DNA of 64,000 nucleotides from Thermoanaerobaculum sp. (GTDB lineage: Bacteria; Acidobacteriota; Thermoanaerobaculia; Multivoradales; UBA5704): NCBI GenBank assembly GCA_021154885.1, contig JAJKHS010000126.1:1-64000 (forward strand), given 5' to 3'. Under the pieces are notes generated by a model. That model was not told the origin of the DNA, searched no databases, and saw nothing but the letters and a program-made list of their open reading frames with translations. Shown piece after piece: positions 1 to 64,000 of this stretch. The position numbers and the translations under genes were made by a program. How positions within the stretch are numbered: the first letter of the stretch is position 1; every line of letters starts with the position of its first letter.

Positions 1-238
1 TGAATTCTCTGTCGGCGTAGCGGACCTGCGTTTGCGGGTGACCATCCCTCCAAGGGGCGAGCTATGCCGTAGCGCTGGGATAGGCCGGTAAACAAATACG
101 AAGCGAGTTGCTCGAAGGCTTCTCGGAGACCGCTCAGATAGCGGCGGCCTGGTCCTCACCAAACCGCTCGGCAGTGTACTGGCGAATCTCTTCGAGGTCA
201 GCGGTGGCTTCGAGGCTGAGGGCAGGACGGCGCCTCAC
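1..238 (-). pseudogene. ParE/RelE-like toxin remnant, frameshifted
   Basis: The GTG start (238-236) overlaps the antitoxin stop as GTGA, the usual coupling of an antitoxin-toxin pair. The first 34 codons encode a typical ParE N-terminus (LSLEATADLEEIRQYTAERF) and then hit TGA at 136-134. Shifting the frame at that point restores ParE-like sequence (YLSGLREAFEQLAS). The remaining bases down to position 1 only loosely resemble a ParE C-terminus and would need further frame changes. In the family these are small ribosome-independent toxins, many acting on gyrase. Here the reading frame is broken, so a working toxin is unlikely. The decay is seen directly; a sequencing error is the alternative for the first shift. 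Confidence 0.7.
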
Positions 239-561
239 CCGCCCTGGCCCTTTGGCGGCAGGGCAAGGCTCCGAGGATCGTGCCGGGACTTACGTTGGCC
301 GTCCACCAGAGCCTTCCACTCCGGGTCAGTGAGCTCGCGGAATTCGCCTCGGTCGAAGGGGCCGAAAACCTGGTCATAGGCCTCTTGCGAGAGGCGCTCG
401 TGTTCTCGGTTCTCGACGACGGACAGGCGGCGATACTCCGCGATGGACAGGACGACCGCCACGGGCTGGCCCGAGTCCTCCAGCACCACAGGTCCCGCCT
501 CCGTGCGCTCGACGGTCTCGGCCAGCCGGGCCTGCGCGTCCTTGAGCGAAATGGTCGTCAT
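235..561 (-). CDS. Phd/YefM-type antitoxin
   Basis: This 108-aa protein begins MTTISLKDAQARLAETVERT and continues with a PVVLEDSGQPVAVVLS segment and an EYRRL motif. That is the typical N-terminal DNA-binding fold of Phd/YefM antitoxins, followed by a charged C-terminal tail that would bind the toxin. I prefer ATG at 561, which has an AAGG upstream; an in-frame GTG lies one codon earlier. It overlaps a ParE-like toxin remnant by 4 bases. Such antitoxins normally repress their own promoter. With the toxin frameshifted, this antitoxin is probably an orphan, though it could still neutralise related toxins elsewhere. Family call is secure; present function is inferred. Confidence 0.85.
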   Translation of the reverse strand: MTTISLKDAQARLAETVERTEAGPVVLEDSGQPVAVVLSIAEYRRLSVVENREHERLSQEAYDQVFGPFDRGEFRELTDPEWKALVDGQRKSRHDPRSLALPPKGQGG

Positions 562-656
562 CACTTTACCTTAGCGTATCCCTCTCCCAGCAGCGAGCTC
601 CCGGACGCTCGCAGACCTTGAAGGAAAGGGATTCAGATTAGAGGCAGGTTTTGCAT

Positions 657-730
657 TGGCTGGGAGGCAGGGATTCGAACCCCGATTCTGCGGGTCAGAG
701 CCGCATGTCCTACCGTTGAACGACCTCCCA
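657..730 (-). tRNA. tRNA-Gln (CUG anticodon)
   Basis: The minus strand folds as a cloverleaf with acceptor TGGGAGG paired to CCTCCCA. The anticodon loop CTCTGAC sits on a TGCGG/CCGCA stem and the T arm contains GGTTCGAATCCC. The discriminator is G, followed by an encoded CCA at 659-657. The anticodon CTG reads Gln. It lies 42 bases downstream of gltX on the same strand, so co-transcription is plausible. Confidence 0.95.
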
Positions 731-772
731 GCAGGACAGGGACGGAAGGTTAGCGGAAAGGTCTATCCAAGG

Positions 773-2221
773 TCAACCCTCGGCTCCCCTCCTCAGGAAC
801 GCCAGGAAGTGGTCCAGGTGCCGCAGGCTCGCGTCCCTCCCCATGGCCTCGACGAGGTCGAAGAGGGGGGGACCCTGGGCGGCGGCGGTGAGGGCCATGC
901 GGGTGGGATGGATGAGGACGGCCGGCTTGAGACCCCGCTCGCCGGCCAGGGCGCGGAGGGCGGCGTCCAGGGCGTCCTTGTCGAAGCTGGGCAGGGCGGC
1001 CCAGCGCTCCCGCAGGATCTCGAGGTGGCCGGGCAGGTCCTGGTCCTTGAGGAACTTGGCGCTCGCCTCAGGATCGTACGTCAGCTCGTCCTTGAAATAG
1101 GGGAGGATCAGCTCGACCAGCTCCTTCAGGGTCCGGGCGCGGCTGCGGTGGAGGTTCACGGCGGCGGCGAGGCGCGCCGGGTCCGCGTCCGCCAGGCCCG
1201 CCGCCGCGAGGAAGGGCTCGAGGTGGGGGCGCAGGGCCTCGTAGTCCAGCCGCGAGAGGTACTGCGCGTTCATCCACCAGAGCTTCTCTTTGTCGAAGAC
1301 GGCCGCGGAGGCGTTCAGGCGGTTGACGTCGAAGAGCGCGATCATCTCGTCGCGCGAGAGAATCTCCTGGTCGTTGCCCGGGGTCCAGCCGAGGAGGGCC
1401 ATGAAGTTGTAGAGAGCCTGGGGGAGGATTCCCTCGGTGCGGAACTCCTCGACCGAGGTGGCGCCGTAGCGTTTGGAGAGGCGCTTCTTGTCCGGCCCGA
1501 GAATCAGGGGGAGGTGGCCGAAGGTGGGCACCGTCCCACCCAAAGCGCGGAAGAGGGGGACGTGCTTGGGCGTGTTCGAGAGGTGGTCCTCGCCGCGGAT
1601 GACGTGGGTGATGCCCATGTCGATGTCGTCCACCACGACGGACATGTGATAGGTGGGGTTGCCGTCCGAACGCAGGAGGATGAAGTCGTCCAGGGCATCC
1701 GGTGGAAAGTCCATGTCGCCGCGCACGATGTCGGTGAAGGTGATGTGCTCGTCCGGCATCCTGAAGCGGACGGCGAAGGGCCTGTTCGCGGCGAGGCGCT
1801 CCGCGATCTCCTCTTCCGTGAGCTTGAGGCAGGTGCGGGGGTAGCGGAAGGCGAGGCCCTTCTTCTGGGCCTCCTCGCGTTGGGCGTCCAGCTCCTCGGG
1901 GGTGCAGAAGCAGCGGTAGGCCTTGCCCGCGGCGAGCAGCTCCTCCGCCCGCTCGTGGTGGCGGGGGAGGCGCTCGCTCTGCAGGAACGGCCCCTCGTCC
2001 CAGACCACGCCGATCCAGGCCAGGGCCGACTGGATCTGGCGGATCATGGCCTCGTCGGAGCGCTCCTTGTCGGTATCCTCGATGCGCAGGATGAAGGCGC
2101 CGCCCACGCTCTGCCGCAGCAGGTCGTTGTAGATGGCCGTGCGGGCGCCCCCCACGTGCAGGAAGCCGGTGGGCGACGGAGCGAAACGGACCCGGACGGG
2201 TCCCTGGATCTGGATGGTCAT
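773..2221 (-). CDS. gltX: Glutamyl-tRNA synthetase
   Basis: This class I aminoacyl-tRNA synthetase of 482 aa ligates glutamate to tRNA-Glu in the cytoplasm. The N-terminus has RVRFAPSPTGFLHVGGART, with the HIGH-type motif near residue 22. The KMSKS-type loop reads KRLSKRYG near residue 245, followed by the helical anticodon-binding C-terminus. Length is normal for bacterial GluRS. The next gene downstream is tRNA-Gln(CUG). If the organism lacks GlnRS, this enzyme may be non-discriminating and also charge tRNA-Gln for GatCAB amidation; that is inference from gene order. No second gltX or glnS is visible in the window. Confidence 0.97.
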   Translation of the reverse strand: MTIQIQGPVRVRFAPSPTGFLHVGGARTAIYNDLLRQSVGGAFILRIEDTDKERSDEAMIRQIQSALAWIGVVWDEGPFLQSERLPRHHERAEELLAAGKAYRCFCTPEELDAQREEAQKKGLAFRYPRTCLKLTEEEIAERLAANRPFAVRFRMPDEHITFTDIVRGDMDFPPDALDDFILLRSDGNPTYHMSVVVDDIDMGITHVIRGEDHLSNTPKHVPLFRALGGTVPTFGHLPLILGPDKKRLSKRYGATSVEEFRTEGILPQALYNFMALLGWTPGNDQEILSRDEMIALFDVNRLNASAAVFDKEKLWWMNAQYLSRLDYEALRPHLEPFLAAAGLADADPARLAAAVNLHRSRARTLKELVELILPYFKDELTYDPEASAKFLKDQDLPGHLEILRERWAALPSFDKDALDAALRALAGERGLKPAVLIHPTRMALTAAAQGPPLFDLVEAMGRDASLRHLDHFLAFLRRGAEG

Positions 2222-2348
2222 GACCTCTGGAGTCCTCTCGGATGGCCTCTCCCAGACGGGGGAGGGGGGACGAAAGGCGTCAAAGTATCACGGGCCGGCC
2301 CCGCCCGGAACCGCCCACGCCACCGACCTGGCGCCCCTTCGGGGCGGA

Positions 2349-2493
2349 CCCTCACCCCCTACCCCCTCTCCCGCCCCCTCCCACCCCCCTCACCGGGAGA
2401 GGGAGACCCGGCTGGAGGTTTCTTGCCTTTCTCCCTCTTCTCCCGGTGAGGGGGGTGGGAGGGGGCGGGAGAAGAGGGCCGGGGTGATGAGGG
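2349..2493. repeat. G+C-rich palindromic element, copy 1
   Basis: A 145-base long inverted repeat runs from CCCTCACCCCCTACCCCC to the near-complementary GGGCCGGGGTGATGAGGG. The central loop contains TTTCTTGCCTTTCTCC. It ends 3 bases from the gabD stop codon. Related copies lie at 11936-12070 (opposite orientation, same loop sequence) and 17985-18209 (inside a glycosyltransferase ORF). It looks like a non-coding MITE- or REP-type mobile palindrome and may also end transcription. Confidence 0.85.
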
Positions 2494-2496
2494 CCC

Positions 2497-3855
2497 CTAC
2501 TTCACCCACACCGTCTTGATGTTCACGAACTCCCGGATCCCCACCGCGGACAGCTCCCGGCCGTAGCCGGAGCGCTTGACGCCGCCGAAGGGGAGGCGCG
2601 GATCGGACTTCACGATGCCGTTGACGAAGACGTTGCCGGACTGGATCTCGGCGGCGAGAGCCTCGCCCCGGGCGGGATCGCCCGTCCAGACGCTGGCGCC
2701 GAGGCCGAAGGTGGAGCGGTTGGCGAGCTCCACGGCGTGATCGGCGTCGCGGGCGCGGATCACCGCCGCCACGGGTCCGAAGGTCTCCTCGTCGAAGGCG
2801 GCCATCCCCGGCTCGACGCCGGTGAGGACGGTCGGCGCGTAGTACCAGCCCTGGGCCTCCAGCCGGTGGCCGCCGGTGCGGAGCTGCGCGCCGGCCGCGA
2901 CCGTCCGCCGCACCTGGTCGTCCAGGGCGGCGAGCAGGTCCTCGCGGGCCATGGGGCCGACCTCGTTGCCGCGGTCCGTGGGATCGCCCACCTTCAATCC
3001 CTCCATGGCCCGGACGAATTCCTCCTCGAAGCGGTCGGCCACCGCCTCCTCGACGATGAAGCGCTTGGCGGCGATGCAGCTCTGGCCGGAGTTGATCACC
3101 CGCGCCTTGGTCGCCTGCCGGCCGGCCTCGGCCGGGTCGAGGTCGTCGAGGACGATGAAGGGGTCCGAGCCACCCAGCTCGAGGACGGTCTTCTTGAGAT
3201 TCCGACCGGCCTCGGCGGCCACCTCCATGCCCGCCTTCTCGCTGCCGGTGAGGGTGACGGCCCGGATCACGGGATGGGCGATCAGCCGCTTGGCCTTCTC
3301 CGAGGAGATGAGGAGGGTGGTCATCGTCCCCTCGGGGAAGCCGGCGTCGCGGAAGACCTCCTCGATGGCGAGCGCGCAGCCGGGGACGTTCGAGGCGTGC
3401 TTGAGCAGGCCGACGTTGCCCGCCATCAGGGCCGGAGCGGCGAAGCGGAAGAGCTGCCAGAACGGGAAGTTCCACGGCATGACGGCGAGCACCGGGCCGA
3501 TGGGGTCGTAGCGGACGCCGCTGCGGGTGGCGTCGGTGGCCACGGTCTCCTGGGCCAGGAACTGCTCCGCGTGCTCGGCGTAGAAGTCGCAGGCCCAAGC
3601 GCACTTGTCCACCTCGGCCTCGGAGGCGGCGATAGGCTTGCCCACCTCCGCGGTCATCAGCCGGCCGTAGTCGGCGGCGCGGTCGCGCAGCAGGTCGGCC
3701 ACGCGGGTCATCAGGCGCGCCCGCTCGGCAAAGGGGACCTTGCGCCAAGAGGCGAAGGCGGCCTCCGCGCGGGCCAGGATCTCCTCGACCCGGGCGTCGT
3801 CGTGGTCGGGGTATTCGCGAATCAGCTCACCGGTGGCAGGATTGACGGCTTTCAT
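2497..3855 (-). CDS. NAD(P)-dependent aldehyde dehydrogenase, succinate-semialdehyde type
   Basis: A 452-aa aldehyde dehydrogenase starting MKAVNPATGELIREYP. The general-base region LELGGSDPF and the catalytic cysteine segment SGQSCIAAKRF are both present, as is the late cofactor/structural stretch EETFGPVAAV. Length and the starting NPATGE motif fit the short succinate-semialdehyde dehydrogenase group (GabD/Sad-like), which oxidises succinate semialdehyde to succinate in GABA or related catabolism. The exact substrate cannot be fixed from sequence. It stands alone on the minus strand, with tRNA-Ser 113 bases upstream and a palindromic repeat at its stop codon. Confidence 0.88.
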   Translation of the reverse strand: MKAVNPATGELIREYPDHDDARVEEILARAEAAFASWRKVPFAERARLMTRVADLLRDRAADYGRLMTAEVGKPIAASEAEVDKCAWACDFYAEHAEQFLAQETVATDATRSGVRYDPIGPVLAVMPWNFPFWQLFRFAAPALMAGNVGLLKHASNVPGCALAIEEVFRDAGFPEGTMTTLLISSEKAKRLIAHPVIRAVTLTGSEKAGMEVAAEAGRNLKKTVLELGGSDPFIVLDDLDPAEAGRQATKARVINSGQSCIAAKRFIVEEAVADRFEEEFVRAMEGLKVGDPTDRGNEVGPMAREDLLAALDDQVRRTVAAGAQLRTGGHRLEAQGWYYAPTVLTGVEPGMAAFDEETFGPVAAVIRARDADHAVELANRSTFGLGASVWTGDPARGEALAAEIQSGNVFVNGIVKSDPRLPFGGVKRSGYGRELSAVGIREFVNIKTVWVK

Positions 3856-3965
3856 CGTGACCTCCCCTTCTCTTCCAGAGGCTTCATGGCGCCCCGGGGG
3901 ATGGGGCGCGCGTCCAGGCTCCGGCTCTGCAACCTCCGAGCCGGGCGTCGCTGCGGGCGGGTGGT

Positions 3966-4061
<96 letters not shown>

Positions 4062-4137
4062 GTGCGGTCCGGCAGGGAGAGCACATTGTAGGGGGTGAAG
4101 GGCCGGGAGTCAAAAAAGCCCGGGAGCCGCGGTCCCT

Positions 4138-4257
4138 GGGCCCGGGATTGAAATCCCGGGCTACCCTCGGTAGCCCCTCCGGGGCCGCGGCAGAGCCGTC
4201 GTCTCCGGGTCCCGGCAGGGACCACCGCAGGTAGCCGGGGATTTCAATCCCCGGCGC
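4138..4257. repeat. Inverted repeat pair upstream of transketolase
   Basis: Two near-identical palindromic arms face each other. The left arm near 4139-4164 contains CCCGGGATTGAAATCCCGGG then CTAC. The right arm near 4231-4257 has GTAG then CCGGGGATTTCAATCCCCGG. Each arm is itself a hairpin. The unit looks like a short dispersed repeat. No gene is visible between tRNA-Ser and transketolase (4062-4313). Confidence 0.75.
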
Positions 4258-4313
4258 AGGTCGGCACGATAGACTATCCCCGCCCGAGGGGGCTTTACCG
4301 TGGAGGGAGCGCA

Positions 4314-6323
4314 ATGCCCGAACCGAACGTGGACCAGCTCGCCATCAACACCATCCGATTTCTCGCCGTGGACATGGTCGAAGCGGCACAGTCGGGACAC
4401 CCGGGCGCGCCCCTGGGCCAGGCGCCCATGGCCTATCTCCTGTGGACGCGCGTCATGCGCCACAACCCGGACAATCCGGACTGGCCGAACCGCGACCGGT
4501 TCGTCCTCTCCTGCGGCCACGCCTCGGCCCTCCTCTACGCCCTGCTTCACCTCGCCGGCTACGGTCTGCCCTTGGAGGAGCTCAAGCGCTTCCGCCAGTT
4601 TGGCTCCAAGACCCCGGGGCACCCCGAGCACGAGCTCACCCGCGGCGTCGAGACCACCACCGGCCCCCTGGGCCAGGGGCTCGGCAACTCGGTCGGCATG
4701 GCCATCGCCGAGTGCCTGAGCCGCAACCGCTTCAACCGGGAGGGCTTTCCGCTCTTCGACTACCGCGTCTGGGTGTTCGCCAGCGACGGCGACATGGAGG
4801 AGGGCGTCACCTCCGAGGCCTGCTCGCTCGCCGGGCACCTGAAGCTCGGCCAGCTCAAGGTCTTCTACGACGACAACAAGATATCCATCGACGGCCCCAC
4901 CTCCCTCTCCTTCTCCGAGGACGTGGGCAAGCGCTTCGAGGCCTATGGTTGGTTCGTCCAGCACGTGGCGGACGTCAACGATCTCGCGGAGATGGAGAAG
5001 GCGATGCGGGCCGCCGAGGCGGAGACGGCGCGCCCGTCGCTGGTGGTCGTGCGCACGGTCATCGGTTTCGGCAGCCCCAACCGGGCGGGGACGTCCAAGG
5101 CGCACGGCGAGGCGCTGGGTCCCGAGGAGACGGCGGCCACGAAGAAGGCCCTCGACTGGCCCCTGGAGCCCACCTTCCTGGTGCCGGACGAGGCGAGGAA
5201 GCCGTTCGAGGAGGCCCGCCAGCGCGGTCACAAACTGGAGCAGGAGTGGAACGACCTGCTCGCCAAATACCGGCAGGCCCACCCCGAAGAGGCGGCCGAC
5301 CTCGACGGCCGGCTCGCCGGCAAGCTCCCCGACGGCTGGCAGGACGGCATCCCCACCTTCAAGCCCGGCGACAAGCCCATCGCCACCCGCGCGGCCTCCG
5401 GCCAGGTGCTCAACGGCATCGCCGGCAAGCTGCCCCTGCTGGTGGGCGGCTCGGCCGACCTGACGCCCTCGAACAACACCGCCATCAAGGGTCGGGCCGA
5501 CTTCGAAGCCGCCAGCGCCGAGGGCCTCTACCTCCGCTTCGGCATCCGCGAGCATGCCATGGGATCGATCATGAACGGCATCGCCGTCTCGCGGCTCTGG
5601 ATCCCCTACGGCGGGACCTTCCTCATCTTCTCGGACTACATGCGCCCGCCGATCCGTCTGGCGGCGCTGATGAAGGTCCAGACGATCTACGTCTACACCC
5701 ACGATTCGATTTTCCTGGGCGAGGACGGTCCCACGCACCAGCCCATCGAGCAGCTCGCCGGCCTGCGCTCCGTCCCCAACCTGACGCTGATCCGCCCGGC
5801 GGATGCCAACGAGACGGCCGAAGCCTGGCGGGTCGCGATCGAGCACCGGCACGGCCCCGTGGCCCTGGCCCTCACCCGTCAGAACCTGCCCATCCTGGAA
5901 GAGACGGCGAAGGGAGCCCGTGAGGGGCTCCCCAAGGGCGCCTACGTCCTCTCCGATCCGGCCCAGGGCAGTCCGGAGATCATCCTCCTGGCCACCGGCT
6001 CCGAGGTCTGGGTGGCCCTGGAAGCCGCCAAGCAGCTCACCGCGAAGGGGACCCGCGTCCGCGTCGTGAGCATGCCCTCCTGGGCGCTCTTCGACGCCCA
6101 GCCCCAGGAGTACCGCGACTCCGTCCTGCCGCCGAAGATCCGCAAGCGTCTCGCCATCGAAGCCGCCTCCCCCTTCGGCTGGGCCAAGTACGTCGGCTTG
6201 GACGGCGAGATCCACGGCATCGAGCGCTTCGGGGCATCGGCTCAGTACAAGGATCTGCAGAAGGCGTTTGGGTTTTTGCCGGAGGATGTGGTGAAGAAGG
6301 CGGAGAGGTTGTTGGGGCGGTAG
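4314..6323 (+). CDS. tkt: Transketolase
   Basis: A 669-aa thiamine-diphosphate enzyme of the pentose phosphate or Calvin pathway that transfers two-carbon ketol units between sugar phosphates. The N-terminal part has [18 protein letters not shown] and the cofactor motif [13 protein letters not shown] followed by the DDNKISIDG metal/ThDP site. The middle domain has the FGIREHAMG segment with the catalytic glutamate, and [16 protein letters not shown] follows. Length is normal and all signature regions are intact. ATG 4314 is preceded by GGAGGGAG at proper spacing. It is monocistronic in this window, with the repeat at 4138-4257 upstream. Confidence 0.97.
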
Positions 6324-6376
6324 GAGTATAAACGTCGCTGAACCGCTACGACTTGGGCGCCAAGGAGATGCGTGGG

Positions 6377-8056
6377 ATGTCTAACATCACCGGAACCACA
6401 ATTAACCTCGATGGCATTGGGCACCTGCTCGCCGATAGCGAGCTGCGAGTTCCCGTTTACCAAAGATCTTTCTCTTGGGCCTCCGAAGAGATCACTGAGC
6501 TACTATCCGACTTGTGGGAAGCCTTTCGTCGAGGCGATGCAGAGTACTTCTTAGGTTCGGTTGTTCTGACCGCCGGAACAGGAGAGCAACCTTCTGTAGT
6601 AGATGGACAGCAGAGACTCGCAACGGTTTCCATGATCTTTGCCGCCATACGCGACTTTCTCAAGGATCGCGGCGACCGACGTTCAGAACCTCTCGCCAAC
6701 CGTTACCTCTTTTCGCTCAACCTAAGAACGGAGGAAATAGAGCCAAAACTTAGACTCAATGAGACGGACGACGAGTTTTTTCGAAGAGTGGTCCTAAGCG
6801 ACACGGCTATAACTGGCAGAAGCCCATCCGCTGCAACCGATTCGCACAAACGCATTCGGGCTGGCTTTCAGGCGGTACGCGACCTTGTCTCCCGCTACGC
6901 AAAGACCTCAAAGAATGAGGTCGCCCTTCTGATAGACTGGGCGGAGTACTTGGATAAAAAAGCCAAAGTAATCGTCGTACGCGTTCCCGATGAAGCTAAC
7001 GCGTTTATCATCTTTGAGACTCTTAACGATCGAGGGCTCGATCTGTCTATTGCCGATCTCCTCAAAAATTATGTTTTTGGCCGATCTGAAAATCGATTGG
7101 AAGAGGCGCGGGCGAATTGGATAAAGGCGACTTCCGCATTAGAGGGTGATAAGAGAGTTGCCACTTTCATTCGCCACTTCTGGTCATCGAAGCAGGGCCC
7201 TGTGCGCGAGAAGGAACTATACGGAGATCTCAAACGTAACCTCCGTACGAAGCAGGCTGCCATCGACTTCGCTTCGGAGCTCGCAGAGAACGCCCGATTC
7301 TACGCAGCTATACTTAACTCTGATCACGAAGCTTGGCAGCCTCTTGGGACTGACGCGCGACAACACGTACAAACCTTGCTCAACCTACGTCTAGAGCAGT
7401 ACAGACCTCTTCTTCTCGCGGTACTTGTGAAATTCTCCCCAAGGGAACTGAAAAAGGTGCTTCGGCTTCTAGTGTCATGGAATGTGCGTCTGCTTGTTGT
7501 CGGCGGTCTTGGGGGTGGCACCATGGAGAGGTACTATGCGGACGGCGGCAAGAAGATCCGCGATGAGGAAATCAAAACAGCCGCCGATCTGGTTAGGTAC
7601 GCAACGGCGTTTGTTCCGGGCGACGCAGAATTTGGAGCGTCGTTTGCTACGGCCTCAGTTTCGCAGGCATTCCTTGCGCGATACTACCTACAGGCCCTTG
7701 AACAGTCGCTCCGAGGAGAGAAGAATCCTGAGCTCGTGCCCAATACCCTTGAAAAAGAAGTAAACCTAGAACACATACTTCCGCAGAATCCACGGCTCAA
7801 GGACTGGCCTGGGTTTGACGAAGAATCCGCCGCGGCAAACGTAAAGCGTATAGGCAATTTGACTCTGCTTAAAACCGATGACAACAACGCTGGCGGGAAC
7901 CGACCGTTCGCAGCAAAGAAGTCGGCATATGCTCGCTCTCAGCTTCAGTTAAATGAAGAGATTGCAATCGAGAGGGAATGGACAGCAGTTACTATCTCAG
8001 CACGTCAGGCTCATCTCGCCAAAATTGCCACAGAGACATGGCCATTAAAACCATGA
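6377..8056 (+). CDS. GmrSD-like DUF262/DUF1524 nuclease (type IV restriction or related defence)
   Basis: A 559-aa single polypeptide with both halves of the GmrSD family. The N-terminal DUF262 part has RVPVYQRSFSW near residue 24 and the VDGQQRLAT motif near residue 75. The C-terminal DUF1524 HNH-like part has NLEHILPQNP and then RIGNLTLLKTDDNNAGG. In known members DUF262 couples NTP use to a nuclease that cuts modified (for example glucosylated) phage DNA. AAGGAG at 6362-6367 selects ATG 6377; an upstream TTG in the same frame at 6353 lacks support. The gene is clearly poorer in G+C and uses different codons from its neighbours, which indicates recent horizontal transfer. A REP cluster and a transposase lie directly downstream. 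The modified-base target is unknown. Confidence 0.88.
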   Translation: MSNITGTTINLDGIGHLLADSELRVPVYQRSFSWASEEITELLSDLWEAFRRGDAEYFLGSVVLTAGTGEQPSVVDGQQRLATVSMIFAAIRDFLKDRGDRRSEPLANRYLFSLNLRTEEIEPKLRLNETDDEFFRRVVLSDTAITGRSPSAATDSHKRIRAGFQAVRDLVSRYAKTSKNEVALLIDWAEYLDKKAKVIVVRVPDEANAFIIFETLNDRGLDLSIADLLKNYVFGRSENRLEEARANWIKATSALEGDKRVATFIRHFWSSKQGPVREKELYGDLKRNLRTKQAAIDFASELAENARFYAAILNSDHEAWQPLGTDARQHVQTLLNLRLEQYRPLLLAVLVKFSPRELKKVLRLLVSWNVRLLVVGGLGGGTMERYYADGGKKIRDEEIKTAADLVRYATAFVPGDAEFGASFATASVSQAFLARYYLQALEQSLRGEKNPELVPNTLEKEVNLEHILPQNPRLKDWPGFDEESAAANVKRIGNLTLLKTDDNNAGGNRPFAAKKSAYARSQLQLNEEIAIEREWTAVTISARQAHLAKIATETWPLKP

Positions 8057-8089
8057 AGGATGCGGAAGTCGGCTCCGAGGCATAAACTG

Positions 8090-8642
8090 CCGTCGCCCCT
8101 TCGGGGCTTGAGGGTTTTGTGGGGTCACATCTACCTGGGGCTGGCAAAAAGCGCCAGCCTCAGGCTACATGCCTAAGCTCCTTCGGAGCAAAGCCACAGT
8201 GGGATTGCCTTGGCGCCGCAGTGTAGGCGGAATTCTGCGAGCTCATGGCGTTCTGCGGGCCTTCATAAAGAAGGCCAGCGAAATAACCCCGACTGAATCA
8301 TCAGAGCTCTCCCGCTCGCCGGGAAAGGTTTTGTGGGGCCACGTCTACCTGGGGCTGGCAAACAGCGCCAGCCCCAGGCTACATGCCTAAGCAAAGACGG
8401 TTTTTGTGTAGCGGCCATAGCATTGTGCTGAACGCCGCTCTGCGAGCGTTCCCAGGATTGAACGCGGCAAGCCATAACTCGCTATGAGCGCTCATGAATC
8501 TTGTCGTGATTGAATCTCCATCCTTACGGAACACAGCATGCCCCGAAGGGGCAAAGGCCTGTAGCCTGGGGCTGGCGCTGTTTGCCAGCCCCAGGCTACA
8601 TAACCCACACAAACCCCAAAGCCCCGAAGGGGCGACGGTAGC
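8090..8642. repeat. REP palindrome cluster next to the Y1 transposase
   Basis: This roughly 600-base gap holds no gene. It has three copies of a hairpin with core CTGGGGCTGGC...GCCAGCCCCAG flanked by CTAC and GTAG: 8131-8175, 8345-8391, and an inverted copy at 8561-8600. Short hairpins with CCCCTTCGGGG or CCCCGAAGGGG occur at about 8095, 8540 and 8620. The outer copies are in opposite orientation. This is the layout of REP sequences mobilised by REP-associated tyrosine transposases. Confidence 0.8.
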
Positions 8643-8659
8643 TCATCGTTCGAATCACC

Positions 8660-9112
8660 TCAGCCCAAGAGATATCGCTCGTCATACTCGATCCCATGTT
8701 TCTTGAGCAGGGTGATCAACTCATCCTTGAAGGAGACCCGGGCGTGGTGGGCCTCCTGATTCTGGATATACCTCCGGACTTTCGACGCCTGAGACTCGCT
8801 GACGGAAAAGGCTCCGTAGCCGACCTGCCATTCGAAGTGATTCGCAGCGAGCTTTTTCCCGTTCAACCATTTCGAGGAGCCCGTTTTGATGCGGCCGACG
8901 ATGGATGAGATCGCGGTATCCGCCTTGGTTTTTGTCAGGAGGTGGACATGATCCGGGACACCTCCGATCTGAAGGAGAACGCCGCGCTCTCCCCGGATGA
9001 TGCCACCGATATATTCGTAGAGCGGTTCGCGCAGGCTCTCGTGGATCGCCGGAATCCGATTCTTGGTGGAGAAGACGATGTGGTAGAGCAGGTTGGTGAA
9101 CGTGCTGGCCAT
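8660..9112 (-). CDS. Y1/HUH transposase, IS200-like or REP-associated (RAYT)
   Basis: A 150-aa protein starting MASTFTNLLYHIVFSTKNR. It carries the HUH-type motif in VPDHVHLL and the likely catalytic tyrosine in VRRYIQNQEAHH, and ends HGIEYDERYLLG. Family members nick and rejoin single-stranded DNA at hairpins. ATG 9112 is chosen because the conserved domain starts there and GGGGAGGA lies just upstream. No TnpB partner is present, and its 3' side is packed with REP palindromes, so a REP-mobilising (domesticated) enzyme fits better than a full IS605 element. All motifs appear intact. Confidence 0.9.
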   Translation of the reverse strand: MASTFTNLLYHIVFSTKNRIPAIHESLREPLYEYIGGIIRGERGVLLQIGGVPDHVHLLTKTKADTAISSIVGRIKTGSSKWLNGKKLAANHFEWQVGYGAFSVSESQASKVRRYIQNQEAHHARVSFKDELITLLKKHGIEYDERYLLG

Positions 9113-9259
9113 TGAGATCTGTCCTCCCCCCCGGGGCTCGTACGCATTCGTGCCGGAGATACGCCACGAGGATATCGCGGGTGCGGGTCGTGGTGGTCTC
9201 GTTTGGCGACACGAGATGTGTTCAGAGGGCCGGTCGGAGGGGCCGGCGGCTTGGCTCAG

Positions 9260-9427
9260 AGATCGCGAACCGCGAACCGGAGTTGGTGAACCGCGAACCA
9301 GAGATCGTGAACCGCGGACCCGAGGTCGTGAACCGCAGACGCGAGAGCGCGATCTTGAGGGTGGAGATCGCGATCTTTGCGGCAAAGCTCGGGATCTCCC
9401 AGCCCGAGATCGCGAACCGGGAAGGTC
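9260..9427. repeat. Eight-unit 21-bp tandem repeat
   Basis: Eight contiguous units of exactly 21 bases follow the pattern AGATCGCGAACCGCGAACCGG with substitutions and no length change. Units 1-4 and 8 are most alike; units 5-7 are diverged. Because 21 is a multiple of 3, all frames show heptad-like peptide repeats, but no frame has a convincing gene. The rest of 9113-9470 shows no gene. Confidence 0.85.
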
Positions 9428-9470
9428 ACTTCGGCGGCTTCGCCCGCCGGGTCTCCAACGCTGAGGCCCG

Positions 9471-10376
9471 CTACTTCAGCCGTTCCCGCAGGAAAGCCAC
9501 CGTCCGCGGCCAAGCCTGCTGGGTGGCCTTGAGGTTGGCGCCGTTGCGATCGTCCTGCGCCCGCAGGAACCCGTGGCCGGCGCCTTCGAAGACGTGGGGC
9601 TCGTAGGTCTTTCCGAGTTTCTTCATCTCGGCCTCGGTGGGCGCGACGGTGGCGGTGACGCGCGCGTCGTCTCCGCCATAGAAGCCCAGGACCGGAGCCT
9701 TGATGCGCGCCAGGTCCGCGGCCTCGGGCGGGGTGCCGTAGTAGACGACGGCGCCGGCGAGGTCAGGATGGGTGGCCGCATACGCGAAGCTCCGGCCACC
9801 GCCCCAGCAGAAGCCGACCGTGGCGCTCTTGCCGTTCGCGGCCGGGAGGTGGACGGCGTAGTCGCGGACGGCGTTCAGGCGGGCGGTCGCCTCGTCCGGG
9901 GTGAGCGCGCGCACGAGCTTGACCACGTCGTCGCGGCTCGACACGGAATCCGAGCCCCCGCCGTTGGGTCCCATGCCGGACACGAGGTCGGGGACGACGG
10001 CGATGAATCCCTCCCGGGCGAGCTGGTCGGCCACGGCGCGGGCCCAGTCGCTGAGGCCGAAGATCTCGTGGATGACGAGGACGACGCCGGCCTTCTCCTT
10101 GCGCTCGGGATATTCGACCCAGGTGCGGATGGCAGGGCCGCCCGCGGGATTCTTGACGTCCACGTACTCGCCATGGCGGGGGGTCTTGTCCAGCGCTGCC
10201 TTGGCCTGCGACTCGGAAGCGGGGAGCTTTTCATCGCGCGGCCGGGGAGCCGCAGTCTGAGGAGCAGCGGCCGGCGTGGCTTTCTCCTGGGGCGCGGCCG
10301 GCGGCGGCGCCGTGGCGGGTGCCGCGGGGGCTTGGGGCGACAGGAGCAGAGCGGTTGCGATGAGCGGGAGCCACAT
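9471..10376 (-). CDS. Secreted dienelactone hydrolase family protein
   Basis: A 301-aa alpha/beta hydrolase. The first 20 or so residues form a signal peptide, followed by a Pro/Ala-rich linker to about residue 60. The catalytic domain has the nucleophile elbow GFCWGGG (Cys), the acid in FYGGDDARV and the histidine in FEGAGHGF, the Cys-Asp-His triad of dienelactone hydrolases. Family members open lactone rings in aromatic degradation, but many secreted homologues have other ester substrates. Export to the periplasm is predicted from the leader. tRNA-Ser and serS lie upstream on the same strand, with no functional link evident. Confidence 0.88.
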   Translation of the reverse strand: MWLPLIATALLLSPQAPAAPATAPPPAAPQEKATPAAAPQTAAPRPRDEKLPASESQAKAALDKTPRHGEYVDVKNPAGGPAIRTWVEYPERKEKAGVVLVIHEIFGLSDWARAVADQLAREGFIAVVPDLVSGMGPNGGGSDSVSSRDDVVKLVRALTPDEATARLNAVRDYAVHLPAANGKSATVGFCWGGGRSFAYAATHPDLAGAVVYYGTPPEAADLARIKAPVLGFYGGDDARVTATVAPTEAEMKKLGKTYEPHVFEGAGHGFLRAQDDRNGANLKATQQAWPRTVAFLRERLK

Positions 10377-10483
10377 GGTGAGCCTCCTTTCAGGAGCGGC
10401 GCCATTTTAGCCGAAGGACCGGCAGCAGGAGCAGAGGCCTGATTCTCTGAAGTCCCTGTTGTCCCTGAAGTCCCTGTCTTAGT

Positions 10484-10573
10484 TGGCGGAGGGGGTGGGA
10501 TTCGAACCCACGGGCCGCGTGAACGACCGGCGGTTTTCAAGACCGCTGCTTTAGACCGCTCAGCCACCCCTCC
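10484..10573 (-). tRNA. tRNA-Ser (UGA anticodon)
   Basis: A type II cloverleaf: acceptor GGAGGGG pairs with CCCCTCC, the anticodon loop is CTTGAAA (TGA) on a GCGGT/ACCGC stem, and there is a long variable arm. The T loop is TTCGAAT, the discriminator is G, and CCA is encoded at 10486-10484. It begins 18 bases after the serS stop on the same strand. Confidence 0.96.
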
Positions 10574-10591
10574 TTGGGGATCTGCAACAGC

Positions 10592-11875
10592 TTACTTCCT
10601 GGCGGTAATCCGCTCCAGCCCCCCGGTGTAGGGCCGCAGGGCTTTCGGGATGAGCACGGTGCCATCCGCCTGTTGGTAGTTCTCCAGCACGGCGATGAGG
10701 GTGCGGCCCACCGCCAGGCCGGAGCCGTTCAGCGTATGGAGGAGGCGGGTCTTGCCCCCTCCCGCGGGACGGTAGCGGAGGTTCGCCCGCCGGGCCTGGA
10801 AGTCCTCGCAGTTGCTGCACGAGGAGATCTCCCGGTAGGCCTGCTGGCCCGGTAGCCAGACCTCCAGGTCGTAGGTCTTGGCCGCGCCGAATCCCATGTC
10901 TCCCGTCGAGAGTGTCATCACCCGGTAGGGGAGCTCCAAAAGCTGGAGGACCACCTCGGCGTGGCCGGTCAGCTCCTCCAGGGCGGCGTAGCTGGTCTCG
11001 GGCGTCGTGAGCTGTACCAGCTCGACCTTGTTGAACTGGTGCTGGCGGATGAGGCCGCGGACGTCCTTGCCGTACGAGCCGGCCTCGCTGCGGAAGCAGG
11101 GGGTGTGGGCCGTGTAGCGGACGGGCAGGGTGGATTCGTCGAGGGTCTCGTCGCGGTGCAGGTTGGTGAGCGGGACCTCGGCGGTCGGGATCAGGTAGTA
11201 GGGATACCCCTCCAGGTGGAAGAGGTCCAGCTCGAACTTGGGGAGCTGCCCGGTGCCGACCAGGGTGTCGCGGTTGACGATGAACGGCGGCAGGACCTCG
11301 GTGTAGCCGTGGGTGCGGGTGTGGAGGTCCAGCATGAAGTTGCTGAGCGACCGCTCGAGCAGAGCGCCGGCGCCGAAGGAGACGGTGAAGCGGGCGCCGG
11401 TGAGCTTGGCGCCGCGCTCGAAGTCCAGGATGCCCAGCTCGGGCCCCAGGTCCCAATGGGCCTTGGTTGGAAAATCGAAGGTTCGCGGGATGCCCACCGT
11501 CCGCTCGCAACGGTTGTCGGTCTCGTCCTTGCCGACGGGCACGGACGGGTGCGGCAGGTTGGGGAGGGTCAGCTCGATGGCCAGCAGCTCAGGATCGAGG
11601 GCGGCGAGGCGCGCCTCCAGCTCCTCGATGCGGGACTTGAGCTGACCCACGGCGGCGATCTGCCCGGAGGCGTCGCCGCCCCGCTTCTTGACCTCGCCGA
11701 TGGCGCGGCTGGCCTCGTTGCGCTGGCGCTTCAGCTCCTCCACCTCGACCAGGGCGGCCCGCCGCTCGGCGTCGAGCCGCAGCCAGGTATCCAGAGGCGC
11801 CGTGTCCGCGTTCCGGTTCGCCAGACCGTGACGGACCTTCTCGGGATCGTCGCGCAAAAGGTCTCGGGAGAGCAT
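10592..11875 (-). CDS. serS: Seryl-tRNA synthetase
   Basis: A 427-aa class II synthetase that charges tRNA-Ser. An N-terminal coiled-coil arm covers residues of about 30-110 (long runs of E, R, K and A) and would grip the tRNA variable arm. The catalytic core shows motif 2 ([20 protein letters not shown]) and the motif 3 region ([16 protein letters not shown]). Length is standard. tRNA-Ser(UGA) lies 18 bases downstream on the same strand, so enzyme and substrate are probably made from one transcript. A G+C-rich palindrome lies upstream at 11936-12070. Confidence 0.97.
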
Positions 11876-11935
11876 GGCGGGGAAGTGTACCGCAAGGCTT
11901 CATCATCCTGGATCACCCCTTCCCCCTGCCAAGAC

Positions 11936-12070
11936 CCCTCATCACCCCGGCCCTCTTCTCCCACCGCCCTCCCCCCAACCGGGAGAAGAGGGAGAAAGGC
12001 AAGAACCGTTCATCCGGGTTCCCCTCTCCCGGTTGGGGGGAGTGCGGTGGGAGAGGGGACAGGGGTGAGG
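11936..12070. repeat. G+C-rich palindromic element, copy 2 (inverted)
   Basis: Same family as the copy at 2349-2493 but in the opposite orientation. It starts CCTCATCACCCCGGCCCTC and ends GGGACAGGGGTGAGG. Its loop contains the reverse-strand counterpart of the copy 1 loop (GAGAAAGGCAAGAA). It separates divergently oriented serS and the glycan operon; the remaining bases up to 12191 hold no clear gene. Confidence 0.85.
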
Positions 12071-12191
12071 TTCCTGGGTGGGCGGTCCCCCCGACGTTCC
12101 GCCCTCCTCATCCGTAGGAAAAGACAGCAGGTCAGCGATAACATCGGGAGCGGTTCCTCCAAGGGACGCCCTCGCCAGCTCAAGGCTTCGT

Positions 12192-13916
12192 GTGAACGAA
12201 CTTTCTGTCTCTCATTCGCCCAGGAGCTTGCCCGTTCGCCTTCTGGTGCCCCTCGGCGCGCTGGCGGCCATGGCCTCCTTCGCCGGGCGGGACACGGTTC
12301 CTGCCGGCACCGCCGAGGGGCTCTACCTCGCCGTGCTCGCGGCGGCGTCGCTCCTGCCGGTGGGAGGGCTGGCGCCGGCGCCGGCGGTGGAGCTGGGGTT
12401 GGGAGCGGTCCTGGCCACGGCCGCGGTGTGGGCCCTGCCGCCGGGACCGGGACGAGGCGCGGCGGTGGTGCTGGTGCTGGTGGCGACGCTGGCGGTGGCG
12501 GCGGCTCGGCGGCTCGGGACCGTCCCTCCGAGCCCGGGCGTCCTCATCCCCCTGGCCCTGGGCGTCCAGGTCCTACTGCGGGGGGAGCTGCTGTTCGCGC
12601 CGGTGTTGACGGTGCGCCTCCTGGTGGCCCTCCTGGTGCTGCCGGTGGCGGGGGCCCTGGCCGTGGCGATGCTGGCGCGGCGGCATGGCTCCGTCCTCCC
12701 CCTGGTGGCGGCCGGTGTGGCCCTGACCCTGGCGCCAGGGTTCAACGTGGCGTCGACGCTCGCCCTGCTCGCCCTGGCGGCGGGGGATGCGCTGGGGCGG
12801 GCGGATGCCGGGTGGCAGACGGGCCGGCCGGCGCGGGCGGTGGCGCTGGCCGTCGTCCTGGCGCCCATCGCATGGCAGCCGGGCTATGGAGTGGCGGTGG
12901 CCGTCTGCGGGCTGGCCCTGGCCTGGCCGCGGGTGGGGGCAGGGCTGGCGGTGGCCGTGGCGATCGGGCTGGGGATCGTCTTCCAGCCGTCCTGGAGCGG
13001 CATGGTCCTCCATTTCTCCGCCCTCCCCCTGCTGGTGCCGGCGGCGCTGCTCCCCGAGCGGAAGCGGATCTGGAACGTGCTCGCGGCGGCCCTCCTGGCG
13101 GCCACCGTCCCCCTGGTGCCGGACCTCTCGACCCTGGCCGCGCCCCTGGCGCTGGCGGCGCTCTCGCTGCGCCGAAGCGCCGCCTTCACCGTGCCGCAGC
13201 GGGTGTGGACGGGTTCCTTGCTCGGCGGCACGGCGCTCCTCGCCTCCTACCCCTGGCTGCGGCGCGGGCCCCTGCCCCAGGCGCTGGCCCTCCTCGGTCT
13301 GCCGCCCGGACCGGAGCTGGCGGTCTGGACCGCCACCCTCTTCCTGGCCTTGGCGGGGCTGGGCGTGTGGATGGGCCGCGGCTGGGGTGGCTGGAGCGGT
13401 CCCCTGCGCTCGACGCGCCTCGCGGGGCTGTCCGCGGCGTGCCTGATCCTCGCCCTGCTCCAGGGATTGCCGAGGGCGGGCACGCCCCTGCTGCCGCCGC
13501 AGGTCCCCGTGGTGCTGGATGCCGGGCACCCGGCCTGGGAGACCGATCTGCCGCCGCAGCCGGTGAAGAGCGTGGTCGTGGAGTCCACGCTGGGCAGCGG
13601 CGCCGATCTGCCAACGGGAACACCGGTGGCGGTCCTGCGGCTGGTGAGTCCGGCGGGGCGGAGCGTCGAATGGCCGCTGCGGGCCGGCCAGGACACCGGG
13701 GATTGGGCGGCCCGGCGGCCGGACGTCGCCCGCGAGGGGCGGCCGGCCCCGGCGGCGTGGGTCTCCTGGGTGGCGGGCGACTTCTTCGCCCAGCGCTACC
13801 GCTCCCGCCTCCAGCTCGACGGCCGGGACCGCTTCGTCCATCTGCGAATTGAACGAGCTCCCGGCGTCTCCCCCGATCTCACGGTCGCTCTCTACCAGTT
13901 GGAGCTCCGGAAGTGA
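12192..13916 (+). CDS. Multi-TM membrane protein, first gene of the glycan operon
   Basis: A protein of about 574 aa, built almost entirely of hydrophobic segments up to roughly residue 430 (ten or more predicted TM helices rich in Ala, Leu, Val and Gly). A soluble C-terminal domain of about 140 residues follows. I do not recognise a family; no GT-C catalytic motif is obvious. The start is uncertain: GTG 12192 is preferred because the leader before the first TM is then short, but an in-frame GTG at 12078 also exists. The stop overlaps the next gene by 4 bases (GTGA). Its place suggests a role in polymer export, polymerisation or lipid-linked sugar handling; that is inference. Confidence 0.7.
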   Translation: MNELSVSHSPRSLPVRLLVPLGALAAMASFAGRDTVPAGTAEGLYLAVLAAASLLPVGGLAPAPAVELGLGAVLATAAVWALPPGPGRGAAVVLVLVATLAVAAARRLGTVPPSPGVLIPLALGVQVLLRGELLFAPVLTVRLLVALLVLPVAGALAVAMLARRHGSVLPLVAAGVALTLAPGFNVASTLALLALAAGDALGRADAGWQTGRPARAVALAVVLAPIAWQPGYGVAVAVCGLALAWPRVGAGLAVAVAIGLGIVFQPSWSGMVLHFSALPLLVPAALLPERKRIWNVLAAALLAATVPLVPDLSTLAAPLALAALSLRRSAAFTVPQRVWTGSLLGGTALLASYPWLRRGPLPQALALLGLPPGPELAVWTATLFLALAGLGVWMGRGWGGWSGPLRSTRLAGLSAACLILALLQGLPRAGTPLLPPQVPVVLDAGHPAWETDLPPQPVKSVVVESTLGSGADLPTGTPVAVLRLVSPAGRSVEWPLRAGQDTGDWAARRPDVAREGRPAPAAWVSWVAGDFFAQRYRSRLQLDGRDRFVHLRIERAPGVSPDLTVALYQLELRK

Positions 13917-16138
13917 GGGCCGGCCGGCGGCACGGGCTGGCCACGGCGGGGGTCCTGACGGCAGCGCTGGCGGCGATGGCGCTGCTGGCGTGGTGGTCGC
14001 CGCTGCCGGCCGGCGATCCCTTCCGGGGGACTCTGACAGTTCTGCCGCTGGTGCTCGGGGCTTTCCGGGAGATCCACCGGCGGGGAGCGCGGCCGTTGTC
14101 GCCCGCAGGGACGGCGGGGGAGCTCGCAGGGTTGGCGGTCCTCTGGCTGCTGATCCTCGCCCGGTCTCATCTCAGCCTGGCGCTCGCGGACGAGATCCTG
14201 GCCGCGGGGCTGCTCCTCGTGCTGGCCTGCCGGGTGGCGCGGCAGACGGCGGCGCTGCGGCCGCTGCTCGGTGGGTGGCTCCCCCGGCGGCCGTCCCTCC
14301 TCTTCTTCTGTCTGCCGTTGACGGTCTACGTGGCCCTCCTCCCGTGGTCGGCCGGGCACCGCCAGGTGGACGGCGACGAGCCCTACTATCTCCTGGTCAC
14401 CCACAGCCTGGCGTACGACTTCGACGCCGACCTGACCAACAACTACGCCCAAGGGGACTGGCGGCATTTCATGGACCGCCCTATCGAGCCGCAGCCGGGC
14501 GATCCCGTGGGGGCGCACGGCGAGCGTTACTCGCGGCACAACGAGATGCTCCCCCTGGTGCTCGTCCCCGCCTACCGGCTGGGCGGCAAGATGGGAGCGC
14601 TGGCGACCATGGCGGCGCTGACGGCCCTCCTCGCGTGGATGGTCCTGCGGCTGGCCCGGCACTACTCGCCGGAGCACCCCGGCGAGGCGCTGGCCGCCTA
14701 CGCCCTGGCCGCCTTCGGGCCGCCTCTCCTCCTCTACTCCTACCAGGTCTGGGTGGAGGTGCCGGCGGCGCTGCTGGCGGCGGCGGCTCTGGACCGCATC
14801 CTCACCCTCTATGCCCGAGAGGGCCGCGAGGGCCAGCGGAGCTGGGGGCTCAAGGAGTGGCTGGGGATCGGCCTGCCCGTGCTGCTCCTGCCGCTGGTGA
14901 AGATCCGCTTCGTCCTCATCGCCGGGCCGATCCTCGCCCTGGCGTGGTGGCACGCCGGCCGGCCCCGGCGGCCGGTGCTCATCCTCGCCGGGCTGCTGGG
15001 AGCGGTGGGCGGCGGCATGCTCCTCTACAACCAGATCGTCTACTCCAATCCGCTCAAGATCCACACCTGGCAGGAGGTCGATCCCGGGGCCTACGGCCTG
15101 GCGTCCTACCTCAAGGGGGGCTTCGGCCTGTTCTACGACGCGGCCTTCGGACTCTTCGGCTGCGCTCCGGTCTGGCTGGTGCTGATCCCGGCCGCCGGGC
15201 TGTTGATCGCGCGGCGCAGCCGTCTCCTCCTCCACCTTGTCGCCTTGAGCGCGCCCTATCTGATCGTCGTGGCGCCGCGCCTGGAGTGGTACGGCGGCTG
15301 GTCCCCCCCGTTCCGCTACGCCCTGATCGCCCTGCCGCTGCTGGCGGTGGCCCTGGTGCCGCTCCTCGCCGACCGTCATCGGCCGGGAGCCCTGGCCCTC
15401 CTTGCGGCCCTCGGCACGCTCACCCTGGTGCTGACGCTGGTCTGGGTGACGGTGCCGGGGTGGACGTACAACTTCGCGGACGGGCGGACCTATCTCCTCG
15501 ACGCCCTGAGCGGCCGGCTGGGGCTGGACGTCACCCGGTTCTTCCCCAGCTTCGTGCGGCCCCGGACGGCCACCTGGGTATGGCCGGTGGTGACGATCCC
15601 CCTGCTCCCCCTCCTCTGGTGGCTCCCGTCGCCCCCCCGGCGGCCGGGCGTTCGGCCGGTGGCGGCGGGGCTCGCCGGGGTGGCCCTCCTCCTGGCGGCG
15701 GCGGCGCTGCTGCCGACGGCGGCAGCCCGCGTACCCACGCGGGTGATCGAGCTGGAGGACCCCGAGGTGTGGAAGAGCGGTGGCCATCCCCACCCCGACC
15801 GCTGGATCATCGAGCGCACCCGCCATCGCGGCGGCTGGGTGCTGCGGGTGGGCGAGACGCTGAAGGCGCCGGTGGTGGCCGGCGGCCGGTGGGTGAAGCT
15901 CCGGCTTTACGCCGAGCTCATCCGCAACCAGCCCGTCCCCTTCCATCTGGACGTCAAGGAGGGGGATCGACGGCTCGCCACCTGGCACCCGGCGCGTCCG
16001 CGGGTCTGGGAGGTGATCGAGGTCGGGCCTTTCGACTGGCGGGCCGGCGAGCCGCTGGTCCTCTTCGCCCATGGCCCTTATCCGCCGGGGGAGGTCAATG
16101 GGGCGATTCTGGATCGGGTGGAGTTGGAGTGGCGGTGA
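13913..16138 (+). CDS. GT-C-like membrane glycosyltransferase with C-terminal soluble domain
   Basis: A 741-aa protein with about a dozen TM helices. The segment QVDGDEPYYLLVTHSLAYDF after an early TM helix has the acidic pair and spacing expected of the first extracytoplasmic loop of GT-C enzymes, which use lipid-linked sugars. A conserved-looking loop around LLYNQIVYSNPLKIHTWQ follows. The last 130 or so residues, after the final TM, read as a beta-rich periplasmic domain, possibly carbohydrate-binding. It overlaps both neighbours by 4 bases. Acceptor and donor are unknown. GT-C membership is inferred from topology and the DE motif only. Confidence 0.72.
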   Translation: MRAGRRHGLATAGVLTAALAAMALLAWWSPLPAGDPFRGTLTVLPLVLGAFREIHRRGARPLSPAGTAGELAGLAVLWLLILARSHLSLALADEILAAGLLLVLACRVARQTAALRPLLGGWLPRRPSLLFFCLPLTVYVALLPWSAGHRQVDGDEPYYLLVTHSLAYDFDADLTNNYAQGDWRHFMDRPIEPQPGDPVGAHGERYSRHNEMLPLVLVPAYRLGGKMGALATMAALTALLAWMVLRLARHYSPEHPGEALAAYALAAFGPPLLLYSYQVWVEVPAALLAAAALDRILTLYAREGREGQRSWGLKEWLGIGLPVLLLPLVKIRFVLIAGPILALAWWHAGRPRRPVLILAGLLGAVGGGMLLYNQIVYSNPLKIHTWQEVDPGAYGLASYLKGGFGLFYDAAFGLFGCAPVWLVLIPAAGLLIARRSRLLLHLVALSAPYLIVVAPRLEWYGGWSPPFRYALIALPLLAVALVPLLADRHRPGALALLAALGTLTLVLTLVWVTVPGWTYNFADGRTYLLDALSGRLGLDVTRFFPSFVRPRTATWVWPVVTIPLLPLLWWLPSPPRRPGVRPVAAGLAGVALLLAAAALLPTAAARVPTRVIELEDPEVWKSGGHPHPDRWIIERTRHRGGWVLRVGETLKAPVVAGGRWVKLRLYAELIRNQPVPFHLDVKEGDRRLATWHPARPRVWEVIEVGPFDWRAGEPLVLFAHGPYPPGEVNGAILDRVELEWR

Positions 16139-17061
16139 GAAGGGCCTCTTCCGCCGTCGTACTCACCCTGGGCCGCTCGCCTCTGCTCGTCCCCTGTCTG
16201 GAAGCCCTGCGGCGAGACGGCGGGTCCGCTCTGGAGATCCTCCTCGTCGATCAGGGGGAGACGCCTGCCGCCCTCCCTACGGGGCTCGCCGACAAGGTTC
16301 TCCGGCCCGGGCGCAATCTCGGGTTCGCGGCGGGGAACAACCTGGGGATTGTCGCGGCGTCCGGAGACTGGGTGGCCGCCGTCAACGACGACGCGGTGGT
16401 GGAGCCCGGGTGGCTGGGATCGCTGATCGCCGCCCTGGAGGCGGACCCCGGCGCGGCGGCGGCCCAGGGGGTGAACGTCCAGCTCGCGGCGCCGGAGGTG
16501 GCCGACGGCTGGGGGCTGGCCTGGAACGGCTGGTGGCAGGCCGTCCAGCTCGGCCACTGCGAGTCGGTCCCCCCGCCCGAGGCCGGGGCGCGGGAAATCT
16601 TCGGGGCTTCGGCCACGGCCGTGGTCTACCGCCGGGAGGCGCTGCGCCAAGTAGCGGCCGGCGGCGAGGTCTTCGATTCCCGCCTCTTCGCCTACTACGA
16701 GGACGTGGAACTGGCCGGCCAACTGCGGGCGGCGGGGTGGCGGGCGCTTCTCGTGCCGGCTGCACGGGTCCGCCACGCCGGCTCGTCCACCGGCAGGACC
16801 CTGCGCCGGGAGCGCTGGCGCCTCCTCTATGGCAACCGCTGGCTCGTCGTCGCCCGCCTCCTGGGCTGGTCGTTCTGGCCGCGCGTGCCGGTGCTGGCCG
16901 CCCGCGACCTGATCGATCTCGTCCACGCCTTGGGGAAGGGGGATCGGGAATTGGCCGCCGGAATTCTCTCGGGCTGGACGCGGGCCCTCCGGCTCCTCCC
17001 CGGGTTCGCCCGCTCCGACGGTCCGGCTGTCGCTTTGGGCGAAATCCGCCGCTTCCGATAA
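16135..17061 (+). CDS. Family 2 glycosyltransferase (rhamnosyltransferase-like)
   Basis: A 308-aa cytoplasmic GT2 enzyme. It shows the nucleotide-sugar region LEILLVDQGE, the NLGFAAGNNLGI motif, the metal-binding VNDDAVVEPGW, and the acceptor-side FAYYEDVELAGQL (ED motif). These are typical of WcaA/rhamnosyl-type GT2 proteins. GTG 16135 overlaps the previous stop as GTGA; the same frame stays open much further upstream, but that part is out of register with the real GT-C gene. It adds one sugar in the polysaccharide repeat; which sugar is not readable. Confidence 0.88.
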   Translation: MRRASSAVVLTLGRSPLLVPCLEALRRDGGSALEILLVDQGETPAALPTGLADKVLRPGRNLGFAAGNNLGIVAASGDWVAAVNDDAVVEPGWLGSLIAALEADPGAAAAQGVNVQLAAPEVADGWGLAWNGWWQAVQLGHCESVPPPEAGAREIFGASATAVVYRREALRQVAAGGEVFDSRLFAYYEDVELAGQLRAAGWRALLVPAARVRHAGSSTGRTLRRERWRLLYGNRWLVVARLLGWSFWPRVPVLAARDLIDLVHALGKGDRELAAGILSGWTRALRLLPGFARSDGPAVALGEIRRFR

Positions 17062-17070
17062 CCTCTCCTC

Positions 17071-19212
17071 GTGAGCCTCCCTCCTCCCGAGCCCCTGCTG
17101 ACGGGCGTGGTCGTCCACTGGCATGACGAGGAGCTGCTGGCGGAGCTGGCGGCGGCGTGGCCCCGGGACCCGCGGTTCGAGCTGCTGGTGGTGGACAACG
17201 GTTCGACAGCACCGCTGCCGTCCGGTCTCCGCGTCCTGCGGCCCGGCCGCAATCTCGGATTCGCGGGCGGCGCCAACGCCGGCGTGGCGGCGGCGAAGGG
17301 GGAGATCGTTCTGATCCTCAATCCCGACGCCGTCCCCGAGGCCGGAGCGCTCGACCGTCTGCTGGAGGGTTTCGCGGCGTGGCCGGACGCGGCGGGGCTG
17401 GCTCCCCGGCTGGTGGGCCTGGACGGCGCGCCGCAGTTCGCGTGGCAGCTCCGGCGCCTGCCTTCGCCGCTCGCGCTGGTGCTCCAGGCGTTCCCGGGAT
17501 TTGCCGGGAACTCGAATGACACCGAGCCCGGGGCAGGGGCGCCCGTGGAGCAGCCGGCGGCGGCGGCGCTGGCGTTGCGGCGGGAGGCACTGGCGGCCGT
17601 GGGCGGCTTCGATGCCGCCTTTCACCCCGCGTGGTTCGAGGACGTGGACCTCGCCCGGCGGCTGCGGGACCGGGGGCTTGTCCTTAGGTATTGGCCCGTA
17701 GCCCGCTTCCGCCACCGGCTGGGGAGCACGGTGCCGCGGCTCGGCTACGGTCCCTTCCTCTATATCTATTACCGGAACCTCACCCGCTATCTGGCCAGGC
17801 ACCATGGCCGGGCCTGGGCCGCGGCGGCGCGGGCGGCCCTGGTGCCGGGGATCGCCCTGCGTCTTCTGCTGCTCCCCCTGCGCCGGCCGCGGCGGGCGGG
17901 CTCGCGGCGGGAGGCCCTGGCCGGTCTCCTCGGCCTGTTGGCCGGGGCGATCACGGGCTGGCGCCGGCCGCGCCCCCGCCCAGGGCCCTCACCCCCTACC
18001 CCCTCTCTCGCCCCCTCGCCACCCCCCTCACCGGGAGAGGGGGACCCGGTTGAAGCGGTCATGCCGGTAGGGTGCGCTGTGCGCACCGGGGAAAGCGTTG
18101 ACGGTGCGCACAGCGCACCCTACACGCCTCAGTGCTCTGGCGGGTCTCCCTCTTCTCCCGGTGAGGGGGGTTGGGAGGGGGCGGGAGAAGAGGGCCGGGG
18201 TGATGAGGGTCTTGGGAGGGGGACCTCTGACGCCGGCGAACAGGTCGCCGTCTGCATCGTGACCCACGACTCGGCGGCCGACCTGCCCGGCTGCCTGGAG
18301 TCACTGGCGGCCCTGGATCACCGGCCCCTGGAGATCGTGGTGGTGGACTGCGCCAGCCGGGACGGCAGCGCGGAGATGGCCCGATCCCACGCCCCGCAGG
18401 GAATCCCGTGTCAGGTCGTGGAGCTGGGGGAGAACCTCGGTTTCGCCGGCGGGATGAACGCCGCGCTGGCCCGGACGCGCGCCCCCTTCGTGCTCACCCT
18501 CAACGCCGACGCCCGCCCCGCGCCCGACTTCGTGACCCGGCTCCTGGCGCGCGCGGCTCAGCCCGGCCTGCGGGTGGGAGCCGTCACCGGCCGGCTGGTA
18601 CGGCCCGGAGGAGAGATCCTGGACGCCTGTGGCATGCGCCTCACCCGGGCCTGGCGCCACTTCGACCGCGGCTCGGGGGAGCCGGATCGGGGACAGTACG
18701 GCGTACCCGAGAAGGTCTTCGGGGCCACGGGCGCCGCCTCCCTGTTTCGCCGCGAAGCCCTGGATGACGCTGCCGTTGCCGGCGAGGTCTTCGATCCCCG
18801 CTTCCACTCCTTCCGCGAGGACGCCGAGCTCTGCTTCCGCCTGCGCGAGCGCGGCTGGGAGATCCTCTACGAGCCCGCCGCCGTGGCCGAGCACCGCCGC
18901 TTCAACCTTCCCGAGCGGCGGTCCGCCATGCCGGCCCGGGTCAATTATCATTCGCTCAAGAACCGTTATCTTTTGCGCATCTACCACCAGACCGTGGGTA
19001 ATTTCTCCCGCACCCTCCTCCCCACCCTGGCGCGAGATCTCGGCGCCCTCGGCTACGTGCTCTTCCGCGAGAGCTCCTCCCTCGCCGCCTATGGCTGGCT
19101 CTGGCGGCACCGCCGGGAGCTGCGAGCCCGGCGGCGGGCGATCCAGGCGCGGCGGACGGTCCCCGCCCGCGAGATCGACCGCTGGTTCACCGTCGACGGG
19201 GAGACGCTGTGA
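17071..19212 (+). CDS. Two-domain GT2 glycosyltransferase joined by a palindromic repeat
   Basis: A 713-aa ORF. Domain 1 (about residues 8-290) has LLVVDNGST, NLGFAGGANAG, LNPDAVPEAG and WFEDVDLARRL. Residues of about 305-380 are encoded by a G+C-rich palindromic element (17985-18209) and form a Pro/Gly/Ser/Glu-rich linker. Domain 2 (about residues 390-690) has VAVCIVTHDS, NLGFAGGMNAA, LNADARPAPDF and REDAELCFRL. Both catalytic domains look complete. The second has no ATG or GTG start after the repeat; the nearest in-frame ATG (18061) lies inside it. A real fusion is therefore the simplest reading. It overlaps the next gene by 4 bases. Confidence 0.85.
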   Translation: MSLPPPEPLLTGVVVHWHDEELLAELAAAWPRDPRFELLVVDNGSTAPLPSGLRVLRPGRNLGFAGGANAGVAAAKGEIVLILNPDAVPEAGALDRLLEGFAAWPDAAGLAPRLVGLDGAPQFAWQLRRLPSPLALVLQAFPGFAGNSNDTEPGAGAPVEQPAAAALALRREALAAVGGFDAAFHPAWFEDVDLARRLRDRGLVLRYWPVARFRHRLGSTVPRLGYGPFLYIYYRNLTRYLARHHGRAWAAAARAALVPGIALRLLLLPLRRPRRAGSRREALAGLLGLLAGAITGWRRPRPRPGPSPPTPSLAPSPPPSPGEGDPVEAVMPVGCAVRTGESVDGAHSAPYTPQCSGGSPSSPGEGGWEGAGEEGRGDEGLGRGTSDAGEQVAVCIVTHDSAADLPGCLESLAALDHRPLEIVVVDCASRDGSAEMARSHAPQGIPCQVVELGENLGFAGGMNAALARTRAPFVLTLNADARPAPDFVTRLLARAAQPGLRVGAVTGRLVRPGGEILDACGMRLTRAWRHFDRGSGEPDRGQYGVPEKVFGATGAASLFRREALDDAAVAGEVFDPRFHSFREDAELCFRLRERGWEILYEPAAVAEHRRFNLPERRSAMPARVNYHSLKNRYLLRIYHQTVGNFSRTLLPTLARDLGALGYVLFRESSSLAAYGWLWRHRRELRARRRAIQARRTVPAREIDRWFTVDGETL
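17985..18209. repeat. G+C-rich palindromic element, copy 3, inside a CDS, with a nested inverted repeat
   Basis: The ends match copy 1 (CCCTCACCCCCTACCCCC and GGGCCGGGGTGATGAGGG). In place of the usual loop it carries a second, perfect 21-bp inverted repeat at 18067-18087 and 18103-18123, beginning GTAGGGTGCGCTGTGCGCAC. The whole 225 bases are free of stop codons in the glycosyltransferase frame. Confidence 0.9.
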
Positions 19213-20339
19213 GGCCAATCTCCGTCGCTCTGATGGGCAGCCGTGGCATCCCGGGCCGTTACGGCGGCTACGAGACGCTGATGGAGGAGCTGGGCGTGCG
19301 CCTGGTGGCTCGCGGTTTTCGGGTGACCGTCTACTGCCGGTCCCACTCGACGCCGCGCGACCTGCGGACCTGGCGGGGGATGGACCTGGTGGTGCTGCCC
19401 ACCCTGCGCACCAAGTACCTGGACACGCCGGTCCACACCCTCCTCTCCGCCCTCCACGCCGCGGCGGTGGGCTATGACGCGGCGCTGATGGTGAACTCGG
19501 CCAATGCCCTCTTCGTCCCCCTGGTGCGAGTCGGCGGCACGCCGGTCGCCCTCAACGTGGACGGCATCGAGAAGCGGCGGGCCAAGTGGGGGGCGTTCGG
19601 CCGCGCGGTCTACGCCCTCTCCGAGCGCCTCGCCTGCGTGCTGCCCGACGCCCTGGTGACCGATGCCGAGGTGATCCGCCGTCATTACCTGGAACGCTAC
19701 GGCGCCGAGTCGGTCCCCATCGCCTATGGCGTCGATCCCCGGCCGCCCGCCGAGACGGGGGTGCTGGAGCGGCTGGGGATCGCCAGCCGCCGCTTCTTCC
19801 TCTACGTCAGCCGCTTCGAGCCGGAGAACAACCCCCACCGGGTGGCGGCGGCCTACCGGCAGGTCGGGGGCGATCTCCCCCTGGTGATGGTAGGCGGAGC
19901 GCCCTACGCCGGCAAATTTATTGCATGCTTTACGAACAATGCGGATCCTCGCATCCTGTTCCCCGGGGCGATTTATGGGGAAGGGTACCGCGAGCTGCTC
20001 TCCCACGCCTTGGCGTATGTCCACGCCACGGAGGTGGGCGGCACCCATCCTGCGCTCGTGGAGGCCATGGGCTATGGCAACTGCGTGCTGGTGAACGACA
20101 CGCCGGAGAACCGGGAGGTGGCGGGGGACGCGGCCCTGTGGTTCCGGGCCGGGGAGCCTGCCAGTCTGGCAGCGGCGCTGGAGTGGGTGCGGTCGCATCC
20201 GGCAGAGGCCCGGGAGTTCGGGGAGGGGATGGCACGCCGGGCGGCGAGCCGGTTCTCCTGGGAGGTCGTGGCGGACCACTACGCCGCCCTCCTCAGGCGG
20301 CTGGCGGGACGAGAAATGTTTTATGACGGGCCGGCATAG
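19209..20339 (+). CDS. GT4 glycosyltransferase with DUF1972 N-terminus
   Basis: A 376-aa GT-B fold enzyme. The N-terminus MGSRGIPGRYGGYETLMEEL is the DUF1972 signature of rhamnosyl-/glycosyltransferases in capsule and O-antigen loci. The C-terminal half has FLYVSRFEPENNP and the donor-binding HATEVGGTHPALVEAMGYG with its conserved Glu. GTG 19209 overlaps the previous stop as GTGA. It acts in the cytoplasm on the lipid-linked glycan. Sugar specificity is not readable. Confidence 0.9.
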   Translation: MRPISVALMGSRGIPGRYGGYETLMEELGVRLVARGFRVTVYCRSHSTPRDLRTWRGMDLVVLPTLRTKYLDTPVHTLLSALHAAAVGYDAALMVNSANALFVPLVRVGGTPVALNVDGIEKRRAKWGAFGRAVYALSERLACVLPDALVTDAEVIRRHYLERYGAESVPIAYGVDPRPPAETGVLERLGIASRRFFLYVSRFEPENNPHRVAAAYRQVGGDLPLVMVGGAPYAGKFIACFTNNADPRILFPGAIYGEGYRELLSHALAYVHATEVGGTHPALVEAMGYGNCVLVNDTPENREVAGDAALWFRAGEPASLAAALEWVRSHPAEAREFGEGMARRAASRFSWEVVADHYAALLRRLAGREMFYDGPA

Positions 20340-20408
20340 ACGAAATGGGGGGTTCGCACGTTAGAATAGATAACGAGCGACGAGGCGGTTGAGGGTTTAC
20401 CAGAATCC

Positions 20409-21884
20409 ATGCTGAAAGAACGCGCCCGCATCCTGGCCGTCAGTATTTTTCTCCTCGATCTGGCACTGGTATCTGCCGCCTTCCTTTGCGCCTTCCTGGT
20501 GCGCAGCTCGGTGATGCCGAGGGTGGCGCCGCAGGCGTTCCCCAGCTCCCTCTACCCGCTGTCGAGCTACCTGCTGCTGCTGCCGCTGGCGCTGCTGATC
20601 TGGGGGGCTCTGCTGCTGTCCTCGGGACGCTACCGCTCGCACCGCACGGTCCCGCTGCTGGACGAGGCCTGGGCGATCCTCCGCGTCTGTGCCAGCGGCG
20701 CCATCATCTTCACCCTGGCCCTCTTCGTGGGCCGGCTGGACGAGCAGCTCCTGGTCGACGACCGGGTCAGCCGCCTGTGGGTGCTGCTGTTCGGCGTTTT
20801 CGCCTGCCTCTTCCTGCTCACCGAGAAGCTGGCCCTGCGGCTGACGTCGCGCTACGTCCGCTCGCACGGGCTCAACTACCGGACGGTGCTGATCGTGGGG
20901 ACCACGCCCACGGCGGTTAAGATCGCCGAGTCGATCCACGGTCATCGGTTCTGGGGGTACCGGATTCTCGGCTTCATCCATAACAACGGCGCGAATGGCG
21001 CGAATGGCGATTCGCCGGCCCACGCTTCGATCGGGCCTTACCCCGTGCTCGGCCGCGTCGAGGACATCCCGCGAATCGTCGAGAGCAACGTGGTGGACGA
21101 TGTCATCTTCGCCGTCACCCGCCGCGATCTGGACCGGATGGAGGACCTGTTCCTGAGCCTGGAGGAGCAGGGGATCCGCACCCGCTTCGCCATGGACCTC
21201 TTCCCCCACACCCGCGCCCGGGTGGAGCTGGAGGAGCTGGACGGCATGCCGCTCCTCTCCTTCGCCACCACGCCGACCAGCCAGCTCCAGCTCATGGCCA
21301 AGCGGGCGCTGGACGTGGTGCTGGCCTCCGGGGTGCTGGTGCTGGGGCTGCCGCTGGCGGGGTTCATCGCCCTGGCCATCAAGCTGACCTCCGGCGGTCA
21401 GGTGCTCTTCCGCCAGACCCGCTGCGGCCTGAACGGCCGGTTCTTCACCATCTACAAGTTCCGCACGATGGTCGCGGACGCCGAGGAGCGCCGGCTCGAT
21501 CTGCTCCACCTCAACGAGATGGACGGCCCCGTCTTCAAGCTGCGCAGCGATCCGCGGGTCACCGCCTTCGGCCGCTTCCTCCGCCGCTTCAGCCTGGACG
21601 AGTTGCCGCAGCTCTGGAACGTTTTGCGGGGTGACATGAGCCTGGTGGGGCCGCGGCCGCCCATCCCGGAGGAGGTGGCGAAGTATCAGCGCTGGCAGCG
21701 CCGGCGCCTGTCGATGAAGCCCGGCCTCACCTGCCTCTGGCAGATCAGCGGCCGCAACGACCTCGACTTCGACCGCTGGATGCAGCTCGATCTCGAATAC
21801 ATCGACTCCTGGTCGCCCATGCTGGATTTGAAGATCCTGCTGCGCACAATTCCCGTCGTGCTGACGGGGAAGGGGGCGTCGTAG
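20409..21884 (+). CDS. Polyprenyl-phosphate glycosylphosphotransferase (WcaJ/EpsE type)
   Basis: A 491-aa initiating transferase that loads the first sugar-1-phosphate on undecaprenyl phosphate. About four to five N-terminal TM helices lead into a CoA-binding-like middle domain (residues about 150-280). The catalytic domain starts [16 protein letters not shown], with [42 protein letters not shown] and PRPP. All signature motifs are intact. It is separated from the GT4 gene by 69 bases with a TAGAAT -10-like box at 20363, so it may have its own promoter. As the last gene of the locus it probably starts the glycan that the upstream enzymes build. Confidence 0.93.
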
Positions 21885-21904
21885 AAGCCAGCACGGCAAC
21901 AGAG

Positions 21905-21981
21905 ACGAACACGGACCGTCAACACGGACTGGCAAGGACCGTGTCGTTGGGGCCTTGTCGTCCCTGTTTGTCCGTGTTCGT
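21905..21981. repeat. Inverted repeat between convergent genes
   Basis: Perfect 12-base arms (ACGAACACGGAC at 21905-21916 and GTCCGTGTTCGT at 21970-21981), with further internal pairing (GGCAAGG...CCTTGTC). It lies between convergent glycosylphosphotransferase and ychF and could stop transcription from either side, though no U-tract is present. Confidence 0.6.
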
Positions 21982-22002
21982 CCTTTCCGTCTGTGTTCCC
22001 GC

Positions 22003-23070
22003 CTACACGTTGAACCGGAAATGCGCCACGTCGCCGTCCTTCATCGCGTACTCCTTCCCCTCCAGGCGAAGCAGGCCGGCGTCGCGGCAGGCGGCCATGG
22101 TCTTCAGGCGGATCAGGTCGTCGCAATGGACCACCTCGGCGCGGATGAACCCGCGCTCGATGTCGGAGTGGATGGTCCCCGCCGCCTCCCGGGCCTTGGT
22201 GCCGCGGCGGATGGTCCAGGCTCGCACCTCGTCCTCGCCCACGGTGAAGAAGGAGATCACCCCCAGCAGGTCGTAGCTCGCGCGGGTCACCCGGTCGAGG
22301 CTGGGCGCGGCGAGGCCGAGGTCGGAGAGGAACTCCTTCTGCTCCTCGGGCGGCAGGGTGCTGATCTCCAGCTCGATGGGAGCGGAGACCGTCACCGCCC
22401 GCACCGCCGGACGCACCTTGATGCCCAGCTCCTCCGGTGACTGTGCGGCCCGTGCCTCGTCGACGTTGATCACCTGCAGGATCGGCTTGGCCGAGAGGAG
22501 CTGGAAGCCGCGCAGACGCTTCTCGTCGTCCGGTGCGAGCTCGACCTCCCGCAGCGGCTTCTCGGATTCCAGGGCCGGCATTACGACGTCCGCCAGGATC
22601 TGGCGCTCGCGCAGCTCCTCGGGGGTGAGCCCCCGCTTGACGGCCTTGTCCAGCCGGTCGAGGCGCTTCTCGACGATCGTGTGGTCGGCCAGGATCAGCT
22701 CGAGGTCCAGGGTGTCCACGTCACGGGCCGGATCGACGCTCCCCTCCGAATGCAGGATCTCCGGGTCCTCGAAGGCGCGCGCCACGTGGACCAGGGCGTC
22801 CACCGTCTTGAGCTTGGCGAGGTCCAGGCTCTCGGCGCTCTCCCCACGCTTCATGCCGGGGATGTCCACGTACTGCACGGTGGCCGGCACGTAGCGCTTC
22901 GGGTTGAAGAGGTCGCGCAGCGCCTCCAGCCGCGTGTCGCGCACCGTCGCCATCCCCATGTTGGTCTGGGACGAGCTCGAATATTTGTCCGTCGCCTGGT
23001 GAGAGGCGGTCAAGGTGTTGAACAGCGTCGTCTTTCCCGACTTGGGCAAACCGAGGATGCCGAGTTGCAC
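22003..23070 (-). CDS. ychF: Redox-regulated ATPase/GTPase YchF (Obg-like)
   Basis: A 355-aa TRAFAC-class P-loop protein. The P-loop is GLPKSGKTT, the switch region contains YVDIPGMKRGES, and the usual NKxD guanine motif is replaced by NVDE, as expected of YchF/OLA1, which prefers ATP. A helical insert (residues about 130-200) and a C-terminal TGS domain (AWTIRRGTKAREAAGTIHSD) complete the family layout. Known members bind ribosomes and respond to oxidative stress. It is convergent with the glycan operon. Confidence 0.95.
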   Translation of the reverse strand: MQLGILGLPKSGKTTLFNTLTASHQATDKYSSSSQTNMGMATVRDTRLEALRDLFNPKRYVPATVQYVDIPGMKRGESAESLDLAKLKTVDALVHVARAFEDPEILHSEGSVDPARDVDTLDLELILADHTIVEKRLDRLDKAVKRGLTPEELRERQILADVVMPALESEKPLREVELAPDDEKRLRGFQLLSAKPILQVINVDEARAAQSPEELGIKVRPAVRAVTVSAPIELEISTLPPEEQKEFLSDLGLAAPSLDRVTRASYDLLGVISFFTVGEDEVRAWTIRRGTKAREAAGTIHSDIERGFIRAEVVHCDDLIRLKTMAACRDAGLLRLEGKEYAMKDGDVAHFRFNV

Positions 23071-23152
23071 GGGGGATTTTCCTCCAGAAGGCCGGCTCCA
23101 GAAGGCCGGCTGGGCCGGGGGCGAGGTTACCCGCCCTGCGGCTGGAGGTCAA

Positions 23153-24511
23153 TCAGTCGATGAGGGCCCGCCCCTTGGTCTCGATGGCCCACGGCAGGAG
23201 GCCGAGGCCGGCGAGCGGCACGAAGCCGACGTAGAACAGGGCCGTCAGCGCGCTGGTGAGCGAGTTCGCTCCCTGCGCCGCGATCGATCCCACCAGGATG
23301 GGGCCGATGGCCGCGACCAGGCGCCCGGAGTTGTAGCAGAAGCCCGCTCCCGTGCCCCGCAGCCGGGTGGGAAAGAGCTCCGGCAGGTAGTAGGTGAAGC
23401 TGCCGAAGACCCCGAACACCGTCAAGCCGATCAGGAAGTACATGACCAGCCGCGTCTCCGGCGCCAGGTCGAGGCCGAAGGTGGCGAGGATCGCCGCGCC
23501 CGAGCCCGCGAAGTAGAGGCCGAACATCGTCCTCCGGCCCAGGTACTTGGCGGCGGGGACGGTGAGCAGGGTGCCGATGAGCCCCCCGAGGTTGAAGTAG
23601 TTGGTGGCGATTTTCTTCCAGCCCTCCACCAGGGCCAGGGTGGCGGAGCGGTCCAGGCCCCGCAGCTTGGCCTCCGCCTGTGCGAGCCCGGTCGCGACCA
23701 CGGGGATGAAGGCGTTGCAGCTCCACCACATGATGAGGGCGACCATGGCCATGAAGAATCCCGCGATGGTGATCGCCCGGTACTTGGGCGTGAACAGCTC
23801 GGAGAGGCGCGGATGGGCAGCGGACGAGGCCGCCGACTTCCAGCGCTCCGGCTCCTTGACGAAGATGCGGACGAGGAAGGCCAAGGCCGCGGGGATCAGG
23901 CCGGAGAGGAAGACGTAGCGCCAGGAGACCTCGGGCGAGTTGCGCCAGTAGACGCCGGCGATCTGGAAGTTGACGAAGGTGGCGAGGAACAGCCCCATCG
24001 GCGCCGAGGTGTAGAGCAGGGCCCCGGCCTCGACCCGCCGCGACTCCGGCATCACCTCCGCCACCATCGCCGCCCCCGCGGCCCACTCGCCGCCGATCCC
24101 CAGGCTGGAGATGATGCGGAAGAGCATCAGGATCCAGATGTTGGGAGCGAAGGCGCAGGCCGCGGTGCCGAAGGCATAGAGCAGCATGGTCAGCATCAGG
24201 GTGCGGGTGCGGCCGATGCGATCCGCCACCTGACCGAAGACGATGCCGCCGATCGCCCAGCCCACCAGCAGCACCGAGGTCAGGATGCCCGTCCACTGCA
24301 GCGTCGCCGCCTTGGCCGCCGGTGAGCCGATGGTGAGCCCGAGCAGCGTCGGCACGCAGTTGGGGGCCACGAAGTTGAAGAGCTGGCCGTCGAAGACGTC
24401 GAACCCCCACCCCAGCCAGGCGGCGAACAGCACCGTCCACTGGTAGCCGTTCATGTCGAGGAAACGGCGGCCCGGTCCGGCCGGCACGACGGATTGGGAT
24501 GCTGTGGTCAT
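23153..24511 (-). CDS. MFS transporter, AAHS/sialate-type
   Basis: A 452-aa protein with 12 predicted TM helices. TM1 has WLGWGFDVFDGQLFNFVAPN, with the acidic residues typical of the aromatic acid:proton and sialate:proton symporter groups. The loop 2-3 signature reads GQVADRIGRTRTL and the sixth-loop counterpart AKYLGRRTMFGLYF. It probably imports an organic acid with protons across the inner membrane. No catabolic genes surround it, so the substrate stays open. Confidence 0.88.
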   Translation of the reverse strand: MTTASQSVVPAGPGRRFLDMNGYQWTVLFAAWLGWGFDVFDGQLFNFVAPNCVPTLLGLTIGSPAAKAATLQWTGILTSVLLVGWAIGGIVFGQVADRIGRTRTLMLTMLLYAFGTAACAFAPNIWILMLFRIISSLGIGGEWAAGAAMVAEVMPESRRVEAGALLYTSAPMGLFLATFVNFQIAGVYWRNSPEVSWRYVFLSGLIPAALAFLVRIFVKEPERWKSAASSAAHPRLSELFTPKYRAITIAGFFMAMVALIMWWSCNAFIPVVATGLAQAEAKLRGLDRSATLALVEGWKKIATNYFNLGGLIGTLLTVPAAKYLGRRTMFGLYFAGSGAAILATFGLDLAPETRLVMYFLIGLTVFGVFGSFTYYLPELFPTRLRGTGAGFCYNSGRLVAAIGPILVGSIAAQGANSLTSALTALFYVGFVPLAGLGLLPWAIETKGRALID

Positions 24512-24554
24512 CGGGTCCCCCCGGAAAAGTGCGGGGGCATGATAGCAGCCCTCC

Positions 24555-27485
24555 TCACGGCCTCACCACCGTGATCACCCACCACCGCGTGTCGTCCTTC
24601 AGCCGCCCCGTCGGATCGTCGAGGATTCGCGCCACGCCGACCTCCAGGTCCAGCGCCGGCAGGCGGCCGATGGGCATCGGACCGAGGCTGAAGCGATACT
24701 CCAGGCCGGCCAGGCTGAGCCAGTCGCCCTTGGCGCCGTCGCCGTTCCAGAGGCGGTGGCGCTCGTAGAAGACGGGGGCCGGCAGGAAGCCCAGGGAGAG
24801 CTCGGCCCGCTGACTCTCGTGCTCCTGGCCCAGGAGGGTGCCCACGGGCAGGGCGGGGACGGCGACACGGTTCGAGAGGGCGGACTGGGGGAGCAGGGAG
24901 ACCTCGGGGCCGCCCAGTTGGTAGAGGTCGAAGCTCCGCTCCACGTCCCGCGAGGCGTCGCGCTGCCAGGAGAGAGCGAGGCGGTCGCTCCGGTGGGAGA
25001 TGGCCAGACGTGCCGTGCCGCCGTACCGGGACCAGCCGCCGCTCCCCTCGGTGCGGCCGGTCTCGGCATGGGCGGAGAGGCCCGGCTGCAGACGCCAGAG
25101 GGGACCGAGGCGGCGGTACCCGGCCCAGTCTCCGGCCAGGGAGGCGATCTCCTGGTTCCGGGTGACGTCCCCGACCGGATCGATCCGCTCCCAGAGAGCG
25201 CGGCCGGCGAAGCTGAAGCGGCCGCCGCTCCACTGCCAGTCGCGGCCGGCGGCGAGCTCGACGCCCTGGCGGTCCAGGTCGAGGAGACCTCCCCGCGCCG
25301 GCGCGCCTCTCTCCCGGCTCGGCGTTTCCCGGGAGCGGAACAGGTGCGCCCCCACCCCGACAGGCCATCCTCGCCAGGTCGCGGCCAGGGCGCCGCCCTC
25401 CGGCCACCCCTTGCCACCAAGGGCGCCCAGGAGCAGCCAGTCGAGGCGCCCCACCACGTCGCCGCCGCGCAGTCCGATCTCGGCCACGCCGCCGGAGGAC
25501 GAGGCGCTGCCGGAGAAGAGCGGGAACAGCTCCTGGCGTCCCCATCCATAAGGACGGCTCGGCGGGGCCTCGGCCACGGCGAGCGGCGCGGGGGCCGGCG
25601 GCGCGGGCGGCCGGATGGCGGGAGCGAGCTCGCGGGGGAGATCGGGGGGAGGCGGCGCGGCGGCCAGGGCGCCGGTGCCTGCGGGAGAGAGGGGGAGGCG
25701 GCGCAGGTCGAAGCCGTCCGGCTGGAGGGAGAGGAAGAAGAGGCCAGAGCCGTCCGGAGCGGGGGCGGGCGCCAGGGCGGCTCCCTGGGTGCGGGTCAGT
25801 GGGGTAGGGCCGGTCCCTGCCGGGTCTGCGGCGAAGGCCCAGAGGTCGATGAAGCCGCGGAGACCCACGGCCGCGTAGACGGTGCGGCCGTCAGCGCTCC
25901 AGGCAGGGGACGAGACGGTCCCGTCCGGCGGCGGCGCCAGCTCCACCCTCTGCGCTCCGCCCCCGACGTCCTGGATGGCCAGGCGCCAGACGCCCTCGCG
26001 GTGGAGGGCGTAGACGAGCCGCCGGCCGTCGGGGGAGATCCGGGGCCGATCGTAGACCTCCTCGGCTGTGGGCTCCGTGAGAGCGCGCACCTCTCCCGAG
26101 GCGAGGTCCAGCCGCACGATCTGGGAGAGGCCGTCGCGGTTGCGCACCGCCGCGGCCCAGCGGCCGTCCGGGGCCGGATCGGGGTCGCGCAGGCCGGCCT
26201 CGCGGGTGATCCGCCGCACCTCGCCTTTTTCCAGTCGCCATATATAGATGTCAGGGTGGAGGAAGCCTTCGGTGTCCGGCTCGAAACGGACGAAGAGGAT
26301 CGACCTGCCGTCCGGCATCCAGCGTGGGGTCGTGGGCTCGGGTCCGTCGGGGCTCTGCCAGGTGTGGAGGATCTTGCGGGGGAGCGGCCTGGTGCGCACG
26401 GCCGGCACGTCCTTGGGATCCTCCTTCTGGAGCTTCTGGACCTTCTCCTTCCACCTCTTCTCGGCCTCGTCATCCGGGGCCATCGGGGCCGTGGACCAGA
26501 CCACGAGTCGGGCGGGGCGGTCCCTGGCGCGCAGGATGGCGGCGAGGTGCGTCCCGTCCGGCGAGATGGCGGGGGCGCCGGTGGTCCACGAGAGCTCCTG
26601 CCACAGCTCCCCCTCCACCGGCGGGCCGCTGCGGTGCTCGGCCTCGATGGCCCGCCAGGTGAGCTCGGCCCGGAAGCGGTCGTAGAGGTCGGAGGGGGAG
26701 TCGCCGAAGACGCCGCGGAAGGCGTCGTCGAAGCTGCGCGCCGTGCGGGCGGTCATCCGCGCCCAGAGATTTCGCAGGCTGCCGGGTCCCGCCCGCTCCT
26801 CCAGCCACTCCAGGTAGGCGGAGCCCAGGAGGTAGGCCATGGACATCCCCCGCCAGCTCCCGGAGTCCGCGGCCAGGCGGGCGTAGGTGGGGAGCTTGCC
26901 GCCCTGCGCCCAGCGCCGGAGGATGGCGGCCCGGACGTCGCCGTTGGGCCGGCCCGAGCCGGTGAGCCGTCCCTCCACCACCGTGGCGTAGCCCTCCGTC
27001 ACCCAGCGCGGCGCGCTGGCGGGGATGGGGCCGAGGGGGACCAGCGCCTCCAGCAGCCGCCGGGCGGGATTGCGGGACGGCCGCAGGAGGTGGACGAGAT
27101 GGGTCTCCTCATGGACGGCGACCAGCTCGGTCCAGTCGGTGTAGTGGCCGATCTCGGACTCGGGGCCGGGCGGGCTCGTCCACAGGATCATGCGGGGCCA
27201 GCCGAGGAAGGGGAGGGCCTGGCCGTTGGGATCGGCTATTGGGTCGGAGACGAGGACGTCCACCACCTCGGGCGGCGCGAAGCCCACCTCGGCCACCACC
27301 CGCTCGCGGATCGACTCCAGCCGCGCCGCCGCCCGCCGGGCCCAGGCCTCGGACGAAGCCGGGTAGTGGACCCGGAAGTGTGGGGTCGAGAGCGTCCGCC
27401 AGCCGGCGGCGGGGCCCTGGGCGTGGAGGGCAGGGGCGAGGAGGAGAGCGGCGAGGAGGATGGGAAGAGGGAAGCGGATCTTCAT
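24555..27485 (-). CDS. Secreted peptidase-MA-like / beta-propeller / outer-membrane barrel fusion
   Basis: A 976-aa protein with a clear signal peptide (cleavage near residue 23, ALHAQG). Residues 30-290 resemble the peptidase MA (gluzincin) domain: HEETH at 125-129 and WVTEGYAT about 35 residues later supplying the third zinc ligand. Residues of about 300-640 have repeated TolB/WD40-like blades (PDGRSILFVRF, PDGRWAAAV, PDGRRLVYAL, ADGRTVYAAV). From about residue 690 the chain alternates like a beta-barrel and ends WWVITVVRP. Family parts are seen; the combined role, perhaps surface proteolysis or scaffolding, is inference. DUF2203 lies 6 bases upstream. Confidence 0.78.
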   Translation of the reverse strand: MKIRFPLPILLAALLLAPALHAQGPAAGWRTLSTPHFRVHYPASSEAWARRAAARLESIRERVVAEVGFAPPEVVDVLVSDPIADPNGQALPFLGWPRMILWTSPPGPESEIGHYTDWTELVAVHEETHLVHLLRPSRNPARRLLEALVPLGPIPASAPRWVTEGYATVVEGRLTGSGRPNGDVRAAILRRWAQGGKLPTYARLAADSGSWRGMSMAYLLGSAYLEWLEERAGPGSLRNLWARMTARTARSFDDAFRGVFGDSPSDLYDRFRAELTWRAIEAEHRSGPPVEGELWQELSWTTGAPAISPDGTHLAAILRARDRPARLVVWSTAPMAPDDEAEKRWKEKVQKLQKEDPKDVPAVRTRPLPRKILHTWQSPDGPEPTTPRWMPDGRSILFVRFEPDTEGFLHPDIYIWRLEKGEVRRITREAGLRDPDPAPDGRWAAAVRNRDGLSQIVRLDLASGEVRALTEPTAEEVYDRPRISPDGRRLVYALHREGVWRLAIQDVGGGAQRVELAPPPDGTVSSPAWSADGRTVYAAVGLRGFIDLWAFAADPAGTGPTPLTRTQGAALAPAPAPDGSGLFFLSLQPDGFDLRRLPLSPAGTGALAAAPPPPDLPRELAPAIRPPAPPAPAPLAVAEAPPSRPYGWGRQELFPLFSGSASSSGGVAEIGLRGGDVVGRLDWLLLGALGGKGWPEGGALAATWRGWPVGVGAHLFRSRETPSRERGAPARGGLLDLDRQGVELAAGRDWQWSGGRFSFAGRALWERIDPVGDVTRNQEIASLAGDWAGYRRLGPLWRLQPGLSAHAETGRTEGSGGWSRYGGTARLAISHRSDRLALSWQRDASRDVERSFDLYQLGGPEVSLLPQSALSNRVAVPALPVGTLLGQEHESQRAELSLGFLPAPVFYERHRLWNGDGAKGDWLSLAGLEYRFSLGPMPIGRLPALDLEVGVARILDDPTGRLKDDTRWWVITVVRP

Positions 27486-27491
27486 GGGCGC

Positions 27492-27848
27492 TTAGTTGAT
27501 CGGAATCCGTCCCGCGAAGCCTTCATCGTAGGTGTGGAAGAACGACAGGGCCTGCTCGGGGAAGCGCCAGCAGTAGTAGCCGTCGCCGCTGTCCCAGTCC
27601 ACCAGCCAGACGCCCTTGACCTCGCAGCCGAGGGAGGAGACCTGCTGCGCCCAGGCGCGGACGATCCGCTCCCGGGCCTCCTCCAACTCGTCCCGCCGGG
27701 TGTCCAGCTCGTCGCGGCTGGCGACGCTGTGGGTCAGGGCCTCGATCTGCCGCACGGCGGCCGCGGTCAGGTCGCGCACCAGGGGGAAAGTGTTCACGGC
27801 CTCGTCATAGGAGAAGATGCGTTTGCTGATGGCTCTGCGCTGGGGCAT
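27492..27848 (-). CDS. DUF2203 family protein
   Basis: A 118-aa protein beginning MPQRRAISKRIFSYDEAVNTFP. It has an N-terminal helical half with charged coiled-coil character and the C-terminal signature VKGVWLVDWDSGDGYYCWRFPEQ ending HTYDEGFAGRIPI, which is the hallmark of DUF2203. Function of the family is unknown. ATG 27848 is preferred to 27905 because the family starts near this point. It is 6 bases upstream of the peptidase-propeller-barrel gene and is probably co-transcribed. Cytoplasmic. Confidence 0.85.
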   Translation of the reverse strand: MPQRRAISKRIFSYDEAVNTFPLVRDLTAAAVRQIEALTHSVASRDELDTRRDELEEARERIVRAWAQQVSSLGCEVKGVWLVDWDSGDGYYCWRFPEQALSFFHTYDEGFAGRIPIN

Positions 27849-27926
27849 GGGCTGGGAATCATACCAGACCGCCGTTCCCGGGCAGGGGGATGGCGCCGGC
27901 TTCACCTCCTTGTTACAGTCCTCTCA

Positions 27927-28508
27927 GTGAACGATCTGGACAGCATCCGCGAGCGTATCCGGGAAGGCTGCATCGAAGCGATCAGCGGCGGCATGTTCTC
28001 CGGCAAGAGCGAAGAGCTGGTCCGGCGCCTGCGCCGTGCCGCCCTCGCCCGCCAGGTGGTCCAGGTCTTCAAGCCCGCGGCCGACGCCCGTCACGAAGAT
28101 CCCCGGCGGCTGGTCACCCGCGACAAGCGGGAGCTGGAGGCGGTGAGCGTCACCTGCAGTCAGGATCTGCGGCAGCGGCTCCGCTCCGACGTCCAGGTGG
28201 TGGGGATCGACGAGGCCCAGTTCTTCGACGACGGGCTGGTGGACCTGGTCACCGGGCTGGCCGACTCCGGCATCCGGGTGATCGTGGCCGGGCTCGACCT
28301 CGACTACCTGCGCCGCCCCTTCGGGCCCATGCCCCGCATCCTTGCCATCGCCGAGTACGTGGACAAGGTCCACGCCGTCTGCATGCGCTGCGGCGCCCCG
28401 GCCCACTACAGCCAGCGCACCGCCGGCGGCGGCGAGCAGCTCCAGTTGGGGGACACCGAGTCCTACGAGGCCCGCTGCCGCCGGTGCTACGAGGCGTTCG
28501 AGCCGTAA
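27927..28508 (+). CDS. tdk: Thymidine kinase
   Basis: A 193-aa type II thymidine kinase that makes dTMP in pyrimidine salvage. It has the P-loop GGMFSGKSEELVRRLRR, the catalytic VVGIDEAQFFDD and the substrate lasso AGLDLDYLRRPFGPM. The structural zinc cysteines are CMRCGAPA and CRRCYE. GTG 27927 is the first start giving a normal N-terminus; no Shine-Dalgarno is seen, and a -10-like TACAGT at 27914-27919 would make the message nearly leaderless. Its 3' end overlaps the convergent thioesterase by 22 bases. Confidence 0.95.
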   Translation: MNDLDSIRERIREGCIEAISGGMFSGKSEELVRRLRRAALARQVVQVFKPAADARHEDPRRLVTRDKRELEAVSVTCSQDLRQRLRSDVQVVGIDEAQFFDDGLVDLVTGLADSGIRVIVAGLDLDYLRRPFGPMPRILAIAEYVDKVHAVCMRCGAPAHYSQRTAGGGEQLQLGDTESYEARCRRCYEAFEP

Positions 28509-28924
28509 CCCGCCACTCCGGCGATCACCATCGGATGGTTGTTCTTGTCGACGTGGACGTAGACCACCTCGGCCTCCGTGACCTTCACCCGGCCGGTGCC
28601 CGTCGAGCGCTCGGCCTCGACCGTCACCTTGACCGTCACCGACGTCCGCCCCACCCGTACCGTTTCGGTGTAGAAGCTCACCAGGTCGCCCACGAAGACG
28701 GGGGAGTGGAAGACGGCCTCGCGCATGGCCACCGTCACCAGCCGGCCGGGCAGGGGGACGTGGCGGTGCCCCTCCACCGCTCCCGCCTGGTCGATGTAGG
28801 AGAGGATGATCCCGCCGAAGATGGTGCCCAGGGCATTGGTGTCCTTCGGCATCAGGATGACGCGGATCGCTGGCTGCAGCGGACCGGCGCTCGGGTGCGA
28901 CTGGGAGTCGTGCATGGGCTTCAT
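28487..28924 (-). CDS. Acyl-CoA thioesterase, hotdog fold (YciA/BFIT type)
   Basis: A 145-aa single-hotdog protein. The motif NALGTIFGGIILSYIDQAGAV has the conserved Asn and Asp of this group, and AVFHSPVFVGDLVSFYT follows. Members hydrolyse acyl-CoA to free acid in the cytoplasm; chain-length preference is unknown. AGGA precedes the ATG at 28924. The 3' end overlaps thymidine kinase on the other strand; the 5' end is divergent from the ECF sigma factor gene. Confidence 0.9.
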   Translation of the reverse strand: MKPMHDSQSHPSAGPLQPAIRVILMPKDTNALGTIFGGIILSYIDQAGAVEGHRHVPLPGRLVTVAMREAVFHSPVFVGDLVSFYTETVRVGRTSVTVKVTVEAERSTGTGRVKVTEAEVVYVHVDKNNHPMVIAGVAGYGSNAS

Positions 28925-28965
28925 GCTATCCTAGCCGTCCCTGTCTTCGAGGTCTCCCTCTGGGA

Positions 28966-29571
28966 ATGAACCCCTACACCCCCTCGCAGCCGAGCCCCGG
29001 TCCCCTGGAGTCGATGACCGACGCCGTCCTGCTGCGGCAGGTGGCCGAGCGGCGGGCGGAGGCCCTGGGGATTCTCTACAACCGCTACGCGCCCGCGCTG
29101 CTCGCCCTGGGCGTGCGCATCCTGGGCGGCGCGCCCGAGGCCGAGGAGGTCCTGCAGGAGGTCTTCCTCCACGTCTGGAACCAGGCGGGCCGCTACGACG
29201 CCAGCCGCTCCTCGGTGTCCACTTGGTTGATCCTCATCGGGCGCAGCCGGGCCATCGACCGCCTGCGCACCCGCAAGGTGGTGGAGCGCACCCACGAGAA
29301 CGCGGCGAAGCGGGATCTGGCCGGGCATGCATCTCCTGAAGGTGTGGAATCCGTATTTGTCCACGAGAGGCGGGAGCGGGTGCGCCGGGAGATGGACAAG
29401 CTGCCGCCGGAGCAGAGGCAGGTCCTGGAGATGGCGTTCTACGAGGGTCTGAGCCAGAGCGAGATCGCCGCCAGGGCCGCCCTCCCTCTGGGCACGGTCA
29501 AGACGCGGACCCTGCTGGCGATGAAGAAACTGCGCAGCGCGCTGCGCGATGAGATCCGACAACTGCTGTGA
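28966..29571 (+). CDS. ECF-type RNA polymerase sigma factor
   Basis: A 201-aa group 4 sigma-70 factor. Region 2 covers residues of about 35-105 (AEEVLQEVFLHVWNQAGRYD, STWLILIGRSRAIDRLR), followed by a linker and region 4 (LPPEQRQVLEMAFYEGLSQS, EIAARAALPLGTVKTRTLLA). It overlaps its likely anti-sigma factor by 4 bases (GTGA), the usual autoregulated pair. The stimulus is unknown; similar pairs in the SigK/RskA group answer envelope or oxidative stress. Confidence 0.95.
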   Translation: MNPYTPSQPSPGPLESMTDAVLLRQVAERRAEALGILYNRYAPALLALGVRILGGAPEAEEVLQEVFLHVWNQAGRYDASRSSVSTWLILIGRSRAIDRLRTRKVVERTHENAAKRDLAGHASPEGVESVFVHERRERVRREMDKLPPEQRQVLEMAFYEGLSQSEIAARAALPLGTVKTRTLLAMKKLRSALRDEIRQLL

Positions 29572-30584
29572 ACGGCGAAACCCATCCTGAGGACCTGACC
29601 ATCCTGGCCGCCGTCGCGGCGCTGGAGCGCGGGAGCGAGGCGCCTCCCGGAGCGCCGCGCACTTCCGAGGTCACTGAGGCTGAACAGACCCTGGCCCGCC
29701 TCTACACCGAGGTGCTGGGCCTGATCCCCTACGAGCTCGAGCCGGTGGCGCCCGCGCCCGACGCCAGGGCGCGCCTGCTGGCCGCCGTCCGAGGCGAGAA
29801 GAGCGCGGAGCCCACGGCTACCCCGGAAGCGCGCGACAACTCGCGGCCGACTCTCGCCGAGCCCATCCGCCTGACCTCGATCCCGCTCCAGACGCCCCGC
29901 CCAGAGCCCACTCCGACCCGGAGCGCGCCGCCCGCCGCCGGCCCCGTCCGCACCACGACCCAGGAGATGCGGGTCCCGCGGCCCACGTCGCTCACACCCC
30001 CTCCCCGCCGCGTCGTGCGCCCGGCCCGCTGGCCCCTGGCGCTCGCCGCGTCCCTGGCCCTCCTCTTCGCCGGCCTCTCCGGCTGGCTCTACACTCAGCT
30101 CGGCCAGCAGGGTGAAACCATCGAGGCGCTGGGCCGTCAGCTCGACCGCGAGCGCAGCCAAGCCCTCAGAGACGCTCGCCAGGCCAAGGCGGACGCCCTC
30201 AGCCTGCAGGAGAAGTTCGCCCTCGTCACCTCGCCCGCGGTCGAGGCCAGCCCCATGCGCCCGCCGGGGGCGAGCCCCCTCCAGCCCGCCGCCCGCGGCG
30301 TGCTCTTCGTCGCCGCCGACCATCAGCACTGGTACCTCTGCCTGCATGGCGTGGCGCCCGCGCCCGAGGGCAAGACCTACAAGCTCTGGTTCGTGGCCGA
30401 TCCAGGCAACCCGGTGAGCGGCGGCACCTTCACCGCCAAGCCCGGAGCGCCTGTCGAGCTCAGCTCGAAGCAGATGCCAGCCGGCACCAAGGCGGTGATG
30501 GTTACCCTGGAGGCCGATCCGCAGGCCGAGAAGCCCGCCGGTCCGGAGGTCCTCCGCGCCGCGGGCGTGTACCAGCTCAGCTAG
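29568..30584 (+). CDS. Membrane anti-sigma factor (RskA-like)
   Basis: A 338-aa protein. The cytoplasmic N-terminus starts with HPEDLTILAAVAALERG, which resembles the helical sigma-binding part of RskA-type factors but has no HxxxCxxC zinc motif. A Pro-rich linker leads to one TM helix (residues about 148-170, WPLALAASLALLFAGLSGWL). A short coiled coil and a C-terminal RskA domain (LFVAADHQHWYLCLHGVAPA, PEGKTYKLWFVAD) lie in the periplasm. It would hold the upstream ECF sigma factor at the membrane until proteolysis. Confidence 0.88.
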   Translation: MNGETHPEDLTILAAVAALERGSEAPPGAPRTSEVTEAEQTLARLYTEVLGLIPYELEPVAPAPDARARLLAAVRGEKSAEPTATPEARDNSRPTLAEPIRLTSIPLQTPRPEPTPTRSAPPAAGPVRTTTQEMRVPRPTSLTPPPRRVVRPARWPLALAASLALLFAGLSGWLYTQLGQQGETIEALGRQLDRERSQALRDARQAKADALSLQEKFALVTSPAVEASPMRPPGASPLQPAARGVLFVAADHQHWYLCLHGVAPAPEGKTYKLWFVADPGNPVSGGTFTAKPGAPVELSSKQMPAGTKAVMVTLEADPQAEKPAGPEVLRAAGVYQLS

Positions 30585-30592
30585 CTGAAATC

Positions 30593-30618
30593 ATTTCGGC
30601 GGCTTCGCCGGCCGCATC
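30593..30618 (+). repeat. 26-bp direct repeat, left copy
   Basis: ATTTCGGCGGCTTCGCCGGC followed by CGCATC. It is identical over 26 bases to 31241-31266, where it encodes the C-terminus of the SDR gene. The two copies bracket the 71-aa/retropepsin bicistron. Confidence 0.85.
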
Positions 30619-30632
30619 GGCTCGATCCGCGT

Positions 30633-30638
30633 TAGAAT
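30633..30638 (+). promoter_or_regulatory. -10-like box close to start codon
   Basis: TAGAAT lies 8 bases before the ATG at 30647, so a transcript would begin at or next to the start codon (leaderless). No good -35 is seen at 17-18 bases upstream. Suggestive only. Confidence 0.4.
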
Positions 30639-30646
30639 CCGAACCC

Positions 30647-30862
30647 ATGAAAGTCGTGACCTTCGAAGGATTTGTGGAGAACGGCCAGATCCGGCTACCC
30701 GTCAGTATCCGTTTGCCTGAGAAGGCCAAAGTGTACGTCGTTGTCCCGGACCTCGAGGTCCCCTCGATTCCCTATATTGGCAGTCCCCGGCTTGTTCACC
30801 CAGGGCAAGCGGCTGACTTCGAGAAGGAAGTCGTTGAGGACGGACAGAATGCTGGGCTATGA
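30647..30862 (+). CDS. Small AbrB/DUF104-like protein, possible antitoxin-type partner
   Basis: A 71-aa protein, MKVVTFEGFVENGQIRLPVS followed by IRLPEKAKVYVVVPDL. The ENGQIRLP...LPE.AKVYVVVP pattern is that of small beta-barrel proteins in the AF2212/DUF104 or AbrB-like antitoxin groups. The acidic tail is typical of partner-binding ends. It overlaps the retropepsin-like gene by 14 bases, so the two are translated together. G+C is lower than the surroundings. DNA binding and antitoxin action are inferred, not shown. Confidence 0.65.
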   Translation: MKVVTFEGFVENGQIRLPVSIRLPEKAKVYVVVPDLEVPSIPYIGSPRLVHPGQAADFEKEVVEDGQNAGL

Positions 30863-31226
30863 CGCAGCACTTTTTAGCCCGCCTGCTCCAGTGGCGAGAG
30901 TGACCTTGCGCGATCCTGAGAGCGGAGCGACGACCTTGAATGTACCGATGCTGGTCGATACCGGTGCGGACCTGACGTTGGTCCCGATAGCGTCTATTCA
31001 CCGCTTGGGCATCGTGATGGAGCCTGGCGGTTACGAGCTGATGGCTTTCGATGGCACCAAGAGCGTGGCTCAGGCTGCGCGCATCCACCTGGACCTCTTG
31101 GGGAAGACTTTCAAAGGTAGGTTTCTGACGGTTGACCAGGAGTGGGGGCTCTTGGGACGAGATGTCCTCAACAATCTCGCGCTTGTCTTCGATGGACCGC
31201 TCCTGAGCTGGGGAGAGCAGAAGTAG
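30849..31226 (+). CDS. Retropepsin-like (clan AA) aspartic protease
   Basis: A 125-aa single-domain protein. The catalytic motif MLVDTGADLTLVP, the flap-like ELMAFDGTKSV and the C-terminal LLGRDVLNNLALVFDGP match bacterial clan AA retropepsin-like proteases that work as dimers. ATG 30849 lies in the end of the 71-aa gene, giving tight coupling. There is no signal peptide or TM, so it is cytoplasmic. The target is unknown; the partner protein or a host protein is possible. The bicistron is flanked by perfect 26-bp repeats, suggesting recent insertion. Confidence 0.85.
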   Translation: MLGYDAALFSPPAPVARVTLRDPESGATTLNVPMLVDTGADLTLVPIASIHRLGIVMEPGGYELMAFDGTKSVAQAARIHLDLLGKTFKGRFLTVDQEWGLLGRDVLNNLALVFDGPLLSWGEQK

Positions 31227-31238
31227 GTTGGCCGCCGC

Positions 31239-31955
31239 CTATTTCGGCGGCTTCGCCGGCCGCATCTCCACCAGGCTGGGCAGGGCATGGGGCGGATAGG
31301 TGAGGAGGTGGAGGATCATCGCGGCGACGTCCTCCGGCTTCAGCATCCAGCTCCGGTCCTGGCGGTCCCGGCGATGGGAGAACCCCGTGTCCACGCTGCC
31401 GGGGAGGAGGGCCGCCACCCGTACTCCATGGGGGCGCAGGTCGAGCATCGCCGCTTCGGAGAGGCCGATCATGCCGAACTTGCTGGCGTTGTAGGCGGCG
31501 CCGCCGGCGAAGGGGTTCTTGCCGGCCAGCGAGGCGACGTTGAAGATCCAGCCCGAGCCCTGCCGCTTCATGGCCGGGGCCACGGCGTGGAGGCAGTAGA
31601 AGGCGCCGGAGAGGTTCGTCTCGATCACCTCCCGCCACTGCTCGCCCGTCAGCTCGTCGACCGCGGCGAACGTCCCCAGGCCGGCGTTGTTCACCAGCAC
31701 GTCGATCCGCCCCTCCCGGTCCAGCACCTCCTGGACGAAGGCGTCCACCTCCTCCTGGAGCCGGACGTCCACGGTCCGGCCCGCGACGGCGTCGCCGTGG
31801 GTCTTCGCCAACTCGGAGCGGGCCTCCTTGACGGAACCCGGGCTGCGGCTACAGAAGCTCACCCTCCATCCCTCGCTGAGCAGGGCCTCCACCACGCCAC
31901 GGCCGATCCCGCGGCTGCCTCCGGTGACGATTGCGATCCTCCCGCTCCCTGCCAT
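31239..31955 (-). CDS. Short-chain dehydrogenase/reductase
   Basis: A 238-aa classical SDR with the Rossmann motif VTGGSRGIGRG, NNAG at the NAG strand, a catalytic Ser in NVASLAGKNPFAG and YNASK for Tyr/Lys. It is an NAD(P)H-dependent oxidoreductase of unknown substrate, cytoplasmic. Its last codons (RPAKPPK) lie inside one copy of the 26-bp direct repeat, so the insertion of the neighbouring cassette may have regenerated this end. Confidence 0.92.
   Translation of the reverse strand: MAGSGRIAIVTGGSRGIGRGVVEALLSEGWRVSFCSRSPGSVKEARSELAKTHGDAVAGRTVDVRLQEEVDAFVQEVLDREGRIDVLVNNAGLGTFAAVDELTGEQWREVIETNLSGAFYCLHAVAPAMKRQGSGWIFNVASLAGKNPFAGGAAYNASKFGMIGLSEAAMLDLRPHGVRVAALLPGSVDTGFSHRRDRQDRSWMLKPEDVAAMILHLLTYPPHALPSLVEMRPAKPPK
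31241..31266 (+). repeat. 26-bp direct repeat, right copy
   Basis: Identical to 30593-30618. It overlaps the SDR 3' end and part of its stop codon. A shorter related stretch (TTCGGCGGCTTCGCC) also occurs near 9430, so a dispersed repeat is an alternative explanation. Confidence 0.85.
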
Positions 31956-32050
31956 ACTCGTCCTCCTCTGTGGGCTACTGTATCAAGGGTCCCGGCTGGA
32001 AATACGAAGCAGACTTCACCTGTTGTAGAGAATCGAAAGGGTAAAAAACC

Positions 32051-32740
32051 ATGTTCTTCTTCGGTCCTGCGTACTTACTCTTCGCTCTCCCGGCGCTGGC
32101 CCTGTCGTTATGGGCGAGCTGGAGGACGAAGTCCGCATTCAATAAATACTCCCGCGTGCGCACCGTGCGCGGGCTGACCGGCGCCCAGGCCGCCCAGGAG
32201 ATGCTGCGCAGCGCCGGTGTCACCGACGTGCAGGTGGTGCCGACGAACGGCTTCCTGTCGGACCACTACAACCCGGTCAACAAGACGCTGGCGCTCTCGG
32301 AGGCGACGTACGCGTCGAACTCCGTGGCGGCCGTGGGCGTCGCCTGCCACGAGGCAGGGCACGCCCTCCAGCACGCGAACGGGTACAAGCCCCTGTATCT
32401 GCGCTCGGCCCTGGTGCCGACGGCCAGCTTCGGCTCCTCGATGGGCTACCTCGTGGTGATGGGCGGGTTCCTCTTCCACGCGGCGAACCTGATCTACCTG
32501 GGAGCCATGCTGATCTCGGTCGTGCTGCTCTTCCAGCTCGTGACGCTGCCGGTGGAGTTCGACGCCACGGCCCGCGCCAAGCGGCTGGCCGTGGAGACCG
32601 GCATCGTGCTGCCCCAGGAGCGGGAGGGGATGGACCGCGTCCTCAACGCCGCGGCCATGACCTACGTGGCCGCCGTGGTCTCGACCCTGATGACGCTCCT
32701 GTACTACCTGCTGCGGGCGTCGTCCATGTCTCGCCGGTAA
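32051..32740 (+). CDS. Membrane zinc metallopeptidase, YugP/DUF2227-like
   Basis: A 229-aa protein with an N-terminal TM helix and three more TM segments in the C-terminal half. The zinc site is VGVACHEAGHALQH (HEAGH), preceded by DHYNPVNKTLALSE. This is the layout of YugP-type integral membrane peptidases, whose substrates are unknown. It is followed by a strong hairpin terminator. Confidence 0.9.
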   Translation: MFFFGPAYLLFALPALALSLWASWRTKSAFNKYSRVRTVRGLTGAQAAQEMLRSAGVTDVQVVPTNGFLSDHYNPVNKTLALSEATYASNSVAAVGVACHEAGHALQHANGYKPLYLRSALVPTASFGSSMGYLVVMGGFLFHAANLIYLGAMLISVVLLFQLVTLPVEFDATARAKRLAVETGIVLPQEREGMDRVLNAAAMTYVAAVVSTLMTLLYYLLRASSMSRR

Positions 32741-32759
32741 ACCTCGCGGCTCCTCCAAG

Positions 32760-32801
32760 AACGCCCTGCCTGGGGTCTCCCCGGCTGGGCGTTTTCTTTT
32801 T
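32760..32801 (+). terminator. Rho-independent terminator
   Basis: The stem AACGCCC...GGGCGTT, with an inner GGGG/CCCC pairing and a TCT loop, is followed by TTTTCTTTTT. It ends the membrane peptidase gene and lies 4 bases before the stop codon of the convergent phosphomannomutase. Confidence 0.9.
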
Positions 32802-32804
32802 GGC

Positions 32805-34160
32805 CTACTCCGCCGGCTGCCCCAAAATCCCGATCAGCTCGTCCTCATGCCGCTTCAGCTCCTCGGGCGTCCTGGCCTCCAGGACCAGCCGCAGGTACGG
32901 CTCGGTGTTCGAGGGGCGGACGTTCGCCCACCAGTCGGGGTAGCTGAAGGTGATGCCGTCGAGGTGGTCGATCTGGGCGTCGGCGAAGCGGCGGGCCAGC
33001 TCGTCCATCTTTCCCTGCTTGTCCTCCACCACGAAGTTGATCTCCGGGCTCTTGGCGTAGCGCTTGAGAGGCGCCACCAGGGCGGACAGGGGCTTGCCGC
33101 TGGAACGGATCAGGTTCAGCACCTCCACCACGGACAGCATGGGGCAGTCGGCATAGGAGTGGTCGCGGAAGTAGTAGTGGCCCGCGAGCTCCCCTCCGAA
33201 GATGGCGTTGCGGTCGCGCATCGTCGCCTTGATGAAGGAGTGGCCCACCCGCTCGCGCACCGGGATGCCGCCGTTCTCCTGGATGTACTCGGCCACCGCC
33301 CGCGAAGAGCGCAGGTCGTAGACCACCACCTTGCCGGGCTCGCGCTTCAACAGCTCGCCCGCGATCAGCCCCGTCATCAGGTCGCTGCCGATGGCCTCGC
33401 CCGTCTCGTCGACGAAGGCGGCGCGGTCGGCGTCGCCGTCGAAAGAGACGCCGAGGTCCGCCTGCTTCTCTCGGACGGCCTTTTGCAGATCGCGCAGGTT
33501 CTCCGCCTTGAGCGGGTTCGCCTCGTGATTGGGGAAGCGGCCGTCCAGCTCGAAGAAGAGGGGGGTCAGCTCGAGGTTCATGGCCTCCAGGGTGGCTTTG
33601 TCGAGGCTGCCCATGCCATTGGCGGCGTCCACGACGACCTTCAGGCGCCGGCTGGTGTCGCCGCGAAGGAAGGAGAGGATGTGCTTCTTGTAGTCTGCGG
33701 CGACGTCCCCCCGGGTCACCGTCCCGGGTTTCGCGGCCTTGGGTAGATCGCCCGCCTTGACCTTCTCCTCCATCAGGGCGATACCGTGGTCTCCTGACAC
33801 CGGCCGCGCGCCGTGGCGGCTGAACTTGAGGCCGTTGTATTCCGCCGGGTTGTGGCTGGCGGTGACCTGCACGCCGCCCGCCGTTTTGAGGTGGGCGATG
33901 GCGAAGTAGTTCATCGGCGTCGTGGCGAGGCCGATCTCGATCACGTCGAGCCCGCCGGCGGTGATCCCTTCGATCAGCGCCTTTTCGAGTCCCGGGCTGT
34001 GCTCGCGCATGTCGCGGCTCACCACCACGGCATTGCCGTTCGCGCGGTCCTCGGCGTCGAGGACGAACTGGAAGGCGGTGCCGATCCGGCGCGCGATGTC
34101 CTCATCGAGCTCGGTAGGGACGATCCCCCGGATGTCGTAGGCTTTGAAGATTCCGGCCAT
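32805..34160 (-). CDS. Phosphomannomutase/phosphoglucomutase
   Basis: A 451-aa alpha-D-phosphohexomutase. The active-site phosphoserine loop is TASHNPAEYNGLK, the Mg loop is FDGDADR, the sugar-binding loop is GGELAGHYYF and the phosphate-binding end is RPSNTEPYLRL. It interconverts 6-phospho and 1-phospho mannose or glucose and feeds GDP-mannose or UDP-glucose for glycan synthesis, so it may serve the polysaccharide locus at 12-22 kb. It lies 30 bases downstream of ileS on the same strand. Confidence 0.94.
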   Translation of the reverse strand: MAGIFKAYDIRGIVPTELDEDIARRIGTAFQFVLDAEDRANGNAVVVSRDMREHSPGLEKALIEGITAGGLDVIEIGLATTPMNYFAIAHLKTAGGVQVTASHNPAEYNGLKFSRHGARPVSGDHGIALMEEKVKAGDLPKAAKPGTVTRGDVAADYKKHILSFLRGDTSRRLKVVVDAANGMGSLDKATLEAMNLELTPLFFELDGRFPNHEANPLKAENLRDLQKAVREKQADLGVSFDGDADRAAFVDETGEAIGSDLMTGLIAGELLKREPGKVVVYDLRSSRAVAEYIQENGGIPVRERVGHSFIKATMRDRNAIFGGELAGHYYFRDHSYADCPMLSVVEVLNLIRSSGKPLSALVAPLKRYAKSPEINFVVEDKQGKMDELARRFADAQIDHLDGITFSYPDWWANVRPSNTEPYLRLVLEARTPEELKRHEDELIGILGQPAE

Positions 34161-34190
34161 GCTCTCCCTCTCGATCCTTTCCTAAAATTC

Positions 34191-37100
34191 TCAGATCTTC
34201 TCGATCCGGATGGACGGCTCGCCCACGGCCCCGCCGACAGCGCCGACGACCTCGACCGCCAGGGTCTCCCCCTTGATCCAGTCGAGATGGGCGTCCACCG
34301 CGGCCTTCATCTCCGCGCCGGCCTCGTAGGCGACCCGGATGCGGTCCGCGTAGTCGAGATCCTCCTTCTTCCGCGCCTGCTGCACCCAGTGGACGAACTC
34401 GCGGGCCAGCCCCTCGGCCTCCAGCTCCGGCGTCAGCTCCGTGGACAGGGCAACCAACAGCTCGCGGTCCCCCTGGGTGGCCGTGCCCGCCCGCTCGACG
34501 AGCCGGACCTCGACCTCTTCCGCCGACAGCTCGGCCGGACCGTCTGCGAGCTGGATGGTGATCTTCCCCGCGCGCTCCAGCTCGGCCGCCAGAGCGTCGC
34601 CGTCCGCCGAATCCAGAGCCTTCTTTACCTCCGGCATCCTCTTGCCGAAGCGTGGGCCGGTCTTGGGGAAGACGGGCTTGACCTCGTGATGGACGTAGAC
34701 GTTGCGGTCCGCGGCCCAGCGGACCTCCTTCACGTTCAGCTCGTCCTTCAGCAGCTCCAGCAGCTCCGGACGCAACTCCACGAGCCCCCGCAGCGACTCG
34801 TCCGCCGTCACCAGGGTGACGGCCGGCAGGGGCTGGCGGGTCTTCAAGCCGTGGAGGTTGCGGGCCGCGTGGCCGAGGGTGACGATGCGCTGGATGGCGG
34901 CCATGCCCTTCTCCAGAGCCTCGTCGGCCCGGCCCGGAGCGGGCACCGGCCAGTCCTCCAGGTGGACGCTCACCAGGGCATCCTCCTGATCCTCCGATTG
35001 GCTGCGCACCAGGTGTTTGTAGAGCACCTCGGCCACGAACGGCGTGAACGGCGCGATGAGCCGGGCGAGCGTGGTGAGCACCTCGTAGAGGGCGGCGTAG
35101 GCGCTCGCCTTGGCCGCGTGCCCGGCCGCGTCGCCGTCGGGCGCCCAGAAGCGGTCGCGGCTGCGCCGGATGTACCAGTTCGTCAGGTCCTCCAGAAGCT
35201 CCTCGATCCCCCGCGCCGCGGCGGTCAGGTCGTAGGCGTCCAGCCGCGCCGTGGTGTCGGCCGTGAGGCGCCCCAGGCGCAGGAGGATCCAGCGGTCGAG
35301 GGCCGGGCGCGCGTCGAAGGGTCCGGGATCGGGGCCCGCGCCCGGCCGCCAGCCGTCGAGGTTGGCGTAGATGGTGAAGAACGACAGGGCGTTCCACAGC
35401 GGCAGCAGGAACCGCTGCGCCGCCTCGCGCACCAGCCGGGCCGAGAAGCGCGACGGCACCTCGGGGTTGTTGATGCAGAAGTACCAGCGCAGGGCGTCGG
35501 CTCCCGTCTCCTGAATGACGGCCATGGGCTCGACGACGTTGCCCAGGCGCTTGGACATCTTCCGTCCCTGCTCGTCGTTGACGTGGCCGAGGACGATGCA
35601 GGTCTTGTAGGCCACGGAGTCGAAGAGCAGCACGCCGAGGGCGTGGAGGGTGTAGAACCAGCCGCGCGTCTGGTCCACCGCTTCCGAGATCAGGTTCGCC
35701 GGGAACTGGAGCCGCCGGTCGATCAGCTCCCGGTTCTTGAACGGGTAGTGGTGCTGGGCGAAGGGCATGGAGCCCGAGTCGTACCAGGCGTCGATGACCT
35801 CCTCGACCCGCCGCATCGTCCCCTTGCCGCCTTCGCCGCTGTCACCGCACGCCGGGCAGGGCCAGGTGACCTCATCGATGAAGGGCCGGTGCGGATTGAA
35901 CTGCTCCGGGTCGTAGAGGTCCGCCGGCTTCGGCCGTCCGGAAGCGGCGAAGAGGTCCTCGTAGGAGCCGATCACCTGCTGGTGCTCACACTCCGGGCAG
36001 CGCCAGATGGGCAGCGGCGTGCCCCAGTAGCGGCGGCGGGAGAGGGCCCAGTCCACCACGTTCTCCAGCCAGTTGCCGAACCGCCCCTCGCCGATGTGCT
36101 CGGGGTGCCAGTGGATCTCCTTATTTCTAGCCACCAGCTCGTCCTTCTCCGCCGTGGTACGGACGAACCAGCTCGTGGTGGCGTAGTAGAGGAGCGGCCG
36201 GTCGCACCGCCAGCAGAAGGGGTAGCTGTGGCGGTAGCGGTCGGAGTGGAGCATCAGGCCGCGGCTCTTCAGGTCCTGGATGATCTTCGGGTCCGCGTCC
36301 TTGAACCACAGCCCGGCGAAAGGGCCGGCGCCGGGGACGATCTTCCCCTCGCCGTCGACCGAGAAGATCATGGGCAGCTCATAGCGCGTGCCCGTCTGGA
36401 AATCGTCCTCGCCGAAGGGGGGCGCCGTGTGCACGAGCCCGGTGCCGTCGGTCGCGGTCACGTAGTCGCCCAGCACCACCTGGCCCGGTACGTCCGGCTC
36501 GAAGAAGGTGAAGAGGCGGTCGTAGAGCAACCCCTCCAGGTCCCGGCCGCGGAAGCGGACGATCGCCGGCGCCTGCCGCAGGTCGGCCAGATGGCGCTTC
36601 CCATCCTCCTCCACCTGCACGGGCACGGCGGTGCCGAGCTCGTCGCCGAGGAGGATCAGCTCCCCCGGTTTGGCTGGGTGCTCGACGACCTTGTAGATAA
36701 GGTCGGGGTGGACGGCGAGGCCGACGTTGGCGAGAGTCGTCCAGGGGGTGGTGGTCCAGGCCACCAGGTAGAAATCGTCGCCCAGCTTCCAGTCCTGGCC
36801 GTCGACCGTCCTGGCGGTCTGGCCGGGGCGGGCGTGGAAGAGGGTCCAGATGGACGGATCGTCCGCGTCCTTGTAGTTCTGGGCCACCTCGTGGCTGGAG
36901 AGGGTGGTGCCGCAGCGGCCGCAGTAGGGCTGGATCTTGTAGCCCTCATTCAGCAGGCCGCGAGCCGCGAGCTCGGAGAGCGACCACCAGACCGACTCGA
37001 CGTAGTCGTTGGTGTAGGTGTGGTAGGCGTGATCGAGGTCCACCCAGTAGCCGATGCGCTCGGTCATCGCGCGCCACTGCTTCTCGTAGGTGTGGACGCT

Positions 37101-37478
37101 CTCCAGGCACGCCTTGTTGAACTCGGCGATGCCGTAGGCTTCGATCTGCTGCTTGCCGGAGAAGCCGAGCCGCTTCTCCACTTCGATCTCGACGGCCAGG
37201 CCGTGCGTATCCCACCCCGCCTTGCGGGCCACGTGATAGCCGCGCATGGTGCGATAGCGGGGGAAGGCGTCCTTCACGACCCGCGTGACCACGTGGCCGA
37301 CGTGGGGGACATTGTTGGCGGTGGGCGGTCCCTCAAAGAACACGAACTCCCCCTGCGGGGAGGGGCGCTCCAGCGTCGCCTTGAAGACGTCCCGCTCCCG
37401 CCACTCCTGGAGCACCTCCTGCTCCAGCGCCGGGAAGGGGTAGCCGCCCGGGACGTCGGGAAATCGTTTGTCGCTCAA
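34191..37478 (-). CDS. ileS: Isoleucyl-tRNA synthetase, long type
   Basis: A 1095-aa class I synthetase with HIGH motif PTANNVPHVGHV, WDTHGLAVEIEVEKRLG, the editing domain (TTTPWTTLANVGLAVHPD) and KMSKRLGNVVEP. The N-terminal GPPTANNVPHVGH and GYHVARKAGWDTHG patterns, length above 1000 aa and lack of the C-terminal zinc-finger cysteines fit the IleS2 (eukaryote-like) class. Members of that class are often naturally resistant to mupirocin. No other synthetase genes or IleS1 are near. Class assignment is by eye and less certain than the enzyme identity. Confidence 0.95.
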   Translation of the reverse strand: MSDKRFPDVPGGYPFPALEQEVLQEWRERDVFKATLERPSPQGEFVFFEGPPTANNVPHVGHVVTRVVKDAFPRYRTMRGYHVARKAGWDTHGLAVEIEVEKRLGFSGKQQIEAYGIAEFNKACLESVHTYEKQWRAMTERIGYWVDLDHAYHTYTNDYVESVWWSLSELAARGLLNEGYKIQPYCGRCGTTLSSHEVAQNYKDADDPSIWTLFHARPGQTARTVDGQDWKLGDDFYLVAWTTTPWTTLANVGLAVHPDLIYKVVEHPAKPGELILLGDELGTAVPVQVEEDGKRHLADLRQAPAIVRFRGRDLEGLLYDRLFTFFEPDVPGQVVLGDYVTATDGTGLVHTAPPFGEDDFQTGTRYELPMIFSVDGEGKIVPGAGPFAGLWFKDADPKIIQDLKSRGLMLHSDRYRHSYPFCWRCDRPLLYYATTSWFVRTTAEKDELVARNKEIHWHPEHIGEGRFGNWLENVVDWALSRRRYWGTPLPIWRCPECEHQQVIGSYEDLFAASGRPKPADLYDPEQFNPHRPFIDEVTWPCPACGDSGEGGKGTMRRVEEVIDAWYDSGSMPFAQHHYPFKNRELIDRRLQFPANLISEAVDQTRGWFYTLHALGVLLFDSVAYKTCIVLGHVNDEQGRKMSKRLGNVVEPMAVIQETGADALRWYFCINNPEVPSRFSARLVREAAQRFLLPLWNALSFFTIYANLDGWRPGAGPDPGPFDARPALDRWILLRLGRLTADTTARLDAYDLTAAARGIEELLEDLTNWYIRRSRDRFWAPDGDAAGHAAKASAYAALYEVLTTLARLIAPFTPFVAEVLYKHLVRSQSEDQEDALVSVHLEDWPVPAPGRADEALEKGMAAIQRIVTLGHAARNLHGLKTRQPLPAVTLVTADESLRGLVELRPELLELLKDELNVKEVRWAADRNVYVHHEVKPVFPKTGPRFGKRMPEVKKALDSADGDALAAELERAGKITIQLADGPAELSAEEVEVRLVERAGTATQGDRELLVALSTELTPELEAEGLAREFVHWVQQARKKEDLDYADRIRVAYEAGAEMKAAVDAHLDWIKGETLAVEVVGAVGGAVGEPSIRIEKI

Positions 37479-37572
37479 TTGTTTGCCGCTCCCAGCGGAT
37501 GAACCTCGCGCGCCGCGGCCCGGTCGGGGAGCGGCAAAGAGTGGGTATTGTACCGGAGCTTCGAACCGGGCT

Positions 37573-38007
37573 TCAGGCCATCCCCTCGAACCGCCGGATC
37601 TCCTCCCTGAGGGCCGTCGGGAGGGGGATCGACCGGCCGGTCGCGTAGTCCACCCAGACGACGACGCCGGTGCCGTCGGCGACGCGGTCGTCGGTGTCGC
37701 GGTAGAGGATCTCGTACTCCATCTTGAAGCTGCTCCGGCCGAGCTCGGTGACGCGGGTGGCGACCTCGAGGTCGGCGGGGTAGCGCACCTGGGCGCGGAA
37801 GTTGAGGGTGGCCGCGGCCAGGGCCGGCCCGTGCGACTCGGCCTCGCGGTGCTCGTCCATACGCACCGCCGCGAAGTAGCTCATGCGGGCCGATTCGCAG
37901 TAGGTGAAGTATTTGGCGTTGTTGACGTGCCCCATGGTGTCCATGTCGCCCCAGCGGACGGCGATGGGCTCGACGTGGCGGGCACCGTCCCGGGCATCGC
38001 GGGCGCT
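37573..38007 (-). CDS. Acyl-CoA thioesterase, YbgC/4HBT hotdog type
   Basis: A 4-hydroxybenzoyl-CoA-thioesterase-like hotdog protein of about 144 aa. The signature VRWGDMDTMGHVNNAKYFTY contains the catalytic Asp region. The start is unsure: TTG 38007 follows AAGGAG directly with no spacer, CTG 38019 is possible, and the conserved domain begins near residue 12. The M14 peptidase stop is 8 bases upstream, so translation is probably coupled. The substrate is unknown. Confidence 0.85.
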   Translation of the reverse strand, partial: SARDARDGARHVEPIAVRWGDMDTMGHVNNAKYFTYCESARMSYFAAVRMDEHREAESHGPALAAATLNFRAQVRYPADLEVATRVTELGRSSFKMEYEILYRDTDDRVADGTGVVVWVDYATGRSIPLPTALREEIRRFEGMA

Positions 38008-38015
38008 CAACTCCT

Positions 38016-40741
38016 TCAGAACCTCCGCCCCAGCCCGGTGCTGGGCCCGTAGAGCAGGGCGTTGAGGAGGATGGGCGTCGTCCCCCGCCAGAAGAGGCGG
38101 TAGGCGGGGTCCTGGGCGAAGAGCACGACGCTGCCGCGGCCCCGCGGCTCGGTGCCCACCAGCAGCGAACCCGCCAGCCGCTGCTCGGCCTCGGGCCAGG
38201 CGAAGCCCGCCACCACCGGCTTGACGTCGACGGCCAGCAGCACGTCCTGCCGCGGGTCGTTGGTCGCCTTCAGGACCAGCGAGCCCTCGTAGAGGACGTC
38301 CGGCGGCGAGGTGAGGCCCAGGGTGAGCGCGTGCTGGGACTGCATGCGGGTGGCCAGCACGGCCCCGGGGGTGAAGATGGGCCGGTTGGCGAGCTGCCTC
38401 TCCACCGGTGAGGCGCTGACCTCGGGATCCTCGGAGTCTTTCGAATCCTCGGCGTCCTTCTTCGGCGGCGTCCAGCGCTTGATGGTGGTCAGCTCCTTGT
38501 CCTGGAGCCAGCTCACGGCGTCGCCCACGGCCACCAGCACGCCGCCGGCCTTGACCCAACCGTCGAGCGACTCCTTGAGCTTGTCGCTCACGCGGTCCTG
38601 GTAGTCGCCGCTGGGGAAGACGAGGACGTCGAAATCGGCGAGCGGGACCTGCCGGATCTGGGCGAGGTCGAGCCGGTCATGGTCCACCCCGATCTGCCGG
38701 TCGAGCAGATACCAGAGGTAGCCGAAAGAGGTGGCGTCGACGCCGTCGCCGCCGATCAGGCCCACCCGCACGGGCCGCACCGCCGCCATGTCGTGCGAGC
38801 CCAGGGAGCCTTTGAAGTCCCAGGAAGACGCCACGGCGCGGGCGGTCAGGCCGTCCTCCTGGAGCAGCCCGTGAAGGGTGTCGCGCAGGCCGTCCGGGTT
38901 GGTCCGGCGTGGGATGAAGAGAGTGCCGGCGGGATAGCTGACGCCGTCGCCGGTGAAGGACGCGAGCGCCACGCGATAGCGGACCTGCCGCTTCTGGAGG
39001 GCCGCCGCCAGACGGTAGGAGGCGATCCCCTGGGGCGGCACCAGCCAGCCGAGGTCCCCCTCGCCGCGGAGACCGCCGGCCGCTTCGGCGAGCGGCTTGC
39101 CGTTGCCGCCCGCCACGTCGCCCTGGGCCATCCAGGCGCGAACGTTGAAGGCCAGGGGGAGCGACCAGGCCGTGATGTCATAGAACTCGGCGTCCAGGTT
39201 CTGCTCCAGGCGCTGGCGCTGGCGGTCGAGGAAGCCCTGGTTCATGGGCGACTCGAGCTCCATCAGGGCCGCGACGAGGTTGCCCAGCGGCTGCGCCGTG
39301 GAGACGGCGTAGGTGCCGGCGGCGAACTTGCGCGGCTGCGGCTCGCCCGCGGCGCGGGCCAGGGCGCGGACGGGGGCCTCCACCGGCTGGCCGAGCTGGC
39401 GCACCCGGACGCCGTGCAGGGTCAGCAGCTCGGCCAGCGCGCGAGCCTCCTGCTGGTCCGCCGTCCAGAGGAAGGTGCGCACGTTGTCGGCGCCGGCCCG
39501 GGCGCGGCCGGCCGTGAAGTCCTCGAGCACCTTGCGGCCGTTTTTCGCCGCCGTGCGCACGGTGGTGAGCGAGGTGGTGAGGTGGCGCGCGGCGCGGTCG
39601 GCGAGGGTCAGCACGGTGCCGTCCTGGAGGGCCACCGCGACCCCGGCCCGGCCGCCGCCGGCCATCTCGTAGGTCATGCCCACGGCGCCCCGCAGGCTCG
39701 GGTAGGAGTCGCCGTAGCCGGGGTAGAAGAGGTCGTAGCTCTCCTCCTTGAAGTAGATCCACCCCTGGCGGTCGAAGGCGGCGGCGTTGGCGCGGCCGAA
39801 CTTGTCGAGCCAGCCCAGGATGCGGCGGTCGATCTGCGGGTGGATCGGCTCGGCCGCGGGCGGAAAGAAGTAGGAGGACTCGCTGCCCATCTCGTGGAAG
39901 TCGACGTAGACCTGCGGCTCCCAGGAGCGGTAGGCGGCGAGGCGCTGCCGGGTCTCCTGCTGGCTGGCCCAGGCCCAGTCGCGGTTGAGGTCGATCACGT
40001 AGTGGTTCTGCCGGCCGCCGGGCCAGGGCTCGAAGTGCTCGGCGGAGGTGCGGCGGGGATTCGCGTCCTCGCCCCGGCGCTGCCGGTAGCCGTCGACGTA
40101 GCGCTCCCGCCCGTCGGGGTTCTGCAGCGGATCGACGAGCACCACCATGGTCTCCAGCATCTGCGCCGTCTCCCCTTGAGCGGCGGCCAGGACGTAGGCC
40201 GTGCCCATGGCCGCTTCGGACGACGAGGACTCGTTGCCGTGGACGCCGTAAGCCAGCCAGACGACGACCGGCGTGCGGCGCAGGAGGCGCTCGCGCTCGC
40301 TGCCTGAGAGCCCCGCCGGATCGGCCAGGCGCTGGACGTTGCCCCGGATCTCGTCGAGACGCTCGATGTTCTCCGGGCTGGAGATGGCCACCAGCTTCAA
40401 CGGGCGACCCTCGTAGGTGCGGCCGTACTCCCACATCTTCACCCGCGGCGAGGCCGCGTCCAGGGCCTCGAGGTAGGCGACGATGCGGTCCCAGGGGGTG
40501 AAGCGGGCGCCCAGGGGGTAGCCCAGCACCGCCTCGGGGCGGGGGAGCCGCTCGTCGAGCGGCGGCAGGTCGAGCGTCTCGCCATGGGAGAGCGGCGCGA
40601 TGAGGCCCGGGGCACCGGCCGCCGGCCGGGCAGTCGGGCCGGAGCCGGGGCCGGGGGCTTGAGCGAGGGCGAGCGTCGCCGCGAGGGCGAGCGCCAGCGT
40701 CAGCAACGACGTCTTGCGCAGCATGGGAATCCGCTTCTGTC

Positions 40742-40745
<4 letters not shown>
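38016..40745 (-). CDS. Secreted M14-family zinc carboxypeptidase
   Basis: A 909-aa exported protein with a signal peptide (LRKTSLLTLALALAATLALA). The M14 domain spans residues of about 60-370: the zinc HxxE is in YGVHGNESSSSE, the arginine/substrate part in IDLNRDWAWA, the third ligand in YVDFHEMGSES and the late Glu in GMTYEMAG. The C-terminal half contains a glutamine-amidotransferase-like fold (VGLIGGDGVDATSFGYLWYL, DVLVFPSGDYQ) typical of large acidobacterial and gemmatimonad M14 proteins. GTG 40745 overlaps the regulator stop as GTGA, so the peptidase belongs to the two-component operon; ATG 40724 is an alternative start. It probably degrades external peptides for uptake. Confidence 0.92.
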
Positions 40746-42120
<1,375 letters not shown>

Positions 42121-42124
<4 letters not shown>

Positions 42125-44898
42125 ACCGTCGTGGCGCCGGAGGCGGGATGGTACCGCGGCAGCTCCACCAGGAAGCAGGCGCCTTCGCCCGGCCGGCTCA
42201 CCACCCGCAGGTCGCCGCCGTGCCGCCGCACGATCTCGAAGCTGATCGACAGTCCCAGGCCGGTGCCGCCACGGCTGAGCTTGGTCGAGTAGAAGGGCTG
42301 GAAGATCATTTCGAGCTTGTCGGCCGGAATGCCCAGGCCGCTGTCCTGCACCCGCACCAGCACCTGAGCCTCGCTCGCCATGAGGTCCACCGTCAGCCGG
42401 CCGCCGGTGTCATGCATGGCGTCCACGGCGTTAAGGATCAGGTTGGTGAACACCTGCTGCAGCTCGCCGTCGCAGCCCATCACCTGGAAGCTCTCCTGCG
42501 GCGGCGTCCACTGGAGCTCGATGCCGCGCTTGCCCAGCCGCTCGCCCAGGAGATCCAGGCTCTCGCCGATCAGCGGCGCCACGGCCACCGGCCTCCTCTC
42601 CTTCTGATTATTGCGGGCGAGCTCCAGGAGGTTGTTGACGATGCGCGAGGCGCGGAACGTCTGCCGCTCGACCTTCTTCAGGATGTCGTAGTGCGGGTCC
42701 GACGGCTCCGTCTCTTCGAGCAACATCTGGGCGTAGCTGGAGATTCCGGTGATCGGCGTGTTCACCTCGTGCGCCACGCCCGCCGCCAGCATGCCGAGGG
42801 CCGCCAGGCGGTCCTTCTCGCGCAGGGCGTTCTCCATCGCCACCCGCTCGGAGACGTCGTGCACCACCAGCACGTAGAGTCCCTGGCGCGAGGAGCGCTC
42901 GAAGGCGGCGAGCGAGAGCTGGAGGTGGCGCTCGCGCCCCTGGGCATCGCTCCAGCGCGCCTCGACCGGCCCCTCGCCCGGGGCGGGCAGCGGCTGGACG
43001 GGGAGCACGGATTCGAGGGCGCGGCCCGCCAGCTCGTGGCGGTCGCCGCCGACGATGCCGGCGAAGGCGCTGTTGGCCGACAGCAGCCGGCGCTCGCCGT
43101 CGAGCACCGCGATGCCGGCGGGGGAGGACTCGAAGATCCCCTCGGTGTAGCGCTGGAGCTGGCGCACCTCTTCGAGCTGGAGCTGGAGCTGGCCCAGGAG
43201 CTGGGCGTTCTCGATGGCGAGGGCCGCCTGGTTGAGCAGGTGGCGGATGAGGTCCGTGTCCTCGCTGTTGAGCGGCATGTGGTCGCGCTTGAAGCCGGCG
43301 AGCGCGATGCCGATCCCCCGCCCGCGTACCGTCAGCGGGAAGGCGTAGCGGTAGCCGGCGACGAACAGCCGGGCCGGCAGGGGGAGCGGCTCGGCCGGCA
43401 TCGAGACGCCGGAGAGGCGCTCGAAATCCCTGGCCCACAGCTCCTCCCCGAGGATGTCGAGAGGGATGCGGCCGGGCAGCGCGGGCTCCGCCCGGATGGC
43501 CGCCAGCGCCTCCCCTTGGAGGAGGTAGAGGTTCGCGGATTCGACATCCACCGCCTCCTGGATGCGGTCGAGGAGGGCGGCGCACAGCCGGCCGAGGTCG
43601 CGCTCCAGGAGCAGCTCGCGGCCGAGGCCGGTCAACGCCCGGCGCTTGCCGAAGGTGTCGCGGTAGTGGAGACGCTCCAGGGCCGAGGAGATGGCGCCAC
43701 GGGTGGGCACCAGCAGCCCGGCGATCCCCAGGCCGGAGAGGAACGACAGCAGGTTGCGGGCGAGCGAGAGCTCCTCGGAGACGCCGCGGTTGATCGCCAG
43801 GTTGACCAGCGAGAAACCGATGATCCCCAAGAGCAGGGTCAGGGTCAGCGAGATCGTGTCGCGGACGATGACCTCGATGTCCCACAGCTTGTAGCGCAGG
43901 ATGGCGTAGGCGAAGGTCAGCGGCACGAGCCCCAGGGGGAGCACGGCGGCCGAGGTCAGGAGCTGCGAGACCCCTAGGTGGAGCTCGTGCGGCGCGAAAT
44001 ACAGGGCCAGGAACGGCAGGTAGCCGCCGGCGACCCCCCAGGCCATCCATTGCATTTGCCGGTGCTGCTCCCAGGCCGCGCCGCGGCGGAAGCGCCAGAA
44101 GAGGACGCCGGTCGCCGCCAGCACCAGGACGGCGAAGTGGACCAGCTCGACGCGGTCGAGGATCGCCAGCCGCGCGGCGGTGACCTTGCCGAAGACCATG
44201 TGCCCGTGGTTGAACACCATGTCGAGCTGCAGGGCGATCATCGCCGCCGCCGGCAGGTAGAAGAAGGGGATCAGGCGGCGAAGCCAGCCCGCCGAGCCGG
44301 CCGTGCGCAACGGCGTGGGGAAGACGAGGAATAGGTGGAGCGTCAACGCGGGCAGCAGCAGGCGCGCGACCTCGTCGCCGAGGTAGATCAGGGTGTGCGC
44401 CGCGCCCGCGGGAGGCGCGGGCGTCAGCAGGAAGAGCGCCGCCGAGGTGAGGCACCAGAGGTGGAAGAGGAAGCTCTGCCCGTCCCGCTGGCGCAGCAGC
44501 GTGTAGAGCCCGACCGCCAGGTAGACGACGGCGATGAGGCAGAGGATCAGGTACGGGAAGTCGATCTGGAGCGGCGGCCGGCGGTAGGAGACCTGGACCA
44601 TCTGGTCGCCGCGCAGGACCTGGAGCTGGCTGGTGGGCTGGTCCCGCAGCCGCTCGTGGAGCTGATCCCAGGTCGACACCTTGCCGAGATTGACCAGGAA
44701 GATCACGTCTCCCCGCCGTAGCCCTGTGGTGGGGGCCGTCACCGCACCCACCGCGGCGGCGGCGCCCTGGGGTGTGGCCTCGAAGCCCAGCGCTTGGAAG
44801 GTCTGGACCTTCCTGTAGACGCTCAGGCCGCCCAGACCCACCACCAGCATGGCGAGCGCGAGGGAGAGCGCTAGTCGAAAAGTGCGAGGCCGCGTCAT
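42121..44898 (-). CDS. Membrane sensor histidine kinase with PDZ-like, GAF and PAS domains
   Basis: A 925-aa kinase. After one TM helix, residues of about 35-110 form a PDZ-like periplasmic module (TTGLRRGDVIFLVNLGKVST). Seven or more TM helices follow to about residue 390. A GAF domain (residues about 420-575) and a PAS domain (about 590-690, GIFESSPAGIAVLDGERRLL) precede the HisKA box GVAHEVNTPITGI and the HATPase motifs NLILNAVDAM, DSGLGIP and GGTGLGLS. The soluble sensor domain is embedded in a multi-TM unit, as in other PDZ/7TM kinases. It pairs with the NtrC-type regulator; the ligand is unknown. Confidence 0.92.
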
Positions 44899-44929
44899 GG
44901 AGGAAAAACTCTAATCCACGACCGGCTAA

Positions 44930-44945
44930 AGCACTTTCTGTGCCA
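44930..44945 (-). promoter_or_regulatory. Sigma-54-type (-24/-12) promoter
   Basis: TGGCACAGAAAGTGCT matches TGGCAC-N5-TTGCW with one mismatch and the correct GG-to-GC spacing. It lies 32 bases upstream of the sensor kinase ATG, on the same strand. As the operon encodes a sigma-54 activator, autoregulation is likely. The rest of 44899-45106 is A+T-rich with no gene. Confidence 0.7.
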
Positions 44946-45071
44946 CGGCAACGGCATTTTGAATCCGCTCTAAACCCTGATTTTCTCACACTTTTTGGAC
45001 TATACGTCCAGAAAAGCGGAGCCGATCCGTTTTTTTGGATTCAAGCGCTTGGGGAGCCTCCCCCTGGGACC

Positions 45072-45088
45072 GCCGGCGTCCCGCCGGC
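45072..45088. repeat. Short perfect hairpin downstream of the barrel gene
   Basis: GCCGGCG and CGCCGGC flank a 3-base loop. It follows the stop of the outer-membrane protein gene. On the minus strand no U-tract follows, so termination is not assured. Confidence 0.5.
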
Positions 45089-45106
45089 CACTTACTTGTT
45101 TTTTCT

Positions 45107-47017
45107 TTAGAACTTGACCGCGATGCCGCCGAGGATGCGCCGGCGGATGGCGTCGCTGCCGGCGTCGCCGGCGAGGGTGCCGCCCCGGCTGAGCTCCATG
45201 TTGAGCTGCACGGCCCAGTCGGAGGCGAGGTTGAGCAGGAAGTTGAGGTTCTGGCTCACCATGAGCTGCAGGCGCTGGTACTCCATCTGGGCGGCGGGGT
45301 GGCCAGCGGCGCCGAAGGCCGGGTCGAGCTGCTGCTGCAGGCGGTGGAAGGCCACGAAGACCCCCGTCGAGCTGGCCAGGAACTGGGTGTCGAGCGAGGC
45401 CACCATGTAGCGTACCTGGTTCTGGTAGGGGCGGCCGTCGGCGGCGAGGAACGTGCCGCCGCCGCCCGAGGCGACGCTGGAATCCAGCTTGGCGACCACC
45501 CGCGGCGAGATCTTGTGGCGCATTCCCACGTGGACCTCGGGGAGCTTGTCGCCGCGCACCAGGTAGAGGCTCTCCTGGCGATCGAAGAAGTCGTCGCTGA
45601 AGTAGAGGCGCAGCGTGTCACCCACCGTGCGATGGGCGGCGCCGAGGGTGAAGGAGCTCTCGTCCCCCTCCTTGCGCGACAGGTTCATCTGGTAGCAGGC
45701 CTGGCTGCCCTGCTCGCAGAGGTCGCGCTGCTCGAAGAGGGTGGGGAGGAAGTCGGGGTTGGCCTGAGCGGTGGTGTACATCCGGCGGGCGGCGGTGGAC
45801 TCGAGCTGCCAGTTGGAGCCGAGTTGGAGGACCACGCCCCCCTGGGGGGTCAGCGCCACGCTGCCGTCCGAGAGCGTGCTGTAAAGCCCATATTCCATGA
45901 GCACGGCCGGCTCGACGCGCACGCCGCCGCGGCTGAACAGGTCGACGCTGGAGAGCGCCTGCCGCTCGGCGGCCTTGCCCTGGCGGCTGGGGTCGTCGCC
46001 GAAGCCGAACTGGCGCTCGCGGAACCGCAGGCCCGCCTGCAGCGTGTTGCTGTCGCTGAAGGCCTCCGTGTAAGCGCCCTCGATGCGCCACGACCGCGAG
46101 ATCCCGGGGATGCCCAGGGGATCGAGCGGGGCCTGGCGGTGGGCGTTGTTCTCGGCCGTATAGTGGGCGGAGAACTCGGAGTGGCCGTTCTCGCCCACCC
46201 GCTCCGTCCAGTTCACCTGGTAGTGCTCGAAGTCGACGGGCCCGCCGCCCGACTCGCTGCGGTTGACCATCCGGTTGCTGAGGGAGCTGATGTTGATCCG
46301 GCTGCCGTGGCCGCGGTCGAGGTCGAGGGAGAGGCTGCTGCTCTGGCCCGTGCCCGTCAGGCTGCCCGCGGACTGTTGGAACGGGTCCGCGCTCAGTTGC
46401 CGGTAATTGCCCTTCAGGTCCACCAGAGTTTCGCCGACCAGCCCCTTGAGGACCACGCCGCCGCCGGAGAGCTGGCTGCCGCGGTCGACGCCGGTCAGCG
46501 CCTGCATCTCGGCCCTGAACCTGCTCACCAGCGAGTCGATGGAGGTGCCGGTGAACGACGCCGTCTGGACGTTCTGGGCGTTCTCGGCCTGGGAGGTCTC
46601 GATGTCGCGCAGCACGTCGGCAGGCACCTGCGAGCGGACCGCCCAGAAATCATCCTCCGACGCCCCCGGCGCGGTCCCGCGCTGGGCGAGCCGCAGCTCG
46701 AGCGACTGGTAGACCCGGGCGGTCGCCCGCGGGAGCATCACCACCACCGGCAGGAAGCCGGCCTTGTGGGCGATGATCTGGTAGAGCCCGGCGGGAAGGT
46801 CCCGGAAGAGGAAGTTGCCCTGCGCGTCCGTCAACACCTTGTGCAGGGAAAGGTCGGCGAGCTGGTAGGCGTAGATCTGGGCCGCCGCGAGAGGCGACTT
46901 CTCGCCGAACACCTGTCCGCCGACGCCCGCCGGGATGGCTTGCGCAAACGCGGTGCTCGCCTGGCTCAGAAGGGCGAGTGCGATGGTCAGCCGAATGCTC
47001 TGGCGGAAGGCTCGCAT
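45107..47017 (-). CDS. Outer-membrane beta-barrel protein with carboxypeptidase-regulatory-like N-terminus
   Basis: A 636-aa exported protein with a signal peptide ending near TAFAQA. Residues of about 35-110 form a CarboxypepD_reg-like beta-sandwich (GGQVFGEKSPLAAAQIYAYQ, DAQGNFLFRDLPAGLYQI). From about residue 200 the chain alternates as an outer-membrane barrel and ends GGIAVKF, with the terminal Phe expected for BAM insertion. A TonB plug domain is not evident. ATG 47017 is chosen because the earlier in-frame start (47044) overlaps the -10 box. Function is unknown; similar proteins can bind or import nutrients. Confidence 0.8.
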   Translation of the reverse strand: MRAFRQSIRLTIALALLSQASTAFAQAIPAGVGGQVFGEKSPLAAAQIYAYQLADLSLHKVLTDAQGNFLFRDLPAGLYQIIAHKAGFLPVVVMLPRATARVYQSLELRLAQRGTAPGASEDDFWAVRSQVPADVLRDIETSQAENAQNVQTASFTGTSIDSLVSRFRAEMQALTGVDRGSQLSGGGVVLKGLVGETLVDLKGNYRQLSADPFQQSAGSLTGTGQSSSLSLDLDRGHGSRINISSLSNRMVNRSESGGGPVDFEHYQVNWTERVGENGHSEFSAHYTAENNAHRQAPLDPLGIPGISRSWRIEGAYTEAFSDSNTLQAGLRFRERQFGFGDDPSRQGKAAERQALSSVDLFSRGGVRVEPAVLMEYGLYSTLSDGSVALTPQGGVVLQLGSNWQLESTAARRMYTTAQANPDFLPTLFEQRDLCEQGSQACYQMNLSRKEGDESSFTLGAAHRTVGDTLRLYFSDDFFDRQESLYLVRGDKLPEVHVGMRHKISPRVVAKLDSSVASGGGGTFLAADGRPYQNQVRYMVASLDTQFLASSTGVFVAFHRLQQQLDPAFGAAGHPAAQMEYQRLQLMVSQNLNFLLNLASDWAVQLNMELSRGGTLAGDAGSDAIRRRILGGIAVKF

Positions 47018-47042
47018 ACTAGGCTTCTCCCACACGCGTAGC

Positions 47043-47072
47043 ACTCTACTCGGCCCCGGTCAACCCTGTCAA
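47043..47072 (-). promoter_or_regulatory. Sigma-70-like promoter for the barrel gene
   Basis: On the minus strand TTGACA (47072-47067) and TAGAGT (47048-47043) are spaced by 18 bases. Transcription would start near 47036, 19 bases before ATG 47017, with GGGAGAAG between them as the ribosome-binding site. Confidence 0.6.
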
Positions 47073-47114
47073 ATGGCGGGACGTCATATAGATGACCGGG
47101 CATTTTAGACCATT

Positions 47115-47126
47115 GAACGACTGTTC
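47115..47126. promoter_or_regulatory. LexA (Cheo-box)-like palindrome
   Basis: GAACGACTGTTC matches GAAC-N4-GTTC, and the symmetry extends one base pair pair to TTGAAC-N4-GTTCAA (47113-47128). It sits in the 264-base divergent region between the barrel gene and the RHS gene, so it could act on either. It may equally be another repressor's operator. Confidence 0.45.
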
Positions 47127-47248
47127 AAGGAGGACCGGGGGAGTGGGGGAGAATTTCCGGAGCCGTCCGGAGCCGGCGAGGGTGAGCTTCCTTGCGCGCG
47201 TCCTTACGGCGATGGCGACGTCCTGGCCCCCACCGGCGGAGGGCATGG

Positions 47249-47254
47249 TATACT
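47249..47254 (+). promoter_or_regulatory. -10-like box for the RHS gene
   Basis: TGGTATACT gives an extended -10 (TGGTATACT; hexamer TATACT) 27 bases before ATG 47282. No clear -35 is seen. Confidence 0.4.
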
Positions 47255-47281
47255 TCTGAAAACGATCAAGTTCTGGTCCCC

Positions 47282-50200
47282 ATGTCCTCTCATACCCCTC
47301 GCGCCGACACCCAAGGCGCCGCCCTATCCTGGAAGATCGAGTACGACGATCAGGGCCGCGTCGCGGCCGAGATCAATCCCGCGGGACGCCGTACGGCGTT
47401 CGAGTATCACGCAGCCGATGGCATAGTCCGGCGCCTAGAGGAAAAGCCACCGGAAGGACCCCATGTGCGATGGGACCTCGATGCCTCCGGCCGTTTGAGC
47501 CGGATGATGGACGGCGAGGGCCCGACGAGCTATATCTACGATACTAATGGACGCCTCCAGCAGGTCCAAAGAACGGATTCGCCAGCGATCACCTACCGCT
47601 ATGACCCGTTCGGTCGCAGGACGAGGATCTCGGTCGGAGACTTTTACCGCGTCGATTATAGCTACGATTTCCTTGGCCGTCTCGAAAAGCGGACAGTCAC
47701 GACGCTGAACCCGAGGACTGGAAGGGAAACGGAGTTTCCCATCAGCTATGAATACCGCACCAGGGACGGCATGGTCATCCGCACCCTCCCCAACGGGATC
47801 AAGACCCGCTGGACATACAACCTTGTCGGTGAGTTGCAGGAAATCGTCCATGTCGACGCGCAGAGCTTCGTCCTGGTGGAGCTCACCTACACCCACGATC
47901 CACAGGGGCGCATCGCGAGCATCAAGGAGCGCTCCCGCCGTGGGGATCTCACCGAGCGCTATACGTACGACAAAATGGGACGACTGACGCAGGCGGCCCG
48001 ATCCGATGGCCGCCTTCACGGTTATTCCTATGACTCAGTGGGCAATCGTTTGGCTGCCACCGCGTCCGCCCGCCCGCCCCAAGCCGCTGAGTTTGACTGG
48101 GCCGGCCGGATCACGGCCCTCGACGGCCAACCGTGCCGGTACGATAGGGAGGGGAACCTGACAGATCTAACCCTCGCCGGTGCGGCCCGCCGGTTCCGCT
48201 TTCACCCAGACGGGCGTCTGGCAGAGGCTCAGAACGGTAACCGACGTGTGCAATACCGCTACGATGGGGAGGGCCGCCTGATTGCGCGCCGGAGCGGCGC
48301 GGCAGAGGCGCGCTTCGTGTGCGATCCATTGTCCCGATTCTGGCAGCCATTGGCGATCCTCGAATCCCACGGGAGCTCGATCCTCGTGGTCTGGGATGGC
48401 GTTACGCCATTGATGCTGATCCGTGATGGGCAGCCCGAGTACTTCCTCCACGACCACCTCGGGTCCGTGCGCGTTCTGGTCGATGCCGGCGGACAGCTTT
48501 CCCGCTACCTCGACTACGACCCGTTTGGCACGCCGGTGACCGACGCGCTGGAGGGAGGAGGCCTCCATCCTCGCTTCGCTGGCCTCTTCTGGGATGTGGA
48601 AGCCGGCCTGTATCTCACCCTTGCACGTGCGTACATGCCGCAAACTGGGAGCTTTTTACAGCCGGACCCCGTACATCGCGTGCCGGTTGATCCACAGGCG
48701 GAGAGCTCTCTCTTTCAGTACTGCAGAGGAAACCCGATCTGTCTCGTCGACCGGCGCGGGGAGGCCGGAGAGTGGTATGAGAATTTTCTTATCTCCGATC
48801 TCAGAGAGAAGAACGGTCGTCTCGCGGAGGACCATCTCTTCGAATGGGCTGAGGAGTTGCCAGGAAGATGGGGAGAGGGCGTCGCCTACTTCAATCTCGC
48901 CTCTGGGATCCGGGATCTGATCTCCAATGCGGCTGAGACGTCAAGCTACCTCCGTGAGCGCCCTGGAGATCCCGAGGGCGACATGAAAGCTCTCTCCTTC
49001 GGCTTGGGCGCATGGGGATTTCTTGCTGGCTTCTCACCGGCGAGTTATTTGGCGTCCTCGTTGGAAATGGGTATAACCCTTGGATCGGCGGCTCGCAGCC
49101 GTGTGCTCCAGAACCGCGCCGAACGCCTGGTGTCGTTCGGCGGGGCTCTTCTGCCAAAGGCCGGAGACCCGGTCGAAAGAGCGGATCTACATGAGGGCGA
49201 GTTCTCGTTGCAGGGGCGCGGCTTCTCGGCTTATGGCGGCTGGCAGCTCATGGGCTCGCACCAGGGCTGGTTCGGACGCAGCCGAGATTCGCTGGCCTGG
49301 GCTCTGTCCACAGCGCAGGAACTGTCGACCGCTGCGGGCGAAAGAATATCGGGAGTGTTCAGCCGACTCGAGGAACGGCATGAGCGTGGTGGCAGCCTCC
49401 TGAATCTCTACGAGCCAACCTCAGTTACCATCATCCGCCGGATCCATGATGCTTATCGAATCAAACGGGGCGGGGGTATGGTCTTGCCTGCCGAGCCGGC
49501 CTCACCGCGAGAATTCCCGACTCCAGAGGCGCCTCAGAGCAAACTAAAAACGGAATTGCCCTACATTCCACGCCGACAGGATTTTCCACCTGACAGACGA
49601 GACCTCCTTCCTCCTCCGCCCCGCCGGCCACCAGGGCCTGTGCCCATTGATGGAGGTCCTCCCGGTGGCGGAGGAGGCGGTGGGTGGGGAGGGAGCAGGA
49701 GCATTCCCACGCCCGTCGGCGGCGTCTACCTGGGCGGTGCCATCAACGCCCTCGAAGGCTTCGGTGCACTGAAGGGCGTCCAGCTGGACTCGAACGGTAA
49801 CCTGGTCCTTCTCGCGGCCGCCAGTGACGATGTGAAGGTGCCTCCGCTCCGCCTGGACGACGTGGTGACTGTCTTCCGATCGGTTTATCTCTTTGGTGAG
49901 GGGCCGACGGTGACCATAGACCCGGCATCGCAGGACCCGAAGAAGTCCCCAATGATCATTCGCCACAGCAAGGCCACCGAGGGGACCTATGTGGGCTGGA
50001 TCCTCTATCAGGCCGATCGTCTCATGAAAGGGTACACCCTGGGCGTCGATAACATCACCGAGCAAGACGTCGTGAGTCGGGTGCCTGGCTACGGCGAGGT
50101 GGTCGACACCATCTACTTCGGCGGCGGTAATCCCGGGAAGCGGCAGAAGGACGGCTACTGGGAGCGCTTCTGGATCGTGCCGTCCGAGGCGCGACGATTC

Positions 50201-52666
50201 GAGGGGCCGCGGCACGAGCTGACACTCGTCGACGTACCTTTGAAGGTCAACACGCAGAGCATGAAGTGGAAGAGAGGGGAACTGGTCGACGATCTTTCGG
50301 CGGAATCCTCCCCGGGAGCCAAGGCGTTCACGGAGTGGTTCACTGCAAACTACGACCAGGTCGCCGCTGAACGATACCTGACGCCTCCGCCGGAGTCCGG
50401 CCTGACCCAACTCGTACCGGTGTTCGCCGAGCTGCAACGCATCGCTCTGATCACCGCCATTGCGGAGACGCTGCGCGACCAAGGGGTGCCCATTCCGTTT
50501 TGGATGCGGGACCACAACGTAAGGTCCGTGCCTTTCGAGAAGACGACGCCTGGCATGCAGGTGGCTCGTGAAAAAGGCAACGTCAGCACCCGTATCTTCG
50601 GTGGCGTCAGCCTCTCGCCCGGCAGCCAAGATGTAAAAACCTTCACCGCTGTTACCCAGCTTGCAAGCCTTCCCCAGGAACAGCGCCGCGAAGTGGAGCA
50701 CGGAGTGAAGTCGGCCTCCGCGCTCGAGGACGCCCTGGCTACCAGCTCAGTGCTCGTGGGCGCTTCCCCGCTGCGGGTCGAACGCATCACTCACGAGGGA
50801 CAGGAACTTTGCACCATCGCTATTCCAGGCACCACTACGCACGCGGTCGGTGCCTGTCGTTTCGAGGAGGTGGACCTCGTAGCACCGCTTTCGGATGGCC
50901 GACTCCTGAAACTTGTCCGCCGTCACAACTCATTCTTCGCGCTGGACGGTCCCTGGGGGCCGGGCTGGACGCTCGACCTGCCGCGCCTGATCGAAACCAG
51001 AATCCCTGTACAGCGCGACCGGGATTCCGTCAACTACGCTACAGCCCGCGAGTTGATCACGCCTCTCAACAGCATCTACGCACGCTTCCGCGATCTGCGC
51101 ATCGTGCCCGAGCTGCGGAACAGCCGGCTTCAGGTTCCCGATCATGACGGAGGGATGTTCTACGGTCTTGCGAACGATCGTCCCAAGTTTCTCGGAAAGA
51201 GCGAAACTCACCTGCTGATCCTCAAAGACGGGACGCGGTGGCATTTCACCTTGCAAGGCGACCTGGCAGCGATCGAAGAGGGCGGCCTGGTGACCCTTTA
51301 CGATCGCGATTCACACGGGCGAATCACGCGCATCGTCGGGCTGCTCGGCGGAGTCAAGGAAGCCGCAATCACTCTCCACTACAACTCGCAGGGCCGCCTG
51401 GATTACGCAGAGGCCTCAGCCTCAAGCGCCGGCGGCAACCCACCCAAGCTCCGCGTCGACTACGAGTACGACTCGTCGGGACGGCTGACCGGGGTCCACT
51501 CCTCCCAAGGCTTGATTGGCTACCTCTACGAGGGTCCATGGGTAAAAGCGATCACCTGGCGGGCCGACGACGGCAACGATCAATCCATCGGCGAGGAGAT
51601 CGCACTGAGGACCTTCGTATACAACCGTCAGGGACAGTTGCTGGAGGAAACCACAGGCCAGACCACCACTCGCCATACCATCCTCGCCGGTCCCGAAGCG
51701 CTCACCGTCACCTCCACGACTGGAGAGGGTGACGCCTTGGCGGAGAGCACCCGCTTCGACTCGCGGCTTAGACCGCTGGAATCGACCACCGCCGGCGGCA
51801 TGCGCACCTGGTGGCATTACCCCCCGGAGGGCGGAGTCGAGGTCGAGATCATGGAGCCCGGTCAGTCCACAATCCGTATGACCCAGTCTGTCGAGGCTCG
51901 CCGCTGGACCCTGCGCGTCGGCGATGCCCCACCGGTCGACGTCGATTACGACCCGGCCGGTCGGCTGGTGGCGCTGGTCGAAGGCGGCCAGAAAATCATC
52001 GATCAGCAATGGCGATCGGACGGCCAGATCGCCAGTATAGAGATCGGGCCACGAGCGGTCTCTTGCCAGTATAACGATCTCGCACTCCTCTCCTCGGTGA
52101 TCGAGCATCCGTCCGCCGAGAAGGGCACGTTCCAGCATTGGCAGGAGACGACCTACGACAGACAGGGTCGCCCCATCGCACTGGCCAACCACGAAGGCTT
52201 GAAGCTGGCGATTGCTTATGACGCCAACGGCAGGCCGGCATCCATGGTGCAGAAGACACCCAAGGGCGACGTGGGCTTCAAACTCCGTCGTGACGACCAG
52301 GGCCGTTTACAGGCCGTGCAGAGTCCGTGGGGTGACACCGCCTGTATTTACGACAAGGAGGGGGAGTTGCGGCAGGTCGCCACGACCCGCGCTGGACGGA
52401 AGGCTTGGGCCGAGCTCGAAGGCGGTGCCGTGCGGCGCCGGCTCGACTTCGATGGCGGTGAGACCATCTTCGACTACCATCAGGAGGGCTCCCACGCAGG
52501 CCTGCTGCGGGAAGTCCTCGCTCCGGATGGCCTGAGACTCACCTATAGCTACGATGAGCGATCCCGGCTCACCCGGGTCCGCGTGGGTCAGATTCGCGAG
52601 GTCGAAGTTACTTACGACGATTTCGGACGCCTGGTAACCTACTCTTGGACTCCAGCCAGCGAGTAG
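47282..52666 (+). CDS. Giant RHS/YD-repeat protein with inverted domain order
   Basis: A protein of about 1794 aa with no signal peptide from ATG 47282; an earlier in-frame start at 47192 gives no better leader. Residues of about 10-380 are YD repeats (for example YRYDPFGRRTRI, YDKMGRLTQAARSDG). Residues of about 385-495 are the RHS core (DHLGSVRVLVDAGGQLSRYL, DYDPFGTPV, AGLYLTLARAYMPQTGSFLQ, PDP, NP). A unique region of about 290 residues, a Pro/Gly linker (about 780-806) and an unrecognised globular domain (about 815-1130) follow. Then comes an RHS entry segment (GPWGPGWTLDLPRL) and a second YD block to the C-terminus with no second core. RHS shells normally encapsulate a C-terminal toxin; here core plus tip precede the N-terminal-type part. 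No toxin motif is recognised. Domain order is observed; meaning is inference. Confidence 0.88.
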   Translation: MSSHTPRADTQGAALSWKIEYDDQGRVAAEINPAGRRTAFEYHAADGIVRRLEEKPPEGPHVRWDLDASGRLSRMMDGEGPTSYIYDTNGRLQQVQRTDSPAITYRYDPFGRRTRISVGDFYRVDYSYDFLGRLEKRTVTTLNPRTGRETEFPISYEYRTRDGMVIRTLPNGIKTRWTYNLVGELQEIVHVDAQSFVLVELTYTHDPQGRIASIKERSRRGDLTERYTYDKMGRLTQAARSDGRLHGYSYDSVGNRLAATASARPPQAAEFDWAGRITALDGQPCRYDREGNLTDLTLAGAARRFRFHPDGRLAEAQNGNRRVQYRYDGEGRLIARRSGAAEARFVCDPLSRFWQPLAILESHGSSILVVWDGVTPLMLIRDGQPEYFLHDHLGSVRVLVDAGGQLSRYLDYDPFGTPVTDALEGGGLHPRFAGLFWDVEAGLYLTLARAYMPQTGSFLQPDPVHRVPVDPQAESSLFQYCRGNPICLVDRRGEAGEWYENFLISDLREKNGRLAEDHLFEWAEELPGRWGEGVAYFNLASGIRDLISNAAETSSYLRERPGDPEGDMKALSFGLGAWGFLAGFSPASYLASSLEMGITLGSAARSRVLQNRAERLVSFGGALLPKAGDPVERADLHEGEFSLQGRGFSAYGGWQLMGSHQGWFGRSRDSLAWALSTAQELSTAAGERISGVFSRLEERHERGGSLLNLYEPTSVTIIRRIHDAYRIKRGGGMVLPAEPASPREFPTPEAPQSKLKTELPYIPRRQDFPPDRRDLLPPPPRRPPGPVPIDGGPPGGGGGGGWGGSRSIPTPVGGVYLGGAINALEGFGALKGVQLDSNGNLVLLAAASDDVKVPPLRLDDVVTVFRSVYLFGEGPTVTIDPASQDPKKSPMIIRHSKATEGTYVGWILYQADRLMKGYTLGVDNITEQDVVSRVPGYGEVVDTIYFGGGNPGKRQKDGYWERFWIVPSEARRFEGPRHELTLVDVPLKVNTQSMKWKRGELVDDLSAESSPGAKAFTEWFTANYDQVAAERYLTPPPESGLTQLVPVFAELQRIALITAIAETLRDQGVPIPFWMRDHNVRSVPFEKTTPGMQVAREKGNVSTRIFGGVSLSPGSQDVKTFTAVTQLASLPQEQRREVEHGVKSASALEDALATSSVLVGASPLRVERITHEGQELCTIAIPGTTTHAVGACRFEEVDLVAPLSDGRLLKLVRRHNSFFALDGPWGPGWTLDLPRLIETRIPVQRDRDSVNYATARELITPLNSIYARFRDLRIVPELRNSRLQVPDHDGGMFYGLANDRPKFLGKSETHLLILKDGTRWHFTLQGDLAAIEEGGLVTLYDRDSHGRITRIVGLLGGVKEAAITLHYNSQGRLDYAEASASSAGGNPPKLRVDYEYDSSGRLTGVHSSQGLIGYLYEGPWVKAITWRADDGNDQSIGEEIALRTFVYNRQGQLLEETTGQTTTRHTILAGPEALTVTSTTGEGDALAESTRFDSRLRPLESTTAGGMRTWWHYPPEGGVEVEIMEPGQSTIRMTQSVEARRWTLRVGDAPPVDVDYDPAGRLVALVEGGQKIIDQQWRSDGQIASIEIGPRAVSCQYNDLALLSSVIEHPSAEKGTFQHWQETTYDRQGRPIALANHEGLKLAIAYDANGRPASMVQKTPKGDVGFKLRRDDQGRLQAVQSPWGDTACIYDKEGELRQVATTRAGRKAWAELEGGAVRRRLDFDGGETIFDYHQEGSHAGLLREVLAPDGLRLTYSYDERSRLTRVRVGQIREVEVTYDDFGRLVTYSWTPASE

Positions 52667-52750
52667 CAGACTGTGCCCCCGGGGAGAGAGCACGGTAAGG
52701 GGCAACCTTCATGAGGTAGAATAGGCACATGCTGAAGCGAGGAAATCCGC

Positions 52751-54565
52751 ATGCCTGTCGGCCTCGTCAGTGAGGGGAGGATCGGAAGGTTCGATCTCCG
52801 CGGCCTGCTGGGGCGCGGCGGCTCCGGGGACGTCCACCTCGCCTACGATCCGGACCGCGGCTCCCTGATCGCCCTGAAGCTGATCCGGATCGGCTTGGAC
52901 CCCGAAATGCTGGAGGCCGAGAGACGAGGCGTCGCCCTCCAGCAGCGACTGCAGCCGAAGGTCCCCCAGATCGCGGCCATCTTTGACTTCGGCGAAATCG
53001 ACGGCTTCTTTTTCGTCGCCATGGAGTTTATTGAGGGCGTCGACCTTGCCGAGATCCTCAAGCCGGGTCGCCTGGCTCCGGCGAAGGCGGTCGACGTCGC
53101 CACTCAGCTCTGCACGATCCTGGAATCCATGGAACGCGTCTCCAAGGACCTGGAAGAGAAGGGCCGGCGGGTCATCCACAGCGACATCAAGCCGGCGAAC
53201 GTCCGGCTTCAGGAAGGGGACCGGGTCCGTCTCCTCGACTTCGGCGTGGCGAAGAGCGTCACGCTCTCTAAGAAGTTCACCCGCAACGTCTTCGGCAGCA
53301 CTCCCTACCTCGCTCCCGAGCGGCTGTCCAGCGAGGTCGTGGACTCCCACACGGATCTGTGGGCGGTGAGCGTCGTCCTCTACGAGATGATCGCCGGCTA
53401 CGTGCCCTTCCCTGGCGAGACCACAGACGCCATCGAGCGGCGAATCCGCAGCGGCCAGCCGCCCGCGCCCCTGCCCGCGGACTGTCCGGCGGCTCTCAAG
53501 TCCATCCTCCTCAAGTGTCTCCGCACGGAGCCCGCCCTTCGCTTTCCAGACGCGGCCACCCTCCGGCGCCATCTGGAAGCGTTCCGGGCCGGCCGGCCGC
53601 TGGCGATCTCGGAGCCGACGCGGAAGATTCCGCACGTGAGGCAGGAAACTGCGCCCCCACCGGCTCCAGAACAACGGCCCAAGCTCAGCCGCTCTGAGAG
53701 ACACCGCCGCGGCGCCCGGCGTTGGCGCATGGCTCTGGGGATGGCCCTGCTGCTCGTCCTCGCGGGTGCCCTGGCCTCTTGCGGGTATGCCTGGTCCGAA
53801 GGAAAAGCGATCGAAAAGACCCTGGTCGAGCCCGGCGCCGATCTGACCGCTCTCTACGCCCGGTACCGTCAGGCCGGACGATACGATCCTTTTGGACTCT
53901 GCCTGTCGGGAGCGGCCCAGGCTCTGAAGGGTGCGTTCGCGGCCGTTGCGGACCGCACTCTGGGGAGGTTCCGCACCGCAGCCAGGGTTGAGCGGCAGGA
54001 TTGGGAGGATGCGCTGCGCTGGCTACGGGCTGCGGCCGAGCTGGTTGAGTCGGACGAGAGCGTGCAGGCCAGGATCACCTTCTGTGAAGGCCAGCTCACC
54101 CGCCTTGACGCCGAAGCCCTGTTCGGCAGCAATCCCGAGGGGGCAAGACAGAAATGGCAGGAGGCCCTTCAGAGCTTCGAGAGGTCAAAATCGATCGCTC
54201 CCGAGCTCGTCGAGGTCTACATGGCCCTGGCTTCGATGTATGGCGATCCAAGGACCCGCTTGCAGGATACGAAGAAACTCCGTGAGGCGCTCGACGAGGC
54301 GGAGCGGCGGGGAGCCGGCCGGAGCGAGCGCGGCAGGCAGGCCCTCCTGGAAGCGTACGTCCGGGAGGCGAGGCAGGCCTCCCGGAGAGCGTCCCGAGCC
54401 CAGGGACAGGAGAGGATCGACCTGCTTTACAAGGCCCTGGACGGCTACGATGGCGCCGTAAACCTTTGCAAAGACCTGAGGTCCGGAACCCCAGCCGCCT
54501 GCCGGGAGGCTCAGGAACAGCAGACGGCGGTCGGCCAGGAGCTCGCCGGGAAAGGGCAGGTCTAG
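52751..54565 (+). CDS. Transmembrane Ser/Thr protein kinase (Hanks type)
   Basis: A 604-aa protein. The kinase domain covers residues 12-280: Gly loop GRGGSGDVHLAYD, ALKLIR (Lys43), VIHSDIKPANV (catalytic Asp145 in HSD instead of HRD), DFGVAK and YLAPERL. The arginine of HRD is missing, so activation-loop control may differ, but catalytic residues are intact. One TM helix lies at about 328-346, followed by a helical extracytoplasmic part (TPR-like, residues about 390-600). GAGG precedes ATG 52751. Placed 84 bases after the RHS gene and convergent with the tubulin-like operon, whose proteins are possible substrates (inference). Confidence 0.94.
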   Translation: MPVGLVSEGRIGRFDLRGLLGRGGSGDVHLAYDPDRGSLIALKLIRIGLDPEMLEAERRGVALQQRLQPKVPQIAAIFDFGEIDGFFFVAMEFIEGVDLAEILKPGRLAPAKAVDVATQLCTILESMERVSKDLEEKGRRVIHSDIKPANVRLQEGDRVRLLDFGVAKSVTLSKKFTRNVFGSTPYLAPERLSSEVVDSHTDLWAVSVVLYEMIAGYVPFPGETTDAIERRIRSGQPPAPLPADCPAALKSILLKCLRTEPALRFPDAATLRRHLEAFRAGRPLAISEPTRKIPHVRQETAPPPAPEQRPKLSRSERHRRGARRWRMALGMALLLVLAGALASCGYAWSEGKAIEKTLVEPGADLTALYARYRQAGRYDPFGLCLSGAAQALKGAFAAVADRTLGRFRTAARVERQDWEDALRWLRAAAELVESDESVQARITFCEGQLTRLDAEALFGSNPEGARQKWQEALQSFERSKSIAPELVEVYMALASMYGDPRTRLQDTKKLREALDEAERRGAGRSERGRQALLEAYVREARQASRRASRAQGQERIDLLYKALDGYDGAVNLCKDLRSGTPAACREAQEQQTAVGQELAGKGQV

Positions 54566-54569
54566 ACTT

Positions 54570-55277
54570 TCAAGGGGCCAGGGCGGCTCGTTGGAAGACC
54601 TCAGGTCGGACCAGTTGGACTTCGCAGATCCTCTTCTTTCCGTCCAGCTCGCTATAATTAAGATAAAGCCGGTAACCCTCCAACTCATACTTGTCCCAGT
54701 CGCCGACACCCAATTCGGGTTCCACGTGTCTATGCAAACTCGTGTCGATCTGGGTCTGCGCCTCGGCACGCAGCATTCCGAATTGAATGCCCAGTGGCAG
54801 TGATTCCTTATAGATAGCGTGTTGATGTTCATCCGGCAGGCCAGAGAAAAGTCGAACCTTGTCAAGGCGATCCTCGGCGTCGAACAGGAACTCCATGCCG
54901 CGAAGCTTGAAACAGAAAGCCTTCCCGCCATGATCAACAGACTCCTGCTCTGATTTACCGAGATCCTTGAAAGCGTTCCTGACGTCCTCTTCCTCGCGGC
55001 TCTTTCTTAGGAGAGAGACTAGCTTTATAACAGGAGGAGGTGGCTGCTCAACCATTCCTCCAGCGTCCTTAGAGGTTTCCGTGTTTGATGCCGTCTCGCC
55101 AGAACGAGGCTGGTTTTTTATTAGCTTGTCTGCGGTCAACGCTGACGCCACATTGGTGACAAAGTTGGGAATCATCAGAATTATGCCCGCAATGACTGTT
55201 CCTATCACAGTAGCAAGGGCGGTCAACAAAAAAATCTTTTTTTGGGAGTGTTCCAAGGACGCCCACCATCTCCACAT
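54570..55277 (-). CDS. Small membrane-anchored protein of unknown function
   Basis: A protein of about 235 aa. An N-terminal TM helix lies at about residues 14-37 (KIFLLTALATVIGTVIAGII). A low-complexity linker with PPPP is followed by a soluble alpha/beta domain (KAFCFKLRGMEFLFDAEDRL, YELEGYRLYLNYSELDGKKR). I do not recognise the domain. ATG 55277 is preferred because GAGGGAG stands 6 bases before it; in-frame ATG and TTG lie just upstream. Its 3' end is 4 bases from the convergent kinase gene. It lies 76 bases downstream of the tubulin-like operon, so it may belong to it. Confidence 0.75.
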   Translation of the reverse strand: MWRWWASLEHSQKKIFLLTALATVIGTVIAGIILMIPNFVTNVASALTADKLIKNQPRSGETASNTETSKDAGGMVEQPPPPVIKLVSLLRKSREEEDVRNAFKDLGKSEQESVDHGGKAFCFKLRGMEFLFDAEDRLDKVRLFSGLPDEHQHAIYKESLPLGIQFGMLRAEAQTQIDTSLHRHVEPELGVGDWDKYELEGYRLYLNYSELDGKKRICEVQLVRPEVFQRAALAP

Positions 55278-55353
55278 ATGCATCTCCCTCAATAAGGTAG
55301 ATTCAACCCCTGTTACACGTAAACTTGCATTATCGCACTTCTTGGAAAGCCTG

Positions 55354-57333
55354 TCAACCCCCCGTCACCCGGTATCCCTGCGTCAACTGAAAGATCAGGA
55401 TCGCTTCGCCCTCGATCTCCTCGATGACCTTCTGGTCCGGGTACTGGTGGCCGAGGGCGCTGCGCAGGTCTGCGGAGAGGCCGCTGGGCAGGGCGAGGAA
55501 GGTCTGGAGGGAGGTCCCTGGCACGGGCATCCAGGGCAGGGCGCTGGCTCTCGCCTTCTCCAGCGCCTCGCGCCAGGAGGATGCGTCCGGTCCGCCGCTG
55601 CCACTGATGACCCGGAAGACGTCGCTCCACTCCAGATCCGCCAGGAGCAGGCAGCTCTTGCGGGCGGACTCTCGCAGAAGATCGGAGAGGCTCGCTCCAG
55701 GCCGGCCCACCGCCGCTCGCAGGGCAGCCGTCTCCGATTCCCAGAAGCGATGAAGAGATTCTGCTGCGCTGACCGATTTTTCCTCCAGCAGCGCTTGGGT
55801 GACCTCGGGTGAAAAGGGGAAGAGGACCGGGATGGAGTCGACAGGCACCGCAATCTCCGCCCGGAGGGCTTTTTGAGTTTCCTGCCAACTGCTCAGAGCC
55901 TTCTCGTGCCGGCGCACCAGCTCCCGGGCGAGCCAGCTCTGGCCGCGGCGGAAGTTGAGCTCGGGCATCCAATTGCGCAGAGGGATGACGGGCCCCAATC
56001 TGGAGATCTTCCTTTTGAATCCTTTTAGGTAAACCATGACGGCGCCGAGGCCTGCGGCGCCGGCGACGATGGAGGCGGGGATCTTGGAGTCCGAGAAGAT
56101 CGCCACACCGGCCGCGATCAGGCAGGCGAGACAGGCCACCGCGAAGGCGGCGGCCCGCGTCTGATCGAGCTCCTCCTCGAAGAACACCTGAGGCTGAGGC
56201 TGCTTGATCCTGCCAGTCTGCTTTTCGGCGTACCAGCGGGCGAAGGTGTCGTCCATGAAATGAGCAAGCTTCAGGGCGGTCTGGGCCTCGAGCTGCTTCA
56301 AGGCCGAGATCCGCCGCTTGAGGAGAGGCTCCAGTTTTTCGAGCCGCCAGCCCATGCCGCGCAACGCCGAGCGCAGCGTCTCGTGGCTCTTCTCCTCGCA
56401 GGCGGCGAGCTTGCCGAGCAGGTCTTCGGCAGGGGGCGGACCCGACGCTGGGGGCTCCGCCAGGATCTCGGGCGACACCTCCTCCAGCCAGGCATCCGAG
56501 GGCTCGGTCCAGGCTTCGGGAGGAGCGGAAAGCGCGGCCAGGAAGCGGCGCACCATGTCGCGATAGAGGGCTCCGGAGGTCGCCTCGATGCCCATCTGCG
56601 AGGTCAGCCGCCATTCGGTGAAACCGAGAGAGAGGTAGCGGCCCCCCTGCCCGAGCCGGGCCTGCTCGGACTGGATGCGGGCGAAGAGCACGGGAGCCAT
56701 TTCGCCGAGCGTGAGGTGGTAGAGAATTCCGGCGGCCTGGGCCCGGGCCTCCCCGGCGTCGTTCACCGCCATCCCCTCGGTGTTGATGCGGTCGAGGAGG
56801 AGAATGACGTCGAAGATGCCTCCATCCGACCCATCGGCGTAGGGCAGGGGCTGGACCAGGCCGGGCGGGGCCGCCTCTCCGGAGGTCTCGTAGGTCCCAT
56901 CGGCGAGGAGGAGGATGCGGCCGATCCGCCGGAAACGGCGCCGGAGATGCTTGAGGGCGGCGAGCGTCTCCTTGGGAAGGGCGACTCCGGAGTCGGGCGC
57001 AAAGCCCGGGCTCACCAGGACGAGGTCGAGCAGGTCCAGCCCTCCTCCCGGCGTCTGCCAGCGCTCGACGTCGAGCATGGTGCGAACGGCTGCTTCCAGA
57101 CCCGTTTCGAACCGGGTCGCCGAGGCGGCCCAGTCCGGACGCCTCCAGGAGGCTCCGGGAGCGCGCGAGAACCAGGCCAGCCGTCCCTCTTCCTCTTCCA
57201 CGACGTGGCAGCAGTGGACGCTCGCCTGCGACACTCCGGGGCGACCGGCGAGAGCGCTGAGGAGCTCGCGGCCGGCGCCGTCGAAGGCGACGGCAAACAG
57301 GCCGAGCTTCTGCCGACCGGGCTGCGGTCTCAT
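55354..57333 (-). CDS. Two-TM protein with possible degenerate tubulin-like N-terminus
   Basis: A 659-aa protein. The N-terminal 260 residues contain segments that line up by eye with the tubulin-like neighbour: FDVILLLDRINTEGMAVNDA compares with FDHCYLLSGLQQGGTTDVET, followed in both by A...L.LT. The nucleotide loop GGTGSG is absent. A helical stretch (residues about 310-370) precedes two TM helices at about 391-433 and a cytoplasmic C-terminus of about 220 residues. Its ATG overlaps the tubulin-like stop (TGATG), so the two are made together. Membrane anchoring of the tubulin-like protein is the likely job (inference). No standard family is recognised. Confidence 0.75.
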   Translation of the reverse strand: MRPQPGRQKLGLFAVAFDGAGRELLSALAGRPGVSQASVHCCHVVEEEEGRLAWFSRAPGASWRRPDWAASATRFETGLEAAVRTMLDVERWQTPGGGLDLLDLVLVSPGFAPDSGVALPKETLAALKHLRRRFRRIGRILLLADGTYETSGEAAPPGLVQPLPYADGSDGGIFDVILLLDRINTEGMAVNDAGEARAQAAGILYHLTLGEMAPVLFARIQSEQARLGQGGRYLSLGFTEWRLTSQMGIEATSGALYRDMVRRFLAALSAPPEAWTEPSDAWLEEVSPEILAEPPASGPPPAEDLLGKLAACEEKSHETLRSALRGMGWRLEKLEPLLKRRISALKQLEAQTALKLAHFMDDTFARWYAEKQTGRIKQPQPQVFFEEELDQTRAAAFAVACLACLIAAGVAIFSDSKIPASIVAGAAGLGAVMVYLKGFKRKISRLGPVIPLRNWMPELNFRRGQSWLARELVRRHEKALSSWQETQKALRAEIAVPVDSIPVLFPFSPEVTQALLEEKSVSAAESLHRFWESETAALRAAVGRPGASLSDLLRESARKSCLLLADLEWSDVFRVISGSGGPDASSWREALEKARASALPWMPVPGTSLQTFLALPSGLSADLRSALGHQYPDQKVIEEIEGEAILIFQLTQGYRVTGG

Positions 57334-60125
57334 CAGAGCCCCACGTCCTCGACTCGCAGCTTGTTCTTGAGCGCCCGGATCTCGGCGTTGAGCTGATAGA
57401 TGTCGAGGCTCAGGAAATGCTCGGAGCGCTTGGGATCGAAAGCTCCCTCGAGCGTGGTTTCGAGCGTCTTGATGTAACCGCCGAGCCGCTGGTGCCAGTC
57501 GTCCTGGCCTTCGTTCTTCCCCACCTCGAGCTGGATCTCCACGAGGTTGTCCCCGTCCCGGCAGAAGGTCTGGAAGGCCTCCCGCCGGTAGCGGCCGAGG
57601 GGCGCTGGAGCGTCACTATTGTTGTTGAAAACGTATTCTTTCCCATCCGACCGCCGGATCAGACCCAGGAGATTGGCCGCGCTGAACAGGAACAGGCTCT
57701 GCAGCTCCCGAGGGTCCTCGCCCGCGAACTCGATACGAGTCACCCAGCGCCGGTCGTTGAAGAAGTGCAGGTCGTAACGCTGCTCTTCCACCACCGACGC
57801 GATGAGGCTCCTGCGGTACGCAGGGAGACTCTTGAGGCCAGGAAGAGAGATGCCGTGCTCGGTGCGGAAGATCGGCACGTAATCGTCCCGCTGCTCGTCG
57901 ACGGCGGAAATCTGCCGCCAGCTCTCACGGACCGCATCGTACAGAATCGAATCCGAGCGGACGCCGATGGCCGAGATCTCCAGCCGGTTGTCCCTCATGC
58001 TGTAGGACTCGTGAAGCTCCCAGTTCGCCTGCGCCCGCGCCAGCAGCACGGCGACCTCGGTCTTGTACTTCTCGCTGGGGTGCTCGAAGCACTCGGCGAG
58101 GAGGCGGTCGCAGTTCATGCCCGCCTCACTCTGGAAATAGTGATGGATCGCCTCGGTACACAGGTTGTAGAACCGGGCGTTGACCTCCTTGGGCTCCAGC
58201 GCCGCCCAGGTCCGCGACTCGGTGACGAGCTTGCCGAGAACTTCGCGCAGGAGGCGGTCCTGGTTCGGACCGACCAGGGCTCTGCGGAACCATTTCAAAG
58301 GTCCGACGCTGGCGCGTGCCCGCTGGGTGCGATAGTACGAATTCTCGTCGCGCGAAACCTCGAGACGAAGGTTGTTGAGCATGTCCTTGATCCGCGTCCA
58401 CGGCGCGATGAGCTCCTGTTGGACGATCGAGATCAGCTTTTCGATGAGGGGCAGTTGGTCGCGATACACGACAGCCGCGGTCTTGTTCCGCACGTGCTCG
58501 TTCCAGGCCTCGTAATCCTTGCCAAGGAGCTGCTTCGGCTCCTTGCCCACGACGCTCCCCTGCTCGACCGCCTCGGCCGTGGAGCGTTGCTTTTCGGCGA
58601 TGCCCTCCAGCTCCTGCGCCTTGTCGCGGATCTGGCCCTGGAAAGCCCGGAGCATGTCGGCGCAACGGCCGAGATAGCGCAGGTTGCGGTCGAGCCCCCC
58701 CGGCTGGAGCAGGCTGGAGCGGATCTGGTCGGAAAGGTAGCGGCGCAGCTCACCCTCGTCGAAGAGCTTCTCCTGGCTCAGGCGCTTGCGCTCGCGCCGT
58801 TGGGCGTCGTGGGCCTCCACCAGCAGCCGCTGGAGCTCCGCCTTGCCGACCTCCTGCTTCCTCTTGTCGCCCTGGAGGTAGATGTTCACCGTCGTCAGAT
58901 CGAGGTCGAGCGGCGGCAGGATCTCGTCGATGCGGCGGAAATCGTTGATCTGCAGCCGTTCCTTGAAGCTCTGCAAGTCCTCCGGAGCCACGGCCTCGGC
59001 TTCGGCCACGGACTGGAGGAGCTGCTGGTGAAGCTGGTGGGCGAGGTCCGGACCGAGGGACTCGCCGAGCAGCTCCTCCGGCAGCTCGACGCCGAGCACG
59101 CCGTAGCTGCTGTAGCAGCAGACCCGGCCCAGCTCGTCCCGGGTCGACTTCCGCTGGCCGGCCATGTTGATGACGCCTTCAGAAATCCGCTGCCCGGTCT
59201 GGGAGAGCGTCAGTAGGGTGATGGCTTCGCCGATGACGGCGGAGAGGGTCTCGACGTCGGTGGTGCCGCCCTGCTGCAGACCGCTCAGCAGATAGCAATG
59301 ATCGAAGGGTGCGCGCCGGGAGGTCTCTGGGCGGTTCTGCACGTATTCCACGGTCCAGGGATCGTCGCTCGTGGCGTTCATGTAGCGGTCCAGCTCCTGG
59401 AGCGCCGTGTAGGCGTTCGCCTCCAGGGCCTTCATCACCACGGGTTTGCCGCGGAACGCCTCCGGCAGCACCAGGTGCCCGGTGACCGTGACCTCGCGGT
59501 TGGTGTGCTCCTCCGCCCAGCGCCGCAAGTCGAACGCAAGGTCGAGGAAAATGCCGGAGCCCGTGCCGCCGCAGACGGAACCGATCAGATGGATGTCGAT
59601 GCCCGCCTCGAGGTTGACCCGAATCCCCGTCTGCTGATGGAAACGGAGGGCGAGATCGCTGTCCGTCACCGTCGTCAGGGCCTCCTGGATGGCGGCCTCC
59701 ACGCGGTCCCGGCGATAGAAGTAACAGAGCCGGCCAATGGGACGGATGCCGCCGGCGCCGAAGGCGACCTGCTGGAAGTTCAAGCGCGGAGGAAGCCATT
59801 TCGCCCAGTGAGGAAAGGCCTGCCCCGAGACGATGTCGGAGATGACGCTCTGGGCGTTGAACCCTCCGAGATAGACGTACTCGGAGTTGTCCACCATCCG
59901 GGGCTCGCGATTGTCCTGGAACGCCGTGTCGAAGGCGCGAAACGCGACGTAGTGATGCCGCTCTCCGACGAAGTGCTCGATCCGGGCCCGCGCCGCTTTG
60001 GCCGCGGCCGTTCCGGTGCCGCCGGTCGCGATGACCAGGGTCGGACGGACGACGCGGGCCATGCCGGTCCAGTCCGGTTCCCGGCGGATCTGAGAAATTG
60101 GCGATCTGTTCCTGTCCACGATCAT
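57333..60125 (-). CDS. Tubulin/FtsZ-like protein (Tubulin_2 / FtsZl1-type)
   Basis: A 930-aa protein. Residues 30-400 have the tubulin-superfamily pattern: loop 1 VIATGGTGTAAAKAARARI (33-42), a hydrophobic strand IDIHLIGSVCGGTGSGIFLD with the GTP signature GGTGSG at 186-191, and PFDHCYLLSGLQQGG. A long helical region follows (about 430-640), then a C-terminal domain with ELQSLFLFSAANLLGLI. Bacterial members were predicted (FtsZl1 family) to work with vWA proteins in membrane remodelling. AGGAGCTAACCC precedes ATG 60125. It is in an overlapping operon with a vWA protein and a two-TM protein. GTP binding is predicted from motif only. Confidence 0.88.
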   Translation of the reverse strand: MIVDRNRSPISQIRREPDWTGMARVVRPTLVIATGGTGTAAAKAARARIEHFVGERHHYVAFRAFDTAFQDNREPRMVDNSEYVYLGGFNAQSVISDIVSGQAFPHWAKWLPPRLNFQQVAFGAGGIRPIGRLCYFYRRDRVEAAIQEALTTVTDSDLALRFHQQTGIRVNLEAGIDIHLIGSVCGGTGSGIFLDLAFDLRRWAEEHTNREVTVTGHLVLPEAFRGKPVVMKALEANAYTALQELDRYMNATSDDPWTVEYVQNRPETSRRAPFDHCYLLSGLQQGGTTDVETLSAVIGEAITLLTLSQTGQRISEGVINMAGQRKSTRDELGRVCCYSSYGVLGVELPEELLGESLGPDLAHQLHQQLLQSVAEAEAVAPEDLQSFKERLQINDFRRIDEILPPLDLDLTTVNIYLQGDKRKQEVGKAELQRLLVEAHDAQRRERKRLSQEKLFDEGELRRYLSDQIRSSLLQPGGLDRNLRYLGRCADMLRAFQGQIRDKAQELEGIAEKQRSTAEAVEQGSVVGKEPKQLLGKDYEAWNEHVRNKTAAVVYRDQLPLIEKLISIVQQELIAPWTRIKDMLNNLRLEVSRDENSYYRTQRARASVGPLKWFRRALVGPNQDRLLREVLGKLVTESRTWAALEPKEVNARFYNLCTEAIHHYFQSEAGMNCDRLLAECFEHPSEKYKTEVAVLLARAQANWELHESYSMRDNRLEISAIGVRSDSILYDAVRESWRQISAVDEQRDDYVPIFRTEHGISLPGLKSLPAYRRSLIASVVEEQRYDLHFFNDRRWVTRIEFAGEDPRELQSLFLFSAANLLGLIRRSDGKEYVFNNNSDAPAPLGRYRREAFQTFCRDGDNLVEIQLEVGKNEGQDDWHQRLGGYIKTLETTLEGAFDPKRSEHFLSLDIYQLNAEIRALKNKLRVEDVGL

Positions 60126-60159
60126 GGGTTAGCTCCTGCCATTCCTGGACGAATGAAGA

Positions 60160-62670
60160 TCAACGGTCCTTGTGGCGGATGGTGACCCGGCTGCCCTGGT
60201 GCTCGAGCTCGATCCTGGTTCCGCGCGCAAGCTCATGAAACGTGACGATCTCTCCCTCGGCGCCGAGGAGCCGCTCCGCCGCAGGCTGCTTCGAAGGAGC
60301 GAGCTTCCTGAGCTTCCAGCCGGAGCCGGCGAGGAGACGGATCTTGTAGTCGTCCCCGCTGTTGGGCCGGATCTCGAAACCCTGCTCGCCCTTCTCCAGC
60401 TTGCGCGGGGAGGTCTCGACCTCGACGTCGCCTTGAGAATCGGTCGTGACGAGAAATCTTTTATGCTTGTCTCCCGGTTGCCAGACCCGGCTCTCTCCGC
60501 CCGCCACGTCCACGGCGAGGGGGAAATCAGCGCGCCATCTCTCCTGGAGCCCGCGCAGCCACTGCCGCGGGCCTGGGAAAAGGAAGGCCAGGGCCGTGGC
60601 GAGAAGCAGGGCCAGGAGCGCATAGAGCAGCCAGCGCAGGATCCGCTTGCCGGGCGGCTCGGGAACCGCGATCAGCAGCGTCCTCTGCCACGAGGTCAGG
60701 CCGTCGCTCGCCTGGACGATCAACGGCCGGCCGAGAGCCGCATCCGTGAGCAGCTCCGGAGCGCTGCGGTAGCAGACCCGATGGCCGTCCTCCTGGAGGG
60801 CCTTGCCGTTCAGCGCATCGCGCGAAGGGCCGAAGAGAAGCTTCAGACCGGACTGCTCAGGCGAGGAGACGTCGATCAGGAGCTGTTGCGCTCCCTCGCA
60901 GCCCTTCTGAGGATCGGCCCACCACTCGAAGACCAGGCGCGCAGGCGGCTCCGTGAGCATCTCGACGGCGGGGCTCTTCCCGTTGGGTTGAGGCTGATCC
61001 ATGCGGACCGCCCCGCCGAGCTTCCCTTGCTTCTGAAGCCGAGCCGCGAGAGAGAATCGGTCGGGTGTGGACAGCGGCGACTCCTTGAAGGCCTGGAAGC
61101 GGACCGTCCGCGACTTGAGGGACCAGGCCTCCGGCGTCTTACCGACCTCGATGGAGGCGATGACCTCGTAGGTTCCCGGCAGGCGGGTGCCGGTAAGCTG
61201 GCCGGTGAGACGCAACAACCCGTCGGGCGAGGTCGTGAGGACTTCGGGCCTGAGCTTCAACTCCTGCGTGCCGGCATTGGGCAGAGTCACTTGAGCCGTC
61301 GCGGCGATGGGGACGTCCTTCAGGATGTTGCGCCACTCTTCGACGCTCGGACCCGCAGGCTGCGGCAGCCATTTCAGCTCCAGGGCGAGATCCACCGGGT
61401 TGCCGGCGAGGATTTTTTCCGGCGGTTTGCCATCCTGCCAGTAGAAACGGACGTTGTTGACGGGCAGCACGGAGAAGCGGTGATAGGCCTCCTGGCCCGG
61501 GCTCAGGTTGACTTCCGCCAGGTTCCGCGACTCGACCAGCCAGGTGGCGTATTGAGACGTGGCGCGGACGTTCACCTTGTCGATCTCGGCATCTGGCGGA
61601 GTGAGTTGGTAGCTGGTACGGCTCTTGTCGTACTGCAGGGTGACGTCCTTTTTCTTCTTGTCCTTCCAGATCTTGACCTGGATCGGCGACTCGACAGGCG
61701 CCGAGACGATCACCTTGTTGGTGCCCGGGGGGAGGACCAGGCGCCGGCGCTCCTGGTCGGGAAAGATCGTGTCCCACATCACGTCCAGGACGTTGTCGTA
61801 CCGCACTGAACGGGCCTTGCCTCCGAACTGTTCCGCGAGAGCCCGGAGGACGTAGGGACCTTCGCTCTCGATCATCCTGCCGTCGGGGCCCACCCGGCCG
61901 GCAAGGTCTTCCACGACTCGCAAGCCCTTCTCCAGGAACGAGGGACCGCCCAGGCGGGCCTCGTTGAGCCGCTGATAGATCAGTTTCTGCCGCTCCTCGT
62001 CATTGCGGCCGTGGAGACCCTCGTCCAGGGCCAGAGTGAAGACGGAGACCTTGTTGCGGGCGAGCTCTTTCATCACCGGATTGTCGGTGCGCAGGAAGTT
62101 GCGATACCGGTCGAGCTCCTCCTTTTCGAGCGTCCCTTGAGATTTTCGGTTGATCTTTCCCAGGTCCAGCTCGCCGTCCGAGATCAGCAGGAGGTTCTTC
62201 TTGGCCTCTTTGTGCTGGGCGTTGAAGAGATCGGCCGCCGTGCCGATGGCGCTGATGTAGTCCGTCCGGGAGCCGATGTCGCCGGGGATCTGCTCGTTCC
62301 ACCAACCTTCGCCCTGAATGTCGCTCCATTGCACGGGCTGAACTGGCAGCTTCTGGATGCGTCGCGTCTGGTTGCCGAACACGTACACGTCCAGATAGTT
62401 GTTCTCGTTCTGGTTCTTCTCGCTGAGTGAAGCCACCAGAGTCTGCATCATCACGAGGATTTCGTTGCGCAGCCGGTAACCGGTGGTCCCGAGCGCCTGG
62501 CTCTGCTCGCGGTCCCGCTGCTCCGAGCTCAGGGAGACGTCCAGCAGGACGATCCAATATTGCGCTTCAGGCTCCTTCGAATCCTTTTTGGCGCCGCGCT
62601 CCTGGGCCAGGGACCACGGCGCCAGCAAAAGCGCCACGAGGAGAGCCGCAGCGGTTCGGCGATAGCTCAT
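60160..62670 (-). CDS. Periplasmic vWA-domain protein with C-terminal TM helix
   Basis: An 836-aa protein. A signal peptide covers residues 1-22 (TAAALLVALLLAPWSLAQ). The vWA domain begins at YWIVLLDVSLSSE, whose DxSxS (44-48) is an intact MIDAS; further acidic positions are in LLLISDGELDLG. Central regions (about 300-650) read as Ig-like or beta-rich modules. One TM helix near 675-700 (RWLLYALLALLLATALAFLF) is followed by a C-terminal cytoplasmic part of about 120 residues. It overlaps the upstream coiled-coil gene by 4 bases and precedes the tubulin-like gene by 34. It could link periplasmic ligands to the cytoplasmic filament; that is inference. Confidence 0.88.
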   Translation of the reverse strand: MSYRRTAAALLVALLLAPWSLAQERGAKKDSKEPEAQYWIVLLDVSLSSEQRDREQSQALGTTGYRLRNEILVMMQTLVASLSEKNQNENNYLDVYVFGNQTRRIQKLPVQPVQWSDIQGEGWWNEQIPGDIGSRTDYISAIGTAADLFNAQHKEAKKNLLLISDGELDLGKINRKSQGTLEKEELDRYRNFLRTDNPVMKELARNKVSVFTLALDEGLHGRNDEERQKLIYQRLNEARLGGPSFLEKGLRVVEDLAGRVGPDGRMIESEGPYVLRALAEQFGGKARSVRYDNVLDVMWDTIFPDQERRRLVLPPGTNKVIVSAPVESPIQVKIWKDKKKKDVTLQYDKSRTSYQLTPPDAEIDKVNVRATSQYATWLVESRNLAEVNLSPGQEAYHRFSVLPVNNVRFYWQDGKPPEKILAGNPVDLALELKWLPQPAGPSVEEWRNILKDVPIAATAQVTLPNAGTQELKLRPEVLTTSPDGLLRLTGQLTGTRLPGTYEVIASIEVGKTPEAWSLKSRTVRFQAFKESPLSTPDRFSLAARLQKQGKLGGAVRMDQPQPNGKSPAVEMLTEPPARLVFEWWADPQKGCEGAQQLLIDVSSPEQSGLKLLFGPSRDALNGKALQEDGHRVCYRSAPELLTDAALGRPLIVQASDGLTSWQRTLLIAVPEPPGKRILRWLLYALLALLLATALAFLFPGPRQWLRGLQERWRADFPLAVDVAGGESRVWQPGDKHKRFLVTTDSQGDVEVETSPRKLEKGEQGFEIRPNSGDDYKIRLLAGSGWKLRKLAPSKQPAAERLLGAEGEIVTFHELARGTRIELEHQGSRVTIRHKDR

Positions 62671-64000
62671 CGATTCTCTCCCTTTCCTTCCGAGGCCGGC
62701 GGCTCCGGCAATTCCTTGTAGTAGCGGTCGTAGAGAACCTCAGTTTTGAAACGCTGCCATCGGGTCATATTGCGCTTGGCGCGCTGCCGAAGCTCCTCAA
62801 TCTCGCGCCGCCGGCGGGTCCGAATCCTGCTTCCCTCCAGGTCCAGGGCGCGCACCGTCTGGTCCATCTCCTTTAGAGCGTAGAAGGGCTTTCCCTTGTT
62901 CTGGCGGAGAAGATCGCGCAACTTCTTGACTTGATCGTCCAACTCCTTCTCCTCTGCCCTGAGCGCCTGCTTTCGCTCCACCTCCCGCTGCCGGGCCTCC
63001 ACAAATGAGGGATCCCACCGCTGGTGGATCTTCAGGAGGTCGTCCGCGGCCTTCTGGTTCTCCTCGGAAGGGTCTGCGAGGAGCTCGTCGATCTGGCCGC
63101 GCAGCAGCGCCAGGGCCTCTTTCCGTTTCTCCTGGACCTCGTCCTCGAGATCGGGATCCCGCACGGCCGCGAGCAACTGGAGGGCCCTTTTCGGATCGGG
63201 ATCGTCGCCGAGAAGGACCTCCTCGGCCTCGCCCAATTTGTCGTAGCTACGTTTCCGTTTTTGATTGTCGTATCCCTTGGAGACTTGGCGCAGCTCTTTG
63301 CTCAACTCGCGGGCGGGCTTGAAATTGGGCTGGAGAGAGAAGAGACGCTTGAGCTTCTCCGTCAGAGCGTTGGCCGTCTCGGGCGTCCGATCCTTCTCCA
63401 GTTGCACCCGCAGGGCCTCGACGAAGGCCGACGGGACCCACTCGAGAGCTTCCCTGGTGTGTGGGTCGCGGCGATCGAGCCTTTTCATCTCAAGAGCCCA
63501 TTCCAAGGCCCGCTCGGGATCTCCAGCGTCACGCGCTTCCATGTAGGCGTAGAACGCCTTGTCATAAGGATTGGAATCCTGTTTGTCCTGCTCAGCGCGG
63601 CGCTCGGCGATTTTGATCTCCCGGCGGATCTCTCGGGCGCCGGCGTGATCAGGATCGAGGGCCTCGATCTTCGCGCATTGCTTGGCAGCGTCGTCGAGCC
63701 GTCCACGTTCGAGAAAGCCCTTGGCCTCCTCGGACCATTGCTCGATGAGCTTTTCCTCAGCCATCCGCAATTGGTGGCGAGCCCTCGACTCTTCCGGCAC
63801 CGCCGCCAGGATGGCGTTGGCGATTCCCTGGGCTTCGTTCCACTGCTGGGCTTCGAGCGCTTCCTGAGTCTGCCGGAGCAACTGACTGATCAGGGCTTGA
63901 CGACGGGCCGTGAGCCGTCCATCGCCAGGGTCTTTCTCGAGCGCCTCGACGCAATGGCGGAGCGCCTCCCGGTCGTTCCGGTCCCGCAACAAAGCTTGCA
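62667..64000 (-). CDS. Coiled-coil/TPR-like cytoplasmic protein, 5' end beyond the window
   Basis: At least 444 codons are visible; the frame stays open to the window edge, so the start is missing. The sequence is almost all charged alpha-helix, with several degenerate TPR-like units (ALEALQQWNEAQGIANAILA-like patterns, GRLDDAAKQCAKIEALDPDH). A basic, coiled-coil C-terminus runs around LKEMDQTVRALDLEG and RQRAKRNMTRWQRF. No TM is seen in the visible part. Its stop overlaps the vWA start (ATGA), so it is the first visible gene of the tubulin-like operon. The missing N-terminus could carry a catalytic domain such as a kinase. Confidence 0.8.
   Translation of the reverse strand, partial: QALLRDRNDREALRHCVEALEKDPGDGRLTARRQALISQLLRQTQEALEAQQWNEAQGIANAILAAVPEESRARHQLRMAEEKLIEQWSEEAKGFLERGRLDDAAKQCAKIEALDPDHAGAREIRREIKIAERRAEQDKQDSNPYDKAFYAYMEARDAGDPERALEWALEMKRLDRRDPHTREALEWVPSAFVEALRVQLEKDRTPETANALTEKLKRLFSLQPNFKPARELSKELRQVSKGYDNQKRKRSYDKLGEAEEVLLGDDPDPKRALQLLAAVRDPDLEDEVQEKRKEALALLRGQIDELLADPSEENQKAADDLLKIHQRWDPSFVEARQREVERKQALRAEEKELDDQVKKLRDLLRQNKGKPFYALKEMDQTVRALDLEGSRIRTRRRREIEELRQRAKRNMTRWQRFKTEVLYDRYYKELPEPPASEGKGENR

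What the first reader, a model, noticed from the sequence alone, without database searches (positions are those of the whole stretch)
47282..52666. RHS protein with core in the first third and a second YD block at the C-terminus
Standard RHS proteins run entry domain, YD repeats, core, toxin tip. Here YD repeats and core come first, then a unique region, a Pro/Gly linker and an unknown domain, then the entry-type segment and a YD block that ends the protein. This looks like a circular permutation or a fusion of the tail of one RHS gene to the head of another.
Basis: seen in the sequence. Interest (0 to 1): 0.78.

Follow-up and report, generated by a model that had tools for sequence, protein, structure and literature searches.

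The report
Circularly permuted RHS cage protein
A bacterial protein of the RHS "cage" family has its two cage halves in swapped order, the same swap recurs in distant bacteria, and the gene sits beside tubulin-like and other defence-type genes, so the order is probably a working design and not an assembly error.

Summary
One ORF (47282-52666 +, 1794 aa) runs: YD repeats, RHS core (aa 412-493), variable segment, Pro/Gly linker, an unnamed domain (M), DUF6531-type entry (weak match), second YD block, stop. It is not an assembly join: two other genomes of the phylum have the same order in single ORFs (1752 and 1710 aa; 33% and 26% identity), and a Verrucomicrobiales MAG has a divergent, coreless version split into two overlapping ORFs. 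AlphaFold2 models of the two ends match opposite halves of solved RHS shells: N-terminal block to the second half (8qja_C 577-1072, Z 27.8), C-terminal block to the first (27-433, Z 17.1). In 9 of 27 chains shared by the two searches the ranges are separate; in 18 poorly fitting ones they overlap at the inner ends. Best reading: a conserved circular permutation, with the cargo position now internal and tethered at both ends. The gene lies within 5 kb of a tubulin-like gene in both of the four carrier genomes that have one, and near kinase, vWA-like, MoxR-like and VMAP genes in the window's contig. Cage closure, cleavage, toxicity and the link to that cluster are inferred; the fold of M is unknown.

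The parts
47282..52666 (+). permuted RHS/YD-repeat gene, 1794 aa (ATG start; in-frame TTG at 47192)
   Evidence: conserved order
47342..48316 (+). YD2 block, aa 21-345: equivalent of the second half of a canonical RHS shell
   Evidence: PF05593; VIA match to 8qja_C 577-1072, Z 27.8
48437..48763 (+). RHS core / C-terminal plug, aa 386-494; D462 (48665-48667) and D490 (48749-48751) invariant in 3 of 3 permuted proteins; the PxxxxDPxGL motif reads PxxxxDRRG here
   Evidence: TIGR03696 aa 412-493; alignment A3; motif as described in PMC8636562 (passages)
48764..49567 (+). variable segment, aa 495-762, in the place of the RHS tip but internal; low-confidence, partly helical model
   Evidence: no pairwise match at E<=10 among 4 loci; pLDDT <50
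49568..49699 (+). Pro/Gly-rich linker, aa 763-806
   Evidence: sequence
49700..50827 (+). M domain, aa 807-1182; no Pfam match even at E 10; also found in non-RHS proteins
50828..51361 (+). entry segment, aa 1183-1360, with a weak DUF6531 match at aa 1189-1234
51362..52663 (+). YD1 block, aa 1361-1794, ends the protein; with the entry segment, equivalent of the first half of a canonical shell
52751..54565 (+). Ser/Thr protein kinase, 84 nt after the RHS stop, same strand
   Evidence: PF00069 E 4.5e-35
54570..55292 (-). 240-aa protein, hydrophobic N-terminal segment by eye, no Pfam match
55354..57333 (-). 659-aa protein, no Pfam match
57333..60125 (-). tubulin-like protein (Tubulin_2)
   Evidence: PF13809 E 9.5e-49; 3 such genes in the genome
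60160..62670 (-). protein with a weak vWA match
   Evidence: PF13519 E 0.0011, 20 bits against a cut-off of 27
62667..63992 (-). part of a TPR protein that continues beyond the window to contig position 65516; further out: second Tubulin_2 protein, MoxR-like AAA, trypsin-VMAP-C

Best explanation
This is a conserved, circularly permuted YD-repeat (RHS) cage protein. Shown: the order YD2 - core - variable segment - M - entry - YD1 in single ORFs of three distant genomes, and YD / segment - M - entry - YD as two overlapping ORFs without a recognised core in a fourth. Supported by models: the two ends correspond to the two halves of one canonical shell. Inferred: the chain starts and ends in the wall of the barrel, next to each other; the core plugs one end, the entry segment the other; the variable segment lies inside as cargo held at both ends and linked out through M. 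If the core cleaves itself, as canonical cores do, the protein becomes two chains that still make one cage, like TcB-TcC, and the split locus would be a gene-level version of that state. Two of the three single-ORF proteins have a hydrophobic N-terminal segment, so the cage is probably envelope-bound there. The gene is probably an effector or sensor of tubulin/vWA-type NTP-dependent conflict systems.
For: Same order in P0002 (1752 aa) and P0003 (1710 aa), with tblastn matches in the same order at both ends of each ORF; core over its cut-off at aa 477-556 and 434-514; entry matches after it at aa 1177-1215 and 1078-1098, below the cut-off. Split version L022: ORFs overlapping by 4 nt; first ORF RHS repeats E 5.7e-12, second ORF DUF6531 E 6.1e-6 over cut-off and RHS repeats. 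YD2-core model vs 8qja_C 577-1072: Z 27.8, rmsd 3.0, 408 aligned. Entry-YD1 model vs 8qja_C 27-433: Z 17.1, rmsd 5.2, 381 aligned. Of 27 chains in both lists with Z 10 or more, the entry-YD1 range starts first in 27; in the 9 with rmsd 7.3 or less the two ranges do not overlap. Summed block lengths 1043, 1003, 1086 aa against 1086 for the Rhs1 shell 272-1357 (PMC8636562 passages). Variable segment: no pairwise match at E<=10 among 4 loci while its flanks match. Context: Tubulin_2 gene 41 nt after the RHS gene in G450 and 4.7 kb away in the window, with 1 and 3 such genes in those genomes; vWA gene after the split locus, PF00092 E 9.1e-7; AAA_5 protein with a sub-threshold bpMoxR match and trypsin-VMAP-C E 5.7e-31 on the window contig.
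Against: No whole-chain model, so closure of one cage within one molecule is not shown. The entry-YD1 model is mediocre (pLDDT 67.3, pTM 0.43). In 18 of the 27 shared chains (rmsd 14 or more) its range overlaps that of YD2 at the inner end; in single-chain TcdB2-TccC3 entries its low matches (6h6e_F, 6h6f_F, 6suf_F, 6suq, Z 5.8-7.0) fall in the range of YD2; Foldseek also aligned it to TcC-length chains (4igl_D, 5kis_B, 6l7i_G) with better E-values than TcB-length ones. Canonical entry-to-core lengths measured the same way vary widely (788, 1031, 1516), so the length argument is only supportive. DP is DR in two of three autoproteolysis motifs. No toxin fold or immunity gene was recognised. The window copy has no hydrophobic N-terminal segment. 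G156 and G148 have no Tubulin_2 gene, and in the window the tubulin genes are on the other strand. Four loci only.
Confidence: 0.6

Rival explanations
1. Domain-swapped assembly: YD2-core of one molecule closes with entry-YD1 of another, giving a dimer or chain of cages joined by the variable segment and M.
For: The stretch between the halves is long (variable segment, linker and M, about 690 aa in the window protein); nothing in the models fixes which halves pair.
Against: No direct evidence for it; summed block lengths fit one cage per chain as well.
Confidence: 0.15
2. Tail-to-head fusion of two RHS genes whose halves do not form one cage together: each half is an incomplete shell, a relic or one that needs another partner protein.
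For: RHS genes are known to shed and gain tails (recalled; title of PMC2935791 in the listing); the halves resemble the two parts of Tc cages, which are separate proteins there.
Against: Order conserved in three diverged single ORFs; halves complementary in the better-fitting structural matches.
Confidence: 0.14
3. An exported non-toxic scaffold or receptor (teneurin-like or wall-associated YD protein) in which the permuted cage serves binding, not cargo delivery. This can be true together with the permutation.
For: No toxin fold or immunity gene recognised; M occurs in proteins without RHS blocks; hydrophobic N-termini in two of three.
Against: The segment after the core is the least conserved part, as for polymorphic cargo.
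Confidence: 0.35
4. Assembly artefact in this genome.
For: Draft genome of 161 contigs.
Against: Same architecture independently in G156 and G450.
Confidence: 0.01

Closest known systems
T6SS-type Rhs proteins (8qja, 8qjc, 7pq5 Rhs1, 8cp6 Tse5)
   Same: YD-repeat shell, core/plug domain, entry segment, variable segment directly after the core; structural match of both halves
   Different: Order of the halves swapped; variable segment internal, not C-terminal; no Pfam match to a T6SS delivery domain such as PAAR or VgrG at E 0.01
TcB-TcC (BC) cages of Tc toxins (4igl, 6l7i, 5kis)
   Same: Two shell halves as separate modules; the N-terminal block matches the shorter TcC-length chains, the C-terminal block the longer TcB-length chains in VIA. 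Which chain is B or C is taken from length and recall, not from the tables
   Different: Halves fused in C-then-B order; no Pfam match to an SpvB-type domain; M domain instead. Foldseek also aligns the C-terminal block to TcC-length chains
FtsZl1/vWA operons (Makarova and Koonin 2010, PMC2875224, passages read)
   Same: Tubulin-like, vWA, kinase and OmpA-type neighbours; that Tubulin_2 corresponds to FtsZl1 is my inference
   Different: Main text has 0 occurrences of Rhs and YD repeat; here a permuted RHS gene is in or beside the cluster
MoxR-vWA-VMAP ternary conflict systems (Kaur et al. 2020, PMC7159879, passages read)
   Same: AAA_5 protein with sub-threshold bpMoxR match, trypsin-VMAP-C and a weak vWA match in the window's cluster
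   Different: Main text has 0 occurrences of Rhs and YD repeat; tubulin domains appear there as rare effectors of ternary systems or as parts of GTPase-centred systems

Membership tests
RHS/YD-repeat cage proteins | YD (RHS) repeats | tested here: met
   PF05593 E 1.6e-43; relatives
RHS/YD-repeat cage proteins | RHS-associated core domain | tested here: met
   TIGR03696 E 3.1e-13, 50 bits against cut-off 32.5; also over the cut-off in P0002 and P0003, not found in the split pair
RHS/YD-repeat cage proteins | order entry - YD - core - variable C-terminal tip | tested here: not met
   core aa 412-493 precedes entry aa 1189-1234; protein ends in YD repeats
RHS/YD-repeat cage proteins | aspartyl autoproteolysis motif PxxxxDPxGL after the core | tested here: inconclusive
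   both Asp conserved in 3 of 3, but DPxG is DRRG/DRSG/DPTG; a canonical RHS of the same genome has DRTG
RHS/YD-repeat cage proteins | closed barrel shell | tested here: inconclusive
   each half matches shell halves; whole chain not modelled
Tc toxin BC component | shell halves matching TcB and TcC | tested here: inconclusive
   VIA: 6l7i_G and 4igl_B for the N-terminal block, 4igl_C and 6l7i_F for the C-terminal block; but Foldseek also gives TcC-length chains for the C-terminal block and single-chain BC entries give overlapping ranges
Tc toxin BC component | SpvB/beta-propeller region of TcB | tested here: not met
   Pfam finds only RHS_repeat and TEN_YD-shell in the protein at E 0.01
T6SS Rhs effector | N-terminal PAAR/VgrG delivery region | tested here: not met
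   no such Pfam match in P0001, P0002 or P0003
FtsZl1/vWA (tubulin-like) conflict system component | neighbouring tubulin-like and vWA genes | tested here: met
   window: Tubulin_2 and weak VWA_2; G450: Tubulin_2 41 nt downstream, no Pfam vWA match there; L022: vWA only; no Tubulin_2 gene in G156 or G148
FtsZl1/vWA (tubulin-like) conflict system component | functional dependence on that system | not testable with these tools
   needs experiment

The most novel reading that the evidence does not exclude
A family of circularly permuted RHS cages whose cargo threads the barrel and is tethered at both ends, with both chain ends in the barrel wall forming a seam; membrane-anchored at that seam in some members and opened or loaded by a tubulin/vWA NTP-driven machine in the same gene cluster.
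Probability: 0.2. Interest if true: 0.87.

Novelty: new variant of a known kind. Interest (0 to 1): 0.66.

Why it matters
Canonical RHS and Tc cages release a cargo that is the C-terminal end of the chain. A conserved permutation puts the cargo position in the middle and the chain ends in the wall, which would need a different loading and release route and gives a natural test of how the YD shell folds and opens. The gene context also ties an RHS cage to tubulin-like, vWA-like and MoxR/VMAP-type genes; the two papers on such clusters that I searched by passage hold no mention of Rhs or YD repeats.

Tried and rejected
Misassembly: rejected, because homologues show the same order. Repeat-mediated join: a scan of 45000-56500 gave only two short families of 21-22 nt at 81-82% identity; one has copies just before the gene (47157) and near its end (52422), G+C-rich and probably chance. 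Toxin fold for the variable segment: no Pfam match at E 10 (window:48755-49699), and the model is unreliable there, so no toxin type is claimed. M domain: no Pfam match at E 10, no PDB sequence match at E 1 for M plus entry; the fold search barely covered it, so its fold is open. In the PDB sequence search of the C-terminal block the top row is a designed WD-40 repeat protein, summed from many insignificant stretches, and was set aside; the second stretch on 8qjd (408-535) overlaps the region matched by the N-terminal block. Plasmid records (M only) and viral contigs: no relative. First whole-protein genome-contig scan: none. Class scan with M plus entry: own genome only, 1 of 148.

Other M-domain hits: 27 of 396 phylum genomes, of which 3 are the permuted RHS genes. 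Of the other 24, three ORFs were printed (L058, L059, L060) and 21 loci were screened with a rough motif on the longest open stretch of the + strand, which is often the wrong frame; no core motif was seen. In the phylum of G148, 6 of 387 genomes hit: two loci in G148, one M-first gene that changes frame and has no core found (L038), and four genomes whose ORFs show no YD blocks by eye. The class of G450 gave 4 of 162 and that of G156 3 of 38; besides G450 and G156 these are the ORFs of L056-L060. Tubulin protein of the window in eight relatives: 2 of 8 hit, both of the same order at 29-30% identity. Foldseek on the C-terminal model: RHS, teneurin and Tc families with low TM-scores, and TcC-length chains above TcB-length ones. 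Length yardstick: of five canonical RHS proteins in the script, L023 gives 1031, L024 788, L009 1516 (with an insert, by eye); L008 and the SpvB-type L007 were not usable.

Literature: no paper held all of Rhs, YD repeat and circular permutation. 45 held at least two of Rhs, YD-repeat and circularly permuted; the ten listed have 0 occurrences of the last. 8 held at least three of YD repeat, Rhs, tubulin and vWA, none on this topic by title. This is a limited search, not proof of absence. Papers: passages only of PMC2875224, PMC7159879 and PMC8636562; others seen as listings.

Full report
Check of the observation. The ORF 47282-52666 + is open for 1794 aa. The four other RHS-core matches in this genome lie in large RHS genes with YD repeats before the core, read by eye from the ORFs; the one in L006 is spread over two overlapping frames. 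G+C falls from about 0.70 left of the gene to about 0.62 over it.

Relatives. A whole-protein scan of genome contigs found nothing. A scan with the M-plus-entry part found one relative, a 3,060-base contig of a Verrucomicrobiales MAG (L014, 62% identity in the best segment; lineage). Its ORF of 967 aa has a hydrophobic N-terminus, M, entry and YD repeats, then a stop; what lies upstream is off the contig. The class of the window's genome gave only itself (1 of 148). An M-domain profile over the phylum gave three hits among 396 genomes: the window, G156 and G450; a wider profile gave 27, with the same three far ahead. Both relatives are single ORFs, of 1752 and 1710 aa, with the same permuted order: the core is over its cut-off at aa 477-556 and 434-514, sub-threshold DUF6531 matches follow at aa 1177-1215 and 1078-1098, and the two ends of the window protein match the two ends of each ORF in the same order (aa 15-493 E 1.2e-78 and aa 803-1770 E 1.1e-110 in L028; aa 18-496 E 3.2e-60, 816-1070 E 1.8e-34 and 1367-1779 E 5.7e-9 in L029). 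Global identity is 33% and 26%. The Verrucomicrobiales MAG also holds a divergent version in two ORFs overlapping by 4 nt (L022): a 481-aa protein with RHS repeats (E 5.7e-12) and no core found, then a 1057-aa protein with a hydrophobic segment, M, DUF6531 (E 6.1e-6, over cut-off) and RHS repeats. An assembly join is therefore excluded.

One cage or two. PDB sequence searches place the N-terminal block in the later part of canonical shells (for example aa 6-323 on 402-715 of 8qjd) and the end of the C-terminal block in an early part (aa 1620-1770 on 204-346 of 8qjd), but a second stretch falls on 408-535, so the repeat register is uncertain. AlphaFold2 models were made of the two natural halves: mean pLDDT 52.4 for aa 1-806, with about 80 over much of the YD part, and 67.3 for aa 807-1794. 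The N-terminal half matches the second half of solved shells: 8qja_C 577-1072 (Z 27.8, rmsd 3.0, 408 aligned), 8qjd 877-1416, Tse5 623-1163, Rhs1 809-1342. The C-terminal half matches the first half: 8qja_C 27-433 (Z 17.1, rmsd 5.2, 381 aligned) and 8qjc 360-785 (Z 15.5, rmsd 7.1). Of the 32 rows with Z 10 or more, 27 chains also stand. In 27 of 27 the C-terminal half begins earlier in the chain than the N-terminal half does. In the 9 with rmsd 7.3 or less the two ranges do not overlap. In the other 18, with rmsd 14 or more because the model bends, they overlap at the inner ends. Against a clean split: single-chain TcdB2-TccC3 entries give low matches (Z 5.8-7.0) that overlap the N-terminal half's range, and Foldseek aligned the C-terminal half to TcC-length chains with better E-values than to TcB-length ones. 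In 8qja_C the unmatched gap 434-576 is about as long as the unaligned rest of YD1 (model 822-988); this is my arithmetic. Block lengths from the entry tryptophan to the end, plus YD2 start to core end, sum to 1043, 1003 and 1086 aa; canonical proteins measured likewise gave 1031, 788 and 1516, and the Rhs1 shell spans 1086 residues (PMC8636562 passages). The halves thus plausibly amount to one cage.

Core, cargo and ends. PMC8636562 describes a core plug with aspartyl autoproteolysis after DPLGL-type motifs and cargo inside the barrel (passages). In the permuted proteins both Asp are invariant (3 of 3), but DPxG is DRRG, DRSG and DPTG; a canonical RHS of the same genome has DRTG, so DR alone does not argue loss. 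The segment between core and M has no detectable pairwise similarity among four loci, while its flanks match, as expected of polymorphic cargo; no toxin fold or immunity gene was found. A hydropathy scan shows a hydrophobic segment in P0002 (aa 51-74, lipoprotein-like by eye, which implies a later start codon) and P0003 (aa 9-40), none in the window protein.

Context. The window gene is followed after 84 nt by a Ser/Thr kinase gene, then on the other strand by two unnamed proteins, a Tubulin_2 protein, a protein with a weak vWA match and a TPR protein. Beyond the window come a second Tubulin_2 protein, an AAA_5 protein with a sub-threshold bpMoxR match and a trypsin-VMAP-C protein. In G450 a Tubulin_2 gene starts 41 nt after the RHS gene, then a protein with a sub-threshold MreB match (HSP70-like by eye), a protein with a weak MotA/ExbB match, an OmpA protein and an ion-channel protein; the protein upstream looks vWA-like by eye but has no Pfam match. 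The split L022 locus is followed by a vWA gene. G156 has a TPR-CHAT protein upstream. Genome-wide, Tubulin_2 occurs 3 times in G000, once in G450 and not in G156 or G148, so in both carrier genomes that have such genes the permuted RHS lies within 5 kb of one. This was noticed after the fact and rests on two genomes. None of three close relatives (two of the same genus, one of the same family) has the window's tubulin protein; two of five genomes of the same order have distant ones. In G091 the genes left of the RHS are conserved, but the next 2.3 kb, partly masked, reads as ordinary metabolic genes by eye, with no RHS match. RHS gene and cluster therefore look like a lineage-specific insertion.

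M domain. It has no Pfam match and occurs in 27 of 396 phylum genomes. In the non-RHS hits that I read as ORFs there are no YD blocks or core by eye; 21 more loci were only screened roughly. One gene in the phylum of G148 has M first, then entry and YD, but changes frame and has no core found (L038). It hints that an unpermuted M-entry-YD order exists, but does not prove the ancestral order.

Mechanism and verdict. Best reading: a circularly permuted cage with internal cargo, probably linked to tubulin/vWA-type conflict systems. The order is shown and the complementarity of the halves modelled; single-cage closure, cleavage, cargo activity and the link to the cluster are inferred. A domain-swapped assembly and a non-toxic scaffold remain open. 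It works like an RHS/Tc cage and is built from its parts, but fails the family's defining order, so it is filed as a new variant.

Noticed in passing
window 57333-63992 and contig C126 65780-73132 (L055, L061): A cluster with two Tubulin_2 proteins, a weak vWA match, TPR, MoxR-like AAA and trypsin-VMAP-C resembles MoxR-vWA-VMAP ternary conflict systems, with tubulin-like proteins as extra members.
   Followed up: partly
M domain, e.g. L056:6424-9486, L057:3-2960, L058:1912-4230, L040:3930-5522: An unnamed domain without a Pfam model, found also in proteins without RHS blocks; 27 of 396 phylum genomes hit.
   Followed up: partly
L029:55-4874 and L043:5178-11953 (G450): Tubulin_2, an MreB/HSP70-like protein, a weak MotA/ExbB match, an OmpA protein and an ion-channel protein follow the permuted RHS gene on the same strand.
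   Followed up: no
L006:363-8161 (own genome, C154): An SpvB-type RHS gene is spread over two overlapping reading frames.
   Followed up: no
L038:5400-9665 (G618): An M-entry-YD gene with a signal-like N-terminus is interrupted by a frame change and shows no core.
   Followed up: partly
window 47000-52999: G+C drops from about 0.70 to about 0.62; in a relative of the same family (L092) the left neighbours are conserved but metabolic genes, by eye, stand where the RHS gene would be.
   Followed up: yes
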